IMG/VR virus record: IMGVR_UViG_3300045950_000316
Location: 1-42,882 of that record
Length of the DNA: 42,882 bases
Reading direction: 5' to 3' (one strand)
From: a virus
Shown here: positions 1-42,882 of the stretch, piece by piece
Numbering within the stretch: position 1 is the stretch's first letter
Layout: every line of letters begins with the position of its first letter
Made by a program: the position numbers and the translations under genes
Notes under the pieces: model-generated
Seen by the model: only the letters and a program-made list of their open reading frames with translations
Databases searched by the model: none
Told to the model about the DNA's origin: nothing

Positions 1-186
1 ATGATTGAAATTCCAAAATGGAATGCGGTGATGCGGATGGAAGAGAAACGTGAACAAGTGAAGCTCAGCTCGATCCAAGAATGCGTCCGTGTTGGACGCG
101 AATTCTTGCGATTGGACGAGATCAGAGCCCTGGCTGAGAGAGCTATCCAGGCGCAAAGAAAGGAGGAAAAACGCGATGAGAATTGA
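1..186 (+). CDS. small charged hypothetical protein
   Basis: A 61-codon reading frame begins with ATG at the first base, so a longer N-terminus outside the window cannot be excluded. The product is rich in Glu, Arg and Lys, looks mostly helical, has no membrane segment and matches no family I recognise. It overlaps the next gene by 11 bases, and that gene's Shine-Dalgarno (AAAGGAGG, about 159-166) lies inside its 3' end. This suggests translational coupling in a small-gene early operon. It is kept because of this tight junction and not because of any homology. Confidence 0.5.
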   Translation: MIEIPKWNAVMRMEEKREQVKLSSIQECVRVGREFLRLDEIRALAERAIQAQRKEEKRDEN

Positions 187-361
187 TCTCGCAGTCGATT
201 GTGAAGGCGAATCGCCGGAAAGTCTGGACATCGCCAGTCTTACTTCTCTATTGGGCGGAAAACTTGGCCGCATGATCGCCAAATTGATCGCTGGAGCTGA
301 GGCGTCAAGAGTCGCGATTCAGATCGAACTTCCCGGCGACGACGAATACGACGACTACTAG
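176..361 (+). CDS. small acidic hypothetical protein
   Basis: The product has 61 residues. The ATG at 176 is preferred over an in-frame upstream start at 89 because a strong AAAGGAGG lies about 9 bases ahead of it. The sequence has a central hydrophobic helical stretch (LLGGKLGRMIAKLIAGAEA) and a very acidic tail ending in GDDEYDDY. An acidic tail is common in small phage regulators and DNA mimics, but nothing here proves such a role. The gene is followed by a 108-base non-coding gap containing a strong hairpin. Confidence 0.6.
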   Translation: MRIDLAVDCEGESPESLDIASLTSLLGGKLGRMIAKLIAGAEASRVAIQIELPGDDEYDDY

Positions 362-409
362 CCAACCCTTCCCGGTACCCCCTGGAAATCCTAGACATGC
401 AGGCAAAAG

Positions 410-439
410 GCTCCTCACTGAAAAGCCTCAGTGAGGAGC
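410..439 (+). terminator. 12-bp stem-loop, possible terminator or leader hairpin
   Basis: A perfect 12-bp inverted repeat (410-421 pairs with 428-439) encloses a 6-base loop (AAAGCC). No run of T follows, so it is not a textbook intrinsic terminator. It could be a Rho-type or processing hairpin, or a leader structure for the metallopeptidase gene that starts 30 bases downstream. The rest of 362-469 shows no convincing promoter. Confidence 0.5.
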
Positions 440-469
440 TCCCTCAAAACTCTCAATTAAGGTGGTACA

Positions 470-1057
470 ATGCCAGTTATCTTACTCAATACAACTCCTT
501 ATGACGACAACATTCTCAAGAGAATCTTGCGTTTTGCTGAGAAAACCTTGGGCCTGACCGGGACCACGCTCGTAAAAATCACGTGCAACACGTCATCACG
601 CCGCGTGTGCGGCTTTTTTGTATCAGGCATGCCTGACTTGAGCATTCTTCGCCAAAAGGGCCTATCTTCAGTGACTAAACGCTCGATGCTGAACCGAATG
701 GATTCGGGGTGGGTAAAGCTTTCACTCCCGAGTCCATCGTTGTGTCAGGTATTTCGTCCTTATCCTGGATCTGAGTGCGTTATTCCCTGGATCGTAAGCG
801 AGTTCCTTAGGGTAACCCTGCACGAATTCGCTCATGCTCTCGATTACCGGAGTGACCCTGAAGCGTTCACGTCACGCCATTTCCAAGGCTACACGTGCTC
901 ATGGTCATTCCGCAGAACATCGTGGATACATCGCCCATGTGAGATCTCCGCGATTACGCAAACAAATGCGGCGTGGAAGCGAGTTCGTTACAGCGCCACA
1001 AAACGTAAATTGCTTCATTCTCTTGAAGAAGACATCAGAAGAAAGACGGAAGCTTAG
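470..1057 (+). CDS. zincin-like metallopeptidase (HExxH), phage type
   Basis: The product has 195 residues. Residues 118-122 read HEFAH, the zinc-binding and catalytic HExxH motif of zincins, followed by ALDYR. About 36 residues later HRPCEISA supplies Glu158 as a plausible third metal ligand, a spacing seen in small phage and bacterial metallopeptidase-like proteins. The RBS AAGGTGG lies just before ATG 470. There is no signal peptide, so it should act in the cytoplasm. The substrate is unknown; a host protein, or a SprT-like role in DNA-protein crosslink repair, would be guesses. It sits just upstream of the replicative ATPase gene. The family call is fairly safe; the function is inferred. 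Confidence 0.65.
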   Translation: MPVILLNTTPYDDNILKRILRFAEKTLGLTGTTLVKITCNTSSRRVCGFFVSGMPDLSILRQKGLSSVTKRSMLNRMDSGWVKLSLPSPSLCQVFRPYPGSECVIPWIVSEFLRVTLHEFAHALDYRSDPEAFTSRHFQGYTCSWSFRRTSWIHRPCEISAITQTNAAWKRVRYSATKRKLLHSLEEDIRRKTEA

Positions 1058-1126
1058 TTGTGTGGTGGTCGCGGCAGGCATGAACGTGGCGATCACCACA
1101 CTACTACGAGCACTGAGGAGTTCATT

Positions 1127-2494
1127 ATGGAATCTTTAGAACTTGGTTTGATCTCTACCCTCCGCGACGACAGGTTGCGGGATTTAATCGGACGCTATCT
1201 ACCATCTGACCTCATAGTCGAAGATATCGCCCGAGTGACCTTTCAGGCGCTTATGGAAGCCAACTGCAGCGACCTGTCGGTCATTCGTAGCAGCTTGGCG
1301 CGTCGCATAGTCGATGGATCCATCGTTAACGACGTCATGGAAGTGTTGAGGGCATCTGAAATTCCGCTTACCGATCGCGGGTATATTTCAGCGCGGGAGC
1401 AACTGATCAACTATATCAGATCGAGGCGTGTCTGCTCTCAATTGTCCTACCTTCAGGAACTGGATTTTGACCAGCAGCTCTCGGTGAAACCCGCAGTCTT
1501 CACGTCCATCAAAGCCGCGTGCGAGTTCGACGTTGTGGATATCGAAAATGATTCGTCGGCGTACCGGTTTTACAAAGCGGAAGACCTTGTACGAGCCCGA
1601 AAACAAGCTCTGCCTTTGGGCGAGCCGATCAAATCCAGTTTCGGCTTGATTAACGAGGTCGTGCAGGCAGGCGGCCATTGCGGCGGGACACTCAGTACGT
1701 TTGTCGGTCCCCCTGGCGTAGGTAAGTCCACTGGGTTAGTTCAAGAAAGCGTCGCAGCCATAAAGCAGGGAGCCAAAGTCTTGCACTACGTCATGGGCGA
1801 CTTGAAGCCGTTGGATTTATTTCACCGCTACACCGCGAATTTCTTGAAACTCCCAATTGGTGAGATATCCCAGAGGGAAGATGAATTACAACAAGATCCT
1901 CGCATTCAAGCGATGTTTTCCCAGGTGACTCTTGTGGTGAAAGCCGCTCATGAATGGGACATTTCTGATGTGTACTCAGACGCAATCGAGCGAAGCAAAA
2001 GTTTCAACTTCCAGCTTGTAATTCTCGACTATGACGGCAACCTCGGCTCCATCAGCGGCGGCGATTTGTACCGAGAAGGTGGTCACGTATATGCAACCTT
2101 GGATCGTCTTGGTAAAGCGACCGGCTCTGCAATTTTGGTCGGATGCCAGCCAAAAATCGGCGAATGGCAAAAACATAGAATCGAGCTCGGCGGAGCGGCT
2201 GAGAGCGCCAAGAAGCAACATATATCAGATCTGGTCCTCACCATGAGCAGACCTGAAGGACATATCCCCCTTGGTCAGTTGAACGTAGCGAAGAACCGCC
2301 GCGGAGCGAACGGAACTCGGTACATCCTTTATTTAGGCGCGTACGCGACGATTCTGGAGATTTCCAGTACCGAACATGCACAGATTAAATCCTTCTTCTC
2401 TACTTCGATAGAAGAAGGAGAGCAACGGCTCATGGAATGGGCCCAATCACGATTCGGGGATAACCCGACCATAGGAGGTAAGGCAGATGATTGA
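1127..2494 (+). CDS. DnaB/RecA-superfamily replicative helicase-like ATPase
   Basis: The product has 455 residues when started at ATG 1127, which follows GAGGAG; the open frame extends upstream to 1058 through low-complexity, unlikely coding sequence. The N-terminal half (about 1-180) is helical. Then comes a RecA-fold ATPase domain: Walker A GPPGVGKST at residues 194-202, Walker B VILDYDG at 298-304, and a late basic motif NVAKNRRGANGT that corresponds to the DnaB KxRxG element near the nucleotide. DnaB-family proteins are hexameric 5'-3' helicases that unwind DNA at the replication fork. No primase domain is visible. The gene overlaps the next one by 8 bases, consistent with a replication operon. 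An alternative is a RecA-like recombination ATPase. Confidence 0.75.
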   Translation: MESLELGLISTLRDDRLRDLIGRYLPSDLIVEDIARVTFQALMEANCSDLSVIRSSLARRIVDGSIVNDVMEVLRASEIPLTDRGYISAREQLINYIRSRRVCSQLSYLQELDFDQQLSVKPAVFTSIKAACEFDVVDIENDSSAYRFYKAEDLVRARKQALPLGEPIKSSFGLINEVVQAGGHCGGTLSTFVGPPGVGKSTGLVQESVAAIKQGAKVLHYVMGDLKPLDLFHRYTANFLKLPIGEISQREDELQQDPRIQAMFSQVTLVVKAAHEWDISDVYSDAIERSKSFNFQLVILDYDGNLGSISGGDLYREGGHVYATLDRLGKATGSAILVGCQPKIGEWQKHRIELGGAAESAKKQHISDLVLTMSRPEGHIPLGQLNVAKNRRGANGTRYILYLGAYATILEISSTEHAQIKSFFSTSIEEGEQRLMEWAQSRFGDNPTIGGKADD

Positions 2495-3137
2495 CAGACT
2501 AAATCGTATTCTGGCTGGCGCTCAGGAGAGGCTTCAGGCAATGGGACCGCCGTTGGTGTTCCTGCCGGACGAGGTGGATGTGCGGTTCTTCCTGGACTCC
2601 CAGGAATCGCCGTTTCGGACTTTTGGCATGCATCAAAAGGAGCACCTTTGGGTCAGCTGCCCGGGCGATGGTTGCGAATTGTGCGAGTGCCTGGCGCAAA
2701 TGCTGGCCAAGTACGACAACGGGAATGCCTGGCAATTCGCAGCGCAGATCAAGACCATTTTGTACTGCCAGATTTTCAGCACAACTAGTGATAATCCCAA
2801 CATCAAGACCGGTGTGCCTGTCATCCTGTTGGGACCGGCAACGTTGGGATCGAAGCTCTTTTCAATCATCGAGCGGGTCAGCGCGGAGGAATTCGAGGCG
2901 ATGTTCAATCCTGAAGTTGAGGATTTTCTTTGGAAAATCCGAAAGGAGGATAAAAGCCTGGAGATCACTAGGTGCGACGAAAAGGGATCGTGTAAACCCT
3001 TGCCAAAAAGCTACCCGGCGCTCAGTGCTTACCGGGTCAAAGAGGGAATCGCTCCGACGCCGGATGAAATCCGTCGATTCAAAGGAAAAATCGACGACGC
3101 GTTCCGGAAACCGTCCGCTATTCGTGAGCCGTACTAA
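2487..3137 (+). CDS. hypothetical protein, possible ssDNA-binding protein
   Basis: The product has 216 residues. The gene starts inside the end of the helicase gene, with GGAGG about 9 bases ahead of the ATG. Residues around 55-72 contain a Cys cluster (CPGDGCELCEC) that could bind zinc, followed by a beta-rich stretch that resembles the central part of gp32-like phage ssDNA-binding proteins. The C-terminus is charged but lacks the very acidic tail typical of SSBs. Coupling to a helicase gene supports a replication role. No motif is decisive: the coding call is good, the SSB suggestion is weak. Confidence 0.6.
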   Translation: MIDRLNRILAGAQERLQAMGPPLVFLPDEVDVRFFLDSQESPFRTFGMHQKEHLWVSCPGDGCELCECLAQMLAKYDNGNAWQFAAQIKTILYCQIFSTTSDNPNIKTGVPVILLGPATLGSKLFSIIERVSAEEFEAMFNPEVEDFLWKIRKEDKSLEITRCDEKGSCKPLPKSYPALSAYRVKEGIAPTPDEIRRFKGKIDDAFRKPSAIREPY

Positions 3138-3143
3138 AAATCC

Positions 3144-3250
3144 GGGACCTGAAAACAGTTGCTTGAGCTAATTTCCAGGTCCCTCACAGAGTTTCGGAAA
3201 CGGAATATTGGTTCCGTGATTAAATTCGGGGAGGGTGGAGCCTCCCCGAA
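3144..3250 (+). promoter_or_regulatory. leader with three consecutive stem-loops before the ankyrin gene
   Basis: The 125-base gap contains three inverted repeats in a row. GGGACCTG (3144-3151) pairs with CAGGTCCC (3176-3183). ACGGAA (3200-3205) pairs with TTCCGT (3212-3217). A perfect 10-bp stem pairs 3225-3234 with 3241-3250 around a 6-base loop. The last stem ends directly against the Shine-Dalgarno AAGGAG of the following gene, so folding could influence ribosome access or mark a transcript end. No T-run follows any of them. Confidence 0.45.
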
Positions 3251-3262
3251 AAGGAGTTCAAA

Positions 3263-4207
3263 ATGAGTAACGTGAATTCATCTGAGAGTCTTGTATCCCA
3301 TGCGACGACCGTTGACAAGGATTTGGCTGTGAGAAAATTGTTGGAACACGAACTGTGCGCGAAGCTGGAGCATTACCACTCACGGCACGGTGGACCCTTC
3401 GCACCGTACAATGTACCTTACGATCCTGAGCTCGTGACGGATCTTGACGCGATTCTCCGTCGTGCCGCTGCCGGCAAGAACTTGGACCGAATCACCCTGG
3501 CATTGGATGCAGGGGCTAACGTGAACGGGGTATGTCCCGTCACCGGCAAGACCGCTCTTATGGAAGCGCTCGATCACTACAGCCGGAGAGAGGACGGCAT
3601 TGTGGCATGTGTAGAAAAGTTGCTGACCGCAGGGGCTGACGTAAACATCAAAGACCTTAGCGGCTGGACGCCATTGATGAGAGCCTTCAAGCGCGGATAC
3701 GAGACCTCGGCGGAAAGGCTCATGGATTATTGCGCTGACCTGGAGGCTCGCGATGGCAACGGGAGAACGGTTCTTTTGCAGGTTTGCTACAATAGCGACA
3801 AGATCGAGCAGCTTCTGGATCGAGGCGCTGACATCAATGCCGTTGATTCTCTTGGTGACGGAGTCTTCCACTGCGCTATCCAACATTACTCCGGCTGGAA
3901 CCATGATCGCGAGCAGGACCGATTAGAGCTCTTGCTAGAGGCCGGAGCCGATATCAACCACAGGGATAATGAGGGGCGTACCCCTTTGTACATCGCCGCA
4001 GCCAACGGACATACCAAGCTGGTGAAAACCCTGCTCGCCCTTGGAGCCATTCCATGGATTCCTGACAATCGCGGATACCTTCCGGTTCAGGTTGCAGTGT
4101 ACCAGAATACCTCCCGTGTAATCGCGAGCCGCATGCGCGAATTCCTGCACTTCATCGAGGAGTATTCGAGGGAAGAGAGAATGGCCCGCATGGCACGAAA
4201 TCTGTAA
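3263..4207 (+). CDS. ankyrin-repeat protein
   Basis: The product has 314 residues. From about residue 73 to 282 there are about six ankyrin repeats, recognised by recurring (A/R)GADVN or (A/R)GADIN turns followed by DxxGxTPL and helix pairs, for example GADVNIKDLSGWTPLMRAF and GADINHRDNEGRTPLYIAAA. The fourth repeat is degenerate (DSLGDGVFHCAI). Ankyrin arrays are protein-binding scaffolds with no catalytic activity. There is no signal peptide or membrane segment, so the partner is probably cytoplasmic. The RBS AAGGAG precedes ATG 3263. The gene is isolated between a structured leader and a strong terminator, so it may be its own transcription unit. Such genes are uncommon in phages and suggest a host-interaction or counter-defence role, which is inference. 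Confidence 0.85.
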   Translation: MSNVNSSESLVSHATTVDKDLAVRKLLEHELCAKLEHYHSRHGGPFAPYNVPYDPELVTDLDAILRRAAAGKNLDRITLALDAGANVNGVCPVTGKTALMEALDHYSRREDGIVACVEKLLTAGADVNIKDLSGWTPLMRAFKRGYETSAERLMDYCADLEARDGNGRTVLLQVCYNSDKIEQLLDRGADINAVDSLGDGVFHCAIQHYSGWNHDREQDRLELLLEAGADINHRDNEGRTPLYIAAANGHTKLVKTLLALGAIPWIPDNRGYLPVQVAVYQNTSRVIASRMREFLHFIEEYSREERMARMARNL

Positions 4208-4247
4208 CGCCGTCAGTGTCGAGTATTGATTCGTAATCATTAACCGG

Positions 4248-4273
4248 GCCTGCCTCACAAGGGCAGGCTTTTT
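4248..4273 (+). terminator. Rho-independent terminator after the ankyrin gene
   Basis: GCCTGCC (4248-4254) pairs perfectly with GGCAGGC (4262-4268) around a 7-base loop and is followed directly by TTTTT. This is a canonical intrinsic terminator. It separates the left early-type block from the structural operon. Confidence 0.85.
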
Positions 4274-4298
4274 CCTGTACTCCCACGCTTGTCACGCC

Positions 4299-4318
4299 TT
4301 TGCGCCTATTTGCGCCTA
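4299..4318 (+). repeat. exact tandem decamer TTTGCGCCTA x2
   Basis: The decamer TTTGCGCCTA occurs twice head to tail immediately after the terminator and about 90 bases before the first structural gene. The position would suit an activator or repressor site for late transcription. No recognisable sigma70 -35/-10 pair was found between here and 4408, so the late promoter may be of a non-standard type. Confidence 0.35.
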
Positions 4319-4407
4319 CCGGAATCCTCAATTTCCAGCCTCCAAACCTGCTTTTGTGCACTAACCCTCTAGAACGACTCCCATCTTCATTACCCGCGAG
4401 CAAGTTG

Positions 4408-5013
4408 ATGACGCTTGAGAAGGATTCCATACGTGATCGCATCGTAATTAAGTCCGAAGAGCAATGCATCGTGATGGGAGTCGTCTATTCCCCCCTGGAA
4501 ATTGACACTGATCACGAGACGATGCGGCCCGAGACAATTGAAGAAATGGCTCATGATTTCTTGGCCAACGGAAGAGTCGGGATGATCGATTATCAACACA
4601 ATCGTCAACCCACAGCTTCCCGAGTGGTGGAGTCCTTTCTTGCTCGCAAGAACGATCCCGATGGGTTCCCGGAAGGCGCGTGGGTATTGGCGGTTAAGAT
4701 CTATGACCCGGATCTCTGGCAGAAAGTGAAGCGTGGAGAAATCAACGGTTTTTCATTCTCCGGACCCGCGACTCCCGTAGAAGTCAGAGGCGTTCCGGTC
4801 AGACACGTCACCAAAATGATCGGCTCCACTGAACCCTCGACCGGCGGTCCTGTTCCTGAGCATACTCACAGAGTCCGGCTCCAGTTCAACCAGCGCGATA
4901 AGGTCTTGCCTACCCTCACGGATGAGGTCCTCGGGCATCAACACTATATATTCCGCACGACCGCCACGGAGCCGGCATTGGATCACGCTCACCGCTTGAT
5001 ACTCGTCAATTGA
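4408..5013 (+). CDS. XkdF-like prohead maturation protease
   Basis: The product has 201 residues from ATG 4408. An in-frame start at 4300 lies in the terminator/repeat region and adds unconserved sequence, so it was rejected, although no strong RBS precedes 4408. The sequence follows the XkdF/PBSX-type prohead protease: GVVYSPLEIDTDHE, then DYQHN with probable catalytic His64, a VVESFLA strand, GAWVLAVKIYDPDLW, and GEINGFSFSG with probable nucleophile Ser116. Such proteases cleave scaffold and capsid during head maturation. The C-terminus carries His-rich motifs (PEHTHR, LGHQHY, DHAHR) that could bind metal. The gene precedes the scaffold-like and capsid genes, as expected. Confidence 0.75.
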   Translation: MTLEKDSIRDRIVIKSEEQCIVMGVVYSPLEIDTDHETMRPETIEEMAHDFLANGRVGMIDYQHNRQPTASRVVESFLARKNDPDGFPEGAWVLAVKIYDPDLWQKVKRGEINGFSFSGPATPVEVRGVPVRHVTKMIGSTEPSTGGPVPEHTHRVRLQFNQRDKVLPTLTDEVLGHQHYIFRTTATEPALDHAHRLILVN

Positions 5014-5044
5014 TCCCTCAGCAAATCACTCCGGGAGAACTCAT

Positions 5045-6178
5045 ATGCCGCTAGTCGCCGTGGAAGAAGCTCAAGTCACGAAAACCGTTCCTTTCCTGGA
5101 AGAAGCTGAGGCTGAATTCGTATCACTCGTGGCTCACGCCGCAAACAGGACTCCTTTCAAAGTGATCAAAAACGATAAGGGAGAAGAGCGAATGCCTGAG
5201 AAAGTCATTCAAGCGTTATTGATACCAAAAAATACTTCCCTTGAGTCTTTAGCCGCGCAGGAAGAGTTTTCATGGCTCTCGAAAGCAAGCGCTGAGACCG
5301 TTCAAGAATTCGAGACGTATACCCAGTACATCCAAAAGGACCTCAAGAAGTTTGACACATCTTCGTTCGATCTCACTCCTTTGGGAGACACCGGAGCGTA
5401 CGCGGTAACGGGCAATCTGAAGCCTACCGCGAACAAGGACGACGTACTCACGATGCCGATGGATTCCGGCATGCCTGTCGACTCGGGTTTATTACCTACT
5501 GACAATATGAACGCTCCCGTAGCTCAGGAAACGCTCCCCGTCACGTACAGCTTTGCAGATCTCTTCTGGAACGAATTGGACGCGTTCGTTTCACTTGTTC
5601 AGGGGAGTATGTCTCAATCCGCGACCGATCCGAAGCGAAGAAAAGCCACCATCATGGCAGCGCTTCAGTCATTCGGGACATTCTTGTCGATGGCCACGGA
5701 CGCGGTTGGGACTCAAGCGGTCAAGGTGGAAAAGGCGCACGCTCCCGTAACCGTGGACGACATTCTTTCCAAGTTCCATACCGCGGTCGAAGACTTCAAG
5801 CAATCATTTACCAAGTCAGATTCAATTGATACCGAACCAAGCGGAGGCGACGAAATGCTATTCAAAGACAAAGACGAAATGAAGGACTTCATTGTTGATA
5901 CCGTGAAGGAGACGATGAAGGCCGAGAAATCCGACCAAACTCCTGCTGAGACTCCTGATCCTACCGCAGAGCTTACCAAGGCGGTGACTGACCTCACGGA
6001 AGCGGTCAAAAAGCTTGAGAGCGACCTGAAAGTCGTGACTGAGAAGCAGGAAACCATCGAGCAGACCGTCATCCAGTCCCCTTCCCCTGCTGAAGATCCC
6101 GTGACTAGGGCCCTGAAAGGCGACAAAGCGTCCGAGTACGATGTGTTCGAAGGCATGTTCGGAGGCGCTGTCAATTAA
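5045..6178 (+). CDS. scaffold-like head protein with an XkdF-type N-terminal motif
   Basis: The product has 377 residues; GGGAGAA precedes ATG 5045. Residues 26-42 (FVSLVAHAANRTPFKVI) match the short motif that normally opens XkdF-family proteins ahead of the protease domain. Here it sits in a separate gene, downstream of the protease gene. The middle is Met/Pro/Asp-rich and low in complexity. The C-terminal about 107 residues are acidic and coiled-coil-like (repeated TELTKAV, TDLTEAV, KKLESDL), typical of scaffolding proteins, and end in a short FEGMFGG tail. It lies directly before the major capsid gene. The role in prohead assembly is inferred from position and composition. Confidence 0.7.
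   Translation: MPLVAVEEAQVTKTVPFLEEAEAEFVSLVAHAANRTPFKVIKNDKGEERMPEKVIQALLIPKNTSLESLAAQEEFSWLSKASAETVQEFETYTQYIQKDLKKFDTSSFDLTPLGDTGAYAVTGNLKPTANKDDVLTMPMDSGMPVDSGLLPTDNMNAPVAQETLPVTYSFADLFWNELDAFVSLVQGSMSQSATDPKRRKATIMAALQSFGTFLSMATDAVGTQAVKVEKAHAPVTVDDILSKFHTAVEDFKQSFTKSDSIDTEPSGGDEMLFKDKDEMKDFIVDTVKETMKAEKSDQTPAETPDPTAELTKAVTDLTEAVKKLESDLKVVTEKQETIEQTVIQSPSPAEDPVTRALKGDKASEYDVFEGMFGGAVN
5855..6178 (+). CDS. probable nested in-frame scaffold protein (internal start)
   Basis: Inside the preceding gene, ATG 5855 (residue 271, in frame) is preceded by a strong GGAGG at 5843-5847 with a 7-base spacer. Translation from here would give a 107-residue acidic coiled-coil protein ending at the same stop. 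This copies the lambda C/Nu3 arrangement, where the scaffold is an in-frame nested product. A second internal ATG at 5192 also has a good purine-rich SD (AAGGGAG). The sequence shows the RBS and spacing; actual use is inferred. Confidence 0.5.
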   Translation: MLFKDKDEMKDFIVDTVKETMKAEKSDQTPAETPDPTAELTKAVTDLTEAVKKLESDLKVVTEKQETIEQTVIQSPSPAEDPVTRALKGDKASEYDVFEGMFGGAVN

Positions 6179-6249
6179 TCCTGCTTCCCGGCGGACCTTC
6201 CCCAATTCCTGCAAACCCAATTGATCCCGATTATACGGAGGAATGCGTA

Positions 6250-7209
6250 ATGACTACCAACCGAGAAATTGTGTCCAAAGGCAATATGACCACTGCGAGC
6301 CTTGCCCAGGGCGCACGGCTGAATGATCAGCAGTTCGATACCCTCGTGGAGCTGATTCAAGAGCAACCCACGATGTTGAAGGACGTCGTCATCCAGCCGC
6401 TGGACAACCACACGGGAAAAGTCGAGTCCCTTGAGTACCCTGATCGAGTGGCGTTCAAGGCTACTGAGGGAGTGGCTCCTACCGCTGATCAGAGAAAGGC
6501 CCTCACCGGCTCGAAGGTGGAGCTGATCACCCAAGAGATCCAGGCTGAGACGTATGTGACCCTGGACACCGCAGAGACTTCCCTTCTCAGAAAGGCCGGA
6601 GCGAACGCTCTCTATGCGTATGCGACCCGAAAGCTTGCCGAGAAGTTCGCTCTCAACATTCAGGAATTGATTGTTCTGGGAGACACCCTTTCCGCGGACG
6701 ATTACCTCACCACCATCAACGGTATCCTCAAACAGGCCGTGACCAACGTAGTTGACTTCTCCTCGGAAAACAATGGCGCCGGAGCCAATATCAACGATCG
6801 AGTGTTCTATGCGGGGCTCATGGCTCTTCCCAAAAGGTTCCGCAGCAACAAGCCGAACCTCCGGTACTACTGCAATGATAACCTGATTACTTCCTTCAAC
6901 GCGAACCGAGCGGGTCGCACGGACTCTCTGGGCGTGACGGTGAGCGTGGATGGGACCGACATCACCAAGTACCAGGGAATCCGTTTCTACGACGTTTCTC
7001 ATTTCCCGGATGACACGTACATTCTCACCAGCAGGCGGAACATCACCGTAGGTATCGCCCGTGACGTGACCTCGTACATGTATCCTGACCCGTCCGCGAG
7101 GTCCACCATTTTCGGCATGACCATGAGGGTTGACGTGAAGTACGGCGAAGAAGTGGGAGTCGCCAAGGTCATCGGTCTCAATCCCTTTGGATCGACGACG
7201 GTAGCGTAA
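6250..7209 (+). CDS. major capsid protein
   Basis: The product has 319 residues with an excellent RBS (GGAGG) before ATG 6250. The N-terminal arm contains QFDTLVELIQEQPTMLKDVVIQPLDN. The body has strands and helices typical of the HK97 fold, including the E-loop-like QAETYVTLDTAETSLLRKAG, a long spine helix near 120-140 and a C-terminal GMTMRVDVKYGEEVGVAKVIGLN-type strand pattern (quoted in parts). It follows protease and scaffold and precedes connector genes, the usual place for the main shell subunit. No N-terminal signal for cleavage can be assigned. The gene uses a clean, strongly biased codon set, consistent with high expression. Confidence 0.85.
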   Translation: MTTNREIVSKGNMTTASLAQGARLNDQQFDTLVELIQEQPTMLKDVVIQPLDNHTGKVESLEYPDRVAFKATEGVAPTADQRKALTGSKVELITQEIQAETYVTLDTAETSLLRKAGANALYAYATRKLAEKFALNIQELIVLGDTLSADDYLTTINGILKQAVTNVVDFSSENNGAGANINDRVFYAGLMALPKRFRSNKPNLRYYCNDNLITSFNANRAGRTDSLGVTVSVDGTDITKYQGIRFYDVSHFPDDTYILTSRRNITVGIARDVTSYMYPDPSARSTIFGMTMRVDVKYGEEVGVAKVIGLNPFGSTTVA

Positions 7210-7214
7210 GGGCC

Positions 7215-7442
7215 ATGCCTCGAATCGCACTTCTGAAAAAGCCGAACCAGACTCATTTTGTGTCTGACGGCGCGAGAATGTGGGAGTTTCATGGAGGACA
7301 GGCGGAGACCGTTCCATCGGAAGTGGCCGAGATCTGCCTGTCCAAAAAGGACGATCGAGGAAATCCTTTGTTCGCCCTGCGTGACGTTCCTGACCCTGAC
7401 GTGGAGGCGGCTCTGGGGATTCAATTGGAGTTCAACATATGA
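7215..7442 (+). CDS. small hypothetical head/neck protein
   Basis: The product has 75 residues and starts 5 bases after the capsid stop. Its last 4 bases (ATGA) overlap the next gene. It contains HFVSDGARMWEFHGGQAETVPSEVAEI-like sequence (shown here in shortened form), which suggests a small beta domain followed by a helix. Small proteins at this position are often head decoration or fibritin-like accessory proteins. I recognise no family; the coding call relies on the tight packing between two sound genes. Confidence 0.7.
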   Translation: MPRIALLKKPNQTHFVSDGARMWEFHGGQAETVPSEVAEICLSKKDDRGNPLFALRDVPDPDVEAALGIQLEFNI

Positions 7443-7978
7443 GCCTCGTTACCGTAGTGGGAGGATCGCGGTCAAACAGCTTCATAACCGTGTCGGAAGC
7501 CACGTCTCTCCTGTCCGCATCCCCAGTGGACACTACTGGATGGTCATCGTTGGCGTCTTCAGCCAAAGAGCAACGACTGATACTCGCGGCGAGATCAATG
7601 GCCACTCTCTCATTCCGAGGATACCAGGTATATGAGGAGCAAGCTCTCTGCTTTCCCCGGACCTGTCAGTCGGACGTCTCCATCATCCCCACGAACGTGA
7701 AGGAAGCTCAGGCCTTGATCGCATGGCTCGTCATCCACAGAGGCCTCGCGAGCTTAAGCTTACCCAATGAAGGAACGTCGGGATCACCGGTGACGAGCGT
7801 TTCCCTCGGCGGATTGCTCAGCGTGAGTTTCGCGACGAGTCCCACTCCCAAAGGATCGTCTCTCGATGAGGCGGTTTCATCCGAGTATTTCCCCATCTAT
7901 ATGGCGCTTGCCGAGTACCTGGCGCCTGTGCGGATCATGAACGGCGATCGCCCGGTAAAACTCCCCAAGGTAGCGTAA
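7439..7978 (+). CDS. head-tail connector, DnaT-like (neck) family
   Basis: The product has 179 residues. The N-terminus (SNSFITVSEATSLLSASP, then TTGWSSLASSAKEQRLILA) and the following QALCFPR motif match a family that databases label DnaT-like ssDNA-binding but that regularly lies between the capsid and tail genes of phages. By position it is an adaptor of the connector rather than a replication protein. It starts by an ATGA overlap with the previous gene and its stop shares one base with the next ATG (TAATG). It shows a Gly/Ser-rich loop near residues 110-140 (GTSGSPVTSVSLGG). Confidence 0.65.
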   Translation: MSLVTVVGGSRSNSFITVSEATSLLSASPVDTTGWSSLASSAKEQRLILAARSMATLSFRGYQVYEEQALCFPRTCQSDVSIIPTNVKEAQALIAWLVIHRGLASLSLPNEGTSGSPVTSVSLGGLLSVSFATSPTPKGSSLDEAVSSEYFPIYMALAEYLAPVRIMNGDRPVKLPKVA

Positions 7979-8355
7979 TGGGATTCTTCAAGTCCATAAA
8001 ACGTCCCATCAATAAGGTCCTGGACGATTTGTTCAATGACGAGGATCTCAGGACTTCCATCACGTACAAGAAGAAGACGGGCGCTCACTGGGATGACGAT
8101 CTCCAACGGAATGTGGCGACGGAAGAAAGTTATACGATTTTCGCGATCATGCTGAAGCATAGCTGGAAATCCGTGGAATGGTCCAAGTCCGCGAGCGTGC
8201 AGGTAGGCGACAGGCTCTACATGATCCGATACAAGGACGCTCCCGCGGACCTCAGCATAAACGACGTCATAGTTCATGGGGACCAGACTCTCGATATCAA
8301 AGCCATAGATCCGATTTTTGCCTTCGCGTACTCCATTACGGTTGAGGGCGGCTGA
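7978..8355 (+). CDS. putative head closure / head-tail adaptor protein
   Basis: The product has 125 residues. A helical N-terminus (FFKSIKRPINKVLDDLF) precedes a beta-rich body with KSVEWSKSASVQVGDRLYMI, a pattern common to small barrel-like head-closure proteins that seal the portal after packaging. The assignment comes from position between the connector and the gp10-like gene, not from a diagnostic motif. Translation is coupled at both ends: it shares one base with the stop upstream, and its TGA overlaps the next ATG (CTGATGA). Confidence 0.6.
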   Translation: MGFFKSIKRPINKVLDDLFNDEDLRTSITYKKKTGAHWDDDLQRNVATEESYTIFAIMLKHSWKSVEWSKSASVQVGDRLYMIRYKDAPADLSINDVIVHGDQTLDIKAIDPIFAFAYSITVEGG

Positions 8356-8837
8356 TGACCGACGTCGCGATCAAAGTCGTCATACAGAACGAAGATGCGC
8401 TCAAGAATCTCGTGACCCTTGTCCCTGAGGCTGCGGAACGAGCCCTCAATGACTACATCCGGACCGTCAAGGCGCGAGTTCTGGATCGAACGCCCGTCGG
8501 TCAAAAGTACAAGAAAGCCGAGAAAACCAAGGCCGGAAAGCCTATGAAAGGTCCCCGAGGAAAAGGGAGACACGTTGCTTCCGGCAATCTCTGGAGGTCA
8601 TGGAAGGTAGCCTCTCTCGGTTTGGGCGCGGTTTCCGTCTACACCGACGTTCCGTACGCTGACGTTCTCGAAGAAGGAAAGTATCCCGGTATCGGTCCTC
8701 GCACAGCTTCCGGTCCTGGCGGAATCTATTCCAAGCAGGCGGTAGGCGGCATCCTGGGTCCCCTTCTTGAGGACAAGGAATTGATGGACGGTATGGTCAA
8801 TCGCCTCATCAAGGAGATCACGAATAGCTTCACATGA
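8355..8837 (+). CDS. HK97 gp10-like tail completion protein
   Basis: The product has 160 residues. The sequence has the expected order for the gp10-like family: an N-terminal helix (AAERALNDYIRTVKARVLDRTPV), the conserved RTPVG turn, a basic loop (KKAEKTKAGKPMKGPRGKG), then SGNLWRSWKVASLG and a PYADVLEEGKY motif that corresponds to the family's YAxxvEfGt signature. Such proteins link the head connector with the tail tube. The gene overlaps both neighbours by a few bases. Confidence 0.75.
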   Translation: MTDVAIKVVIQNEDALKNLVTLVPEAAERALNDYIRTVKARVLDRTPVGQKYKKAEKTKAGKPMKGPRGKGRHVASGNLWRSWKVASLGLGAVSVYTDVPYADVLEEGKYPGIGPRTASGPGGIYSKQAVGGILGPLLEDKELMDGMVNRLIKEITNSFT

Positions 8838-9271
8838 AAGAACGGGAAGACATCATCAGCTCCATCCAGAAGAACCTCTGGGAGATCGAAGGCGTGAAGC
8901 TTGTGGAGCGCAACTTACGGGAAATGGCCGTACTCAAGCAGTTCCCGTCCGTCTTTCTCATTGATCGCGGGGATGACGTGGAGGCGCCTATGACGAGGCC
9001 GGTCCCTGAGTACAGACGAGTATGGTCCCTCTGCATCGCCTCCATCATCCAAGGGACCTCAGATGAGGCGGCGATCCAGGAATTGGCCGAGTTTCAGAAG
9101 AACGTGAAGCTTGCGGTGTACAAGACCAACAAGACGGTAGGACGGTTATACAAGGGATACATTACCGAGACGTCAATTGAGCCGGTAGTGTTTCTCTCCA
9201 TCGGAAATTGCGTTGTCGCCCAGGGGATCGATTTCGAGATCCACTACGTAGAGAGCCTGTCCAGCCGGTAA
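8834..9271 (+). CDS. putative tail terminator protein
   Basis: The product has 145 residues and overlaps the gp10-like gene by 4 bases (ATGA). An N-terminal helix (REDIISSIQKNLWEIEGV) is followed by PSVFLIDRGDDVE, RVWSLCIASII and a C-terminal strand region. This mixed alpha/beta layout and its place just before the tail tube gene fit the tail-terminator family (lambda gpU type), which caps the growing tail. No catalytic motif is expected or seen. The identification is by length and synteny. Confidence 0.6.
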   Translation: MKEREDIISSIQKNLWEIEGVKLVERNLREMAVLKQFPSVFLIDRGDDVEAPMTRPVPEYRRVWSLCIASIIQGTSDEAAIQELAEFQKNVKLAVYKTNKTVGRLYKGYITETSIEPVVFLSIGNCVVAQGIDFEIHYVESLSSR

Positions 9272-9319
9272 TCACTCATCCGCCCTCTTCTCCCAATTAC
9301 TACATACGGAGGAATCGCT

Positions 9320-9862
9320 ATGCCCGTAAAAGTGACTCACGATACGGAATTGTACCAACTCAACGGAGGTATCCTCTATCTTGCGCTGTGGGATGGATCT
9401 ACTCCACCTGGGGAACTGGATTATTACGATGTGGGCAACTGTCCCGAGTTCTCCTTTTCCGTGGATATCAAGAAACTGGATATCTACAGTTTCCGAGGAA
9501 AGACCAAGGTCAAAGACAAGAGCGTCATCATGGAAACCGGGTACAAGCTGAAGTTCAAGCTGAACGAGCCGTCCCTGGTGAACCTGGCCACGTGGGTTCG
9601 AGGAACCGTGAGCGGCAACACCATTCACGGTTTGCAGGCCTCTCAGAAAGAGTACGCGGTGAAGTTCATCGAAGACAGCTACATCGGAGAGAATAAAGAG
9701 TACTACTTCCGGCGCTGTGACCTTTCCGGATCAGGTGATTTCAACCTGATATCCCTTGAGAAAGAGAAAGAGATGACCTTCGAGGGAGAGGGACTTTCCG
9801 ACGACGCGAATCATCCCACTTCCCCGTTGTTCGATATCATCGTCGTTCCCACATCTTCGTAA
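9320..9862 (+). CDS. major tail tube protein
   Basis: The product has 180 residues with a strong GGAGG 8 bases before the ATG. It is beta-rich with VGNCPEFSFSVDIKKLDIYS and KDKSVIMETGYKLKFKLNEP, features of tail tube proteins that form stacked hexamers: an early strand pair with a hairpin between, a central helix (EPSLVNLATWV) and a C-terminal EMTFEGEGLSDD element. It lies between the tail terminator and the chaperone pair, the standard position. No sheath-like gene precedes it, supporting a non-contractile tail. Confidence 0.8.
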   Translation: MPVKVTHDTELYQLNGGILYLALWDGSTPPGELDYYDVGNCPEFSFSVDIKKLDIYSFRGKTKVKDKSVIMETGYKLKFKLNEPSLVNLATWVRGTVSGNTIHGLQASQKEYAVKFIEDSYIGENKEYYFRRCDLSGSGDFNLISLEKEKEMTFEGEGLSDDANHPTSPLFDIIVVPTSS

Positions 9863-9970
9863 TCAATCGTGAGGGGAGCCCTTCTGAGCTCCTCGCTACA
9901 ATCGAACTCCTACCTGCAATTTGCTCTTAACCGCAGCGCCGGTGAGACGGCGTAATGTCAGGGAGAACAG
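9863..9970 (+). other. 108-base intergenic region with hairpins
   Basis: After the tail tube gene there is an imperfect stem between GAGGGGAGC (from about 9872) and GAGCTCCTC (to about 9893). A small clean hairpin follows, with CGCCG (9937-9941) pairing with CGGCG (9948-9952). No T-run follows. The RBS of the next gene (GGGAGA) ends the region. The hairpins might reduce read-through from the highly expressed tube gene into the chaperones. Confidence 0.35.
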
Positions 9971-10345
9971 ATGCCCAAAGAAGCCAAACCTACCAATTTA
10001 GAGAAGGTCTTTCCGGACAAGAGGCTCACGGTTGACGGCTTGACCGTTACGGTGAAGCCCTTGTCAATGGAAGACATACCCTCAGTCGCGGGTTCCATCG
10101 TACGAATCATCGAGCTCAAGTCCCAGGGCAAGTCCGACCAGGAAATCGGTCTCACCGCGATCAATGACATCTTCGCGATCATCAAGCTGTGCGTGGATAT
10201 CCCTCTCAAGGATATCCCGGGCTTTTTGACGCCGACCATTATTCGCATCGTTCTCAAACAGAATATCACTGAGGACCTCGTGGGGGAGTACGGCGCCCTG
10301 CTGGACGACGTAGTGGCCGCGTTCAACCTTCAGGGCAGAGTTTGA
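9971..10345 (+). CDS. tail assembly chaperone (gpG-like)
   Basis: The product has 124 residues and lies between the tail tube and tape measure genes, where the tail assembly chaperone pair is found in nearly all long-tailed phages. The fold looks right: a short N-terminal beta part (RLTVDGLTVTVKPLSMEDI) and then an all-helical body. The stop overlaps the next ATG (TGATG). The -1 frame is open from 10273 through the next gene and crosses a run of five G (10282-10286), so a gpGT fusion by -1 slippage is possible. Confidence 0.7.
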   Translation: MPKEAKPTNLEKVFPDKRLTVDGLTVTVKPLSMEDIPSVAGSIVRIIELKSQGKSDQEIGLTAINDIFAIIKLCVDIPLKDIPGFLTPTIIRIVLKQNITEDLVGEYGALLDDVVAAFNLQGRV

Positions 10346-10602
10346 TGGACGTATTGGGCGACTGTTGCGCCACATTGATCAATCACGGTCATCCCAGGTC
10401 GGAGGTGGCGAAGTACTCGGTGTCCACCCTGTTCTTTCTTCTGAACAACCTGGCCAAGGTCAAGTACGGCGCTGAGGAAAAGCCTTCTGAAAAGGCCTAT
10501 TCCTCGTATCCCATTGAAAGGCGATCCGATCATGGGGCGAAGGGCCACACGATACGAATTCAGGGAGGAGCCTCCGACAGAGAGAGTTTCCTAGATGGCT
10601 GA
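10345..10602 (+). CDS. tail assembly chaperone, second part (gpT-like)
   Basis: The product has 85 residues if started at ATG 10345; an adjacent TTG at 10342 is a weaker option. It reads in the -1 frame relative to the gene before it and overlaps the tape measure start by 8 bases. It contains a Cys-rich beginning (GDCCATLINHG), a helical core (YSVSTLFFLLNNLAKVKYG) and a polar tail. In lambda-type phages the corresponding T segment is made only as a G-T frameshift fusion that binds the tape measure. Here either independent coupled initiation or frameshift is possible. Confidence 0.65.
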   Translation: MDVLGDCCATLINHGHPRSEVAKYSVSTLFFLLNNLAKVKYGAEEKPSEKAYSSYPIERRSDHGAKGHTIRIQGGASDRESFLDG

Positions 10603-13600
10603 CGTACGACTGCAATTGATCATTCAAGCGATTGACCAGGCCGGTACTATCCTCAAAAGCGTCAAATCCCAGGTTGATAGTGTTGGGGACGCTGCCAGGG
10701 CCGTAGGACAACGCGCGGATGAAATGGGGAATCGCCTGAAAGCAGGGCTTGACCGGGCCGGTGAAGCCGCTCAGGAAATCGGAAACCGATTCGGAGATAT
10801 CGGATCGACCCTGTCCGAAGCAGGACTTGCCTTGACAGGCCTGGGAGCTTCCATGTCCGCTCCTTTTGTTCTGGGAGTGAAAGCGGCGGGAGCGTACGAG
10901 CGGCAGATCAATACCATCAAGGCTGTGGTTGACAATATTACTTCCGAGCAATTAGCGAACGTTCAGAAGGTCACGAGAGAAATTGCGGCCACAAGCCAAT
11001 TCGGCCCTACTCAGGTCGCGGAGGGTATGGTCCAGTTGGCGAAGGCGGGATACGACGCTGCGCAACAGACTGCAGCCATCGGGCCCGTGCTTCAGCTTGC
11101 TGCCGCCGAGGGTCGGAGGACCGGTGAGACTGCAGAGGACCTCGTTAATATCCTGGGAGCCTTCGGACTGGGAGCGGACGGAGCTTCCCTAGCGGCTGAC
11201 GTTCTAGCCAAAACCTCCAATGAAACCACCACTTCTATGGCAGAGTTGGCTCAGGGGCTCAAATTTGTAGGCCCTCTCGCGAAAAGTATCGGCATGTCTT
11301 TTGAGGAGGTCAACGGGTATCTCGGTATCTTCTCCAATAACGGTATCAAAGGAGCGATGGCCGGCACCGCTCTCCGCTCTATCATTGCGCGGCTATCAGA
11401 TCCGACCAACGAAGCCAAGACCGCGTTGGCCTCTTTAAATGTGGAAATCGTCAAGAGCAAGGACGGTAACGTGGATATAGCGGCCACGTTTCAGAAATTG
11501 CATGACGCGGGCATGACCGGCGCTCAGGCGATGGCCATCTTCGGTCAGGAATCTTCCAGTGTCGCTACGATTATCGCAACTCAGGGCGATAAGATCCAGG
11601 AGCTCATGGAGAAGAATCGTAACGCCCAAGGATCATTGAAAGCCTTCTCGGATACCGTTAATTCCGGTCTCGTCGCATCATTCGACAAATTCACCTCAGC
11701 CATACAGCGTCTGCTGATTTCGTTCGGAGCTCCGTTTCTTGACGCGTTAACGTCAGGCATTCAAGGAATTTCCTCATTCGTCAATTACCTTGCGAGCTTT
11801 GCCGAGGAACATCCCAGGATAGCAGGATTCGTGGGGTTTCTCATGGGAGGGCTGGGAGTCCTCATAACTCTGTTCGGCGCTGCGTCCATTGTAGCCGGAG
11901 GCCTTGTCTTAGGCGTAGGAGCTTTAACTCGCGCGTGGCAACTGCTTGTTCAAGCGAAGCAAGCCGGAATCGCCAACACGCTGCAAACGGTGCAGGCGTT
12001 ACGTCAGGAATCCCAGGCAATCACTGAGAACACGGCTGCCGTAGAAAAACAGACACAGGCCCAGCAAAAGTCCGGATCAAAACTATCAGGCTCTGGACGC
12101 ATGGCTATGGGAATCGGAGCCGCTGCGGTAACCGCGGTAACAGCGTCAGCTTCAGGAGCGGACGCGTCAACGGTAGCCCTTGACGCAGGGCTTGCCCTTG
12201 CGGTCGTTCACATTGACAAGATTATCTCCGGTATCGGCGCGCTCATTTCTTATACGGCATCAGCATTCGGCAAGGTCTTTCCACTCCTGACCTCTCTCTA
12301 CGCGTCCGCAGCTTCTGCGGTAGGCTCATTGGCTTCATCAGCCGCAACCGCGCTCGGAGGACTTACTGCGGCGGGTCTCGCGACCGTTGGCGCTGTAGGA
12401 GCAGCTATCGGAGGAGTCATTGCTGCAGGGGTCGTATGGATCGGAGGCTGGAGGCGCGACGCAAAAGCGCTTGAAGCCGAAGCGGAAGCAAACGCAAAGA
12501 AACTGTTGGACAAAGCGGGAGCCGCCGGATTCAACCCTGACGTCGCTCCAACCGCCTTCAAAAAAGAGGAAAACCAAGGAACGTCATCTTCTCAACTCAT
12601 TGAGATGCGAAAGAATGAGACGATCGCTCTGGAAGGGTATCTGGGAAAAGTCGAGGAAGCCCGAGCCAAAGGCGATCAAGCGGCGGTAGATTCCGCGTAC
12701 AAGAATTTTCAGATCCAACGTCGGAAACTGAAGGGGATCACTGACGAGATCCTTCTGCGTCGAGAGAATGAAACCGCCATCAAGTCCGAACAGACCGCGA
12801 TGGAGCAGTCTCCTAATATCTTCACTCAGGCGGCGTCGAAGTTCCTTGGATTCGAAGAGAGAATCAAGGCAGTCAAGGATGTCCAGGACACCCTCAATGA
12901 GGCCGCGAAGGACTACTACGCGGCGCTGAATCAGGCCTCGGAGATAGACCTTAACTATACAAGAAATCAGATCGTCGCGGAGTCGCAATCCGCAGAAATG
13001 GCCGCGGTAAGGATAGCCGACGCTGAATCGAAAGCCGCCTCAGAGAAGATCGACCATGCGCGGAGAGAGTTCACGGAGAAGAAGGCCTTCCGAGAATCCG
13101 CGTACGCTGCGAATATGGCGGAGATGGAGAAGAAACTCCAAGCGGAAAAGGGCAACGCCAATGAAATAGAAAAGATCCTCAAGCAGAGGCAGGACATAGA
13201 GAAGGCGTATCGGGAACAGTCCAAGGCCGATGAGAAAGCCCTTCGTGACACTGTCATCAATGAGATCAAGCGGGAGCAGGACGCGATCAAGTCCCTTCTG
13301 GAGACCCGAAGAAGTCTTGAGCAACAGATCCGTGACGAAGCCGTAGCAAGTCAGAAAGTCCAGCAATCCTTTACCGACAAGTCCCTTTCCGAAGTGGATC
13401 GACTCCGCTCAGGGCTGCAACAAGCCAATGACGACCTGCAACGGGCTCGCGACCTCATGCCTTCCGCTCCTGAGAAGGCCATCGAGCTGGCGAAGTCCGC
13501 TCGGCAGTCCTTCCAATCCCTTGCTCAAGACTTGTACTCCCTTCAACAGGACCTTCAGAAAACCAAGGATCGGAATACCGACATCCTCTTTGAGCTGGCA

Positions 13601-14506
13601 AAGAAGCAAGTGTCTCCGGCTGACGCGTGGGCTATGGACCTGGAGCGAGTGGCGCGCCTGATGGACCAGGCGAAGGCCTTGGAAGGGGAAGGCAAGCTCC
13701 AGGAAGCGCAGGAAGTGGCTACTACAGCAGTGCAAAAGGCTCAAGCCCTGGCTCAGGCTCCTGAAGGGATTGATTCCAAGGCAGCTCTCAGAACGGCTAC
13801 GGATTACACTACGGAGGCCGTAATTCTCGAGGAGCGGATTAAAGGCAAATCGGTTGAAGAGAAAAAGGAACTGACTACTCAGGCTGAAAAGGGGACGCAG
13901 GAAGCGAGCGAGATCATTTCCGAGGGCTGGAACAAGCTCCTGGAATTGAACGCTCGGCAACTGGAGACTCATCAGAATCAACTGAAAACCCTGGAAGAGA
14001 TCCGTGAGAAATTGGGAGGGGTGGAAAAGCCTTCGGAAAACACCGTCAGGGAATCAAAGACTGATACCAAGACCGCGGAGTCAGTGGTGAAGCTCGATCA
14101 GGAACGCCTTATCAAAACTGCTCCTTTTGACGAGAAGAAAATAGAGGCTCCGGCGGTCCCCAGTCCAATTGTTCCCTCACCTGCGTCCGCTCCCGCTCAG
14201 GAAGGAATGATTTCCACCTTGGCGGGGATCATTCCCAGCCTGGGCGGTTTTATGGAGCAGTCGCTGGCTTCCATGATCAGCTCCATCAGTGAGACCGCTC
14301 TGAGCGCTTTATCAGGGCTTTCCGCTCAAACAGAAAGCAGTCAAATGATCCGAGATCAGGTGGGAGCTCTGGGCCAGGTGGTTCAGACCCTGTCAGGAGC
14401 TGTGGAAAAGCTCTCCCATGCGGCTGACAAACCCAACAAACTCGATGTGAGCATTCATACTGACCGCGGCGGTGTCTCCGGCGCTGAAGTCGCGAGGGCT
14501 TACTAA
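10595..14506 (+). CDS. tail tape measure protein
   Basis: The product has 1303 residues, the longest gene in the window. The N-terminus is a coiled coil (about 1-70) followed by a TP901-type tape-measure core (about 85-350) with FGPTQVAEGMVQLAKAGYD and GLKFVGPLAKSIGMSFEEVN. Hydrophobic Gly/Ala-rich segments at about 405-450 and 500-615 could cross the host membrane during DNA entry. The rest, about 620-1250, is long charged coiled coil. Tape measure proteins set tail length and help DNA ejection. The length implies a tail of the order of 200 nm by the usual length rule. No lysozyme or peptidase domain was recognised. Confidence 0.9.
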   Translation: MADVRLQLIIQAIDQAGTILKSVKSQVDSVGDAARAVGQRADEMGNRLKAGLDRAGEAAQEIGNRFGDIGSTLSEAGLALTGLGASMSAPFVLGVKAAGAYERQINTIKAVVDNITSEQLANVQKVTREIAATSQFGPTQVAEGMVQLAKAGYDAAQQTAAIGPVLQLAAAEGRRTGETAEDLVNILGAFGLGADGASLAADVLAKTSNETTTSMAELAQGLKFVGPLAKSIGMSFEEVNGYLGIFSNNGIKGAMAGTALRSIIARLSDPTNEAKTALASLNVEIVKSKDGNVDIAATFQKLHDAGMTGAQAMAIFGQESSSVATIIATQGDKIQELMEKNRNAQGSLKAFSDTVNSGLVASFDKFTSAIQRLLISFGAPFLDALTSGIQGISSFVNYLASFAEEHPRIAGFVGFLMGGLGVLITLFGAASIVAGGLVLGVGALTRAWQLLVQAKQAGIANTLQTVQALRQESQAITENTAAVEKQTQAQQKSGSKLSGSGRMAMGIGAAAVTAVTASASGADASTVALDAGLALAVVHIDKIISGIGALISYTASAFGKVFPLLTSLYASAASAVGSLASSAATALGGLTAAGLATVGAVGAAIGGVIAAGVVWIGGWRRDAKALEAEAEANAKKLLDKAGAAGFNPDVAPTAFKKEENQGTSSSQLIEMRKNETIALEGYLGKVEEARAKGDQAAVDSAYKNFQIQRRKLKGITDEILLRRENETAIKSEQTAMEQSPNIFTQAASKFLGFEERIKAVKDVQDTLNEAAKDYYAALNQASEIDLNYTRNQIVAESQSAEMAAVRIADAESKAASEKIDHARREFTEKKAFRESAYAANMAEMEKKLQAEKGNANEIEKILKQRQDIEKAYREQSKADEKALRDTVINEIKREQDAIKSLLETRRSLEQQIRDEAVASQKVQQSFTDKSLSEVDRLRSGLQQANDDLQRARDLMPSAPEKAIELAKSARQSFQSLAQDLYSLQQDLQKTKDRNTDILFELAKKQVSPADAWAMDLERVARLMDQAKALEGEGKLQEAQEVATTAVQKAQALAQAPEGIDSKAALRTATDYTTEAVILEERIKGKSVEEKKELTTQAEKGTQEASEIISEGWNKLLELNARQLETHQNQLKTLEEIREKLGGVEKPSENTVRESKTDTKTAESVVKLDQERLIKTAPFDEKKIEAPAVPSPIVPSPASAPAQEGMISTLAGIIPSLGGFMEQSLASMISSISETALSALSGLSAQTESSQMIRDQVGALGQVVQTLSGAVEKLSHAADKPNKLDVSIHTDRGGVSGAEVARAY

Positions 14507-14886
14507 TGGCTCCCTGGGATAGCGATTCATTCCAATGGCCGCATGGACTGCGATGGCTGACCATCCATAAAGGCGGGTCCGTGGGATCGGACAAGAAGTC
14601 CTTGGACGGTTCCATTATTTCCTTCCGATTGCCTGTCAGGAACACCACCATACCGCATCGGTTCAAGGCCAGATGGGTTCCGTTGTCATTGGTGAGGCAG
14701 TTGCGAAACGGCATGAACACTCCCGGCATTTACCGGGTATACGGCATGAAATGTATCTTCCCTCCCGATGCGAATTTCGACGCCAAACCCGTGGCCGATG
14801 ATCCGGATTTCCAGGAACACTGGGTTGAGAATGAGCCTTTGGACCTCTGGGATGTGGAATTCGACGTGATTCTCATTGAGGACTGA
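14506..14886 (+). CDS. distal tail hypothetical protein
   Basis: The product has 126 residues and shares one base with the tape measure stop. It is Trp/Pro-rich with a compact beta look (FQWPHGLRWLTIHKGG, LWDVEFDVILIED). It lies where distal tail or baseplate-associated proteins are found, between tape measure and hub-like genes. There is no signal peptide and no recognised motif. Function is inferred from position only. Confidence 0.65.
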   Translation: MAPWDSDSFQWPHGLRWLTIHKGGSVGSDKKSLDGSIISFRLPVRNTTIPHRFKARWVPLSLVRQLRNGMNTPGIYRVYGMKCIFPPDANFDAKPVADDPDFQEHWVENEPLDLWDVEFDVILIED

Positions 14887-14889
14887 TAA

Positions 14890-16962
14890 TTGACTGAACC
14901 GCTCGCCAAACAATTAGAGATTCGTACGGATGTAAGACTCGGCTCCGGAGACGAACAATTTTCTCTGCAAGTGACCGGCTTCAAGTCTTCTCGGAACTCC
15001 GACACGGTGTCCGGAGACTTCCAGGTGGACATTCCGGGACCGAAGCCTGAGTTTGATTCCGCTGAGCCGTCATACGTTTTCAATCCGCAACTGGGGACGC
15101 ACACATGGACCAATGGGGGGACACCAGTAGAGATCGACCTGGTTGTAGGCGGAGAAACGTTCCCTGTGGTCCGGGACGCCCGGGTTAAATCAGCCAATGA
15201 GAACGTGAATTCCCAGGACGTGGTTTCCAGCTCCATTGCTGGGTACACGGATAATCAGACGGAAATCCTGAAGATCGCGCCTCAAAGAGACATCTACTTC
15301 GTTTCCGCAGATTGGCTCAATGAGAAATGGGGCCCTACCGGATGGAAACTCAGTGACGGCAGGCTGGTCACAGCCACTCGTGACTTGATCTCCAGTTTCA
15401 ATCGCGGGACCCCTCTCGTCGATCCGGACTTACCCAACAAGGACGCGAAGCCGGATACCTTCGAGATCATTATCAGCACGCCGACGCAACATCAAATCGG
15501 TCTGTACATCGCTCAACGGTTGGGCATGGTTCTCGTGTCCAATGTTCCCAATATGGAAATCCTGAAGGTCAGGAAACTGGAGTCGTCGAAGTCGTATTGG
15601 CAGGCCATTCAAGACCTATACGCGATCTGGAACGCTGAATTTAAGCTGGTGAAGAAAAATGAGAAGGTCTATCTTTACGTCATCGACGTGTGCGGCGAGT
15701 CGGCTACACTTCAAAGAATGGGCTCTCTGAAGGTCCCTCCGGGAATCCTTGAAGCAAAGGGGCATAACGAGCAGCGGAGCGACGTTCAGACAATCAACCA
15801 CGTTCAAATCAAGGGAGCGAAACGAAAGCTCAGACATCAGACCTTCAAGAATTTCGGCATGAGCACGGTCAAGACGCTGAAACTCTCTCCCATGACCCTC
15901 AGTGAGGACAAGGTCATGTCGTACATCTCCTCATACGAAGAGGGGTACGACATGAAACAGAAAGGTGAGTATCACAAAGGATTTGATTCTCCCAACGCGA
16001 AGAACATCGATATCCCCAAGTTCGAGCATTGCACGGACTACTATCACATCAATAAGCGTGACCCTTCCAAATGGATTCTCGTGAGGGAAGAGCGGGCCAA
16101 ATACAGCCATTTCGGTGAGATTCTCTCACGGGTGAGCATCGAGCACAAGTATGCGGCTGGATACAAGCTTGTACAGACCATCGAGCGGGAATACGGGTGG
16201 CTCCAGTGGCCTGGTCAGCCCTTTGAACGATTTGAGAATCACACGAATCGCATCATTTTGCAGGATGAGATCATTGCGGACGTAAACGTGGCGTCAAAAG
16301 TGGAAATCGTGGAGCAGCTCATCCTTGTGGAGCGCATGATAGACCGGCAATCCGGCGAAGAGTATTACGCGGCGGCAAAACCGTTGAATCAGGCTACCCT
16401 GGAGAGGGCGGTTCAACAGACTCCCCGGACTCGTCAGGAAGTCATCGAGATGACCACCAAGACGAAGCATAACAACATCAACCGGGTGACCCCTCAGGTC
16501 CTGCGCCAGATCGAGGTGGAGTACGACCGCATTTCCGGAACGTCCACCACACGCAGCGATATTATCGCGAACCCGTTCAAGGGCGACAAAGGCGATAGTG
16601 AGGAATCGCAGTACACCAAGGACTTCTATGATGGGGCCGGGCCGTACCTGCCCGCTCTCGTGATCGAGCATCCGGACATCAACAGCGACGCTCTGGCTCA
16701 ACAAGTCGCACATCGCGTATTCGCCAAGAACAAGAAGGACAGAAGGCCGGAGGCCGTTATCTCACTGACGTGCCTGGTTCCGCTCCCCATTCTCTCAACG
16801 GACATGACCGTCACCATCGAGGACATTCCGTATCATGCCCTGAATCGAGGACTTTGGGAAGACCGGGTCATTCCCGGAGGAACGTACGTCCTGAAGAAAA
16901 TAACCATCGGCGCCGACTCAAACGGGCCAAACCAGACATTGGAGCTGTCAAACAGCATCTAA
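14890..16962 (+). CDS. large tail-tip / hub-like protein
   Basis: The product has 690 residues with a TTG start 3 bases after the previous stop; no other in-frame start fits the spacing as well, though the SD is weak. It is beta-rich at the N-terminus. The middle (about 190-260) carries a helical element (HQIGLYIAQRLGMVLVS, then YWQAIQDLYAIWNAEF) that resembles the adhesin/hub domain of phage baseplate proteins, where such segments bind a second hub protein. The C-terminal third is again beta-rich. Position after the tape measure supports a tail-tip hub. Enzymatic motifs were not seen. Confidence 0.6.
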   Translation: MTEPLAKQLEIRTDVRLGSGDEQFSLQVTGFKSSRNSDTVSGDFQVDIPGPKPEFDSAEPSYVFNPQLGTHTWTNGGTPVEIDLVVGGETFPVVRDARVKSANENVNSQDVVSSSIAGYTDNQTEILKIAPQRDIYFVSADWLNEKWGPTGWKLSDGRLVTATRDLISSFNRGTPLVDPDLPNKDAKPDTFEIIISTPTQHQIGLYIAQRLGMVLVSNVPNMEILKVRKLESSKSYWQAIQDLYAIWNAEFKLVKKNEKVYLYVIDVCGESATLQRMGSLKVPPGILEAKGHNEQRSDVQTINHVQIKGAKRKLRHQTFKNFGMSTVKTLKLSPMTLSEDKVMSYISSYEEGYDMKQKGEYHKGFDSPNAKNIDIPKFEHCTDYYHINKRDPSKWILVREERAKYSHFGEILSRVSIEHKYAAGYKLVQTIEREYGWLQWPGQPFERFENHTNRIILQDEIIADVNVASKVEIVEQLILVERMIDRQSGEEYYAAAKPLNQATLERAVQQTPRTRQEVIEMTTKTKHNNINRVTPQVLRQIEVEYDRISGTSTTRSDIIANPFKGDKGDSEESQYTKDFYDGAGPYLPALVIEHPDINSDALAQQVAHRVFAKNKKDRRPEAVISLTCLVPLPILSTDMTVTIEDIPYHALNRGLWEDRVIPGGTYVLKKITIGADSNGPNQTLELSNSI

Positions 16963-16971
16963 AGAGGCGTG

Positions 16972-17730
16972 ATGATATTCTGGGACGCTGAAATAAAGAG
17001 CGCGGACACTGATTGGCGATTCTTGACTCCGTTCGATTACCGGAACGTGGTCGGCTCAGCATGCGGTGGAGTGCGGCTTGCTGACTGGTCTCTGGAGGAA
17101 TTCGACACCCTCGATCTGAGAGGACCGGTTCCCGGAGTCCTGCGATACACCGTCAAGCCGGGATCCATCGTCGTCGGTGTGAGCGCGGTATTGCTGGTGG
17201 ACGTGATTCAAGCGGGGGACTTGCATCACCCCTATATAGACAAAACAACCGGATATACTGTTCAATTGGGAGCCTGGAACAACTTTCCTTCAGGGTCCGA
17301 TGTCATGCTGTACGTAGACCCCGGCATTACCGAGAGCTGCGTCTTTGAAGTGGGATACGGGTACTCGTGGGATGAGACTGAGCACGCGTGGCTGCCCATT
17401 ACCGGATTCGGCGTTCAGTTTCCCGGGGCGTTCGGAAGGTCTGCGTTCCTCAGGCTCACCAACACCACAGGATACGATCAGGTGATGTGCAAGCTGGTGT
17501 GGGCGAACGACGGCTCAACAATGGGCCTCTGGAGAGCAAAGATGCAAAGCGGAGACTGGGCTGTCGACGGAACAAACGAGCTTGTGTTCAACGCGGATGG
17601 TTGTGTCTCCGGTCACGTTCCTCCGGGTGCGTCAACAATTATCGAGATTCAACCTTTGGTTCAGGAAGGAACCACGGCAATCGACAACCCTGTGGTGGGA
17701 CTCTTTGAAGTCCAGTCTGTGAGTATCTGA
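16972..17730 (+). CDS. virion-associated hypothetical protein
   Basis: The product has 252 residues. ATG 16972 is preferred to the GTG directly before it; AAAGAGG precedes both. It is Trp- and Gly-rich, beta-type, with no membrane segment. It ends in strands (GASTIIEIQPLVQEG and GLFEVQSVSI). It is the first of a run of one-base-coupled genes of unknown family, its stop sharing a base with the next ATG (TGATGG). A structural or receptor-facing role is inferred from the operon. Confidence 0.65.
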   Translation: MIFWDAEIKSADTDWRFLTPFDYRNVVGSACGGVRLADWSLEEFDTLDLRGPVPGVLRYTVKPGSIVVGVSAVLLVDVIQAGDLHHPYIDKTTGYTVQLGAWNNFPSGSDVMLYVDPGITESCVFEVGYGYSWDETEHAWLPITGFGVQFPGAFGRSAFLRLTNTTGYDQVMCKLVWANDGSTMGLWRAKMQSGDWAVDGTNELVFNADGCVSGHVPPGASTIIEIQPLVQEGTTAIDNPVVGLFEVQSVSI

Positions 17731-19952
17731 TGGCCGATTACAGTTACAGTCCGCAGACGCTCCCTGTTGGAACCATCGGAGGAAACGGCTTCTGGCTCAT
17801 GATGGATTGTCGTGCCTGGCGCAATGGGTATGGCGCTTCTCAGGTGCCGAGTCAGAACGAAGAGGCGTGGAACACCAATGATCAGCTTAACCGGGATGTG
17901 GAGGACGGAACGGCCCTCCAGAAGTCACCGCCGTATTTTGAGGACGACATGAGGATTCTGTTTATCCCCAGCCCTGAGGTGAGCATCTTCGCGCTGGGGA
18001 TGGTTCGGTACTATGGTCTGTCCAACACGCCTCCATACTATGCGTCGGGAATGACCGGGTTCTACGCGAAATGGCTGCCGCGAACCGCTGGGTATCAGGC
18101 GTCATTCCCCAGGGGCATGCGGCACATGGATTCCGTCCAGTTCCGGAACCTGGTGAGTTTTCCGTGCATGGCCTGTGAGCGAATCCAGATGGGGAATCCC
18201 GGATACACGGACATACTGCCTGGTCTGTACGAGGTGAAGGTGTTTCCGGACAGCGTCAATGAAGACGCGATGACCTGCAAGGTGTCCGTGGGACCGTACG
18301 ACAACGCGTACTGGTATTGGACATATGGTGACGCGTATTTGAAGAAGAACCTCTTGTGCGCATTCGGCGCCATGAAAGCTCCGTATCTCGCCGACGAGAT
18401 CAAGGTGTCCATCGCTGCGAACAACTGGAATTATCACATTATTCCCGGGTTGAAGATCCAACTTGCGACGGACCTCAGGGCTGGAGACCGCTTCGTGGTG
18501 GCTATCGGCCATGAGTTCACTAATGGACGGGGAGCGAGCGAAGGAGAGAATGAAAAGGGGTGTGACTCCTATTTTCAGCCCCTCGCGAACCTGGGGATTC
18601 AACCCCTCCTCTCCAGTGATAGCGGCAAAGTGTTTTACACCACCAATTCGGATCGGGACTGGTCAAGCGTCGCAACCCCTCAATGGACGGTGTTCAATGT
18701 TTCCGGAGAGGTTTTGACAGGCGTGGAGTTCCACATCTGGCCGTTCGTGAGACTTCAGCAAGCGATACTCATGAGACCGTTCTCTCAATGGTTCATGGGA
18801 TGTAATTTCCAGACACAGTTTCCGCAAAGCTCCGCTCCGTACGTCCTCACCATGAGAAATGTCACAGGAGCCGGAGCGAACAAGCGATGCGACCTCACCG
18901 GCTCGTTTGTCATGGATCTCACGGTGAAAGAAGTAGATTCCGTCACGTTCGTTCCGTTTTCCACCCGACCTGACGGCAAGAGCCTGAAATGCGACGGATC
19001 GACCCTTTATCTCTGGGAAGCCGGAGGGGTCTATTTTGTCCTGAGCGCTGAGGTCGCGGAAGGCGACAGAGCGTTTGTCCATGTGAGAAAAGGCTGCTCG
19101 AACCTTGCCCTGAGAAATAAGCAGGCGTGTTACGACGATTACCCGACGTATCCCGTAGACAGGGCATGGGACGGCAGTATCGACCTCGGTCATTTCCTCT
19201 TTGGCCCGTTGGATTATCCCATCGGAACATGGGACCTTTTCGAGGGGCCTGCTGAGAATTTTGGCAATGTCGCAGTGGTGGACAAGAGCGACGGTAAGGT
19301 TGGCTTCCCCTGCCCGGCTCACACGAGGCTGGCCGGTCAGCTCATCCGCATCAAGAACACCACGAATTACAACGCTGATTATATCGTTCACAGCGACACT
19401 ACTATAGCTACTGAGATAGTCGTGAACGCGACCTATGTGGCTGAGACCTTGAATGGGGCGACTCATCAATTGATCCTTCCCGGTGATGATTGTTTGCCAG
19501 AAAGTTATCACACGGGAAAGATGGCGCCCCAAGGACGGGAGTTCGTATTTCCGTGTGAGGAGATAGGGGAGCGGACGCAGTGGTACGACCATTACTTCTC
19601 TCTCACGTGGTTCGGGTATCAGGACCGATCTCTCGCCTCAATGGAGGACAACCCGCACGAGGCCGCTTTGGTAGTGACGTGCGATGATCCTAGATACTTC
19701 AAGGCGGTCGCGGTGACCTGGATCTACAATCCTGACTGGACTGGGGGCTATTACGACGCGGACGGATGGTATCACAAGGCGAGACGGTCCTTTCAGGCCA
19801 TGATGCAAGTGGGAGAAATCGGCGACGCGATCAAGTTTCAGGGGATGCTGAACGTGACCGATATTGACCGGTCTTTGATCGTGCGACTGAATCAGGTCCC
19901 TGCCGCGCTTGCCGAAGTGTACGAATCCCTGGGAATTACGGTGGAAGACTGA
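17730..19952 (+). CDS. large beta-rich virion protein, possible adhesin
   Basis: The product has 740 residues and is rich in Trp, Tyr, Gly and Cys. I do not recognise the whole. Around residues 530-570 the stretch LAGQLIRIKNTTNYNADY, then VVNATYVAETLNG, resembles a small beta module that recurs in phage tail-tip and fibre proteins. At least a dozen Cys residues are scattered through the chain, which is unusual for a protein made in the cytoplasm. It is coupled by one-base overlaps on both sides. The most likely role is a large tail-tip or side-fibre component. Confidence 0.6.
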   Translation: MADYSYSPQTLPVGTIGGNGFWLMMDCRAWRNGYGASQVPSQNEEAWNTNDQLNRDVEDGTALQKSPPYFEDDMRILFIPSPEVSIFALGMVRYYGLSNTPPYYASGMTGFYAKWLPRTAGYQASFPRGMRHMDSVQFRNLVSFPCMACERIQMGNPGYTDILPGLYEVKVFPDSVNEDAMTCKVSVGPYDNAYWYWTYGDAYLKKNLLCAFGAMKAPYLADEIKVSIAANNWNYHIIPGLKIQLATDLRAGDRFVVAIGHEFTNGRGASEGENEKGCDSYFQPLANLGIQPLLSSDSGKVFYTTNSDRDWSSVATPQWTVFNVSGEVLTGVEFHIWPFVRLQQAILMRPFSQWFMGCNFQTQFPQSSAPYVLTMRNVTGAGANKRCDLTGSFVMDLTVKEVDSVTFVPFSTRPDGKSLKCDGSTLYLWEAGGVYFVLSAEVAEGDRAFVHVRKGCSNLALRNKQACYDDYPTYPVDRAWDGSIDLGHFLFGPLDYPIGTWDLFEGPAENFGNVAVVDKSDGKVGFPCPAHTRLAGQLIRIKNTTNYNADYIVHSDTTIATEIVVNATYVAETLNGATHQLILPGDDCLPESYHTGKMAPQGREFVFPCEEIGERTQWYDHYFSLTWFGYQDRSLASMEDNPHEAALVVTCDDPRYFKAVAVTWIYNPDWTGGYYDADGWYHKARRSFQAMMQVGEIGDAIKFQGMLNVTDIDRSLIVRLNQVPAALAEVYESLGITVED

Positions 19953-20509
19953 TGGCCGATTGCTACTGGAAACTTGACGGAGGAATGAGGAACGCTCCCA
20001 GCTTCCCTTGGTTCGTCATCGGCAGGCCGTTGGAATTCACCATGACGTTTGTGAATGACACGGACACCGCATGGAAACACGCATACCTCTTCGTTGAAGA
20101 GGAGAATATCGGCAGGGTGTACGCGAAGCTCAGCTCTGAGGAAGATTATACGCCGGTAAGCAGGGCAAACGATCCGGAAGCGTTTCTCGGTGAGCTGCTC
20201 CCTGGAGAGAAGAGCGTAGACTTCAGGATTGTGAGCATGGAAGGAGACGAGGGCGTTCAGTATTTCGGCATACCCATCTACGTGGGCCACGATGATGGAA
20301 CGTTTCTGCCAAACTACATGTTCTCCCGGGAGTGGGACACGGGCGTTCTCTGGGCGGATTGCTACGATCAGTTTCCTTTGTGGCGTGACGACTACAACAG
20401 AAATCCCGTTCCATGCTCTCCCAATGAAATCATGGCAGGAGCGTGGCTCAACGATTGGACTCCGGTTTGGTTTACGGACTGGGCTCCCGTCTGGGAAATG
20501 GAGTGGTAA
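19952..20509 (+). CDS. virion hypothetical protein with Trp-rich tail
   Basis: The product has 185 residues. The N-terminus begins MADCYWKLDGG, echoing the MADYSYSPQ start of the gene before. The middle looks like an immunoglobulin-type beta sandwich (LEFTMTFVNDTDTAWKHAYL, then GEKSVDFRIVSMEG). The last 22 residues hold six Trp in a repeated (D/P)WxPVW pattern. No family is recognised. The stop is directly followed by the next ATG with no gap. A role as carbohydrate-binding or tail-tip accessory is possible given the aromatic tail. Confidence 0.6.
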   Translation: MADCYWKLDGGMRNAPSFPWFVIGRPLEFTMTFVNDTDTAWKHAYLFVEEENIGRVYAKLSSEEDYTPVSRANDPEAFLGELLPGEKSVDFRIVSMEGDEGVQYFGIPIYVGHDDGTFLPNYMFSREWDTGVLWADCYDQFPLWRDDYNRNPVPCSPNEIMAGAWLNDWTPVWFTDWAPVWEMEW

Positions 20510-21835
20510 ATGGCTGACGATCAAACGACGAAACTCACGATTCATGTGAAGCTTCCTGAGCCAAAGGAAGAGAAGAAGGATGAGAAGAAGGATAGGCGTC
20601 AAGACGAATGGCCCTGGCGCTTGTTCAGACCGGACGATCCGAGCACGCCTCGACTGGAGATCGAGTTCTACGACGCTATGACGTTTCTGAATCCGCAAAC
20701 CAATGAGTTTGAGCTTGATCCCATGTACGTATCTCAAGAGGCGGAGTATTCCGATGTGGTCGCCAACGGACGGGGCAGACAGATCGGTTTTCTGCACAAT
20801 AAGCTCAATCAGCCTACTCCTGAACAGATCGAGAAGCATTACCTCGGGAACTCCATTCCCTATTCGGACAAGGCTGCGTTGGGAAGAATGCCGGATTCCT
20901 ATTTCGAGGCCGAGAAAGTCCTGCCTGTGGGAGTCCATTTCCCCAACTTGAAGGTGACGCTCAAAAACACTGCGGGAGACATTATCGACGAGACCGATTA
21001 CTTGAGTTATCTCGACGGGACATCAAAAGGGACGGTCGCGGACCATGACATCCTGACGTACGACTGGCTTTCTCCCCAGTTCGATATGGGAGACTTGAAG
21101 GTCGAAGAAAAGACGAGCGCAAGCATTGTGTGTCACGCCCGTGGCAATAAGCGCCTTGTGGAGGGGCAATGGGACGGAAGCATCATACGACGGGGCGTGA
21201 ACGATATTCTTGAGGGCATATTCTGGAATACTTTCGATACATCCGACACGACCAATTTCAAGGTGACCACAGTCCCCAAATATGACTGTGACGAGGAAGA
21301 CGTCTATCAATTGGGAGTAGTTCAGCCTCGCGGACAGACGAAGATGAAAGTGTTTCTCACCAAAAAGCGATGCCATTTTTGGGCAAGATTTGATCATGGC
21401 GGGGTGGAGAACAATTACGGTCTGTTTACGCATTGGCCTGATGAGTTTGATATGCCGAGACCCAGGAAACGAGGGCGTTGGCAGTTGACGGCTCCGTACA
21501 ATGAAGCGAGTTATGACAGATTTTTTGGGGTTTCGTATTCTGAGGAAAGTATGCGCGCCACATGGGAGTGGCGGGACTCGGATAAATCAGCGGACTGTAA
21601 CGAGTTGAACGGTCTGTATATTCTTAATATTCTTAGTCGAATCGGTATCTTCAACACGGGCTGGAGAAGCTATCGGGCCCAAGATCCTGAAAATATGCCG
21701 TTCAACCAGAGAATATTTACGGCAAGGTCCGGCATAGACTCTGTTATCACAAGCGGAGGTGGGACTTCAGTCCTTTTTCATGGGTGGACCACCCCGTATT
21801 TGCCCGTCATTTTGCCTAACGGAATGAGCGCTTGA
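20510..21835 (+). CDS. virion hypothetical protein
   Basis: The product has 441 residues and starts on the base after the previous stop. The N-terminus has a highly charged segment (EPKEEKKDEKKDRRQDEWPW). The rest is mixed beta with many aromatic residues. No catalytic or binding motif was found. The gene belongs to the same unknown block as its neighbours (16972-22891). It may be a structural tail component; I cannot narrow this down. Confidence 0.6.
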   Translation: MADDQTTKLTIHVKLPEPKEEKKDEKKDRRQDEWPWRLFRPDDPSTPRLEIEFYDAMTFLNPQTNEFELDPMYVSQEAEYSDVVANGRGRQIGFLHNKLNQPTPEQIEKHYLGNSIPYSDKAALGRMPDSYFEAEKVLPVGVHFPNLKVTLKNTAGDIIDETDYLSYLDGTSKGTVADHDILTYDWLSPQFDMGDLKVEEKTSASIVCHARGNKRLVEGQWDGSIIRRGVNDILEGIFWNTFDTSDTTNFKVTTVPKYDCDEEDVYQLGVVQPRGQTKMKVFLTKKRCHFWARFDHGGVENNYGLFTHWPDEFDMPRPRKRGRWQLTAPYNEASYDRFFGVSYSEESMRATWEWRDSDKSADCNELNGLYILNILSRIGIFNTGWRSYRAQDPENMPFNQRIFTARSGIDSVITSGGGTSVLFHGWTTPYLPVILPNGMSA

Positions 21836-21862
21836 GCAGGAGGAAACGGAATATGGAATCCC

Positions 21863-22891
21863 GTGGGGATTCCACCAGAATATTGGCGACAAGCCCATGA
21901 GCATGTTTATCAGTGGTGCGGCTCGATGCCTGACGGAAAAACCCCGAATCAAGAAACTCTGGGTAACGTAACTCGATTTGCGGAACCTGGAGAGCCTACG
22001 ACAAGACAGAGTTACAAATACCGTCCCGAGGACTTCCCTGTTGAAGGGACGGAGCGAATCGAGGCGCTACGGCAAACGATGTTGAACCATCCGTTCTTGA
22101 AGGCCTTAAATGAAGGCGCTGGTCCTGCGGGAACGCTAAAGTCGTGGGGTCTGTCCGTGGGGGGCGCTTTGGCGGAAGAGTTGGTGGCCGTGATCGACAC
22201 CGGACGAGGATTAACGTTGTGGGTGTGGAGAAAGACGAATGAAGAACTGACAAACAGCGTTGTCCCCACTAATGAGGGTCAGTATCAACTCTCGATGAAG
22301 AACAATACCGAGCACCCTTTATGGAAAGGTGACCCGCTCGTAACCTCCGATTTTAAGAAGATCGACACTGCGTCGTTTGGGTCCGGGGGGGCTCCCATCG
22401 GCGCTTGTGAAGGGTCGTATAAACATCCGTGGGGGGCCTTTAATTTTGCTGACCTCTACTCCAGAGACGGGACGATCGACTTGGAATGGGGGAACATCGA
22501 CAATTGGGCGTATGAGCCGGGAGATTGTCCTACGTTCAGGCGATATAATACGTGGGGATACTACTGGACCGGGGAGCATGAAGTCGGCGCCGTTCCGGAG
22601 GGCTGGCCCGGAGCTGAGGACTACTCACCCTTGGATAGCTACAATTGGGGGGACACCTGCAATTACTGCCCTCCATCAAAACCTGATTGCAAATATGAGC
22701 TCAGAGACACATGGCCTGCTTGGTATGAGGGCGACAAAACCCCCCGATATATGACGTATGAGGAGCTGACAAAGGAAAATTACGACCTGTTAAAGGTTCA
22801 GTTTGTTGACGGCCTCGTGGATCTCAAGAACAATTTTTGGGCTGTGCTGGTATACCCGGAAGCGGTAACAGGCCCGATACCGGAGTGGTAA
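21863..22891 (+). CDS. virion hypothetical protein, uncertain start codon
   Basis: The product has 342 residues from GTG 21863. The sequence is Trp/Tyr/Pro-rich, with a Cys cluster near residue 270 (CNYCPPSKPDCKYEL). The start is a problem. The only strong SD (AGGAGG, 21838-21843) is 7 bases before an in-frame ATA at 21851 and 9 bases before an out-of-frame ATG at 21853 that stops after 15 codons; it is 19 bases from the GTG. So an ATA start, adding four residues, or a sequence error here is possible. No family is recognised; position suggests a tail-tip component. Confidence 0.55.
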   Translation: MGIPPEYWRQAHEHVYQWCGSMPDGKTPNQETLGNVTRFAEPGEPTTRQSYKYRPEDFPVEGTERIEALRQTMLNHPFLKALNEGAGPAGTLKSWGLSVGGALAEELVAVIDTGRGLTLWVWRKTNEELTNSVVPTNEGQYQLSMKNNTEHPLWKGDPLVTSDFKKIDTASFGSGGAPIGACEGSYKHPWGAFNFADLYSRDGTIDLEWGNIDNWAYEPGDCPTFRRYNTWGYYWTGEHEVGAVPEGWPGAEDYSPLDSYNWGDTCNYCPPSKPDCKYELRDTWPAWYEGDKTPRYMTYEELTKENYDLLKVQFVDGLVDLKNNFWAVLVYPEAVTGPIPEW

Positions 22892-22892
22892 C

Positions 22893-23504
22893 ATGATAGT
22901 CCCGACATACATAAGCTCGAACACCTTTACGGTGGAAGGCAATCACGTGGAAGACCTTCCCAAAGGGAGGCCGATTCTGGTTTACACTACGGAAGGAGAC
23001 CCCCCTGAGACAGTGAAGACGAGAACCACGATTTCCGCCGCTATCTACCGGAGCGTTCCGGACAATACTCTTGTGTCCGTGACTGACCTGGTTATAGACG
23101 CGACCATTACTGAGATCAGGCTTTCTCCGGTTTACCGCGACTCTGACAGCCAAAACTCAAATGAGACGGAACACGGACATACCGCTTCGTGGGATGGCGG
23201 AGAAAAGGCGTTCGGTGGGTTCACCAACGTTCAGAACGTCATTGACCTGAATCAGCTTATCGATGCGGTTCAGGCAGGAACTCCGCTTTATTTCCTGAGA
23301 AAGAACGCAGCGGGAACCGGAGTGGAGCTTGTAGCCTTGAGCATGAGCATGTTCGCGGACTTCGCCATTAATAGCCCAGTAAACGGGCAGGTCTTGAAGT
23401 ACGACTCCGGGACCGAAAAATGGATCAATGGAGAGGATGCGACCGGAGGCGGGTCAGGCGGAGGCGGAACAGGATCGTGGGCCGCTTATTATATGGGGCT
23501 ATAA
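22893..23504 (+). CDS. fibre-like protein sharing a module with the 24279 fibre
   Basis: The product has 203 residues. The N-terminal about 90 residues (TYISSNTFTVEGNH...) and the following LYFLRKNAAGTGVELVAL motif align by eye with the N-terminus of the large fibre at 24279 (IYVNSNSFLVSGDH..., LFKFLRVRTGEDGFDLVDL). A VNGQVLKYDSGTEKW element, found in many phage fibres, precedes a Gly-rich linker (GGGSGGGGTGSW) and a short aromatic tail. It probably uses the same attachment site on the tail tip as its larger paralogue. Confidence 0.65.
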   Translation: MIVPTYISSNTFTVEGNHVEDLPKGRPILVYTTEGDPPETVKTRTTISAAIYRSVPDNTLVSVTDLVIDATITEIRLSPVYRDSDSQNSNETEHGHTASWDGGEKAFGGFTNVQNVIDLNQLIDAVQAGTPLYFLRKNAAGTGVELVALSMSMFADFAINSPVNGQVLKYDSGTEKWINGEDATGGGSGGGGTGSWAAYYMGL

Positions 23505-23514
23505 GGAGAAACCA

Positions 23515-24279
23515 ATGGCCGAGACGGTTCAGAATTATCAGTATATACGAAAGAATACGACCGTGTACCATGACCCTTCTCTGGATCTCACCCAGATTCC
23601 GGTCATTCTCTTGGAAGGCCAAAAACTCATCGTCAATTCCATAAGCGGAGTGGACGTGGACTCTCTTGCGTTCGCTTTGACGGGAGTGGAGCTGACCGAG
23701 ACAGGGAGCGAGTCGGGCAAGGTGAACATAGCAGCCTATCCGAATCAGGACGTGAACGTATTGCTATACACCTGCCCTGCGAACAAGTCATTTGTGGGAA
23801 TGCTGACCATGAATCATACCGGGTCCAATGGAGGGTATGCGGACGTCGCGATTTCCGTGAGCACGCCGGGTACGCCGCAAACCGTGAACACAAACGACCT
23901 CCCCTCTTATGAGCTTGTGGCGTACATGCCTTTTGGAGGGAACCAAACACTGACGACTCGATCAATCGTCATGACCGCGGGACAGAAGCTCGTTTGTGTC
24001 GAAGTGGGAAACAACGAAGCGGTTTCATTCGTTATGATGGGGAGGCAATTTGATTCCGAGGGAGCGGAGACCTTAATAAACCAGGGGATTGTGAATCCGC
24101 AACTTGGATACGGGGTCGTTTTGTATGAGTGCCCCACGGGATGCGCGGCAATAGTGGATGTTATCATGACAAACGACGCAAGCGTATCTTACCCGACGGC
24201 AAAGGTATTTCTTCACGGAATGCCGTTGACTACGGACGAAGACGGAGACCAGGAAGCCGGTGGCGGTGGAGGTCAATAA
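23515..24279 (+). CDS. two-repeat virion protein, possible adhesin
   Basis: The product has 254 residues from ATG 23515, which has AAGGAG ahead of it; the longer upstream frame is out of phase with any RBS. The chain appears to be an internal duplication of a beta domain. GQKLIVNSISGVDVDSLAFA and, later, GQKLVCVEVGNNEAVSFVMM start equivalent units; each is followed by NVLLYTCPANKSFVGML or GVVLYECPTGCAAIVDV. The C-terminus is acidic and Gly-rich (DEDGDQEAGGGGGQ). The stop shares a base with the following fibre ATG. A structural or surface-binding role is inferred. Confidence 0.6.
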   Translation: MAETVQNYQYIRKNTTVYHDPSLDLTQIPVILLEGQKLIVNSISGVDVDSLAFALTGVELTETGSESGKVNIAAYPNQDVNVLLYTCPANKSFVGMLTMNHTGSNGGYADVAISVSTPGTPQTVNTNDLPSYELVAYMPFGGNQTLTTRSIVMTAGQKLVCVEVGNNEAVSFVMMGRQFDSEGAETLINQGIVNPQLGYGVVLYECPTGCAAIVDVIMTNDASVSYPTAKVFLHGMPLTTDEDGDQEAGGGGGQ

Positions 24280-26648
24280 TGGCTATTCAGGCGATTTACG
24301 TTAATTCCAACTCATTCCTGGTCTCAGGAGACCATGAGGGGGACTACCGAGCCGGGAGAAAGCTTTTGCTCCTTCAAGGCACGGGAGGACAGGCCATCGT
24401 GAAGGTCGTGAGCGCCCTTGCCGGCGGAGGAAACACGACCGTCACCGTAGCCCCCTCTTCTGTTTTGCCTACGCTCGCGACCGTGAAGCTCGGTCCCACA
24501 TACAATGAAAATGAGGGCATCCACAATCATACCGGCGATAATCAGGCAGGTCTGATTGACGCGGCCACTATGACCACTGAGTTGGTGGACGCTTTGAAGA
24601 CCATTCCTGTGCCGTCAGCCGGAGACCTGTTTAAATTCCTGAGAGTGAGAACCGGAGAAGACGGCTTTGATCTGGTGGACCTGATCGGAACAGCCAATCA
24701 GCTTATTGGAGCCAATGCCGACGCATCGAATCTAGAGACCAAAAGTATTGTGGGAGTCGTGAACCGCACCACAGTCAATCATTCTCAGAATCAGATTCAG
24801 ATTACGACTCCCCAGGATACTCATAGCGGAGCGACTCCTGCCTTTGCAGGGCTCACCTTGTCAGGGCTTACCGGAGTGCTGGTCGGTCACGGAGGGAATC
24901 CGGTTGACGACGTAGCGCCTACGGCGGCCAAACAATTTCTCAGACAGAACGTAGGGAACACCGCTCTTGAGTTCGCCGACTCGATGGAAGAGGACCAGAT
25001 CGACTTTGATTCGGCCAATGGTCACGCTCACACGGGAACTGACTCCAAAGCCGTTGATCATGCGAATCTGCTCAACAAGGGGACAAACACTCACACTGAT
25101 ATAGACTCCCATATCTCAGCGGCCAACCCTCACTCGGGTCACGCTCTGGCGTCAGATCTGGCCGCTCACGTCAATGCCGCAGCCCCTCACAGCGGACACG
25201 CTCTTGATTCCGACCTGGACGCTCACACGGGAAACACCAGCAACCCTCATTCCGTGACCGCTTCTCAGGTCGGCAAAGACACCGCCCAATGGAACGCGGA
25301 GAAATTGCAGAGTAAACCCATTGCGTCAACCGCTCCCACAAACGGGCAGGTCCTGACGTACAACGATTCGACTCAGCAGTACGAGCCCGCGACTCCGCCA
25401 GGGGCTTCCGGCGGTGAAGCCAACACCATGAGCATGCTGGATAACGGGGGTAGTCCGGCAGGAGTGAGCCTGTACGATTCAAAGTCCGGTGTGGATCTGA
25501 GAATCAAAGGGCTGGACGGATCTCAGTTCGAGGCGAGCGGTAGCCATGAGGTGAAGATCAAGGCGTCTGTCTTGGGAGGCGGGGGAGGTCCCGGTCCTGA
25601 TTACACGCCACCGGACATGATTTACAAGGACGCTGATGAGGTTTATCTACCAATAGGTAGATATTTCAAGGGAGGATACCGACACAGAGGGCAATACAAG
25701 GACCTCACGAATCTCGGAACGTATTGGGATATTTCATCACTGACGGCAGTGGACATCGATGGTTCGTACGTCGCTTCGACGACTTCGGGTATTCTTGGAG
25801 GAAAAGTCAATTCGTCCTGGTATTCCGTGTTCTTGATGAATGCAGGGACGTCAGGATGTTTGTTACTATTACCATTCATCCGAGTCAAAGCGATTTCGTA
25901 CGGCAATCCTTCCACAACCATCAATCCGGGGGACCATGCGACAGGGGCATCAAACGAAAACGGCTTTCTGACAACAGATGACGCATGGGACGCCTATCGC
26001 CTCGTGAACCTGACCTACAACGCATATGACGGCGAGGTCTTCACGATTGCGGACTGCGTCTCAGGAACACCGGACCAATTAGTGATCACCGGCGATATTA
26101 CTTCCCAAGTCGCCGTAGGCGGATGGTTGCAACTGGTCCCTCCAAGCGGGACGGCATGTGTGTATCTCGGATTTGTGAAATTCAATAGCGCTGGAGATAT
26201 GCACTTCTTTGTGAAAAACGGTTGGGATTATCGATATGCGACGAGTCCGAAAATAGATGGGAACAAGAGCGCAACAACACTCGGTAATACTGATGTGAGC
26301 CTGGGTGTTCCGCCCGTAGCCAGGGTCGTGAAATTTAAAGTTCATGCGGGTGAGGACAACACAAATTCCACGAGTGGCCATACCGTTCAACTGTTCGATG
26401 GGACGAGTGGAGGAACATTCAATGGACAGACATCCGGAGGTGACGATTCCAGCACGGCGACCGACCTACCCCAATGGGCGGTTCGGTTCAATCCGGAGGG
26501 AAGCGCCACATATCGGGACTGGTGGACGTCCGGTGAATTTGTTATGAGCGTAGTAGGAACTATCAGGAACATCTTTTCCCGACACACCTCCGGGACTCTC
26601 AATCCTCCGGAATACGGATATTTCCGTTTTACAGGCTGCAAAGAATAA
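24279..26648 (+). CDS. tail fibre protein with His-rich repeats
   Basis: The product has 789 residues from ATG 24279, preceded by GGAGGTC. The longer open frame upstream overlaps the previous gene in a different frame and is not supported. Domains: an N-terminal attachment module shared with the 22893 protein (1-about 125); a linker; His-rich repeats (about 245-330: GHAHTGTDS, DIDSHISAANPHSGHAL, NPHSVTASQVG), a pattern of slender trimeric fibres that hold metal ions; an NGQVLTYNDSTQQYE element; a Gly/Pro-rich hinge; and a large beta-rich C-terminal domain (about 450-789) likely to bind the receptor. No chaperone or auto-cleavage domain was recognised. Confidence 0.8.
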   Translation: MAIQAIYVNSNSFLVSGDHEGDYRAGRKLLLLQGTGGQAIVKVVSALAGGGNTTVTVAPSSVLPTLATVKLGPTYNENEGIHNHTGDNQAGLIDAATMTTELVDALKTIPVPSAGDLFKFLRVRTGEDGFDLVDLIGTANQLIGANADASNLETKSIVGVVNRTTVNHSQNQIQITTPQDTHSGATPAFAGLTLSGLTGVLVGHGGNPVDDVAPTAAKQFLRQNVGNTALEFADSMEEDQIDFDSANGHAHTGTDSKAVDHANLLNKGTNTHTDIDSHISAANPHSGHALASDLAAHVNAAAPHSGHALDSDLDAHTGNTSNPHSVTASQVGKDTAQWNAEKLQSKPIASTAPTNGQVLTYNDSTQQYEPATPPGASGGEANTMSMLDNGGSPAGVSLYDSKSGVDLRIKGLDGSQFEASGSHEVKIKASVLGGGGGPGPDYTPPDMIYKDADEVYLPIGRYFKGGYRHRGQYKDLTNLGTYWDISSLTAVDIDGSYVASTTSGILGGKVNSSWYSVFLMNAGTSGCLLLLPFIRVKAISYGNPSTTINPGDHATGASNENGFLTTDDAWDAYRLVNLTYNAYDGEVFTIADCVSGTPDQLVITGDITSQVAVGGWLQLVPPSGTACVYLGFVKFNSAGDMHFFVKNGWDYRYATSPKIDGNKSATTLGNTDVSLGVPPVARVVKFKVHAGEDNTNSTSGHTVQLFDGTSGGTFNGQTSGGDDSSTATDLPQWAVRFNPEGSATYRDWWTSGEFVMSVVGTIRNIFSRHTSGTLNPPEYGYFRFTGCKE
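25030..25250 (+). repeat. His-rich repeat block within the fibre gene
   Basis: Within the fibre gene the coding sequence repeats a unit that reads NPHSGHALxSDLxAH or a close variant two to three times, with flanking HAHTGT and HTDIDSH elements. At DNA level CCTCAC followed by GG(T/A)CACGCTCT recurs near 25128-25146 and 25184-25203. Such repeats can shorten or lengthen by recombination and so change fibre length. Confidence 0.5.
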
Positions 26649-26664
26649 TCCTCCCAAGCGCCAA

Positions 26665-26690
26665 CGCCACTGTCAGGCGGCCTCATTTTT
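26665..26690 (+). terminator. weak possible terminator after the fibre gene
   Basis: CGCC (26665-26668) pairs with GGCG (26676-26679) and TTTTT follows at 26686-26690, 6 bases after the stem. The stem is short, so this is only a weak candidate. It lies in the 88-base gap between the fibre gene and the next small gene. Confidence 0.25.
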
Positions 26691-26736
26691 CCAAGAAGAC
26701 ACTAACTAATTAGACCCTCCAGGGAGTAATTCCGCC

Positions 26737-27126
26737 ATGCCGACATACAAGAACAACGGCTCGAAAATCGCGTGGATCGGTTCGGTAACCGTACGACCTG
26801 ACGAAACAAGAGAAACCGCTGTGTACGCAGATCCCGGACACACGGACCTGGAACTCGTCAGTCATAGCCCACGATCAAACTATCCCGTCAAACTCTTCGG
26901 AGACGTCCTTCCCTCCGGGGCCATTTCAGATCTCGCTCGGTACGGCGTGCTCCAGATCTACAACAAGACCGGAGAGGACATTACCGTCACGTGGAACAAT
27001 GATACCACGGATCAACAGGTCTTCCCGAACGGATGGTGGGGAGAAATAGACCTGAACGGCGATTATGACTCGATCGCAGTGACGGGTAATGGATCGGGCA
27101 ATGTGTACCTGTGGGCCTACCGATAA
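26737..27126 (+). CDS. small beta-rich virion hypothetical protein
   Basis: The product has 129 residues; GGGAG lies about 12 bases before the ATG, a slightly long spacing. It appears to be two small beta domains: one around VTVRPDETRETAVYADP and one around LQIYNKTGEDITVTWNNDTT, both typical of fibre-accessory or decoration proteins. A Trp-rich turn (NGWWGEIDL) sits near residue 100. It has no signal peptide. It lies between the main fibre and two more adhesin-like genes. Confidence 0.6.
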   Translation: MPTYKNNGSKIAWIGSVTVRPDETRETAVYADPGHTDLELVSHSPRSNYPVKLFGDVLPSGAISDLARYGVLQIYNKTGEDITVTWNNDTTDQQVFPNGWWGEIDLNGDYDSIAVTGNGSGNVYLWAYR

Positions 27127-27170
27127 GCCCTTCCTTTCAAATTGACACTTCTCGATAAGGATGCTTGATA

Positions 27171-27950
27171 ATGGGACGATTCAGAACACTCGCTCCGTCC
27201 GGCTCAGGGACTTCTTCCATCACTTCCGATCTGCAGGCCGGTCTTGACGCCGCTTCTCCCGGAATAACCGCAGAAAATCCACCGCTGACTCTCGGAAACC
27301 TTATTATTGTCGCGGATAACACGGAGCGTCCAGATCCGGGGATTCCCGGCAGGCTCTGCTACTCATTCGCGGAACGCATTCTCTATTACGATACGGGCTC
27401 CGTTTGGTTTGGTGGAATATCTCCATTCGGAGTGTATTTTTCAGTGGCTTCGTTGGAGGCAAATGCCGACCCGCTTGAGACGACACTTGCTTTCTGCGCT
27501 GAGACTCAAACGCTCTATCTGTTTTTGGAGGCGAGCCCCCTGACGGTGGACCACCTTGCGGTCCTTTCCGTGAACGGTTATCAGGATTCCAGGTGGTTTG
27601 CGGCGTTCGGAGCGTACGGGCAGCATTGCTTCATCGGGGATTCAGAGGATATTCCCTTCTCTGGTAATATCCCGGGCCGAATCCTACTTGATCCTGTCGC
27701 TTCTCGATTTGCCATCAGTGATGGGTTGGGGAATTGGGTAGGGCCTTTTGCGCCGGAGATCGATATGTCGGATCTGCTCTTAATGCTCCAACCCTTCGTA
27801 TTCAACGCCACAACCGAGCCATCCTCTCCGGAGCCGGATAAAGCAAGTCTCTATGTCACCGCCTCTGGAGAATCCCCGAACCGGCAGGTCGCTTTGAAAT
27901 GCAAATTCGAGGATGGGACCGAAGTGACCCTTGCAAGTGTGTTGGTATAA
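27171..27950 (+). CDS. fibre-associated protein with short beta motifs
   Basis: The product has 259 residues from ATG 27171; a TTG at 27165 is nearer to the AAGG at 27157 spacing-wise, so the first two residues are uncertain. Recurrent motifs IPGRLCYSFAERILYYDTGS and IPGRILLDPVASRFAISDG, each followed by a W, resemble short beta-hairpin units of phage tail fibres. The C-terminus repeats the theme (DKASLYVTASGE). The next gene carries a similar unit. A receptor-facing accessory is the best guess. Confidence 0.6.
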   Translation: MGRFRTLAPSGSGTSSITSDLQAGLDAASPGITAENPPLTLGNLIIVADNTERPDPGIPGRLCYSFAERILYYDTGSVWFGGISPFGVYFSVASLEANADPLETTLAFCAETQTLYLFLEASPLTVDHLAVLSVNGYQDSRWFAAFGAYGQHCFIGDSEDIPFSGNIPGRILLDPVASRFAISDGLGNWVGPFAPEIDMSDLLLMLQPFVFNATTEPSSPEPDKASLYVTASGESPNRQVALKCKFEDGTEVTLASVLV

Positions 27951-27961
27951 GGAGAACCGAG

Positions 27962-28756
27962 ATGGCCGTTACCTACTACGGTGGAAACAACCTCACATGC
28001 CTGAGTTCCGACACGAAACCTCTGAATATCCCTGATGGAGCCCGACTCATCGAAATTGACACAGCCTTGGAATTCGTGAAACAGAGCGGAGCTTGGGCAC
28101 AGGTGGCAGGAGGATCAGGTGGCGTTACTATCGATGTAATGGCGAATCGCCCGGCAGCGAGTGCGAGTCAGGGTAAATACTACTATGTCACTGACACGAA
28201 CCCGAAGCAAATGTTCTTCTCGGACGGAACTGACTGGGTTCCGGTAACGACGAATCCATTGATGCAGTTCTGGGATGGAAGCACGAACACGAGCACGATT
28301 CCCTGTACGGGAAATATCAGCGCTAACGGAACGCCTCCGAATCCGAATACTGCCGCATGGTGGGTGAATTCCGCATATAACGCCAATGCTTATCAATTCT
28401 TCGATGGGACCCCATCATGGGTATCGCCGGGAGCGCCGGGAAATGTGGGATACTACTTTGGAACGTCCGCAACCAAGAAGGTAAACAAATACCGCATGTA
28501 TGTGGGAGCCCAATATCCCATATCTTGGACGGTAGACTACCCGGCCCAAGGGGTCACAAATCCGGATGTAGCCAATAACGCTCATTGGACGCCGGTACAT
28601 CAAATAGCGCAGTATTCTCAGTCCGAAGGGTGGTCCAATTGGTTCACGTTTGTGACGTACGGCGGGTGCTCAGCAGTCAGGATACGATTCATTACCGCAA
28701 TATCAGGCGGACCGTCTCTCCAACAGATCCAGTTTGTCGAGGACACCAGGTCGTAG
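27962..28756 (+). CDS. adhesin-like protein with F5/8 type C-like (discoidin) domain
   Basis: The product has 264 residues from ATG 27962, with AAGGAG ahead; the upstream frame from 27899 overlaps the previous gene. The N-terminal part carries the same hairpin unit as the preceding gene (KYYYVTDTNPKQMFFSDGTDW). From about residue 125 the order YQFFDGTPSWVS, VGYYFGTSATKKVNKYRMYV, SEGWSNWFTF, CSAVRIRFI and a final QIQF strand fits a galactose-binding-like beta-sandwich of the F5/8 type C family. Such domains bind sugars or lipids, so host-surface binding is likely. Confidence 0.65.
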   Translation: MAVTYYGGNNLTCLSSDTKPLNIPDGARLIEIDTALEFVKQSGAWAQVAGGSGGVTIDVMANRPAASASQGKYYYVTDTNPKQMFFSDGTDWVPVTTNPLMQFWDGSTNTSTIPCTGNISANGTPPNPNTAAWWVNSAYNANAYQFFDGTPSWVSPGAPGNVGYYFGTSATKKVNKYRMYVGAQYPISWTVDYPAQGVTNPDVANNAHWTPVHQIAQYSQSEGWSNWFTFVTYGGCSAVRIRFITAISGGPSLQQIQFVEDTRS

Positions 28757-28766
28757 GTCATCAAGC

Positions 28767-29288
28767 ATGCAATGGTTCCCGGATATTACTACCCTACTGA
28801 AGGATACCGGCCTGGCGGTCGCGCTCAGCCTGGTCTTCGGATACATCATCATCAGACTCCTGGGAGTCAAAATCACTTCCCTGCTAAGGAGTCACGACTC
28901 GGCGGTATCCAAGATCAGCGCATTGGAAGAATCCATCCACGATCCAAAGGATGGGACCGGTAAGAAGGTCTTGACCCGCGCTGAGATCGTGACGGGTCTG
29001 GAACAGCTTTGCGTCAAGATGAACGGCATTTCCGGAGACATGAAGAAACGCTGTGATGTAGCCGAATGCCCGAGCCTCTCAAAGATTGTGGAATCCTTGA
29101 GTGACGTCATTGAATACAACCGCGCTGTGGAACAGAAACTGGCCGCGTTCCTTACCCAATCGGAAGTGTCCCGGGCTGAGACAAAGGCCCTCATCGAATC
29201 AATCGCGGAAGGCACGAAAGAAAACTCCTATGCGTTGCTGGGACTTGTTAAATCCATTCTTGCCCGGGAAATTGAAAGCAGAGATTGA
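28767..29288 (+). CDS. membrane-anchored coiled-coil protein, holin-like candidate
   Basis: The product has 173 residues from ATG 28767. One transmembrane helix (TGLAVALSLVFGYIIIRLLG, about 14-33) follows a short exposed N-terminus. The rest is a long, mostly helical, charged domain with a Cys pair (KKRCDVAECPSLS). It could be a type of holin or a membrane protein that changes the infected host. Distance from the lysis genes (about 4.5 kb) makes the holin role less sure. The SD is weak. Confidence 0.6.
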   Translation: MQWFPDITTLLKDTGLAVALSLVFGYIIIRLLGVKITSLLRSHDSAVSKISALEESIHDPKDGTGKKVLTRAEIVTGLEQLCVKMNGISGDMKKRCDVAECPSLSKIVESLSDVIEYNRAVEQKLAAFLTQSEVSRAETKALIESIAEGTKENSYALLGLVKSILAREIESRD

Positions 29289-29409
29289 ACAGGAGCATCA
29301 GGAACTCACGAGAAATCTGATGTCTCCCGGTGAGAATGAAACGCGAGCGGAAATACGGGCGCTTCTGCCCCTCATCCTGAAGTACACCGAACTGCTGAAA
29401 TCAGCCTGA
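29272..29409 (+). CDS. small coupled ORF, 45 residues
   Basis: In another frame, overlapping the end of the previous gene by 17 bases, TTG 29272 opens a 45-codon frame reading LKAEIEQEHQEL..., a fully helical, protein-like sequence that ends LLPLILKYTELLKSA. ATG 29320 would give a shorter 29-residue form. No strong SD is visible, so it would depend on coupling. Composition beyond 29288 looks coding, unlike the frame's upstream part. Confidence 0.4.
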   Translation: MKAEIEQEHQELTRNLMSPGENETRAEIRALLPLILKYTELLKSA

Positions 29410-29463
29410 TTCCCGCCTTCCACCCTATACGAGCATCAACGCAGCCGAAACTCGGAACTGCGG

Positions 29464-30762
29464 ATGTGGAGTCCTGTCTTGAGAATCGCTATCCTCACCA
29501 ACTTCAAAGAATTCCATCCGGGCTTTTCTCTCACCGGCATAGTCAGAGATCAGATCACGACGCTTCAGCGCTATGGCCATGATGTGACGCTGTTCGTGGC
29601 GGAAGAATACTCAGAGACGAACTGGCCCGCTGACCTCCATTGCCGTATCGAGAGAGCGATCCCGCGACCGGTCCACACAAAGCCGAAAGACATTCCCACG
29701 TCCATGAAAGAGCTCGCCAAGGACCACAAACGAGTCTCCAAGTCCTTTGCCAAAATCCTTGAAAAGAAACTCCAGGAGTTTGAGATCGTCATCACTCACG
29801 ACTTCATGCTCCCCAATTGGCACTGGCTCCCTTATGCGGTAGGTCTTCGCATGGCGAGCGAGTCCACGAGACATCTGCGCTTCCTGCACTGGATACACTC
29901 CGTTCCCTGGATGGGCGGCAAGTGGTGGAGCATTCGTCACTTGGGACGCAACCACAGAATCATATACCCGAACGAAACTGATCGGCTCAGGGTAGCGGGC
30001 ATATATGGAGGAAAGCCTGACTCAGTGCGGGTAATCCCTCATATAAAGGACTTGAGAACCTTTTGCGATTTCCATCCTGATACCTGTGAGTTCATTGACC
30101 GGTATCCCGGAGTCATGAACGCCTCCATCGTGCAAGTGTATCCCGCGAGCAGTGATCGTTTGACCGCGAAGAGACTCAAAGAGCTCATCTGGATCTTCAA
30201 GGAGTTCAAGCAGCGGAGTTTTTCCGTATGCCTCGTTGTCGCAAACCAAATGGTCAATCCCACTCGGCAGAGAGAAGACATCGAGCATTACCGGAACGTC
30301 GCTCGGAGAAACGGCCTCAGTGAGCAAGAAGTTATTTTCACCAGTGAATTCAAAGTCCCAACGTATGAGTCGGGTCTACCCAAACGGATTCTCAGGGAAC
30401 TTATGCAATGCATGAACCTGTTCGTCTTCCCTTCCCGCGAGGAGTCCTTCGGCCTTGTTCTTCCCGAAGCGTCACTCTCGTCAGGATGCCTCACCATCTG
30501 TAACGGCTCACTGGATATGCTCAGGGAGATTGCAGGCCTCAACGGTCTGTTCTTTGAGTTCGGGAGCTATTCCAGAAAGTTCAAACCAGGCAATGAGAGG
30601 GAGTGCTACCAGGCGATGGCGTCGGTGATTCTCGCGAGAATGAAGGAAGACGACGGGCTCCAGGCAAGGACTCACTTTCGACGGAAACTCAACGGGGATT
30701 ACCTGTACACCCATTACTATCAGCCGATTCTGGAAGAAGCCCGTCAATCATGGACCATATAG
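29464..30762 (+). CDS. glycosyltransferase, family 4-like (GT-B fold)
   Basis: The product has 432 residues from ATG 29464. TTG 29479 has a better SD (GGAG, 8-base spacing) and would begin MRIAILTNF, so the true start may be there. The N-terminal Rossmann half opens RIAILTNFKEFHPGFSLTG, the glycan-acceptor side. The C-terminal half carries SREESFGLVLPEA: Glu327-x7-Glu335, the GT4 nucleotide-sugar binding signature, followed by LSSGCLTICN. Enzymes of this family transfer a sugar from NDP-sugar to an acceptor, retaining the anomeric configuration. It is the first gene of a four-gene glycosylation cassette; the target may be virion protein, DNA or the host envelope. Confidence 0.85.
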   Translation: MWSPVLRIAILTNFKEFHPGFSLTGIVRDQITTLQRYGHDVTLFVAEEYSETNWPADLHCRIERAIPRPVHTKPKDIPTSMKELAKDHKRVSKSFAKILEKKLQEFEIVITHDFMLPNWHWLPYAVGLRMASESTRHLRFLHWIHSVPWMGGKWWSIRHLGRNHRIIYPNETDRLRVAGIYGGKPDSVRVIPHIKDLRTFCDFHPDTCEFIDRYPGVMNASIVQVYPASSDRLTAKRLKELIWIFKEFKQRSFSVCLVVANQMVNPTRQREDIEHYRNVARRNGLSEQEVIFTSEFKVPTYESGLPKRILRELMQCMNLFVFPSREESFGLVLPEASLSSGCLTICNGSLDMLREIAGLNGLFFEFGSYSRKFKPGNERECYQAMASVILARMKEDDGLQARTHFRRKLNGDYLYTHYYQPILEEARQSWTI

Positions 30763-31163
30763 CGTTTCAGCAATACCAAGCCCTTTTCGAGAGCAGGGTC
30801 ATCGCTCAAGGCGTTGAGAAGGGCCTTCTCGGCCAAATTGAGCGTGTATCCACTAAACCTAGGGCCCTGGCCCGAGGAAGCTTCGGCAAGGTAATCGGGA
30901 CCGTTCTCGACGCGAGAGGAGCGCTCTGCCTGGACTACTACGGGCTCCACAAGCTCTCCAGAGGGTTGATGGAGCTCATCGGTCACATCAGGCTTGAGGA
31001 AAAGGGAACTCAGATCAGATACATCGAATGTCCGGTCGTTCACTTATCATCAGTCAGATTCGAGGACATTTCCCGACTCGCTCCTGACCTCATGGAAGGC
31101 TTCCCTCACTTCAAGAAGCGTGTTCTCGATTTACGAGGATTCAACCATTCCTACCGGCCGTAG
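30750..31163 (+). CDS. hypothetical protein in glycosylation cassette
   Basis: The product has 137 residues from ATG 30750, overlapping the GT4 gene by 13 bases. It begins with a helix (DHIAFQQYQALFESRVIAQG). A basic middle (STKPRALARGSFGKVIG) leads to a mixed region with KGTQIRYIECPVVHLSS. No family is recognised. Its place between two glycosyltransferases suggests a pathway role, but no enzyme motif was found. Confidence 0.6.
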   Translation: MDHIAFQQYQALFESRVIAQGVEKGLLGQIERVSTKPRALARGSFGKVIGTVLDARGALCLDYYGLHKLSRGLMELIGHIRLEEKGTQIRYIECPVVHLSSVRFEDISRLAPDLMEGFPHFKKRVLDLRGFNHSYRP

Positions 31164-31175
31164 GCGACAAACAAG

Positions 31176-31880
31176 ATGAGTAAAGACACTCCAATCATCA
31201 TCAACAATCGGGATCGAGTCACGTCGCTATGCCGGCTGATTTCCTGGCTTCTGGAGGCCGGTCATACCAATATCACGGTTCTCGACAATGACAGTTCCTA
31301 TCCACCATTGCTGGAGTACTATGAAACCCTCGACGGCCTCGTCACCGTCGCGCCTCTCGCGAAGAATCTCGGTTCCAAAGCAGTCTGGGTATGGAGTGAG
31401 TCAACGAAGTGTGTCAAGTCGCCCTTCGTGTACACGGACAGCGATATCGTTCCTACTGAGGAATGTCCCAAGGACCTTATCGACTTCCTGATCCGAGTCA
31501 GCGAGAGGTTCGGCAGCCCCAACAAGGTGGGAGTGGGACTGAAAATCGACGATCTCCCCGACTGCTATGCGAAGAAGGACTGGGTTTGCCAATGGGAGAG
31601 TCAGTACTGGGACAAGAAAGTGGGAGAGATGGACGGAGTCCCGATTTACAGCGCCTTTGTGGACACTACCTTTGCTCTGTATCCGGAATTCAAGCTGTTT
31701 TCCTTGCATGGCATACGAACAGGTCCTCCGTACACCGCTCGTCATGTCCCCTGGTACGTCGATAGCGCGAATCCGTCTGAAGAAGATCTCTACTATGAGC
31801 GACACGCGAGCCGGAGTTTTCATAATTGGGGGATCAATGAATGCCACTCAAAGGCGGTCCGGAACAAATGCGAGCGCTAA
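31176..31880 (+). CDS. GT-A-fold glycosyltransferase-like protein
   Basis: The product has 234 residues. The opening PIIINNRDRVTSLCRLISWL resembles the N-terminal strand and helix of family-2-like GT-A enzymes, and YTDSDIVP (Asp88-x-Asp90) is the DxD motif that binds the metal and NDP-sugar. The C-terminal half lacks the full acceptor domain of GT2, and 234 residues is short. The RBS is weak. The end overlaps the next gene by 40 bases (or 13, if that gene starts at 31868). Confidence 0.75.
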   Translation: MSKDTPIIINNRDRVTSLCRLISWLLEAGHTNITVLDNDSSYPPLLEYYETLDGLVTVAPLAKNLGSKAVWVWSESTKCVKSPFVYTDSDIVPTEECPKDLIDFLIRVSERFGSPNKVGVGLKIDDLPDCYAKKDWVCQWESQYWDKKVGEMDGVPIYSAFVDTTFALYPEFKLFSLHGIRTGPPYTARHVPWYVDSANPSEEDLYYERHASRSFHNWGINECHSKAVRNKCER

Positions 31881-33157
31881 GGCACTATGAAGTTCCCGGA
31901 GCGGTTGATATGGCCTGCTACGCTCCGTTCTATCAGGACATAACCGGACGGATCGCGTCCGAGAACGCTTCGACGGGCAAACCTACGGTTATCGTTGAGG
32001 CGGGCGTCAGGCATGGATGCAGCGCGAGGATATTTCTGGAAGCGCTGAAGGACTGCGATACGTGGGACCTATTCCTCATTGACCCGGAACCGAAAGAGGA
32101 AGCCCTAGTTCTTACCGCAAATCCTCACGTCAAGCTCATGGCGGCAAAAGCGGAGTCCGTCGCGTCAGGGTTCGCTGACGGATCGGTTGACCTTCTCCAT
32201 ATTGACGCGGATATCAACGGTGATCACGATTACCATCTTGCGCTTCTGATTCTCACGGCATTCTGGAGAAAGCTCAAGCCTCGAGGAGAAGTCATTTTCC
32301 ATGACTGTACGCCTCGATTCCCCGGGATAGTGAGGCTCGTGAAAGAGCTGGAGGACTCGGGGCAATGGGACGTTTCGTACGGTAAGCCTGATCCGGCGAG
32401 TCCCATAAGCGCTCCCGCGCACACAAAGCGGAGGTTCCTGACCAAGGGTGTTTCAGACATTACCGTAGTGATTCCCGTGATCCAGGACAAGTTTCTCGGT
32501 TCACTGCTTAAGGATATCCATCTGAACACAGTCAAACCGTCCGAGATCATCGTCATCGACAACGGGAACGGAGTGTGTGAGAAGACCTGCTTGGGATTTT
32601 CCCAGGCGTTACCGATCAGATACCTGAAGCGGGAAACCAACATAGGAGTAAACGCCTCCTGGAATCTCGGCATTGAGGAGTCGCGGACTGAATTGGTGTC
32701 AGTGCTGAATGACGACCTGGTCCTTCCCGGGAATTTCTTTTCTCTCGTTCAAGAGACCTTCGATACCGTATCCAATGCCGGTATGGTCATTCCTTCCACG
32801 ATAGGCCCTCCGGTAAAAGGCGTCGGCGTTCTGCAATGGACCGTGGGAACTCCGCACGACCTCGTGAACCATGACGATGCGCCCGAGGTTTCTCCCTACA
32901 CGGTCCGGGAGGGATGGGCGTTCACAGTAAAGAAGAGCTTCGTGGAGCCGATACCGTCAACCATGTTCACGTTCTGCGGTGACGACTGGTTGTTTCATCA
33001 GGTCCGGAAGAAGGGCTATTGGACGCTCAAGATCACGAACAATCACGTGTTTCACTACGTGGGAATAAGCCTGAACCATGCTCAGCGACAAGTCCTGAAT
33101 CTACCGACCGTGGATGAGGATCGGAAGGCATGGAACGCCGTGAGTCAACGCTCATGA
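31841..33157 (+). CDS. fusion of SAM methyltransferase and GT2 glycosyltransferase
   Basis: The product has 438 residues. ATG 31841 follows GGGGGAT; ATG 31868 (after AAAGGCGG) is an alternative start. Residues about 45-200 form a class I SAM methyltransferase: VEAGVRHGCSA at about 52-62 (glycine-rich loop), LFLIDPEP, and LLHIDADINGDHDYH, as in the Methyltransf_24-like group. Residues about 206-438 form a GT-A glycosyltransferase of family 2: DITVVIPVIQ, EIIVIDNGNG, then SVLNDDLVLP with Asp291-Asp292 in place of DxD. One chain would thus methylate and glycosylate, perhaps capping a glycan. It ends in an ATGA overlap with a small gene. Confidence 0.8.
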   Translation: MPLKGGPEQMRALRHYEVPGAVDMACYAPFYQDITGRIASENASTGKPTVIVEAGVRHGCSARIFLEALKDCDTWDLFLIDPEPKEEALVLTANPHVKLMAAKAESVASGFADGSVDLLHIDADINGDHDYHLALLILTAFWRKLKPRGEVIFHDCTPRFPGIVRLVKELEDSGQWDVSYGKPDPASPISAPAHTKRRFLTKGVSDITVVIPVIQDKFLGSLLKDIHLNTVKPSEIIVIDNGNGVCEKTCLGFSQALPIRYLKRETNIGVNASWNLGIEESRTELVSVLNDDLVLPGNFFSLVQETFDTVSNAGMVIPSTIGPPVKGVGVLQWTVGTPHDLVNHDDAPEVSPYTVREGWAFTVKKSFVEPIPSTMFTFCGDDWLFHQVRKKGYWTLKITNNHVFHYVGISLNHAQRQVLNLPTVDEDRKAWNAVSQRS

Positions 33158-33363
33158 GAGAAAAGGAATTTCTGATAGTGGATGGAATCCTCATGGTGAG
33201 GTCCGTTCAGAGGGTTTCCGACGGGTACGACGTGGATGGCCGCTCACAGGGAAGTTGCGTGGCAGTGACGATGCGACCCGCAACCCTTGATGAGGTATCG
33301 GAATACCGGAGCCGACAATTGAATAAAAACGAATTGGAGGGCATCAATGGCGACGATACTTGA
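33154..33363 (+). CDS. small hypothetical protein
   Basis: The product has 69 residues. ATG 33154 overlaps the previous stop by ATGA; an in-frame ATG at 33130 would overlap further and is less likely. It appears to be a small beta domain (KEFLIVDGILMVRSVQRVSDG) with a charged C-terminus that lies over the start region of the holin-like gene, whose SD (GGAGGG) lies in its last codons. No family is recognised. Confidence 0.6.
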   Translation: MREKEFLIVDGILMVRSVQRVSDGYDVDGRSQGSCVAVTMRPATLDEVSEYRSRQLNKNELEGINGDDT

Positions 33364-33706
33364 ATTGATGAAGACGAAATGCGGTGAAATCGCACAGTAC
33401 GCGAAGCAGGGATGGGCTATCTGGCTTATGGACCTCCTTGTCCTGCTCACAGTCCTCGTAGGTCTATATGGTCTGTATCAGCAGCTCTTCGCATGGTGGA
33501 CTCCCGATAAGGGAATGGTAAGCGACTACTTGTCCGTAAAGGGAACGTCCGTGCTTCTCGGCGGGACCGCTCTGTGCGTCCTGGTATGGCTGTTTGATCT
33601 CCTTACTCCTGGATCGTGGATACGCAAGTCCGCTGAAAATCCGTACAGCGCGGCCATTGTTCTCTCAGCGCTCATCCTCGGCCTTTCCAACATCCTGGCG
33701 CACTAA
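33347..33706 (+). CDS. putative holin (three membrane helices)
   Basis: The product has 119 residues with a strong GGAGGG before the ATG. Hydrophobic helices run at about 27-50 (WLMDLLVLLTVLVGLYGLYQ), 67-87 (TSVLLGGTALCVLVWLF) and 101-118 (YSAAIVLSALILGLSNIL). Short polar loops join them, and a charged N-terminus precedes. A three-helix protein directly ahead of an endolysin, stop touching start (TAATGATG), is the standard position of a class I holin, which permeabilises or depolarises the inner membrane to set lysis time. Because the endolysin has a Sec signal, this may instead act as a pinholin-like trigger. Holins share no sequence motif, so context decides. Confidence 0.65.
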   Translation: MATILELMKTKCGEIAQYAKQGWAIWLMDLLVLLTVLVGLYGLYQQLFAWWTPDKGMVSDYLSVKGTSVLLGGTALCVLVWLFDLLTPGSWIRKSAENPYSAAIVLSALILGLSNILAH

Positions 33707-34227
33707 TGATGAAGAAGGTACTGACTATCGTCTTTCTGCTCCTGATCCCGATCCTGTCTCATGCCTTGGATGAGCAGCGTAAGCGGACGTTCATGCGCCA
33801 GTTGGAATTCGCGATCATCAAGAACCCCGAGTACATGTGGGGAGGCGTGAGCCTTGACGAAGGAGCGGATTGCTCGGGGATTCTCTTCGCTATCGCCAAG
33901 AACTCCGGACTCCCGGTTCTGAGAACCACAGCGTACCAGATGGCAAGGGGTCGCGACGGTTGGAAATCCATTGTCATGGACTTGGAATACCGAGAGACGG
34001 AAGACGGAGAAGCGGAAGATACGTACGGTGAAGGGGGAGATCTCATCTGGTGGACCTTCTCTCCTGACAGACCCGACGGTCATGTGGGCGTGAGATACGA
34101 CAAACGAGTCTTCGCTCACGCCAGTAGTAAGTACGGATTCATCAAGGCGAAACTCAAGAGCCCCTTGGGTAAGGCCATCAGGAAAGCCCGACGACTCACC
34201 TTTGACGATAAGGAGAAGAAGCCATGA
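33706..34227 (+). CDS. NlpC/P60-type endolysin with Sec signal peptide
   Basis: The product has 173 residues. Residues 1-20 form a clear signal peptide (MMKK, then a Leu/Ile/Val core and HA before the likely cleavage). The mature part follows the NlpC/P60 papain-like fold: GADCSGIL with catalytic Cys56, GHVGV with His126 and a further polar residue, probably His138 in FAHASS. Such enzymes cut peptide stems in peptidoglycan (typically gamma-D-Glu-diaminopimelate bonds). Export by Sec means it need not await a large holin hole. It sits between a holin-like gene and spanin-like genes, and overlaps the latter by ATGA. Confidence 0.8.
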   Translation: MMKKVLTIVFLLLIPILSHALDEQRKRTFMRQLEFAIIKNPEYMWGGVSLDEGADCSGILFAIAKNSGLPVLRTTAYQMARGRDGWKSIVMDLEYRETEDGEAEDTYGEGGDLIWWTFSPDRPDGHVGVRYDKRVFAHASSKYGFIKAKLKSPLGKAIRKARRLTFDDKEKKP

Positions 34228-34535
34228 TAGGTGACCTCGTCGGACTCTACTTCGCCAAATTCAAGTACATGGCTATCATCGTCATCCTTGTCGCTGTGTT
34301 CGGAGGCTACCTCTCGTTGAAGAGCAGGATCGCGTATCTCGAATCCAGGAACGTCGAGCTTCAGAGGCAATTGGATACGTGCCTGAGCAATCAAAAGAAT
34401 TGTGACGACTCAAACGAGTTCCTTCAGCAGGCTATCAAGAACATTACCGAATACTGCCACAAGCCGATTGAAACGCATGAAGGAGCGTTGACTCCCGACG
34501 AATTGAAACTATGGGACAAAAGGCCTTCAAAATAG
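34224..34535 (+). CDS. i-spanin-like (Rz-like) protein
   Basis: The product has 103 residues. An N-terminal membrane helix (YMAIIVILVAVFGGYLSL) is followed by a coiled-coil stretch (KSRIAYLESRNVELQRQL) and a Cys-containing periplasmic part. This layout is that of an inner-membrane spanin subunit, which works with an outer-membrane lipoprotein to fuse the membranes in the last step of lysis. It starts within the endolysin stop (ATGA) and overlaps the lipoprotein gene by 25 bases in another frame, as Rz and Rz1 genes do. Confidence 0.7.
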   Translation: MIGDLVGLYFAKFKYMAIIVILVAVFGGYLSLKSRIAYLESRNVELQRQLDTCLSNQKNCDDSNEFLQQAIKNITEYCHKPIETHEGALTPDELKLWDKRPSK

Positions 34536-34918
34536 CTATAATCTGCCTTCTCGCTTCTCTTCTCCTTGCTTGCGGAGCGACTCACAAGGAAGTCATCCGA
34601 GGCGCTAGGGTCCCTGAGCTCAAGCTCCCCGACAAGATCGACATCCTTGAGCCCGATACGAGAAAGGAGCCGGGAACTACGTACATCGATCAACCGAAGC
34701 TCGTGAAACCGGGAGAGAACATCAAAGGCGGCAAGGAAGGCAATGTCTGTCTGCAACCAAAGGACTGGCGTACCCTGAAATACGGAATCGTCGAGTACTA
34801 CCGGTGGATGCTGACTATGAAGAAGAACGTAGAGGATCACAATAGGATCTTCGATGAGAAAAAGCAGTCCGAGTCAGGGATTCGTGAGTTCCTGAAAGAC
34901 TGGACCTGGAAGTTCTGA
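34511..34918 (+). CDS. lipoprotein, o-spanin-like (Rz1-like)
   Basis: The product has 135 residues. The N-terminus has a lipoprotein signal with lipobox LLAC (Cys21), followed by a Gly at +2, which permits outer-membrane sorting. A Pro/Lys-rich middle (VPELKLPDKIDILEPD) suits a periplasm-crossing peptide. It is long for an o-spanin, and its C-terminal half (YYRWMLTMKKNVEDHNRIF) is helical. It starts inside the i-spanin-like gene. The TGA overlaps the next ATG (TGATG). Lipoprotein assignment is firm; the o-spanin role rests on context. Confidence 0.65.
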   Translation: MGQKAFKIAIICLLASLLLACGATHKEVIRGARVPELKLPDKIDILEPDTRKEPGTTYIDQPKLVKPGENIKGGKEGNVCLQPKDWRTLKYGIVEYYRWMLTMKKNVEDHNRIFDEKKQSESGIREFLKDWTWKF

Positions 34919-35607
34919 TGCTTACCCACGACGATTGGCTGAATTTACTGAATCTGCATGAAAACAAGAAAGCGTTCTGGACTACGGACGGTTTTCTCAG
35001 ATGCAAAGACCTTCTCAGCGCTGACGGCGCCTCACTCTCCCCTGCGGGCAGGGACAAGGTTCACAGGCTTCTGGAAGGAATCGCCATGCTCAAGGCTGGA
35101 GTTCCCTTGTCTCGACGCATTGCGAATCGACGGGATAATGTCCTCAAAGACCAGTGGGTTACCGTCTGGAGGAACTCGTCTCCTGTACTGGTGAGTAAGA
35201 GCTGCCTCATTCTCGGAAAGGTTAAAGGGATACGAGCTCCGGAAGCCACTCCACAGATCAAGCACTACTTCGGCATGTGGTTTGCCAGCCTTGCCAGAAA
35301 AGAGGCTCACTGGAGAAAGGTCATTCCCTATGCGGCTCAGATCGATGACTTCGGAGGGACCGAAGCTATTTGCTTTCACACTTTGGACAAGAAGGAGTTT
35401 TGGCGCATCCAGTCAAAATACTACGATCTCATTGCCGAACGGTACCCATCCGCGACCTGGTGGGTGCGAGGCAACGGCAGCATGGGAATAGCCGCAAAGA
35501 TCATATCATCCACGAAACCCGGGATTACCAACGGCATATTAGCGGTTGCCCTCACTTTGGATACCTCAAAATCCACCATTGGCTTTCCGGCGGTCCCTCA
35601 GAGCTGA
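34918..35607 (+). CDS. hypothetical protein upstream of the portal gene
   Basis: The product has 229 residues and is coupled to the lipoprotein gene by a one-base overlap. The sequence is helical with many Trp and Lys (FWTTDGFLRCKDLLSADG, WFASLARKEAHWRKVIPYAA). There is no signal or membrane segment, and I recognise no family. Its place between lysis and the portal gene might suggest a packaging-related role, for instance a small terminase, but no helix-turn-helix was convincing. Confidence 0.6.
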   Translation: MLTHDDWLNLLNLHENKKAFWTTDGFLRCKDLLSADGASLSPAGRDKVHRLLEGIAMLKAGVPLSRRIANRRDNVLKDQWVTVWRNSSPVLVSKSCLILGKVKGIRAPEATPQIKHYFGMWFASLARKEAHWRKVIPYAAQIDDFGGTEAICFHTLDKKEFWRIQSKYYDLIAERYPSATWWVRGNGSMGIAAKIISSTKPGITNGILAVALTLDTSKSTIGFPAVPQS

Positions 35608-35672
35608 CTCGCTTCTTTCACGCATAACCCCCAACACCCGACACTCAATTGGTCATCGGCAGGTGAATTGGT

Positions 35673-37397
35673 ATGTCCAGAAAACGTAACAAACGACAAT
35701 TAACGCAGAAGTCGGATCAAAAGCTCACAGCGTCAGGGATTCCCATTCAGGAGTATCGCCTGAAGCGACGTCAGTTCATCAACAAAGTGGATCAATTGAT
35801 CCAGCGAAAGGGAACAACCGAGGACAATGACCGTTTTGTGGATCTCTATGACGCAAACGGCCTCATAGAGCCCAGGTATCCATTCGCGAATCTCTATGAC
35901 ATCTATGAGGAGTCGGATGTCTTACGCTCATGCGTCGAAGCGTACGTAGCCAACATTGACGGTTGTCCTCATGAATTCGACTTTCTGGGCGACGATCTCC
36001 TGGAGAAGGACAATCCGACCTTCATTGAGCAACTCACGAATCTCCAGGACTTCTTTGACGCCATAAACGAGGAAGAGTCCTTCACCCTGATTCGCGAGAA
36101 GTTTCGTCGGGACCTGGAAGTGACGGGAAACGCAGTATTCGAGGTGATGCGTGACCTCGCGGGATCAGTCCAGAGATTGTACCACGTTCCCATCACGTAT
36201 TTCCGCATGAGTGAGCTGAGCCCGGAAGCGGTCCCGGTCACCAGGTCCATCCCGCGAAACGGCAAGCTCGTCACCGTCACCGCAAAGAAGCGATTCAGAA
36301 AGTTTGCCCGCATCATCAACAATGAGATCGTTTGGTTTAAGGAGTTTGGCGATCCGAGGACTCTGAATAGCAGGACCGGCGCATACTCCGACCTGACTCC
36401 CCCTGAAGAGGTAGCCACGGAAATATGGTGGTTCAAGATACCCTTGGCAGGTCATCCGTACGGCGCTCCCCGTTGGATAGGAGCCATAAAGACCATTAAG
36501 GGCCGATGCCTGGCCGAGTTCGTGAACTACGACATCTTTCTCAATCAAGGCATACCGCCCATCGCGATCAAAGTCATGGGAGGCAAGCTCTCAGACGCTT
36601 CCTGGGATGACATCGAGAACGGATTCGAGCAATGGAGGGATGTGAGCAAGTTCAACCGGACATTGGTCCTGCACGTGGTAGGCGATCAGGACAGCGGCTT
36701 TGATACGGGCTCCAATCCCAGGGTGGAGATCGAGAAGCTGAGGGACGGTCGGGCCGAGGACTACTTGTTCGAGAATTACCTGAGGTACTCCGAGAACTCC
36801 ATCAGAAAGGTGTTTCGTCTCCCTCCCGTGTACCTTGGGTCCGACGATAATTCCTACTCATCCGCGTACATTTCCCAGTTCGTCGCGGAGCAACAGGTAT
36901 TCGATCCCTTGAGGCTGGAATTCGACGAGAAGGTAAACAATCTGCTCATCCGCTCTGAGTTTGGCGTCACCAAATGGCGGTTCAAGAGCGGTGGACCTCA
37001 GATCACGGGAACCGAGCAGTTCTCCCGGATCATCAACGCCCTGAGCCGTGGCCTCGGGATATCTCCAAACTACATGATCAGGCTCGCGAACCAGATCATG
37101 GGCACAAAGATGTCTCTGTTCAAGGACAAGTGGGCCGATCTCCCTTCAGAGCTGGTAAAACTCTACGCGAGCCAGGGCAAGCTCATCGGAGAGGAATTGG
37201 ACAAGATCGTCATGAATAATCCGCTTGAATTGACTGCGTTAGCGACTACCGAAGAGACTCCTTCAGAGGAAGTCGCAAAGGCCGACCATGAAGTGAAGGA
37301 CGCTTCCAAATTGCTCTACGAGGCCATACTGGCCGTTGAGGATGAGATCAGGAATGTTGAGCCCAAACCCGTCACAGAAGCGAATTACATCCTATAA
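35673..37397 (+). CDS. portal protein
   Basis: The product has 574 residues. Features of the portal family: a YEESDVLRSCVEAYVANIDG helix near the N-terminus, TGNAVFEVMRD, the PITYFRM loop, GAPRWIGAIKTIKGRC, and the FRLPPVYLG ... AYISQFVAEQQVFDPL region that forms the stem and clip side. Portals are dodecameric rings at the packaging vertex that drive DNA entry with terminase and form the connector. The SD is AGGTG. The gene lies after the lysis cassette and not next to the capsid genes, and no terminase precedes it. The C-terminal about 60 residues are acidic. Confidence 0.88.
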   Translation: MSRKRNKRQLTQKSDQKLTASGIPIQEYRLKRRQFINKVDQLIQRKGTTEDNDRFVDLYDANGLIEPRYPFANLYDIYEESDVLRSCVEAYVANIDGCPHEFDFLGDDLLEKDNPTFIEQLTNLQDFFDAINEEESFTLIREKFRRDLEVTGNAVFEVMRDLAGSVQRLYHVPITYFRMSELSPEAVPVTRSIPRNGKLVTVTAKKRFRKFARIINNEIVWFKEFGDPRTLNSRTGAYSDLTPPEEVATEIWWFKIPLAGHPYGAPRWIGAIKTIKGRCLAEFVNYDIFLNQGIPPIAIKVMGGKLSDASWDDIENGFEQWRDVSKFNRTLVLHVVGDQDSGFDTGSNPRVEIEKLRDGRAEDYLFENYLRYSENSIRKVFRLPPVYLGSDDNSYSSAYISQFVAEQQVFDPLRLEFDEKVNNLLIRSEFGVTKWRFKSGGPQITGTEQFSRIINALSRGLGISPNYMIRLANQIMGTKMSLFKDKWADLPSELVKLYASQGKLIGEELDKIVMNNPLELTALATTEETPSEEVAKADHEVKDASKLLYEAILAVEDEIRNVEPKPVTEANYIL

Positions 37398-37431
37398 GTC
37401 CGAAAACCCTGAGTACGTCAGAGAGTCCATC

Positions 37432-38229
37432 ATGCTCAGGAATTTATTGTCCGGAGCGTGGTCGGAGGTATCCTCTGACTTTGCTCAGAAGGCGCTCAAG
37501 GCTATAGACGCGAAAGACACTTCCAAACTGACTTCTCTTCTTGAGGAGCTTCCTGATTTGGGCGCTGAGCTCAGAAAGGCTATTTCCAAAGGAACTGACG
37601 CGATAGTCGCTACAATCCAGACAAAGGCCAACGCTTTCTGGGAGCTCCACGGCAAGGAGGTTACCGGCGCTTCGGACCTGAGCAAGATCCCCAAGGATTA
37701 TCAACAGACTATCCGGAGAATGACCGCGAATCAGGTGAAGCTCTTTGCCGAGAAGAACCCTGAGAGAATCCTTCATCCAGAGATAGCCCGTCAGATCGAA
37801 TACCTGAAAGAAGCGGAGCTCACCAGATCCATTGATGTGTCAAGGCTCAGCGACCGGATGGAACGTATCCTTTCTCAGGACTACTACTGGGAGAACCTAT
37901 CTGACGTCCAGGTCTCCCGGCAATGGCACGCGAACGGAGTAATCCTTGGTAAGAAGAATGGGGTCGCGAAAGGACAGATCTCGGGTCCGACAAATTACCC
38001 TGTCTGTCCGGTTTGCATGATTCTAGTCGGTTTGGAATTCAGCATCGATAGTATGTCCGACAAGATCGACAAGTTCCTGGGCCTGACGGACATCGATGAA
38101 ATCAAATCGCAATGGTCGTTTCCCAGGATCGCGGACGTTGACAACATGTCTCGGGCGGAATTGGCCGCCAAAGGCTACCTGCCTCCATTTCATAGTAATT
38201 GTCGTCACGGAGTTACGTGGTTGACATAG
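37432..38229 (+). CDS. MuF-like minor head (morphogenesis) protein
   Basis: The product has 265 residues from ATG 37432; starts at 37336 or 37354 would overlap the portal by 62 or 44 bases and lack an RBS. The N-terminal part is helical. The C-terminal region carries VSRQWHANGVILGKKNG, NYPVCPVCMIL and PPFHSNCRHGVTWLT, a Cys/His pattern typical of the MuF (SPP1 gp7) domain. MuF proteins enter the procapsid with the portal and influence DNA ejection; some carry toxin domains, but none is visible here. Following directly after the portal is the normal order. Confidence 0.75.
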   Translation: MLRNLLSGAWSEVSSDFAQKALKAIDAKDTSKLTSLLEELPDLGAELRKAISKGTDAIVATIQTKANAFWELHGKEVTGASDLSKIPKDYQQTIRRMTANQVKLFAEKNPERILHPEIARQIEYLKEAELTRSIDVSRLSDRMERILSQDYYWENLSDVQVSRQWHANGVILGKKNGVAKGQISGPTNYPVCPVCMILVGLEFSIDSMSDKIDKFLGLTDIDEIKSQWSFPRIADVDNMSRAELAAKGYLPPFHSNCRHGVTWLT

Positions 38230-38333
38230 CAGGCAGGTACACGGAACCTAGCGAGCTCGATTTCCATACGAGTTTTCTCGATCCGCATTTCAACCCCAAT
38301 TCCTGTCTTTCCCGAAAACTCGGGAGAGACGTC

Positions 38334-39104
38334 ATGAACACAATCTTCCTCAAATCCTCAGACAAGATGGATGAACTGCCCGACGAGTCCATCCATCTTG
38401 TCGTAACCAGCCCTCCATACAATGTGAATAAAGACTACGAGCGGGACCAGGCCTTCGACGACTGGCAGAAACTCATGCGAGCCGTGTTCACGGAAGTCCA
38501 CCGGGTGCTGATCCCTGGAGGCCGAGTCTGCATTGTCATCGCGAATACCGGCCGTAACCCGTACCGACCGCTTCACCTCTATCTTACCCAGATTATGCTG
38601 GATATAGGCTATCTGATGCGGGGCGAGATCATTTGGGACAAAGGAGCCGGCGTCGGTTCATCCACAGCCTGGGGTAGCTGGATGAAGGCCACTAACCCTT
38701 GTTTGAGGGACGTTCACGAGTACATCCTGATTTTCAGTAAGGAATCCATGAGGAGAGACCTGACTGGAGCGTCCACGATTTCCAGGGAAGAGTTCCTTCA
38801 GGCTACTCTGTCGGTATGGCGAATCCCTACCGTTTCAGCAAAGAAGGTCGGTCATCCCTGTCCGTTTCCTTTGGAAATCCCACGGCGCTTGATCAACTTG
38901 TACTCATTCCAAGGCGATACGATCCTGGATCCCTTCATGGGAAGTGGCCAGACAGCGCTTGCCGCTTTGGAAACCGGTAGGCAGTACATTGGGTATGAAC
39001 TCGTCCCAGAATACACGCGTCTCGCCCATGAGCGACTCTCAAACGTTACGTCTCGTAGGGATGCGCTCCACGCGATGGTGACCCAAGGATACGCCTCACC
39101 TTAA
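38334..39104 (+). CDS. DNA methyltransferase, amino-MTase (SPPY type)
   Basis: The product has 256 residues from ATG 38334, with GGGAGAG ahead; the frame extends to 38199 but that part is not conserved-looking. The catalytic motif TSPPYN (25-30) precedes the SAM-binding motif DPFMGSGQTALAA (199-211), the beta-class order of N4-cytosine/N6-adenine methyltransferases. SPPY favours N4-cytosine, though SPPY enzymes that act on adenine exist. No endonuclease partner is adjacent, so this is an orphan enzyme probably protecting phage DNA from host restriction. It follows the MuF gene. Confidence 0.88.
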   Translation: MNTIFLKSSDKMDELPDESIHLVVTSPPYNVNKDYERDQAFDDWQKLMRAVFTEVHRVLIPGGRVCIVIANTGRNPYRPLHLYLTQIMLDIGYLMRGEIIWDKGAGVGSSTAWGSWMKATNPCLRDVHEYILIFSKESMRRDLTGASTISREEFLQATLSVWRIPTVSAKKVGHPCPFPLEIPRRLINLYSFQGDTILDPFMGSGQTALAALETGRQYIGYELVPEYTRLAHERLSNVTSRRDALHAMVTQGYASP

Positions 39105-39214
39105 AATTTCCCCTTTCTTTCCCTGCCGCTCAACTCTGTTGACAATCCCACATTCCTCCCCAATTTCGGTTAATTGGCAGCGTAAGCCCATTTTGCGGCG
39201 TCCCGGAATTCAGC

Positions 39215-39244
39215 TTGACGAAAACCTGATAAAACCGGTAAACT
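39215..39244 (+). promoter_or_regulatory. candidate sigma70-type promoter
   Basis: TTGACG (39215-39220) and TAAACT (39239-39244) lie 18 bases apart in the 219-base gap after the methyltransferase gene. A leader hairpin follows: CCCCC (39246-39250) pairs with GGGGG (39267-39271) and TTTT comes next, so an attenuator-like element is possible. The AACCGG of 39233 is matched by an inverted copy near 39292. It would drive the DUF3467-like gene. Confidence 0.35.
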
Positions 39245-39323
39245 TCCCCCTCTATATGGTTCTTGTGGGGGTTTTGGGTATCGGACCTAACCGGTTCGCT
39301 TTTCAATATTGGGGAGGATTCGT

Positions 39324-39655
39324 ATGAGCGCACAAGACGCAGACGCAAAAGATCAACAACCTACACCACAGCCTCCGACGCACACCGGGCCTGCCCGTAT
39401 GATGTCCAACCAGATGGGAATCTATTATTCCAACTGCGCTATGGTCGCGGTGAGTCCACGGGATATTTCCCTGTTCTTCGGCAGGTTCACGCCGGTCTCA
39501 GACAACAAAGGGAATCAGGCCCTGGGGAGCTATACGAGCGTCAGATCTATATGACGGTTGAGCAGGCGGAAGACCTGGTACGGATGCTTACCCAAACTTT
39601 GCAGGCTTTCAAGGCTCGGAAACGGGGTTCAGGGTCGGAAGAGAAGAAGGAATAG
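39324..39655 (+). CDS. DUF3467-like protein interrupted by a -1 frameshift
   Basis: ATG 39324 has a strong GGGGAGG ahead. The first frame (to 39554) encodes a Pro-rich start, then MGIYYSNCAMVAVSPRDISL and FFGRFTPVSDN, the first half of a DUF3467-type domain. The second half, ELYERQIYMTVEQAEDLVRM followed by LTQTLQAFKARKRG, is in the -1 frame and runs to 39655. The frames join smoothly if the ribosome slips back by one base on CTGGGGA (39522-39528), giving ALGELYERQIYMT. It may be a programmed shift, a mutation (loss of one G) or a sequence error. DUF3467 function is unknown. Confidence 0.6.
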
Positions 39656-39738
39656 GAGCGGTTGTCAGGCACGCGCTTCGATCCGTCTTTTTCCCAATAG
39701 GCTCAATGGATTGGCTCCAGGACCACGCGAAGTTTTTC

Positions 39739-39768
39739 TTGACCTATGGAGCGTCCCCAGGGTAAAAA
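39739..39768 (+). promoter_or_regulatory. candidate sigma70-type promoter
   Basis: TTGACC (39739-39744) and TAAAAA (39763-39768) are 18 bases apart, the same spacing as the candidate at 39215; both -10 boxes are preceded by GG. The stretch 39656-39945 has no convincing gene. An orphan AGGAG follows at about 39768-39772 with no standard start codon at a suitable distance. This site could serve the ParB-like gene. Confidence 0.3.
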
Positions 39769-39945
39769 AGGAGAAGCCTGCGCCTGCCGTCAATCTCAGC
39801 CAACAATTTTGTATGACGCGGCGTCAGGATATCCAACGTGGAAAGCTGTGTTGACTTTGCGCCACATGCGTCTCATGGACGAGATTTGACGCGATGCGTT
39901 CAGGGACACTCAGTGGGTTATCAGGTGAGGGGAAGATCCACAAAT

Positions 39946-40779
39946 ATGAAAAAGAGCAAGTCACGCGCAGCTACTGAAGTCCATCCTGATCAGATCAGAA
40001 CGATAGAGATCAGTCACATCAGGACACACTCCACGTTCGTGGAATTGCTTCCCGTTGACGAGGACCTCCTGGCAAAGATGATCGAGGTCATGCGCGCTGA
40101 GGGCTTTTACCAATCAGAGCCTGTTGTCCTGGCGAAGTGGAAGGGACTGGAAGAGCCCGTACTCATAGACGGCCACATGCGTATTCGGGCCGCTTCTGAA
40201 GCCGGAATTACCCACGTTCCCTGCGTGACTGTAGAATTCTCCAATGAAATGGAGGCGTTGCAACATGCGGTGAACCTCCAGGCTGTGCGCAGGAGAACCA
40301 CGGATGGGGCTTTTTATCGGCTCTGCTGCCAGTACGACGCGCTGATGGACTGTGGCGGCGACCGACGGAGTGAAGGGGCAAAATCAAAAATGCAACGTTG
40401 CAAACTTGATCGGGGATTCTCCGCTTCGGCCCGAAGGACCGCGCAGCTCATAGGCTGCCACTACCGAAAGGTGGATAAAATCCGGAAGATCCGCAGGGAC
40501 GGTTGGCCTGAAATCCAGGACGCGGTACGAAATGACCAATGCTCCATCAACAGAGCGTACAGGTTGATTCGCGACATGGAGATCGGCGAAGACGACGCGA
40601 AAGGCAAACCGAAGCTGACGAACGGGCCGATCAAGGCAGTGAAGTCCGTGCTGAGCGAGGACAACTTCGTTGGCTTGGAAGGGATGGGCGATGACCTCGG
40701 CTCGCTGCTCAATTTGGCTGTTGAGCAGTTCATTGGCGGGCTTCGGGATAAGGAGAGGGCTGAAGCGCGGAAGGATTGA
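39946..40779 (+). CDS. ParB/Srx-like domain protein
   Basis: The product has 277 residues from ATG 39946 with GAGGGGAAG ahead; the in-frame extension to 39838 lacks an RBS. After a basic start, residues about 20-110 fit the ParB N-terminal-like fold: RTIEISHIRTHSTF, EGFYQSEPVVLAKW, and LIDGHMRIRAASEAG (73-87), the box with the GHxR nucleotide-binding signature. A helical region with RTAQLIGCHYRKVDKIRKI (a possible helix-turn-helix) follows at about 165-190. ParB-like proteins in phages serve partition, regulation or nuclease roles. There is no ParA gene beside it, so plasmid-style partition is unlikely. Confidence 0.75.
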   Translation: MKKSKSRAATEVHPDQIRTIEISHIRTHSTFVELLPVDEDLLAKMIEVMRAEGFYQSEPVVLAKWKGLEEPVLIDGHMRIRAASEAGITHVPCVTVEFSNEMEALQHAVNLQAVRRRTTDGAFYRLCCQYDALMDCGGDRRSEGAKSKMQRCKLDRGFSASARRTAQLIGCHYRKVDKIRKIRRDGWPEIQDAVRNDQCSINRAYRLIRDMEIGEDDAKGKPKLTNGPIKAVKSVLSEDNFVGLEGMGDDLGSLLNLAVEQFIGGLRDKERAEARKD

Positions 40780-40820
40780 GAATCGTGTACACGCAGTTCT
40801 TGGAACATAATGAAGGCGCA

Positions 40821-41510
40821 ATGAATAATTCCATTGTTACAAAATATTCGGGTGGGTCAAATAGAGTCTCCGCGAAAACGATCAGCGCTGCTGGAATAGC
40901 AGGCTGGATACTGGCTCTTGCTCTGGCCTTGGCCTTGCAGTTCCCCGGTCTTGGCTTCGGCACGGAAGCGCCAGATCCTCCATCAGGGCAGCCTACCCAG
41001 ATGTGGTCCAAGGTGGATTACGATCCGAAGCTGGCTGATCCGTTCTTCGATTCAAATGAGTGGAGCTGCCCTGATGGTTGTACAATCTGCCAAGAGGGAG
41101 AGCAGCCCTTGAAGCATACAGCCAGGTGCTTTTCCAATTCCTTCGGAAGGAAGCACTTGGTCAGATTTTGTGAAGCCAGATTGCTTGATGTGAACATGAT
41201 CGATCTATTCATCCTTGAGTCTAGTCCCGCGTACGAGGATGCCCTTATTGTTCAAATCAGAAATGGAAGGTTCACCACCCGGTATAAGACCGTTTATAGG
41301 CATGACCCTAGGGACGTAGGCTTGGTATGGACGACGAAACGGCAAGAACTGACTTTAGACAAAAAAGTGTACCAGAAGGGTGACGTGATCAAAGGCAGGA
41401 TTAACTTCGAGTGCCTACAGGAGATAGGTAATCCCAAATATGCGGAAAAAGCGGGTAGTAGTCCCAAATATATCAAGCTCTACGGAGTCTTCAAAACGAT
41501 TATCGAATGA
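40821..41510 (+). CDS. exported protein with N-terminal hydrophobic segment
   Basis: The product has 229 residues from ATG 40821 (AAGG ahead); TTG 40776 would overlap ParB's stop. A hydrophobic segment (GIAGWILALALALALQFPGL, about 25-45) preceded by Arg/Lys is a signal peptide or anchor. Three Cys (CPDGCTIC) follow near residue 77. The C-terminal half is beta-type, with QELTLDKKVYQKGDVIKGRI, and a short repeated PKYxxK element near the end (NPKYAEKAGSSPKYIKLYG). No family is recognised. Base use is more A/T-rich than in the structural genes. It sits 97 bases before a large cell-surface-like gene and could be a periplasmic partner of it. Confidence 0.65.
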   Translation: MNNSIVTKYSGGSNRVSAKTISAAGIAGWILALALALALQFPGLGFGTEAPDPPSGQPTQMWSKVDYDPKLADPFFDSNEWSCPDGCTICQEGEQPLKHTARCFSNSFGRKHLVRFCEARLLDVNMIDLFILESSPAYEDALIVQIRNGRFTTRYKTVYRHDPRDVGLVWTTKRQELTLDKKVYQKGDVIKGRINFECLQEIGNPKYAEKAGSSPKYIKLYGVFKTIIE

Positions 41511-41607
41511 ACAGATGAGAGCATATCACGGCTCTATTTGACGAGGTATCCCTTTCAAATCGTGCCGATACAATGTCTTCTAGTCCGCAACTCAGAGGAG
41601 TTATAAA

Positions 41608-42882
41608 ATGGCCAATCGAGATATACTCATGGTAGTTACTGGAGAGAAGGTGGGCTTCAGTTACCTTTACAACTATCAGAGCTACAAGAGATACGGCCCC
41701 CCTGGGACCAACAGGGACGGCAGCGCGGGAATCTACGGATACCAGCCGGACAAACTAGACACGAAGTTGTACCTCGTCCCAACTTACCGAATGGACTTGT
41801 TTGTCGTGGATATTTGTGGTGACAGGCCGCAGATGAGCAAGGTGGGCGAGTTCGAAGTAGTTCGTTTTGGAATTAGTAATAAGACAGATAGTAACGGTAA
41901 AGATTCCGGATCTGTCTGCGGCTTAAGGATTGGGCCGAATGATGAGTCATTTCTCACCATCAGGGAGTGGGACGGCAAATACGATTCTCAATCTAACCAT
42001 GACGCTCAGGCAGGGGCATGGATTGTCTCGGGTGACTACCTTGTGCATGACGGCTCCGATTCCCCCCGCCTCAAAGATGACTTGTTCGGCGCAAGTGGAT
42101 GTATTGAAGTGTGTGGCCCCGGTCAATGGCAGCGCCTCAATGCTCAAATTTTGAGTCTAAGCTGTTCCAACAGCCTTGAGGAAGTTGCCAGCTCAAAGCA
42201 GTTGAAGATCAAATATCAGGCGGTCGCGAAGTATCCGGGACTATTCACTGACAAGAATATGTTCATTCAGATGGAGTTTGGCGGCAATGAGCCGCCGCTT
42301 TTTGTACCAAGTGATCTTGACTGGGGGCGAGCTGCGTGTTCTGGAAGTAGCGGGGCATGCAGCCTCACAGATCCATGTTGCGACCTGCCTCCGCGACCTG
42401 CCGACGAACCTCAGCCTCGTCGGGACCCATTGACGCTAAACTTGGACGGAAACGGCATCAAGACCGTAGGGATCGATGCCGGAATCTATTTTGATCACGA
42501 CGCTAACGGATTCCAGGAGCTGACCGGTTGGGTTGCCCCGGGAAGCGGGGTCCTGATGCTCGACGTGGATGGCGACGGCAGTCTTGACACAGGCAGGGAA
42601 CTGTTTGGCGACGCCATGACTCTGCCCAACGGCATGCGAGTAGCCAACGGGTTCCAGGCATTGGCGCACTATGACGCCAATGGTGACGGAAAGATAGACG
42701 CTAACGACCCCATCTGGTCTCAATTGAAGGTATGGCATTATGGCGACTACGCTGAGGGCGCGTACGATCCCATCCAGGCAGGCGCGATAAGCGCTCTTGA
42801 TGAGTTGGGCATAACTGCCATATGGCTGGATAACGCGATTACCAACAGAATGGACGACGCAGGCAATACGGAGGTGCGCTCA
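41608..42882 (+). CDS. large secreted-type protein, L,D-transpeptidase-like plus RTX-associated region (partial)
   Basis: The frame opens at ATG 41608 (GAGGAG ahead) and runs open for 425 codons to the window end, so the C-terminus is missing. Around residues 125-165, AWIVSGDYLVHDG ... GASGCIEVCG has His147 and Cys165 17 residues apart, as in L,D-transpeptidase-like folds (HxnSxGC), although the usual SHGC is ASGC here. A Pro-rich linker (PPRPADEPQPRRDP) leads to a region from 273 typical of RTX-associated calcium-binding proteins: LTLNLDGNGIKTVGIDAG, YFDHDANGF, then EF-hand-like DVDGDGSLDTGRE (319-331) and DANGDGKIDAND (356-367). No glycine-rich RTX nonapeptides appear before the edge. It may be an exported effector or surface protein. 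The family call for the C-terminal region is solid; the catalytic domain is inference. Confidence 0.7.
   Translation, partial: MANRDILMVVTGEKVGFSYLYNYQSYKRYGPPGTNRDGSAGIYGYQPDKLDTKLYLVPTYRMDLFVVDICGDRPQMSKVGEFEVVRFGISNKTDSNGKDSGSVCGLRIGPNDESFLTIREWDGKYDSQSNHDAQAGAWIVSGDYLVHDGSDSPRLKDDLFGASGCIEVCGPGQWQRLNAQILSLSCSNSLEEVASSKQLKIKYQAVAKYPGLFTDKNMFIQMEFGGNEPPLFVPSDLDWGRAACSGSSGACSLTDPCCDLPPRPADEPQPRRDPLTLNLDGNGIKTVGIDAGIYFDHDANGFQELTGWVAPGSGVLMLDVDGDGSLDTGRELFGDAMTLPNGMRVANGFQALAHYDANGDGKIDANDPIWSQLKVWHYGDYAEGAYDPIQAGAISALDELGITAIWLDNAITNRMDDAGNTEVRS

Follow-up and report, generated by a model that had tools for sequence, protein, structure and literature searches.

On what do glycan-building enzymes act when a phage encodes them between its tail and lysis genes? 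A set of four genes at 29464-33157 raises this question in the window, by which we mean the whole 42,882-nucleotide stretch analyzed (positions 1 to 42,882 of IMG/VR virus record IMGVR_UViG_3300045950_000316). A sequence-only reading of this DNA had proposed that the set glycosylates either virion proteins or the host envelope. Our analysis, in which function is predicted from the genes alone, suggests that the cassette most likely adds a small methylated glycan to components of the phage's own particle, and we find that related glycan-enzyme sets recur in other uncultured phages.

All four open reading frames were confirmed, closely packed on the plus strand. The first (29464-30762) encodes a 432-aa protein that scores just above the cut-off for PF13439 (28.6 bits against 28.5) and matches the glycosyltransferase family phrog_2170 (E 4e-11), while its matches to PF13692 and PF00534 fall below cut-off. 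It carries E-x7-E at E327/E335, which we take to be the GT4 / GT-B motif, and both glutamates are kept in the alignment with a second phage contig, G001 (IMGVR_UViG_3300005077_000014; 85 kb, colinear with the window). By domain and motif, the predicted product is a GT4-type enzyme of the GT-B class (“GT4” below); PDB searches with its sequence and with its alignment returned no match. The second gene, g2 (30750-31163, plus strand, 137 aa), is best started at the ATG at 30750, which gives a 13-nt overlap with the end of GT4. It had no match in Pfam, PHROGs, or phage records, and NCBIfam returned only a chance-level hit (E 0.24). Its sole relative lies in contig L180 (6791-7264; 33.6% identity over 128 aa, E 1e-18), about 4.2 kb after the GT4 relative there. 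A fold assignment for g2 was dropped, the single-sequence AlphaFold model having a pLDDT of 34.

The third gene (31176-31880, plus strand) encodes a short, 234-aa protein without a match to Pfam, PHROG, or NCBIfam models. Its AlphaFold (AF2) model, with pLDDT 92.1 and pTM 0.89, adopts a GT-A fold, and D88 and D90 of its DxD motif are invariant in 82/82 aligned rows. Judged from the modeled fold and this motif, the gene encodes a GT-A fold glycosyltransferase, here called GTA, the profile of which also touches dolichol-phosphate mannose synthase (E 5e-4). The fourth gene (31841-33157, plus strand, 438 aa) overlaps GTA by 40 nt and fuses a methyltransferase domain (PF13578, Methyltransf_24; E 8e-17, residues ~52-156) to a GT2 domain (PF00535; E 7e-9, from residue ~207). 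Both domains exceed their curated cut-offs in a single frame, and the alignment shows the same fusion in G001. Since GT4, GTA, and the fusion are encoded in the same order in G001, and g2 has its relative in L180, these genes are not chance reading frames. The proposal that they are transcribed together draws support from the gene overlaps, but no promoter or terminator signal around the cassette stands out against shuffled sequences.

The cassette does lie between tail and lysis genes, as had been claimed. A tail fibre and adjoining genes precede it (24129-28756, plus strand), with weak tail-fibre PHROG matches for 24129-26645 and 46% identity to the G001 counterpart for the protein at 26737-27126. 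Lysis-like genes follow it (33347-34918, plus strand; PF00877 and TM segments), namely a protein with three TM segments, an NlpC/P60 protein bearing a hydrophobic segment at its N terminus, one further TM protein, and a lipoprotein-like protein, a set that may include spanin-like proteins. The proteins of the fibre region are possible acceptors, as is, by analogy with mycobacteriophages, the major tail protein with its Ig-like domain (9320-9862, plus strand, phrog_807). The description of the fibres as Trp/Ser-rich had to be abandoned, because the Trp-rich proteins belong to the upstream tail region (19952-20509, 6.5% W; 21863-22891, 5.0% W), and the main fibre, starting at 24129, contains 1.3% W and 18% S+T. 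No Ser/Thr-rich acceptor tail stands out.

PF01370 and PF00483 had no match in the window or G001, so that the proposed lack of sugar-nucleotide synthesis genes holds for these two families. The GtrA flippase (PF04138) likewise had no match in either, both records being possibly incomplete. Taken together with the absence of TM segments from all cassette enzymes, these results fit enzymes that modify phage proteins in the cytoplasm and draw on host donors. We give an even chance to the reading that a late, cytoplasmic cassette glycosylates the phage's own virion proteins, probably those of the tail and with a putative acceptor, using host donors to make a methylated glycan. In this scheme a virion protein would receive its first sugar on a side chain from one of the glycosyltransferases, with a host nucleotide-sugar as donor. 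Chain extension would fall to the remaining enzymes of the set (GTA, the GT2 domain, and GT4, which by its family is retaining), whose activities are predicted from fold and motifs, and the methyltransferase domain may then O-methylate a sugar, thereby capping or diversifying it.

Support for this reading comes from a conserved block that two phages have in common and from GT4-GT2 sets that recur behind tail genes. In G001, GT4 (43-44% identity), GTA (60-61%), the fusion (50%), and a fifth small gene (55% over 49 aa) stand in the order of the window, ahead of the portal gene. The fifth gene (33154-33363, plus strand, 69 aa from this start) begins in an ATGA overlap with the fusion stop and follows the fusion in both phages. 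The four-gene unit of the sequence-only reading thus needs redrawing: GT4, GTA, and the fusion remain, g2 is missing from G001, and the fifth gene belongs to the block. For comparison, the major capsid proteins of the two phages share 28% identity. Among 25 reciprocal-best proteins, one of which (31567-31890) is a shadow frame inside GTA, the four block genes take ranks 1, 2, 3, and 5 by identity (Mann-Whitney p 0.0013).

This conservation bears on a different explanation, that the genes are cargo (a moron) from a bacterial polysaccharide locus, acting on host glycans with no virion or exclusion role, or losing function. G001 differs from the window in having an extra GT-like gene in front of the cassette and a separate Methyltransf_24-like gene at 50833-51438, and in that its lysis-like genes precede the cassette instead of following it. 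The variability of g2, the extra gene, and the order relative to the lysis-like genes would suit a cargo set, as would the at least two switches between bacterial and phage labels that are forced on the GTA tree. Against this stand the intact catalytic motifs and reading frames, the unusual conservation of the block relative to structural genes, and GC and GC3 values that resemble the rest of the phage, and we regard the cargo explanation as quite unlikely. Homology between the NlpC-like and lysis-like genes of the two phages is weak, so that a shift of the cassette across the lysis genes is no more than suggestive. The two phages keep the cassette but have different terminal fibre genes, which shows that the cassette does not track those fibres.

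Relatives of GT4 were found in 8-9 viral loci including G001, at 39-48% identity. Four follow tail genes: those of L174 and L181 lie shortly downstream of genes with tail-protein matches, that of L179 lies behind large proteins with a weak structural match and its cassette is then followed by an endolysin, and that of G001 lies behind fibre and lysis-like genes. Relatives of the fusion's GT2 domain immediately follow GT4 in two contigs, L174 and L175, and are separated from it by a single gene in L179. The portable core looks like GT4 plus GT2, around which GTA, the methyltransferase fusion, g2, acetyltransferase-like genes, and extra GT genes vary. Three relatives adjoin no recognizable virion genes; judged by neighbor classes read from ORF starts, two of these lie among replication- or recombination-like genes (L177, L178) and one near DNA-methylase-like genes (L180).

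The latter placements would suit a cassette that attaches sugars to a hypermodified base in the phage's DNA. Some phage glycosyltransferases have this activity (PMC12619734), and the window contains a DNA-methylase gene (38199-39104). Conversely, a thymidylate-synthase-type enzyme (PF00303) had no match in the window or G001, where the records may be incomplete, with the control positive in 9/14 genomes. A search for Tet/JBP (PF12851) had no match in the window or G001, and its positive control matched nothing either. The lack of a detected membrane partner, GtrA, or thymidylate-synthase-type hydroxymethylase weighs against both O-antigen conversion and DNA glycosylation, and we consider the latter highly improbable.

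GTA has a wider distribution. Viral contigs scanned with one protein at a time (the fusion, GTA, the capsid protein, or GT4) gave no match, and a search with the methyltransferase-GT2 alignment returned G001 again and nothing further. Against 50,697 phage records, neither megablast with 22.9 kb of sequence nor tblastn with the cassette proteins gave a match at 1e-5, and E 10 brought fragments only. A degenerate GTA motif, by contrast, led to relatives in at least 100 viral contigs and also in bacterial polysaccharide loci. A portal, HK97 capsid, or tape-measure gene was detectable in 20 of 50 viral cluster representatives (57 minus the seven shortest contigs), with GTA on the same strand in 20/20. 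Where both portal and tape measure were present (eight representatives), GTA lay between them head-to-tail in five, tail-to-portal in one (G001), and beyond the tape measure in two. Known structural-protein seeds matched 18/57 representatives; L122 and L132 were matched solely via a family of unknown function. In one clade of phages, GTA relatives occur within clusters of head and tail genes. We rejected this as statistical proof of such a location, since the interval counts are about those expected from interval lengths, and give it as description only.

Neighbors were tallied for the 25 commonest families. Near viral GTA genes, Pfam (n = 150 genes) gave GT2 24/150, epimerase 11/150, and Methyltransf_24 8/150, and glycosyltransferases, epimerase, and methyltransferases also lead by PHROGs; among 150 genes more than 6 kb away, the 25 commonest PHROGs include no glycosyltransferase or epimerase. 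To reach these samples, 53/203 near genes were dropped at random and 16/166 far genes, with G001 (L094 in this set) omitted from both. Bacterial GTA neighbors (n = 131) comprise GT2 (31), ABC transporter (9), Wzt_C (4), and EpsG (3), a composition of polysaccharide loci.

Enzymes of the GT4 and GT2 families typically take part in polysaccharide assembly. This background and the location of bacterial GTA relatives in O-antigen/exopolysaccharide-type loci favor the view that host lipopolysaccharide or capsule is modified during infection, so that the receptor is masked, re-adsorption to debris is avoided, and other phages are excluded; the fibre-adjoining position would suit coupling to receptor choice. 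However, the cassette contains no integral-membrane glycosyltransferase, the one flippase type searched, GtrA, was not found, a late position leaves little time for surface remodeling, and GTA sits within head-tail clusters in one clade, making envelope modification rather unlikely in our judgment. Glycosylation of virion proteins, the reading that we prefer, has evidence against it as well, in the off-tail GT4 relatives of L177, L178, and L180, the bacterial GTA genes in polysaccharide loci, and the terminal fibres not common to G001. The original proposal is supported in part: the recurrence of late, tail-proximal glycan enzymes in uncultured phages speaks for it, and those three GT4 relatives, away from recognizable virion genes, speak against it.

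Glycans on phage particles have been demonstrated experimentally in mycobacteriophages (Che8, cluster F1), where phage-encoded glycosyltransferases are described and capsid and tail-tube subunits carry the glycans (PMC12619734, PMC11256854). The window cassette resembles these systems by analogy in encoding glycosyltransferases, with the window known from genes alone, but appears to use different enzymes: GT4, GTA, and the fusion have no tblastn match at E 1e-5 in the 50,697 phage records, a set that may or may not include Che8. It further differs in its place between tail and lysis genes, its methyltransferase-GT2 fusion, and its putative acceptor. Gtr-type serotype conversion uses GtrA with a membrane-bound GtrB/Gtr; GtrA was not found in the window or G001 (possibly incomplete records), and the cassette enzymes have no TM segment.

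More tentatively, the cassette could represent a portable tail-decoration module, in which a GT4-GT2 pair with variable modifiers (GTA, methyltransferase, acetyltransferase-like) enters phages that are not otherwise related, at the point where tail and lysis genes meet, and covers their tail proteins in glycans with a methyl cap, the short GTA being a family with no Pfam, PHROG, or NCBIfam model here that is common to phages, bacterial polysaccharide loci, and giant viruses. If so, methylated glycans on the tails of other phages would matter for the stability of the particle, for receptor binding, and for recognition by antibodies, and a glycosyltransferase family that lacks a model and is common in viral contigs would gain a functional setting. 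The three-enzyme block offers a genetic handle for testing tail glycosylation.

GTA shares its GT-A fold with TarP/TarS, polypeptide GalNAc-transferases, and B4GALNT1 (Z 13.8, rmsd 4.1, 191 residues for B4GALNT1; Z 11.8, rmsd 3.1, 167 residues for TarP). Identity to these enzymes is 8-15%, with Foldseek TM by query length of ~0.5 or less, and at such identity no substrate is assigned to GTA by likeness to TarP-type enzymes. The best viral fold matches are the giant-virus proteins A0A7D3QTS0 (Fadolivirus) and E3T524 (Cafeteria roenbergensis virus), both with TM by query length of 0.75 (26 and 22% identity; E 9e-18 and 1e-16), from viruses that, unlike the window phage, infect eukaryotes.

The 42,882-base IMG/VR virus record has a siphovirus-like late region. 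Its genes run from a DnaB-like helicase (1058) through a maturation protease (4300), the major capsid protein (6250) with connectors after it, an Ig-like major tail protein (9320), the tape measure (10595), tail genes up to 24.3 kb and fibres up to 28.8 kb to the cassette and then lysis-like genes; the portal gene (35673) lies beyond these, followed by DNA methyltransferase (38199-39104) and ParB-like (39838-40779) genes. Two tail-region proteins are Trp-rich, at 19952-20509 (6.5% W, with a C-terminal cluster of closely spaced Trp) and 21863-22891 (5.0% W). ORF calls and searches of Pfam and PHROGs bore out the four cassette genes of the sequence-only reading: a GT4 (29464-30762), the 137-aa protein g2 (30750-31163), the short GT-A-fold enzyme GTA (31176-31880), and a Methyltransf_24-GT2 fusion (31841-33157). 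Since these genes overlap or stand 12 nt apart, they are likely to be co-expressed; a promoter and terminator search at the cassette gave no signal either for or against this. Cassette GC and GC3 are like those of the remainder of the phage.

A small gene (33154-33363) has an ATGA overlap with the fusion, and is kept beside it in G001 (IMGVR_UViG_3300005077_000014; 85,374 bases), one of six viral contigs matched via a GTA motif. G001 and the window are colinear from protease through portal, with identities of 42.6% for GT4, 60.6% for GTA, 50.2% for the fusion and 55% over 49 aa for the small gene, after which the same pre-portal gene and then the portal follow. It lacks g2 and carries, ahead of GT4, an extra glycosyltransferase-like gene that we read as CgeB-like (sole family match RXYLT1_C, below cut-off). 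When proteins were ranked by global alignment, GT4, GTA, the fusion and the small gene took ranks 1, 2, 3 and 5 of 25 reciprocal best pairs (44.2-60.3%), compared with 27.8% for the capsid and major tail proteins. Stronger constraint would fit this high identity, as would more recent exchange. The suggested coupling of the cassette to particular fibres found no support, because the terminal fibre genes differ between these two block-sharing phages. The best conserved non-cassette protein (46%; 129 aa, 26737-27126) adjoins the fibres and is possibly a shared acceptor or a structural part. G001 also has a second, unfused Methyltransf_24-like gene (50833-51438), 36% identical to the N-terminal domain of the fusion.

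No Pfam, PHROG or NCBIfam model matched GTA, nor did a single-sequence PDB search give a significant match. Its AlphaFold model (pLDDT 92.1, pTM 0.89) matched solved GT-A enzymes, namely TarP, EXTL2, GalNAc-transferases and B4GALNT1; the nearest viral models came from two giant viruses. Relatives were encoded in 173 of 195 candidate stretches from the genome collection and 100 of 116 from viral contigs, with 80 of each retained (71 bacterial and 57 viral clusters at 85% identity). In an 82-row alignment D88, D90 and H190 are invariant, and in the corresponding tree the window and G001 form one clade (support 100/99); the phage label requires 6 changes, at least 2 of them forced by well-supported branches. 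One viral contig has two tandem GTA copies (G034:C1:25862-26518 and 26537-27208).

With hits accepted at E up to 0.001, 17 of 50 viral contigs with GTA showed a portal, 9 an HK97 capsid and 11 a tape measure (16, 6 and 8 of these, respectively, score above curated cut-offs). At least one of these was found in 20 contigs, and in all 20 GTA shares the structural-gene strand, a count made without a control set. Of the eight contigs where portal and tape measure were both detected, 5 have GTA between the two, 2 have it beyond the tape measure, and G001 has it between tail and portal; in one contig (G048) it stands ~80 kb from the capsid gene. Two sets of high-GC phage loci (L006/L113, from IMGVR_UViG_3300021388_000021, and L003/L140) show, by ORF reading, several genes resembling glycosyltransferases, methyltransferases and epimerases, located between capsid-like genes and tail genes. 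Genes near viral GTA include GT2 (24/150), epimerase (11/150) and Methyltransf_24 (8/150); the 25 commonest PHROGs more than 6 kb away comprise terminases, portals, tail, nuclease and others, with no glycosyltransferase or epimerase among them. Near bacterial GTA we found GT2 (31/131), ABC transporter (9), Wzt_C (4) and EpsG (3); these are polysaccharide-type loci. Modification of the host envelope stays a serious rival explanation, since the cassette enzymes belong to polysaccharide-locus families.

The glycosyltransferases and methyltransferase are soluble and late in position, and neither a membrane partner (GtrA search of window and G001; transmembrane check of cassette enzymes) nor sugar-nucleotide genes (PF01370 and PF00483, both phages) were found, so the cassette would fit protein modification in the cytoplasm using host donors. 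The likeliest acceptors would be virion proteins, most simply tail ones. Virion glycosylation in mycobacteriophages is told in PMC12619734, PMC10955285, PMC12691614 and PMC11256854, all citing Freeman 2023. For phage glycosyltransferases, DNA protection or superinfection exclusion has been proposed (PMC10202952); glycosylation of DNA is less likely here, given that PF00303 is absent from the window and G001, either of which may be incomplete. In an open-access library searched for phage virion glycosylation and glycosyltransferase-methyltransferase fusions, no title or opening abstract lines among the papers listed described this gene set.

When the GT4 proteins of the window and G001 served as queries, nine loci matched, G001 again among them; seven (L174, L175, L177-L181) stand at 39-48% identity and L182 at 25%. 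Tail genes lie shortly upstream of GT4 at L174 and L181, and two large proteins, one with a weak structural match, precede it at L179. Downstream of GT4 at L179 come a GT2 relative, genes resembling acetyltransferases and methyltransferases, and an endolysin whose best phage match stands at 48%. The GT2 relatives of L174 and L179 (216 and 253 aa) are unfused to a methyltransferase; that of L175, where GT4 starts 131 bases from the locus end, has a longer open frame. L180 has GT4 near DNA-methylase-like genes, plus a g2 relative. At L177 and L178, GT4 and methyltransferase-like genes adjoin recombination-like genes (methyltransferase HMM match at L177 weak, E 0.002). At these last loci, genes were read from ORF starts, tblastn and our own HMMs rather than family libraries. 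Inside the L177 neighbourhood, a 250-aa protein (12171-12923) whose N-terminal part is rich in Trp, Ser and Thr could be an acceptor.
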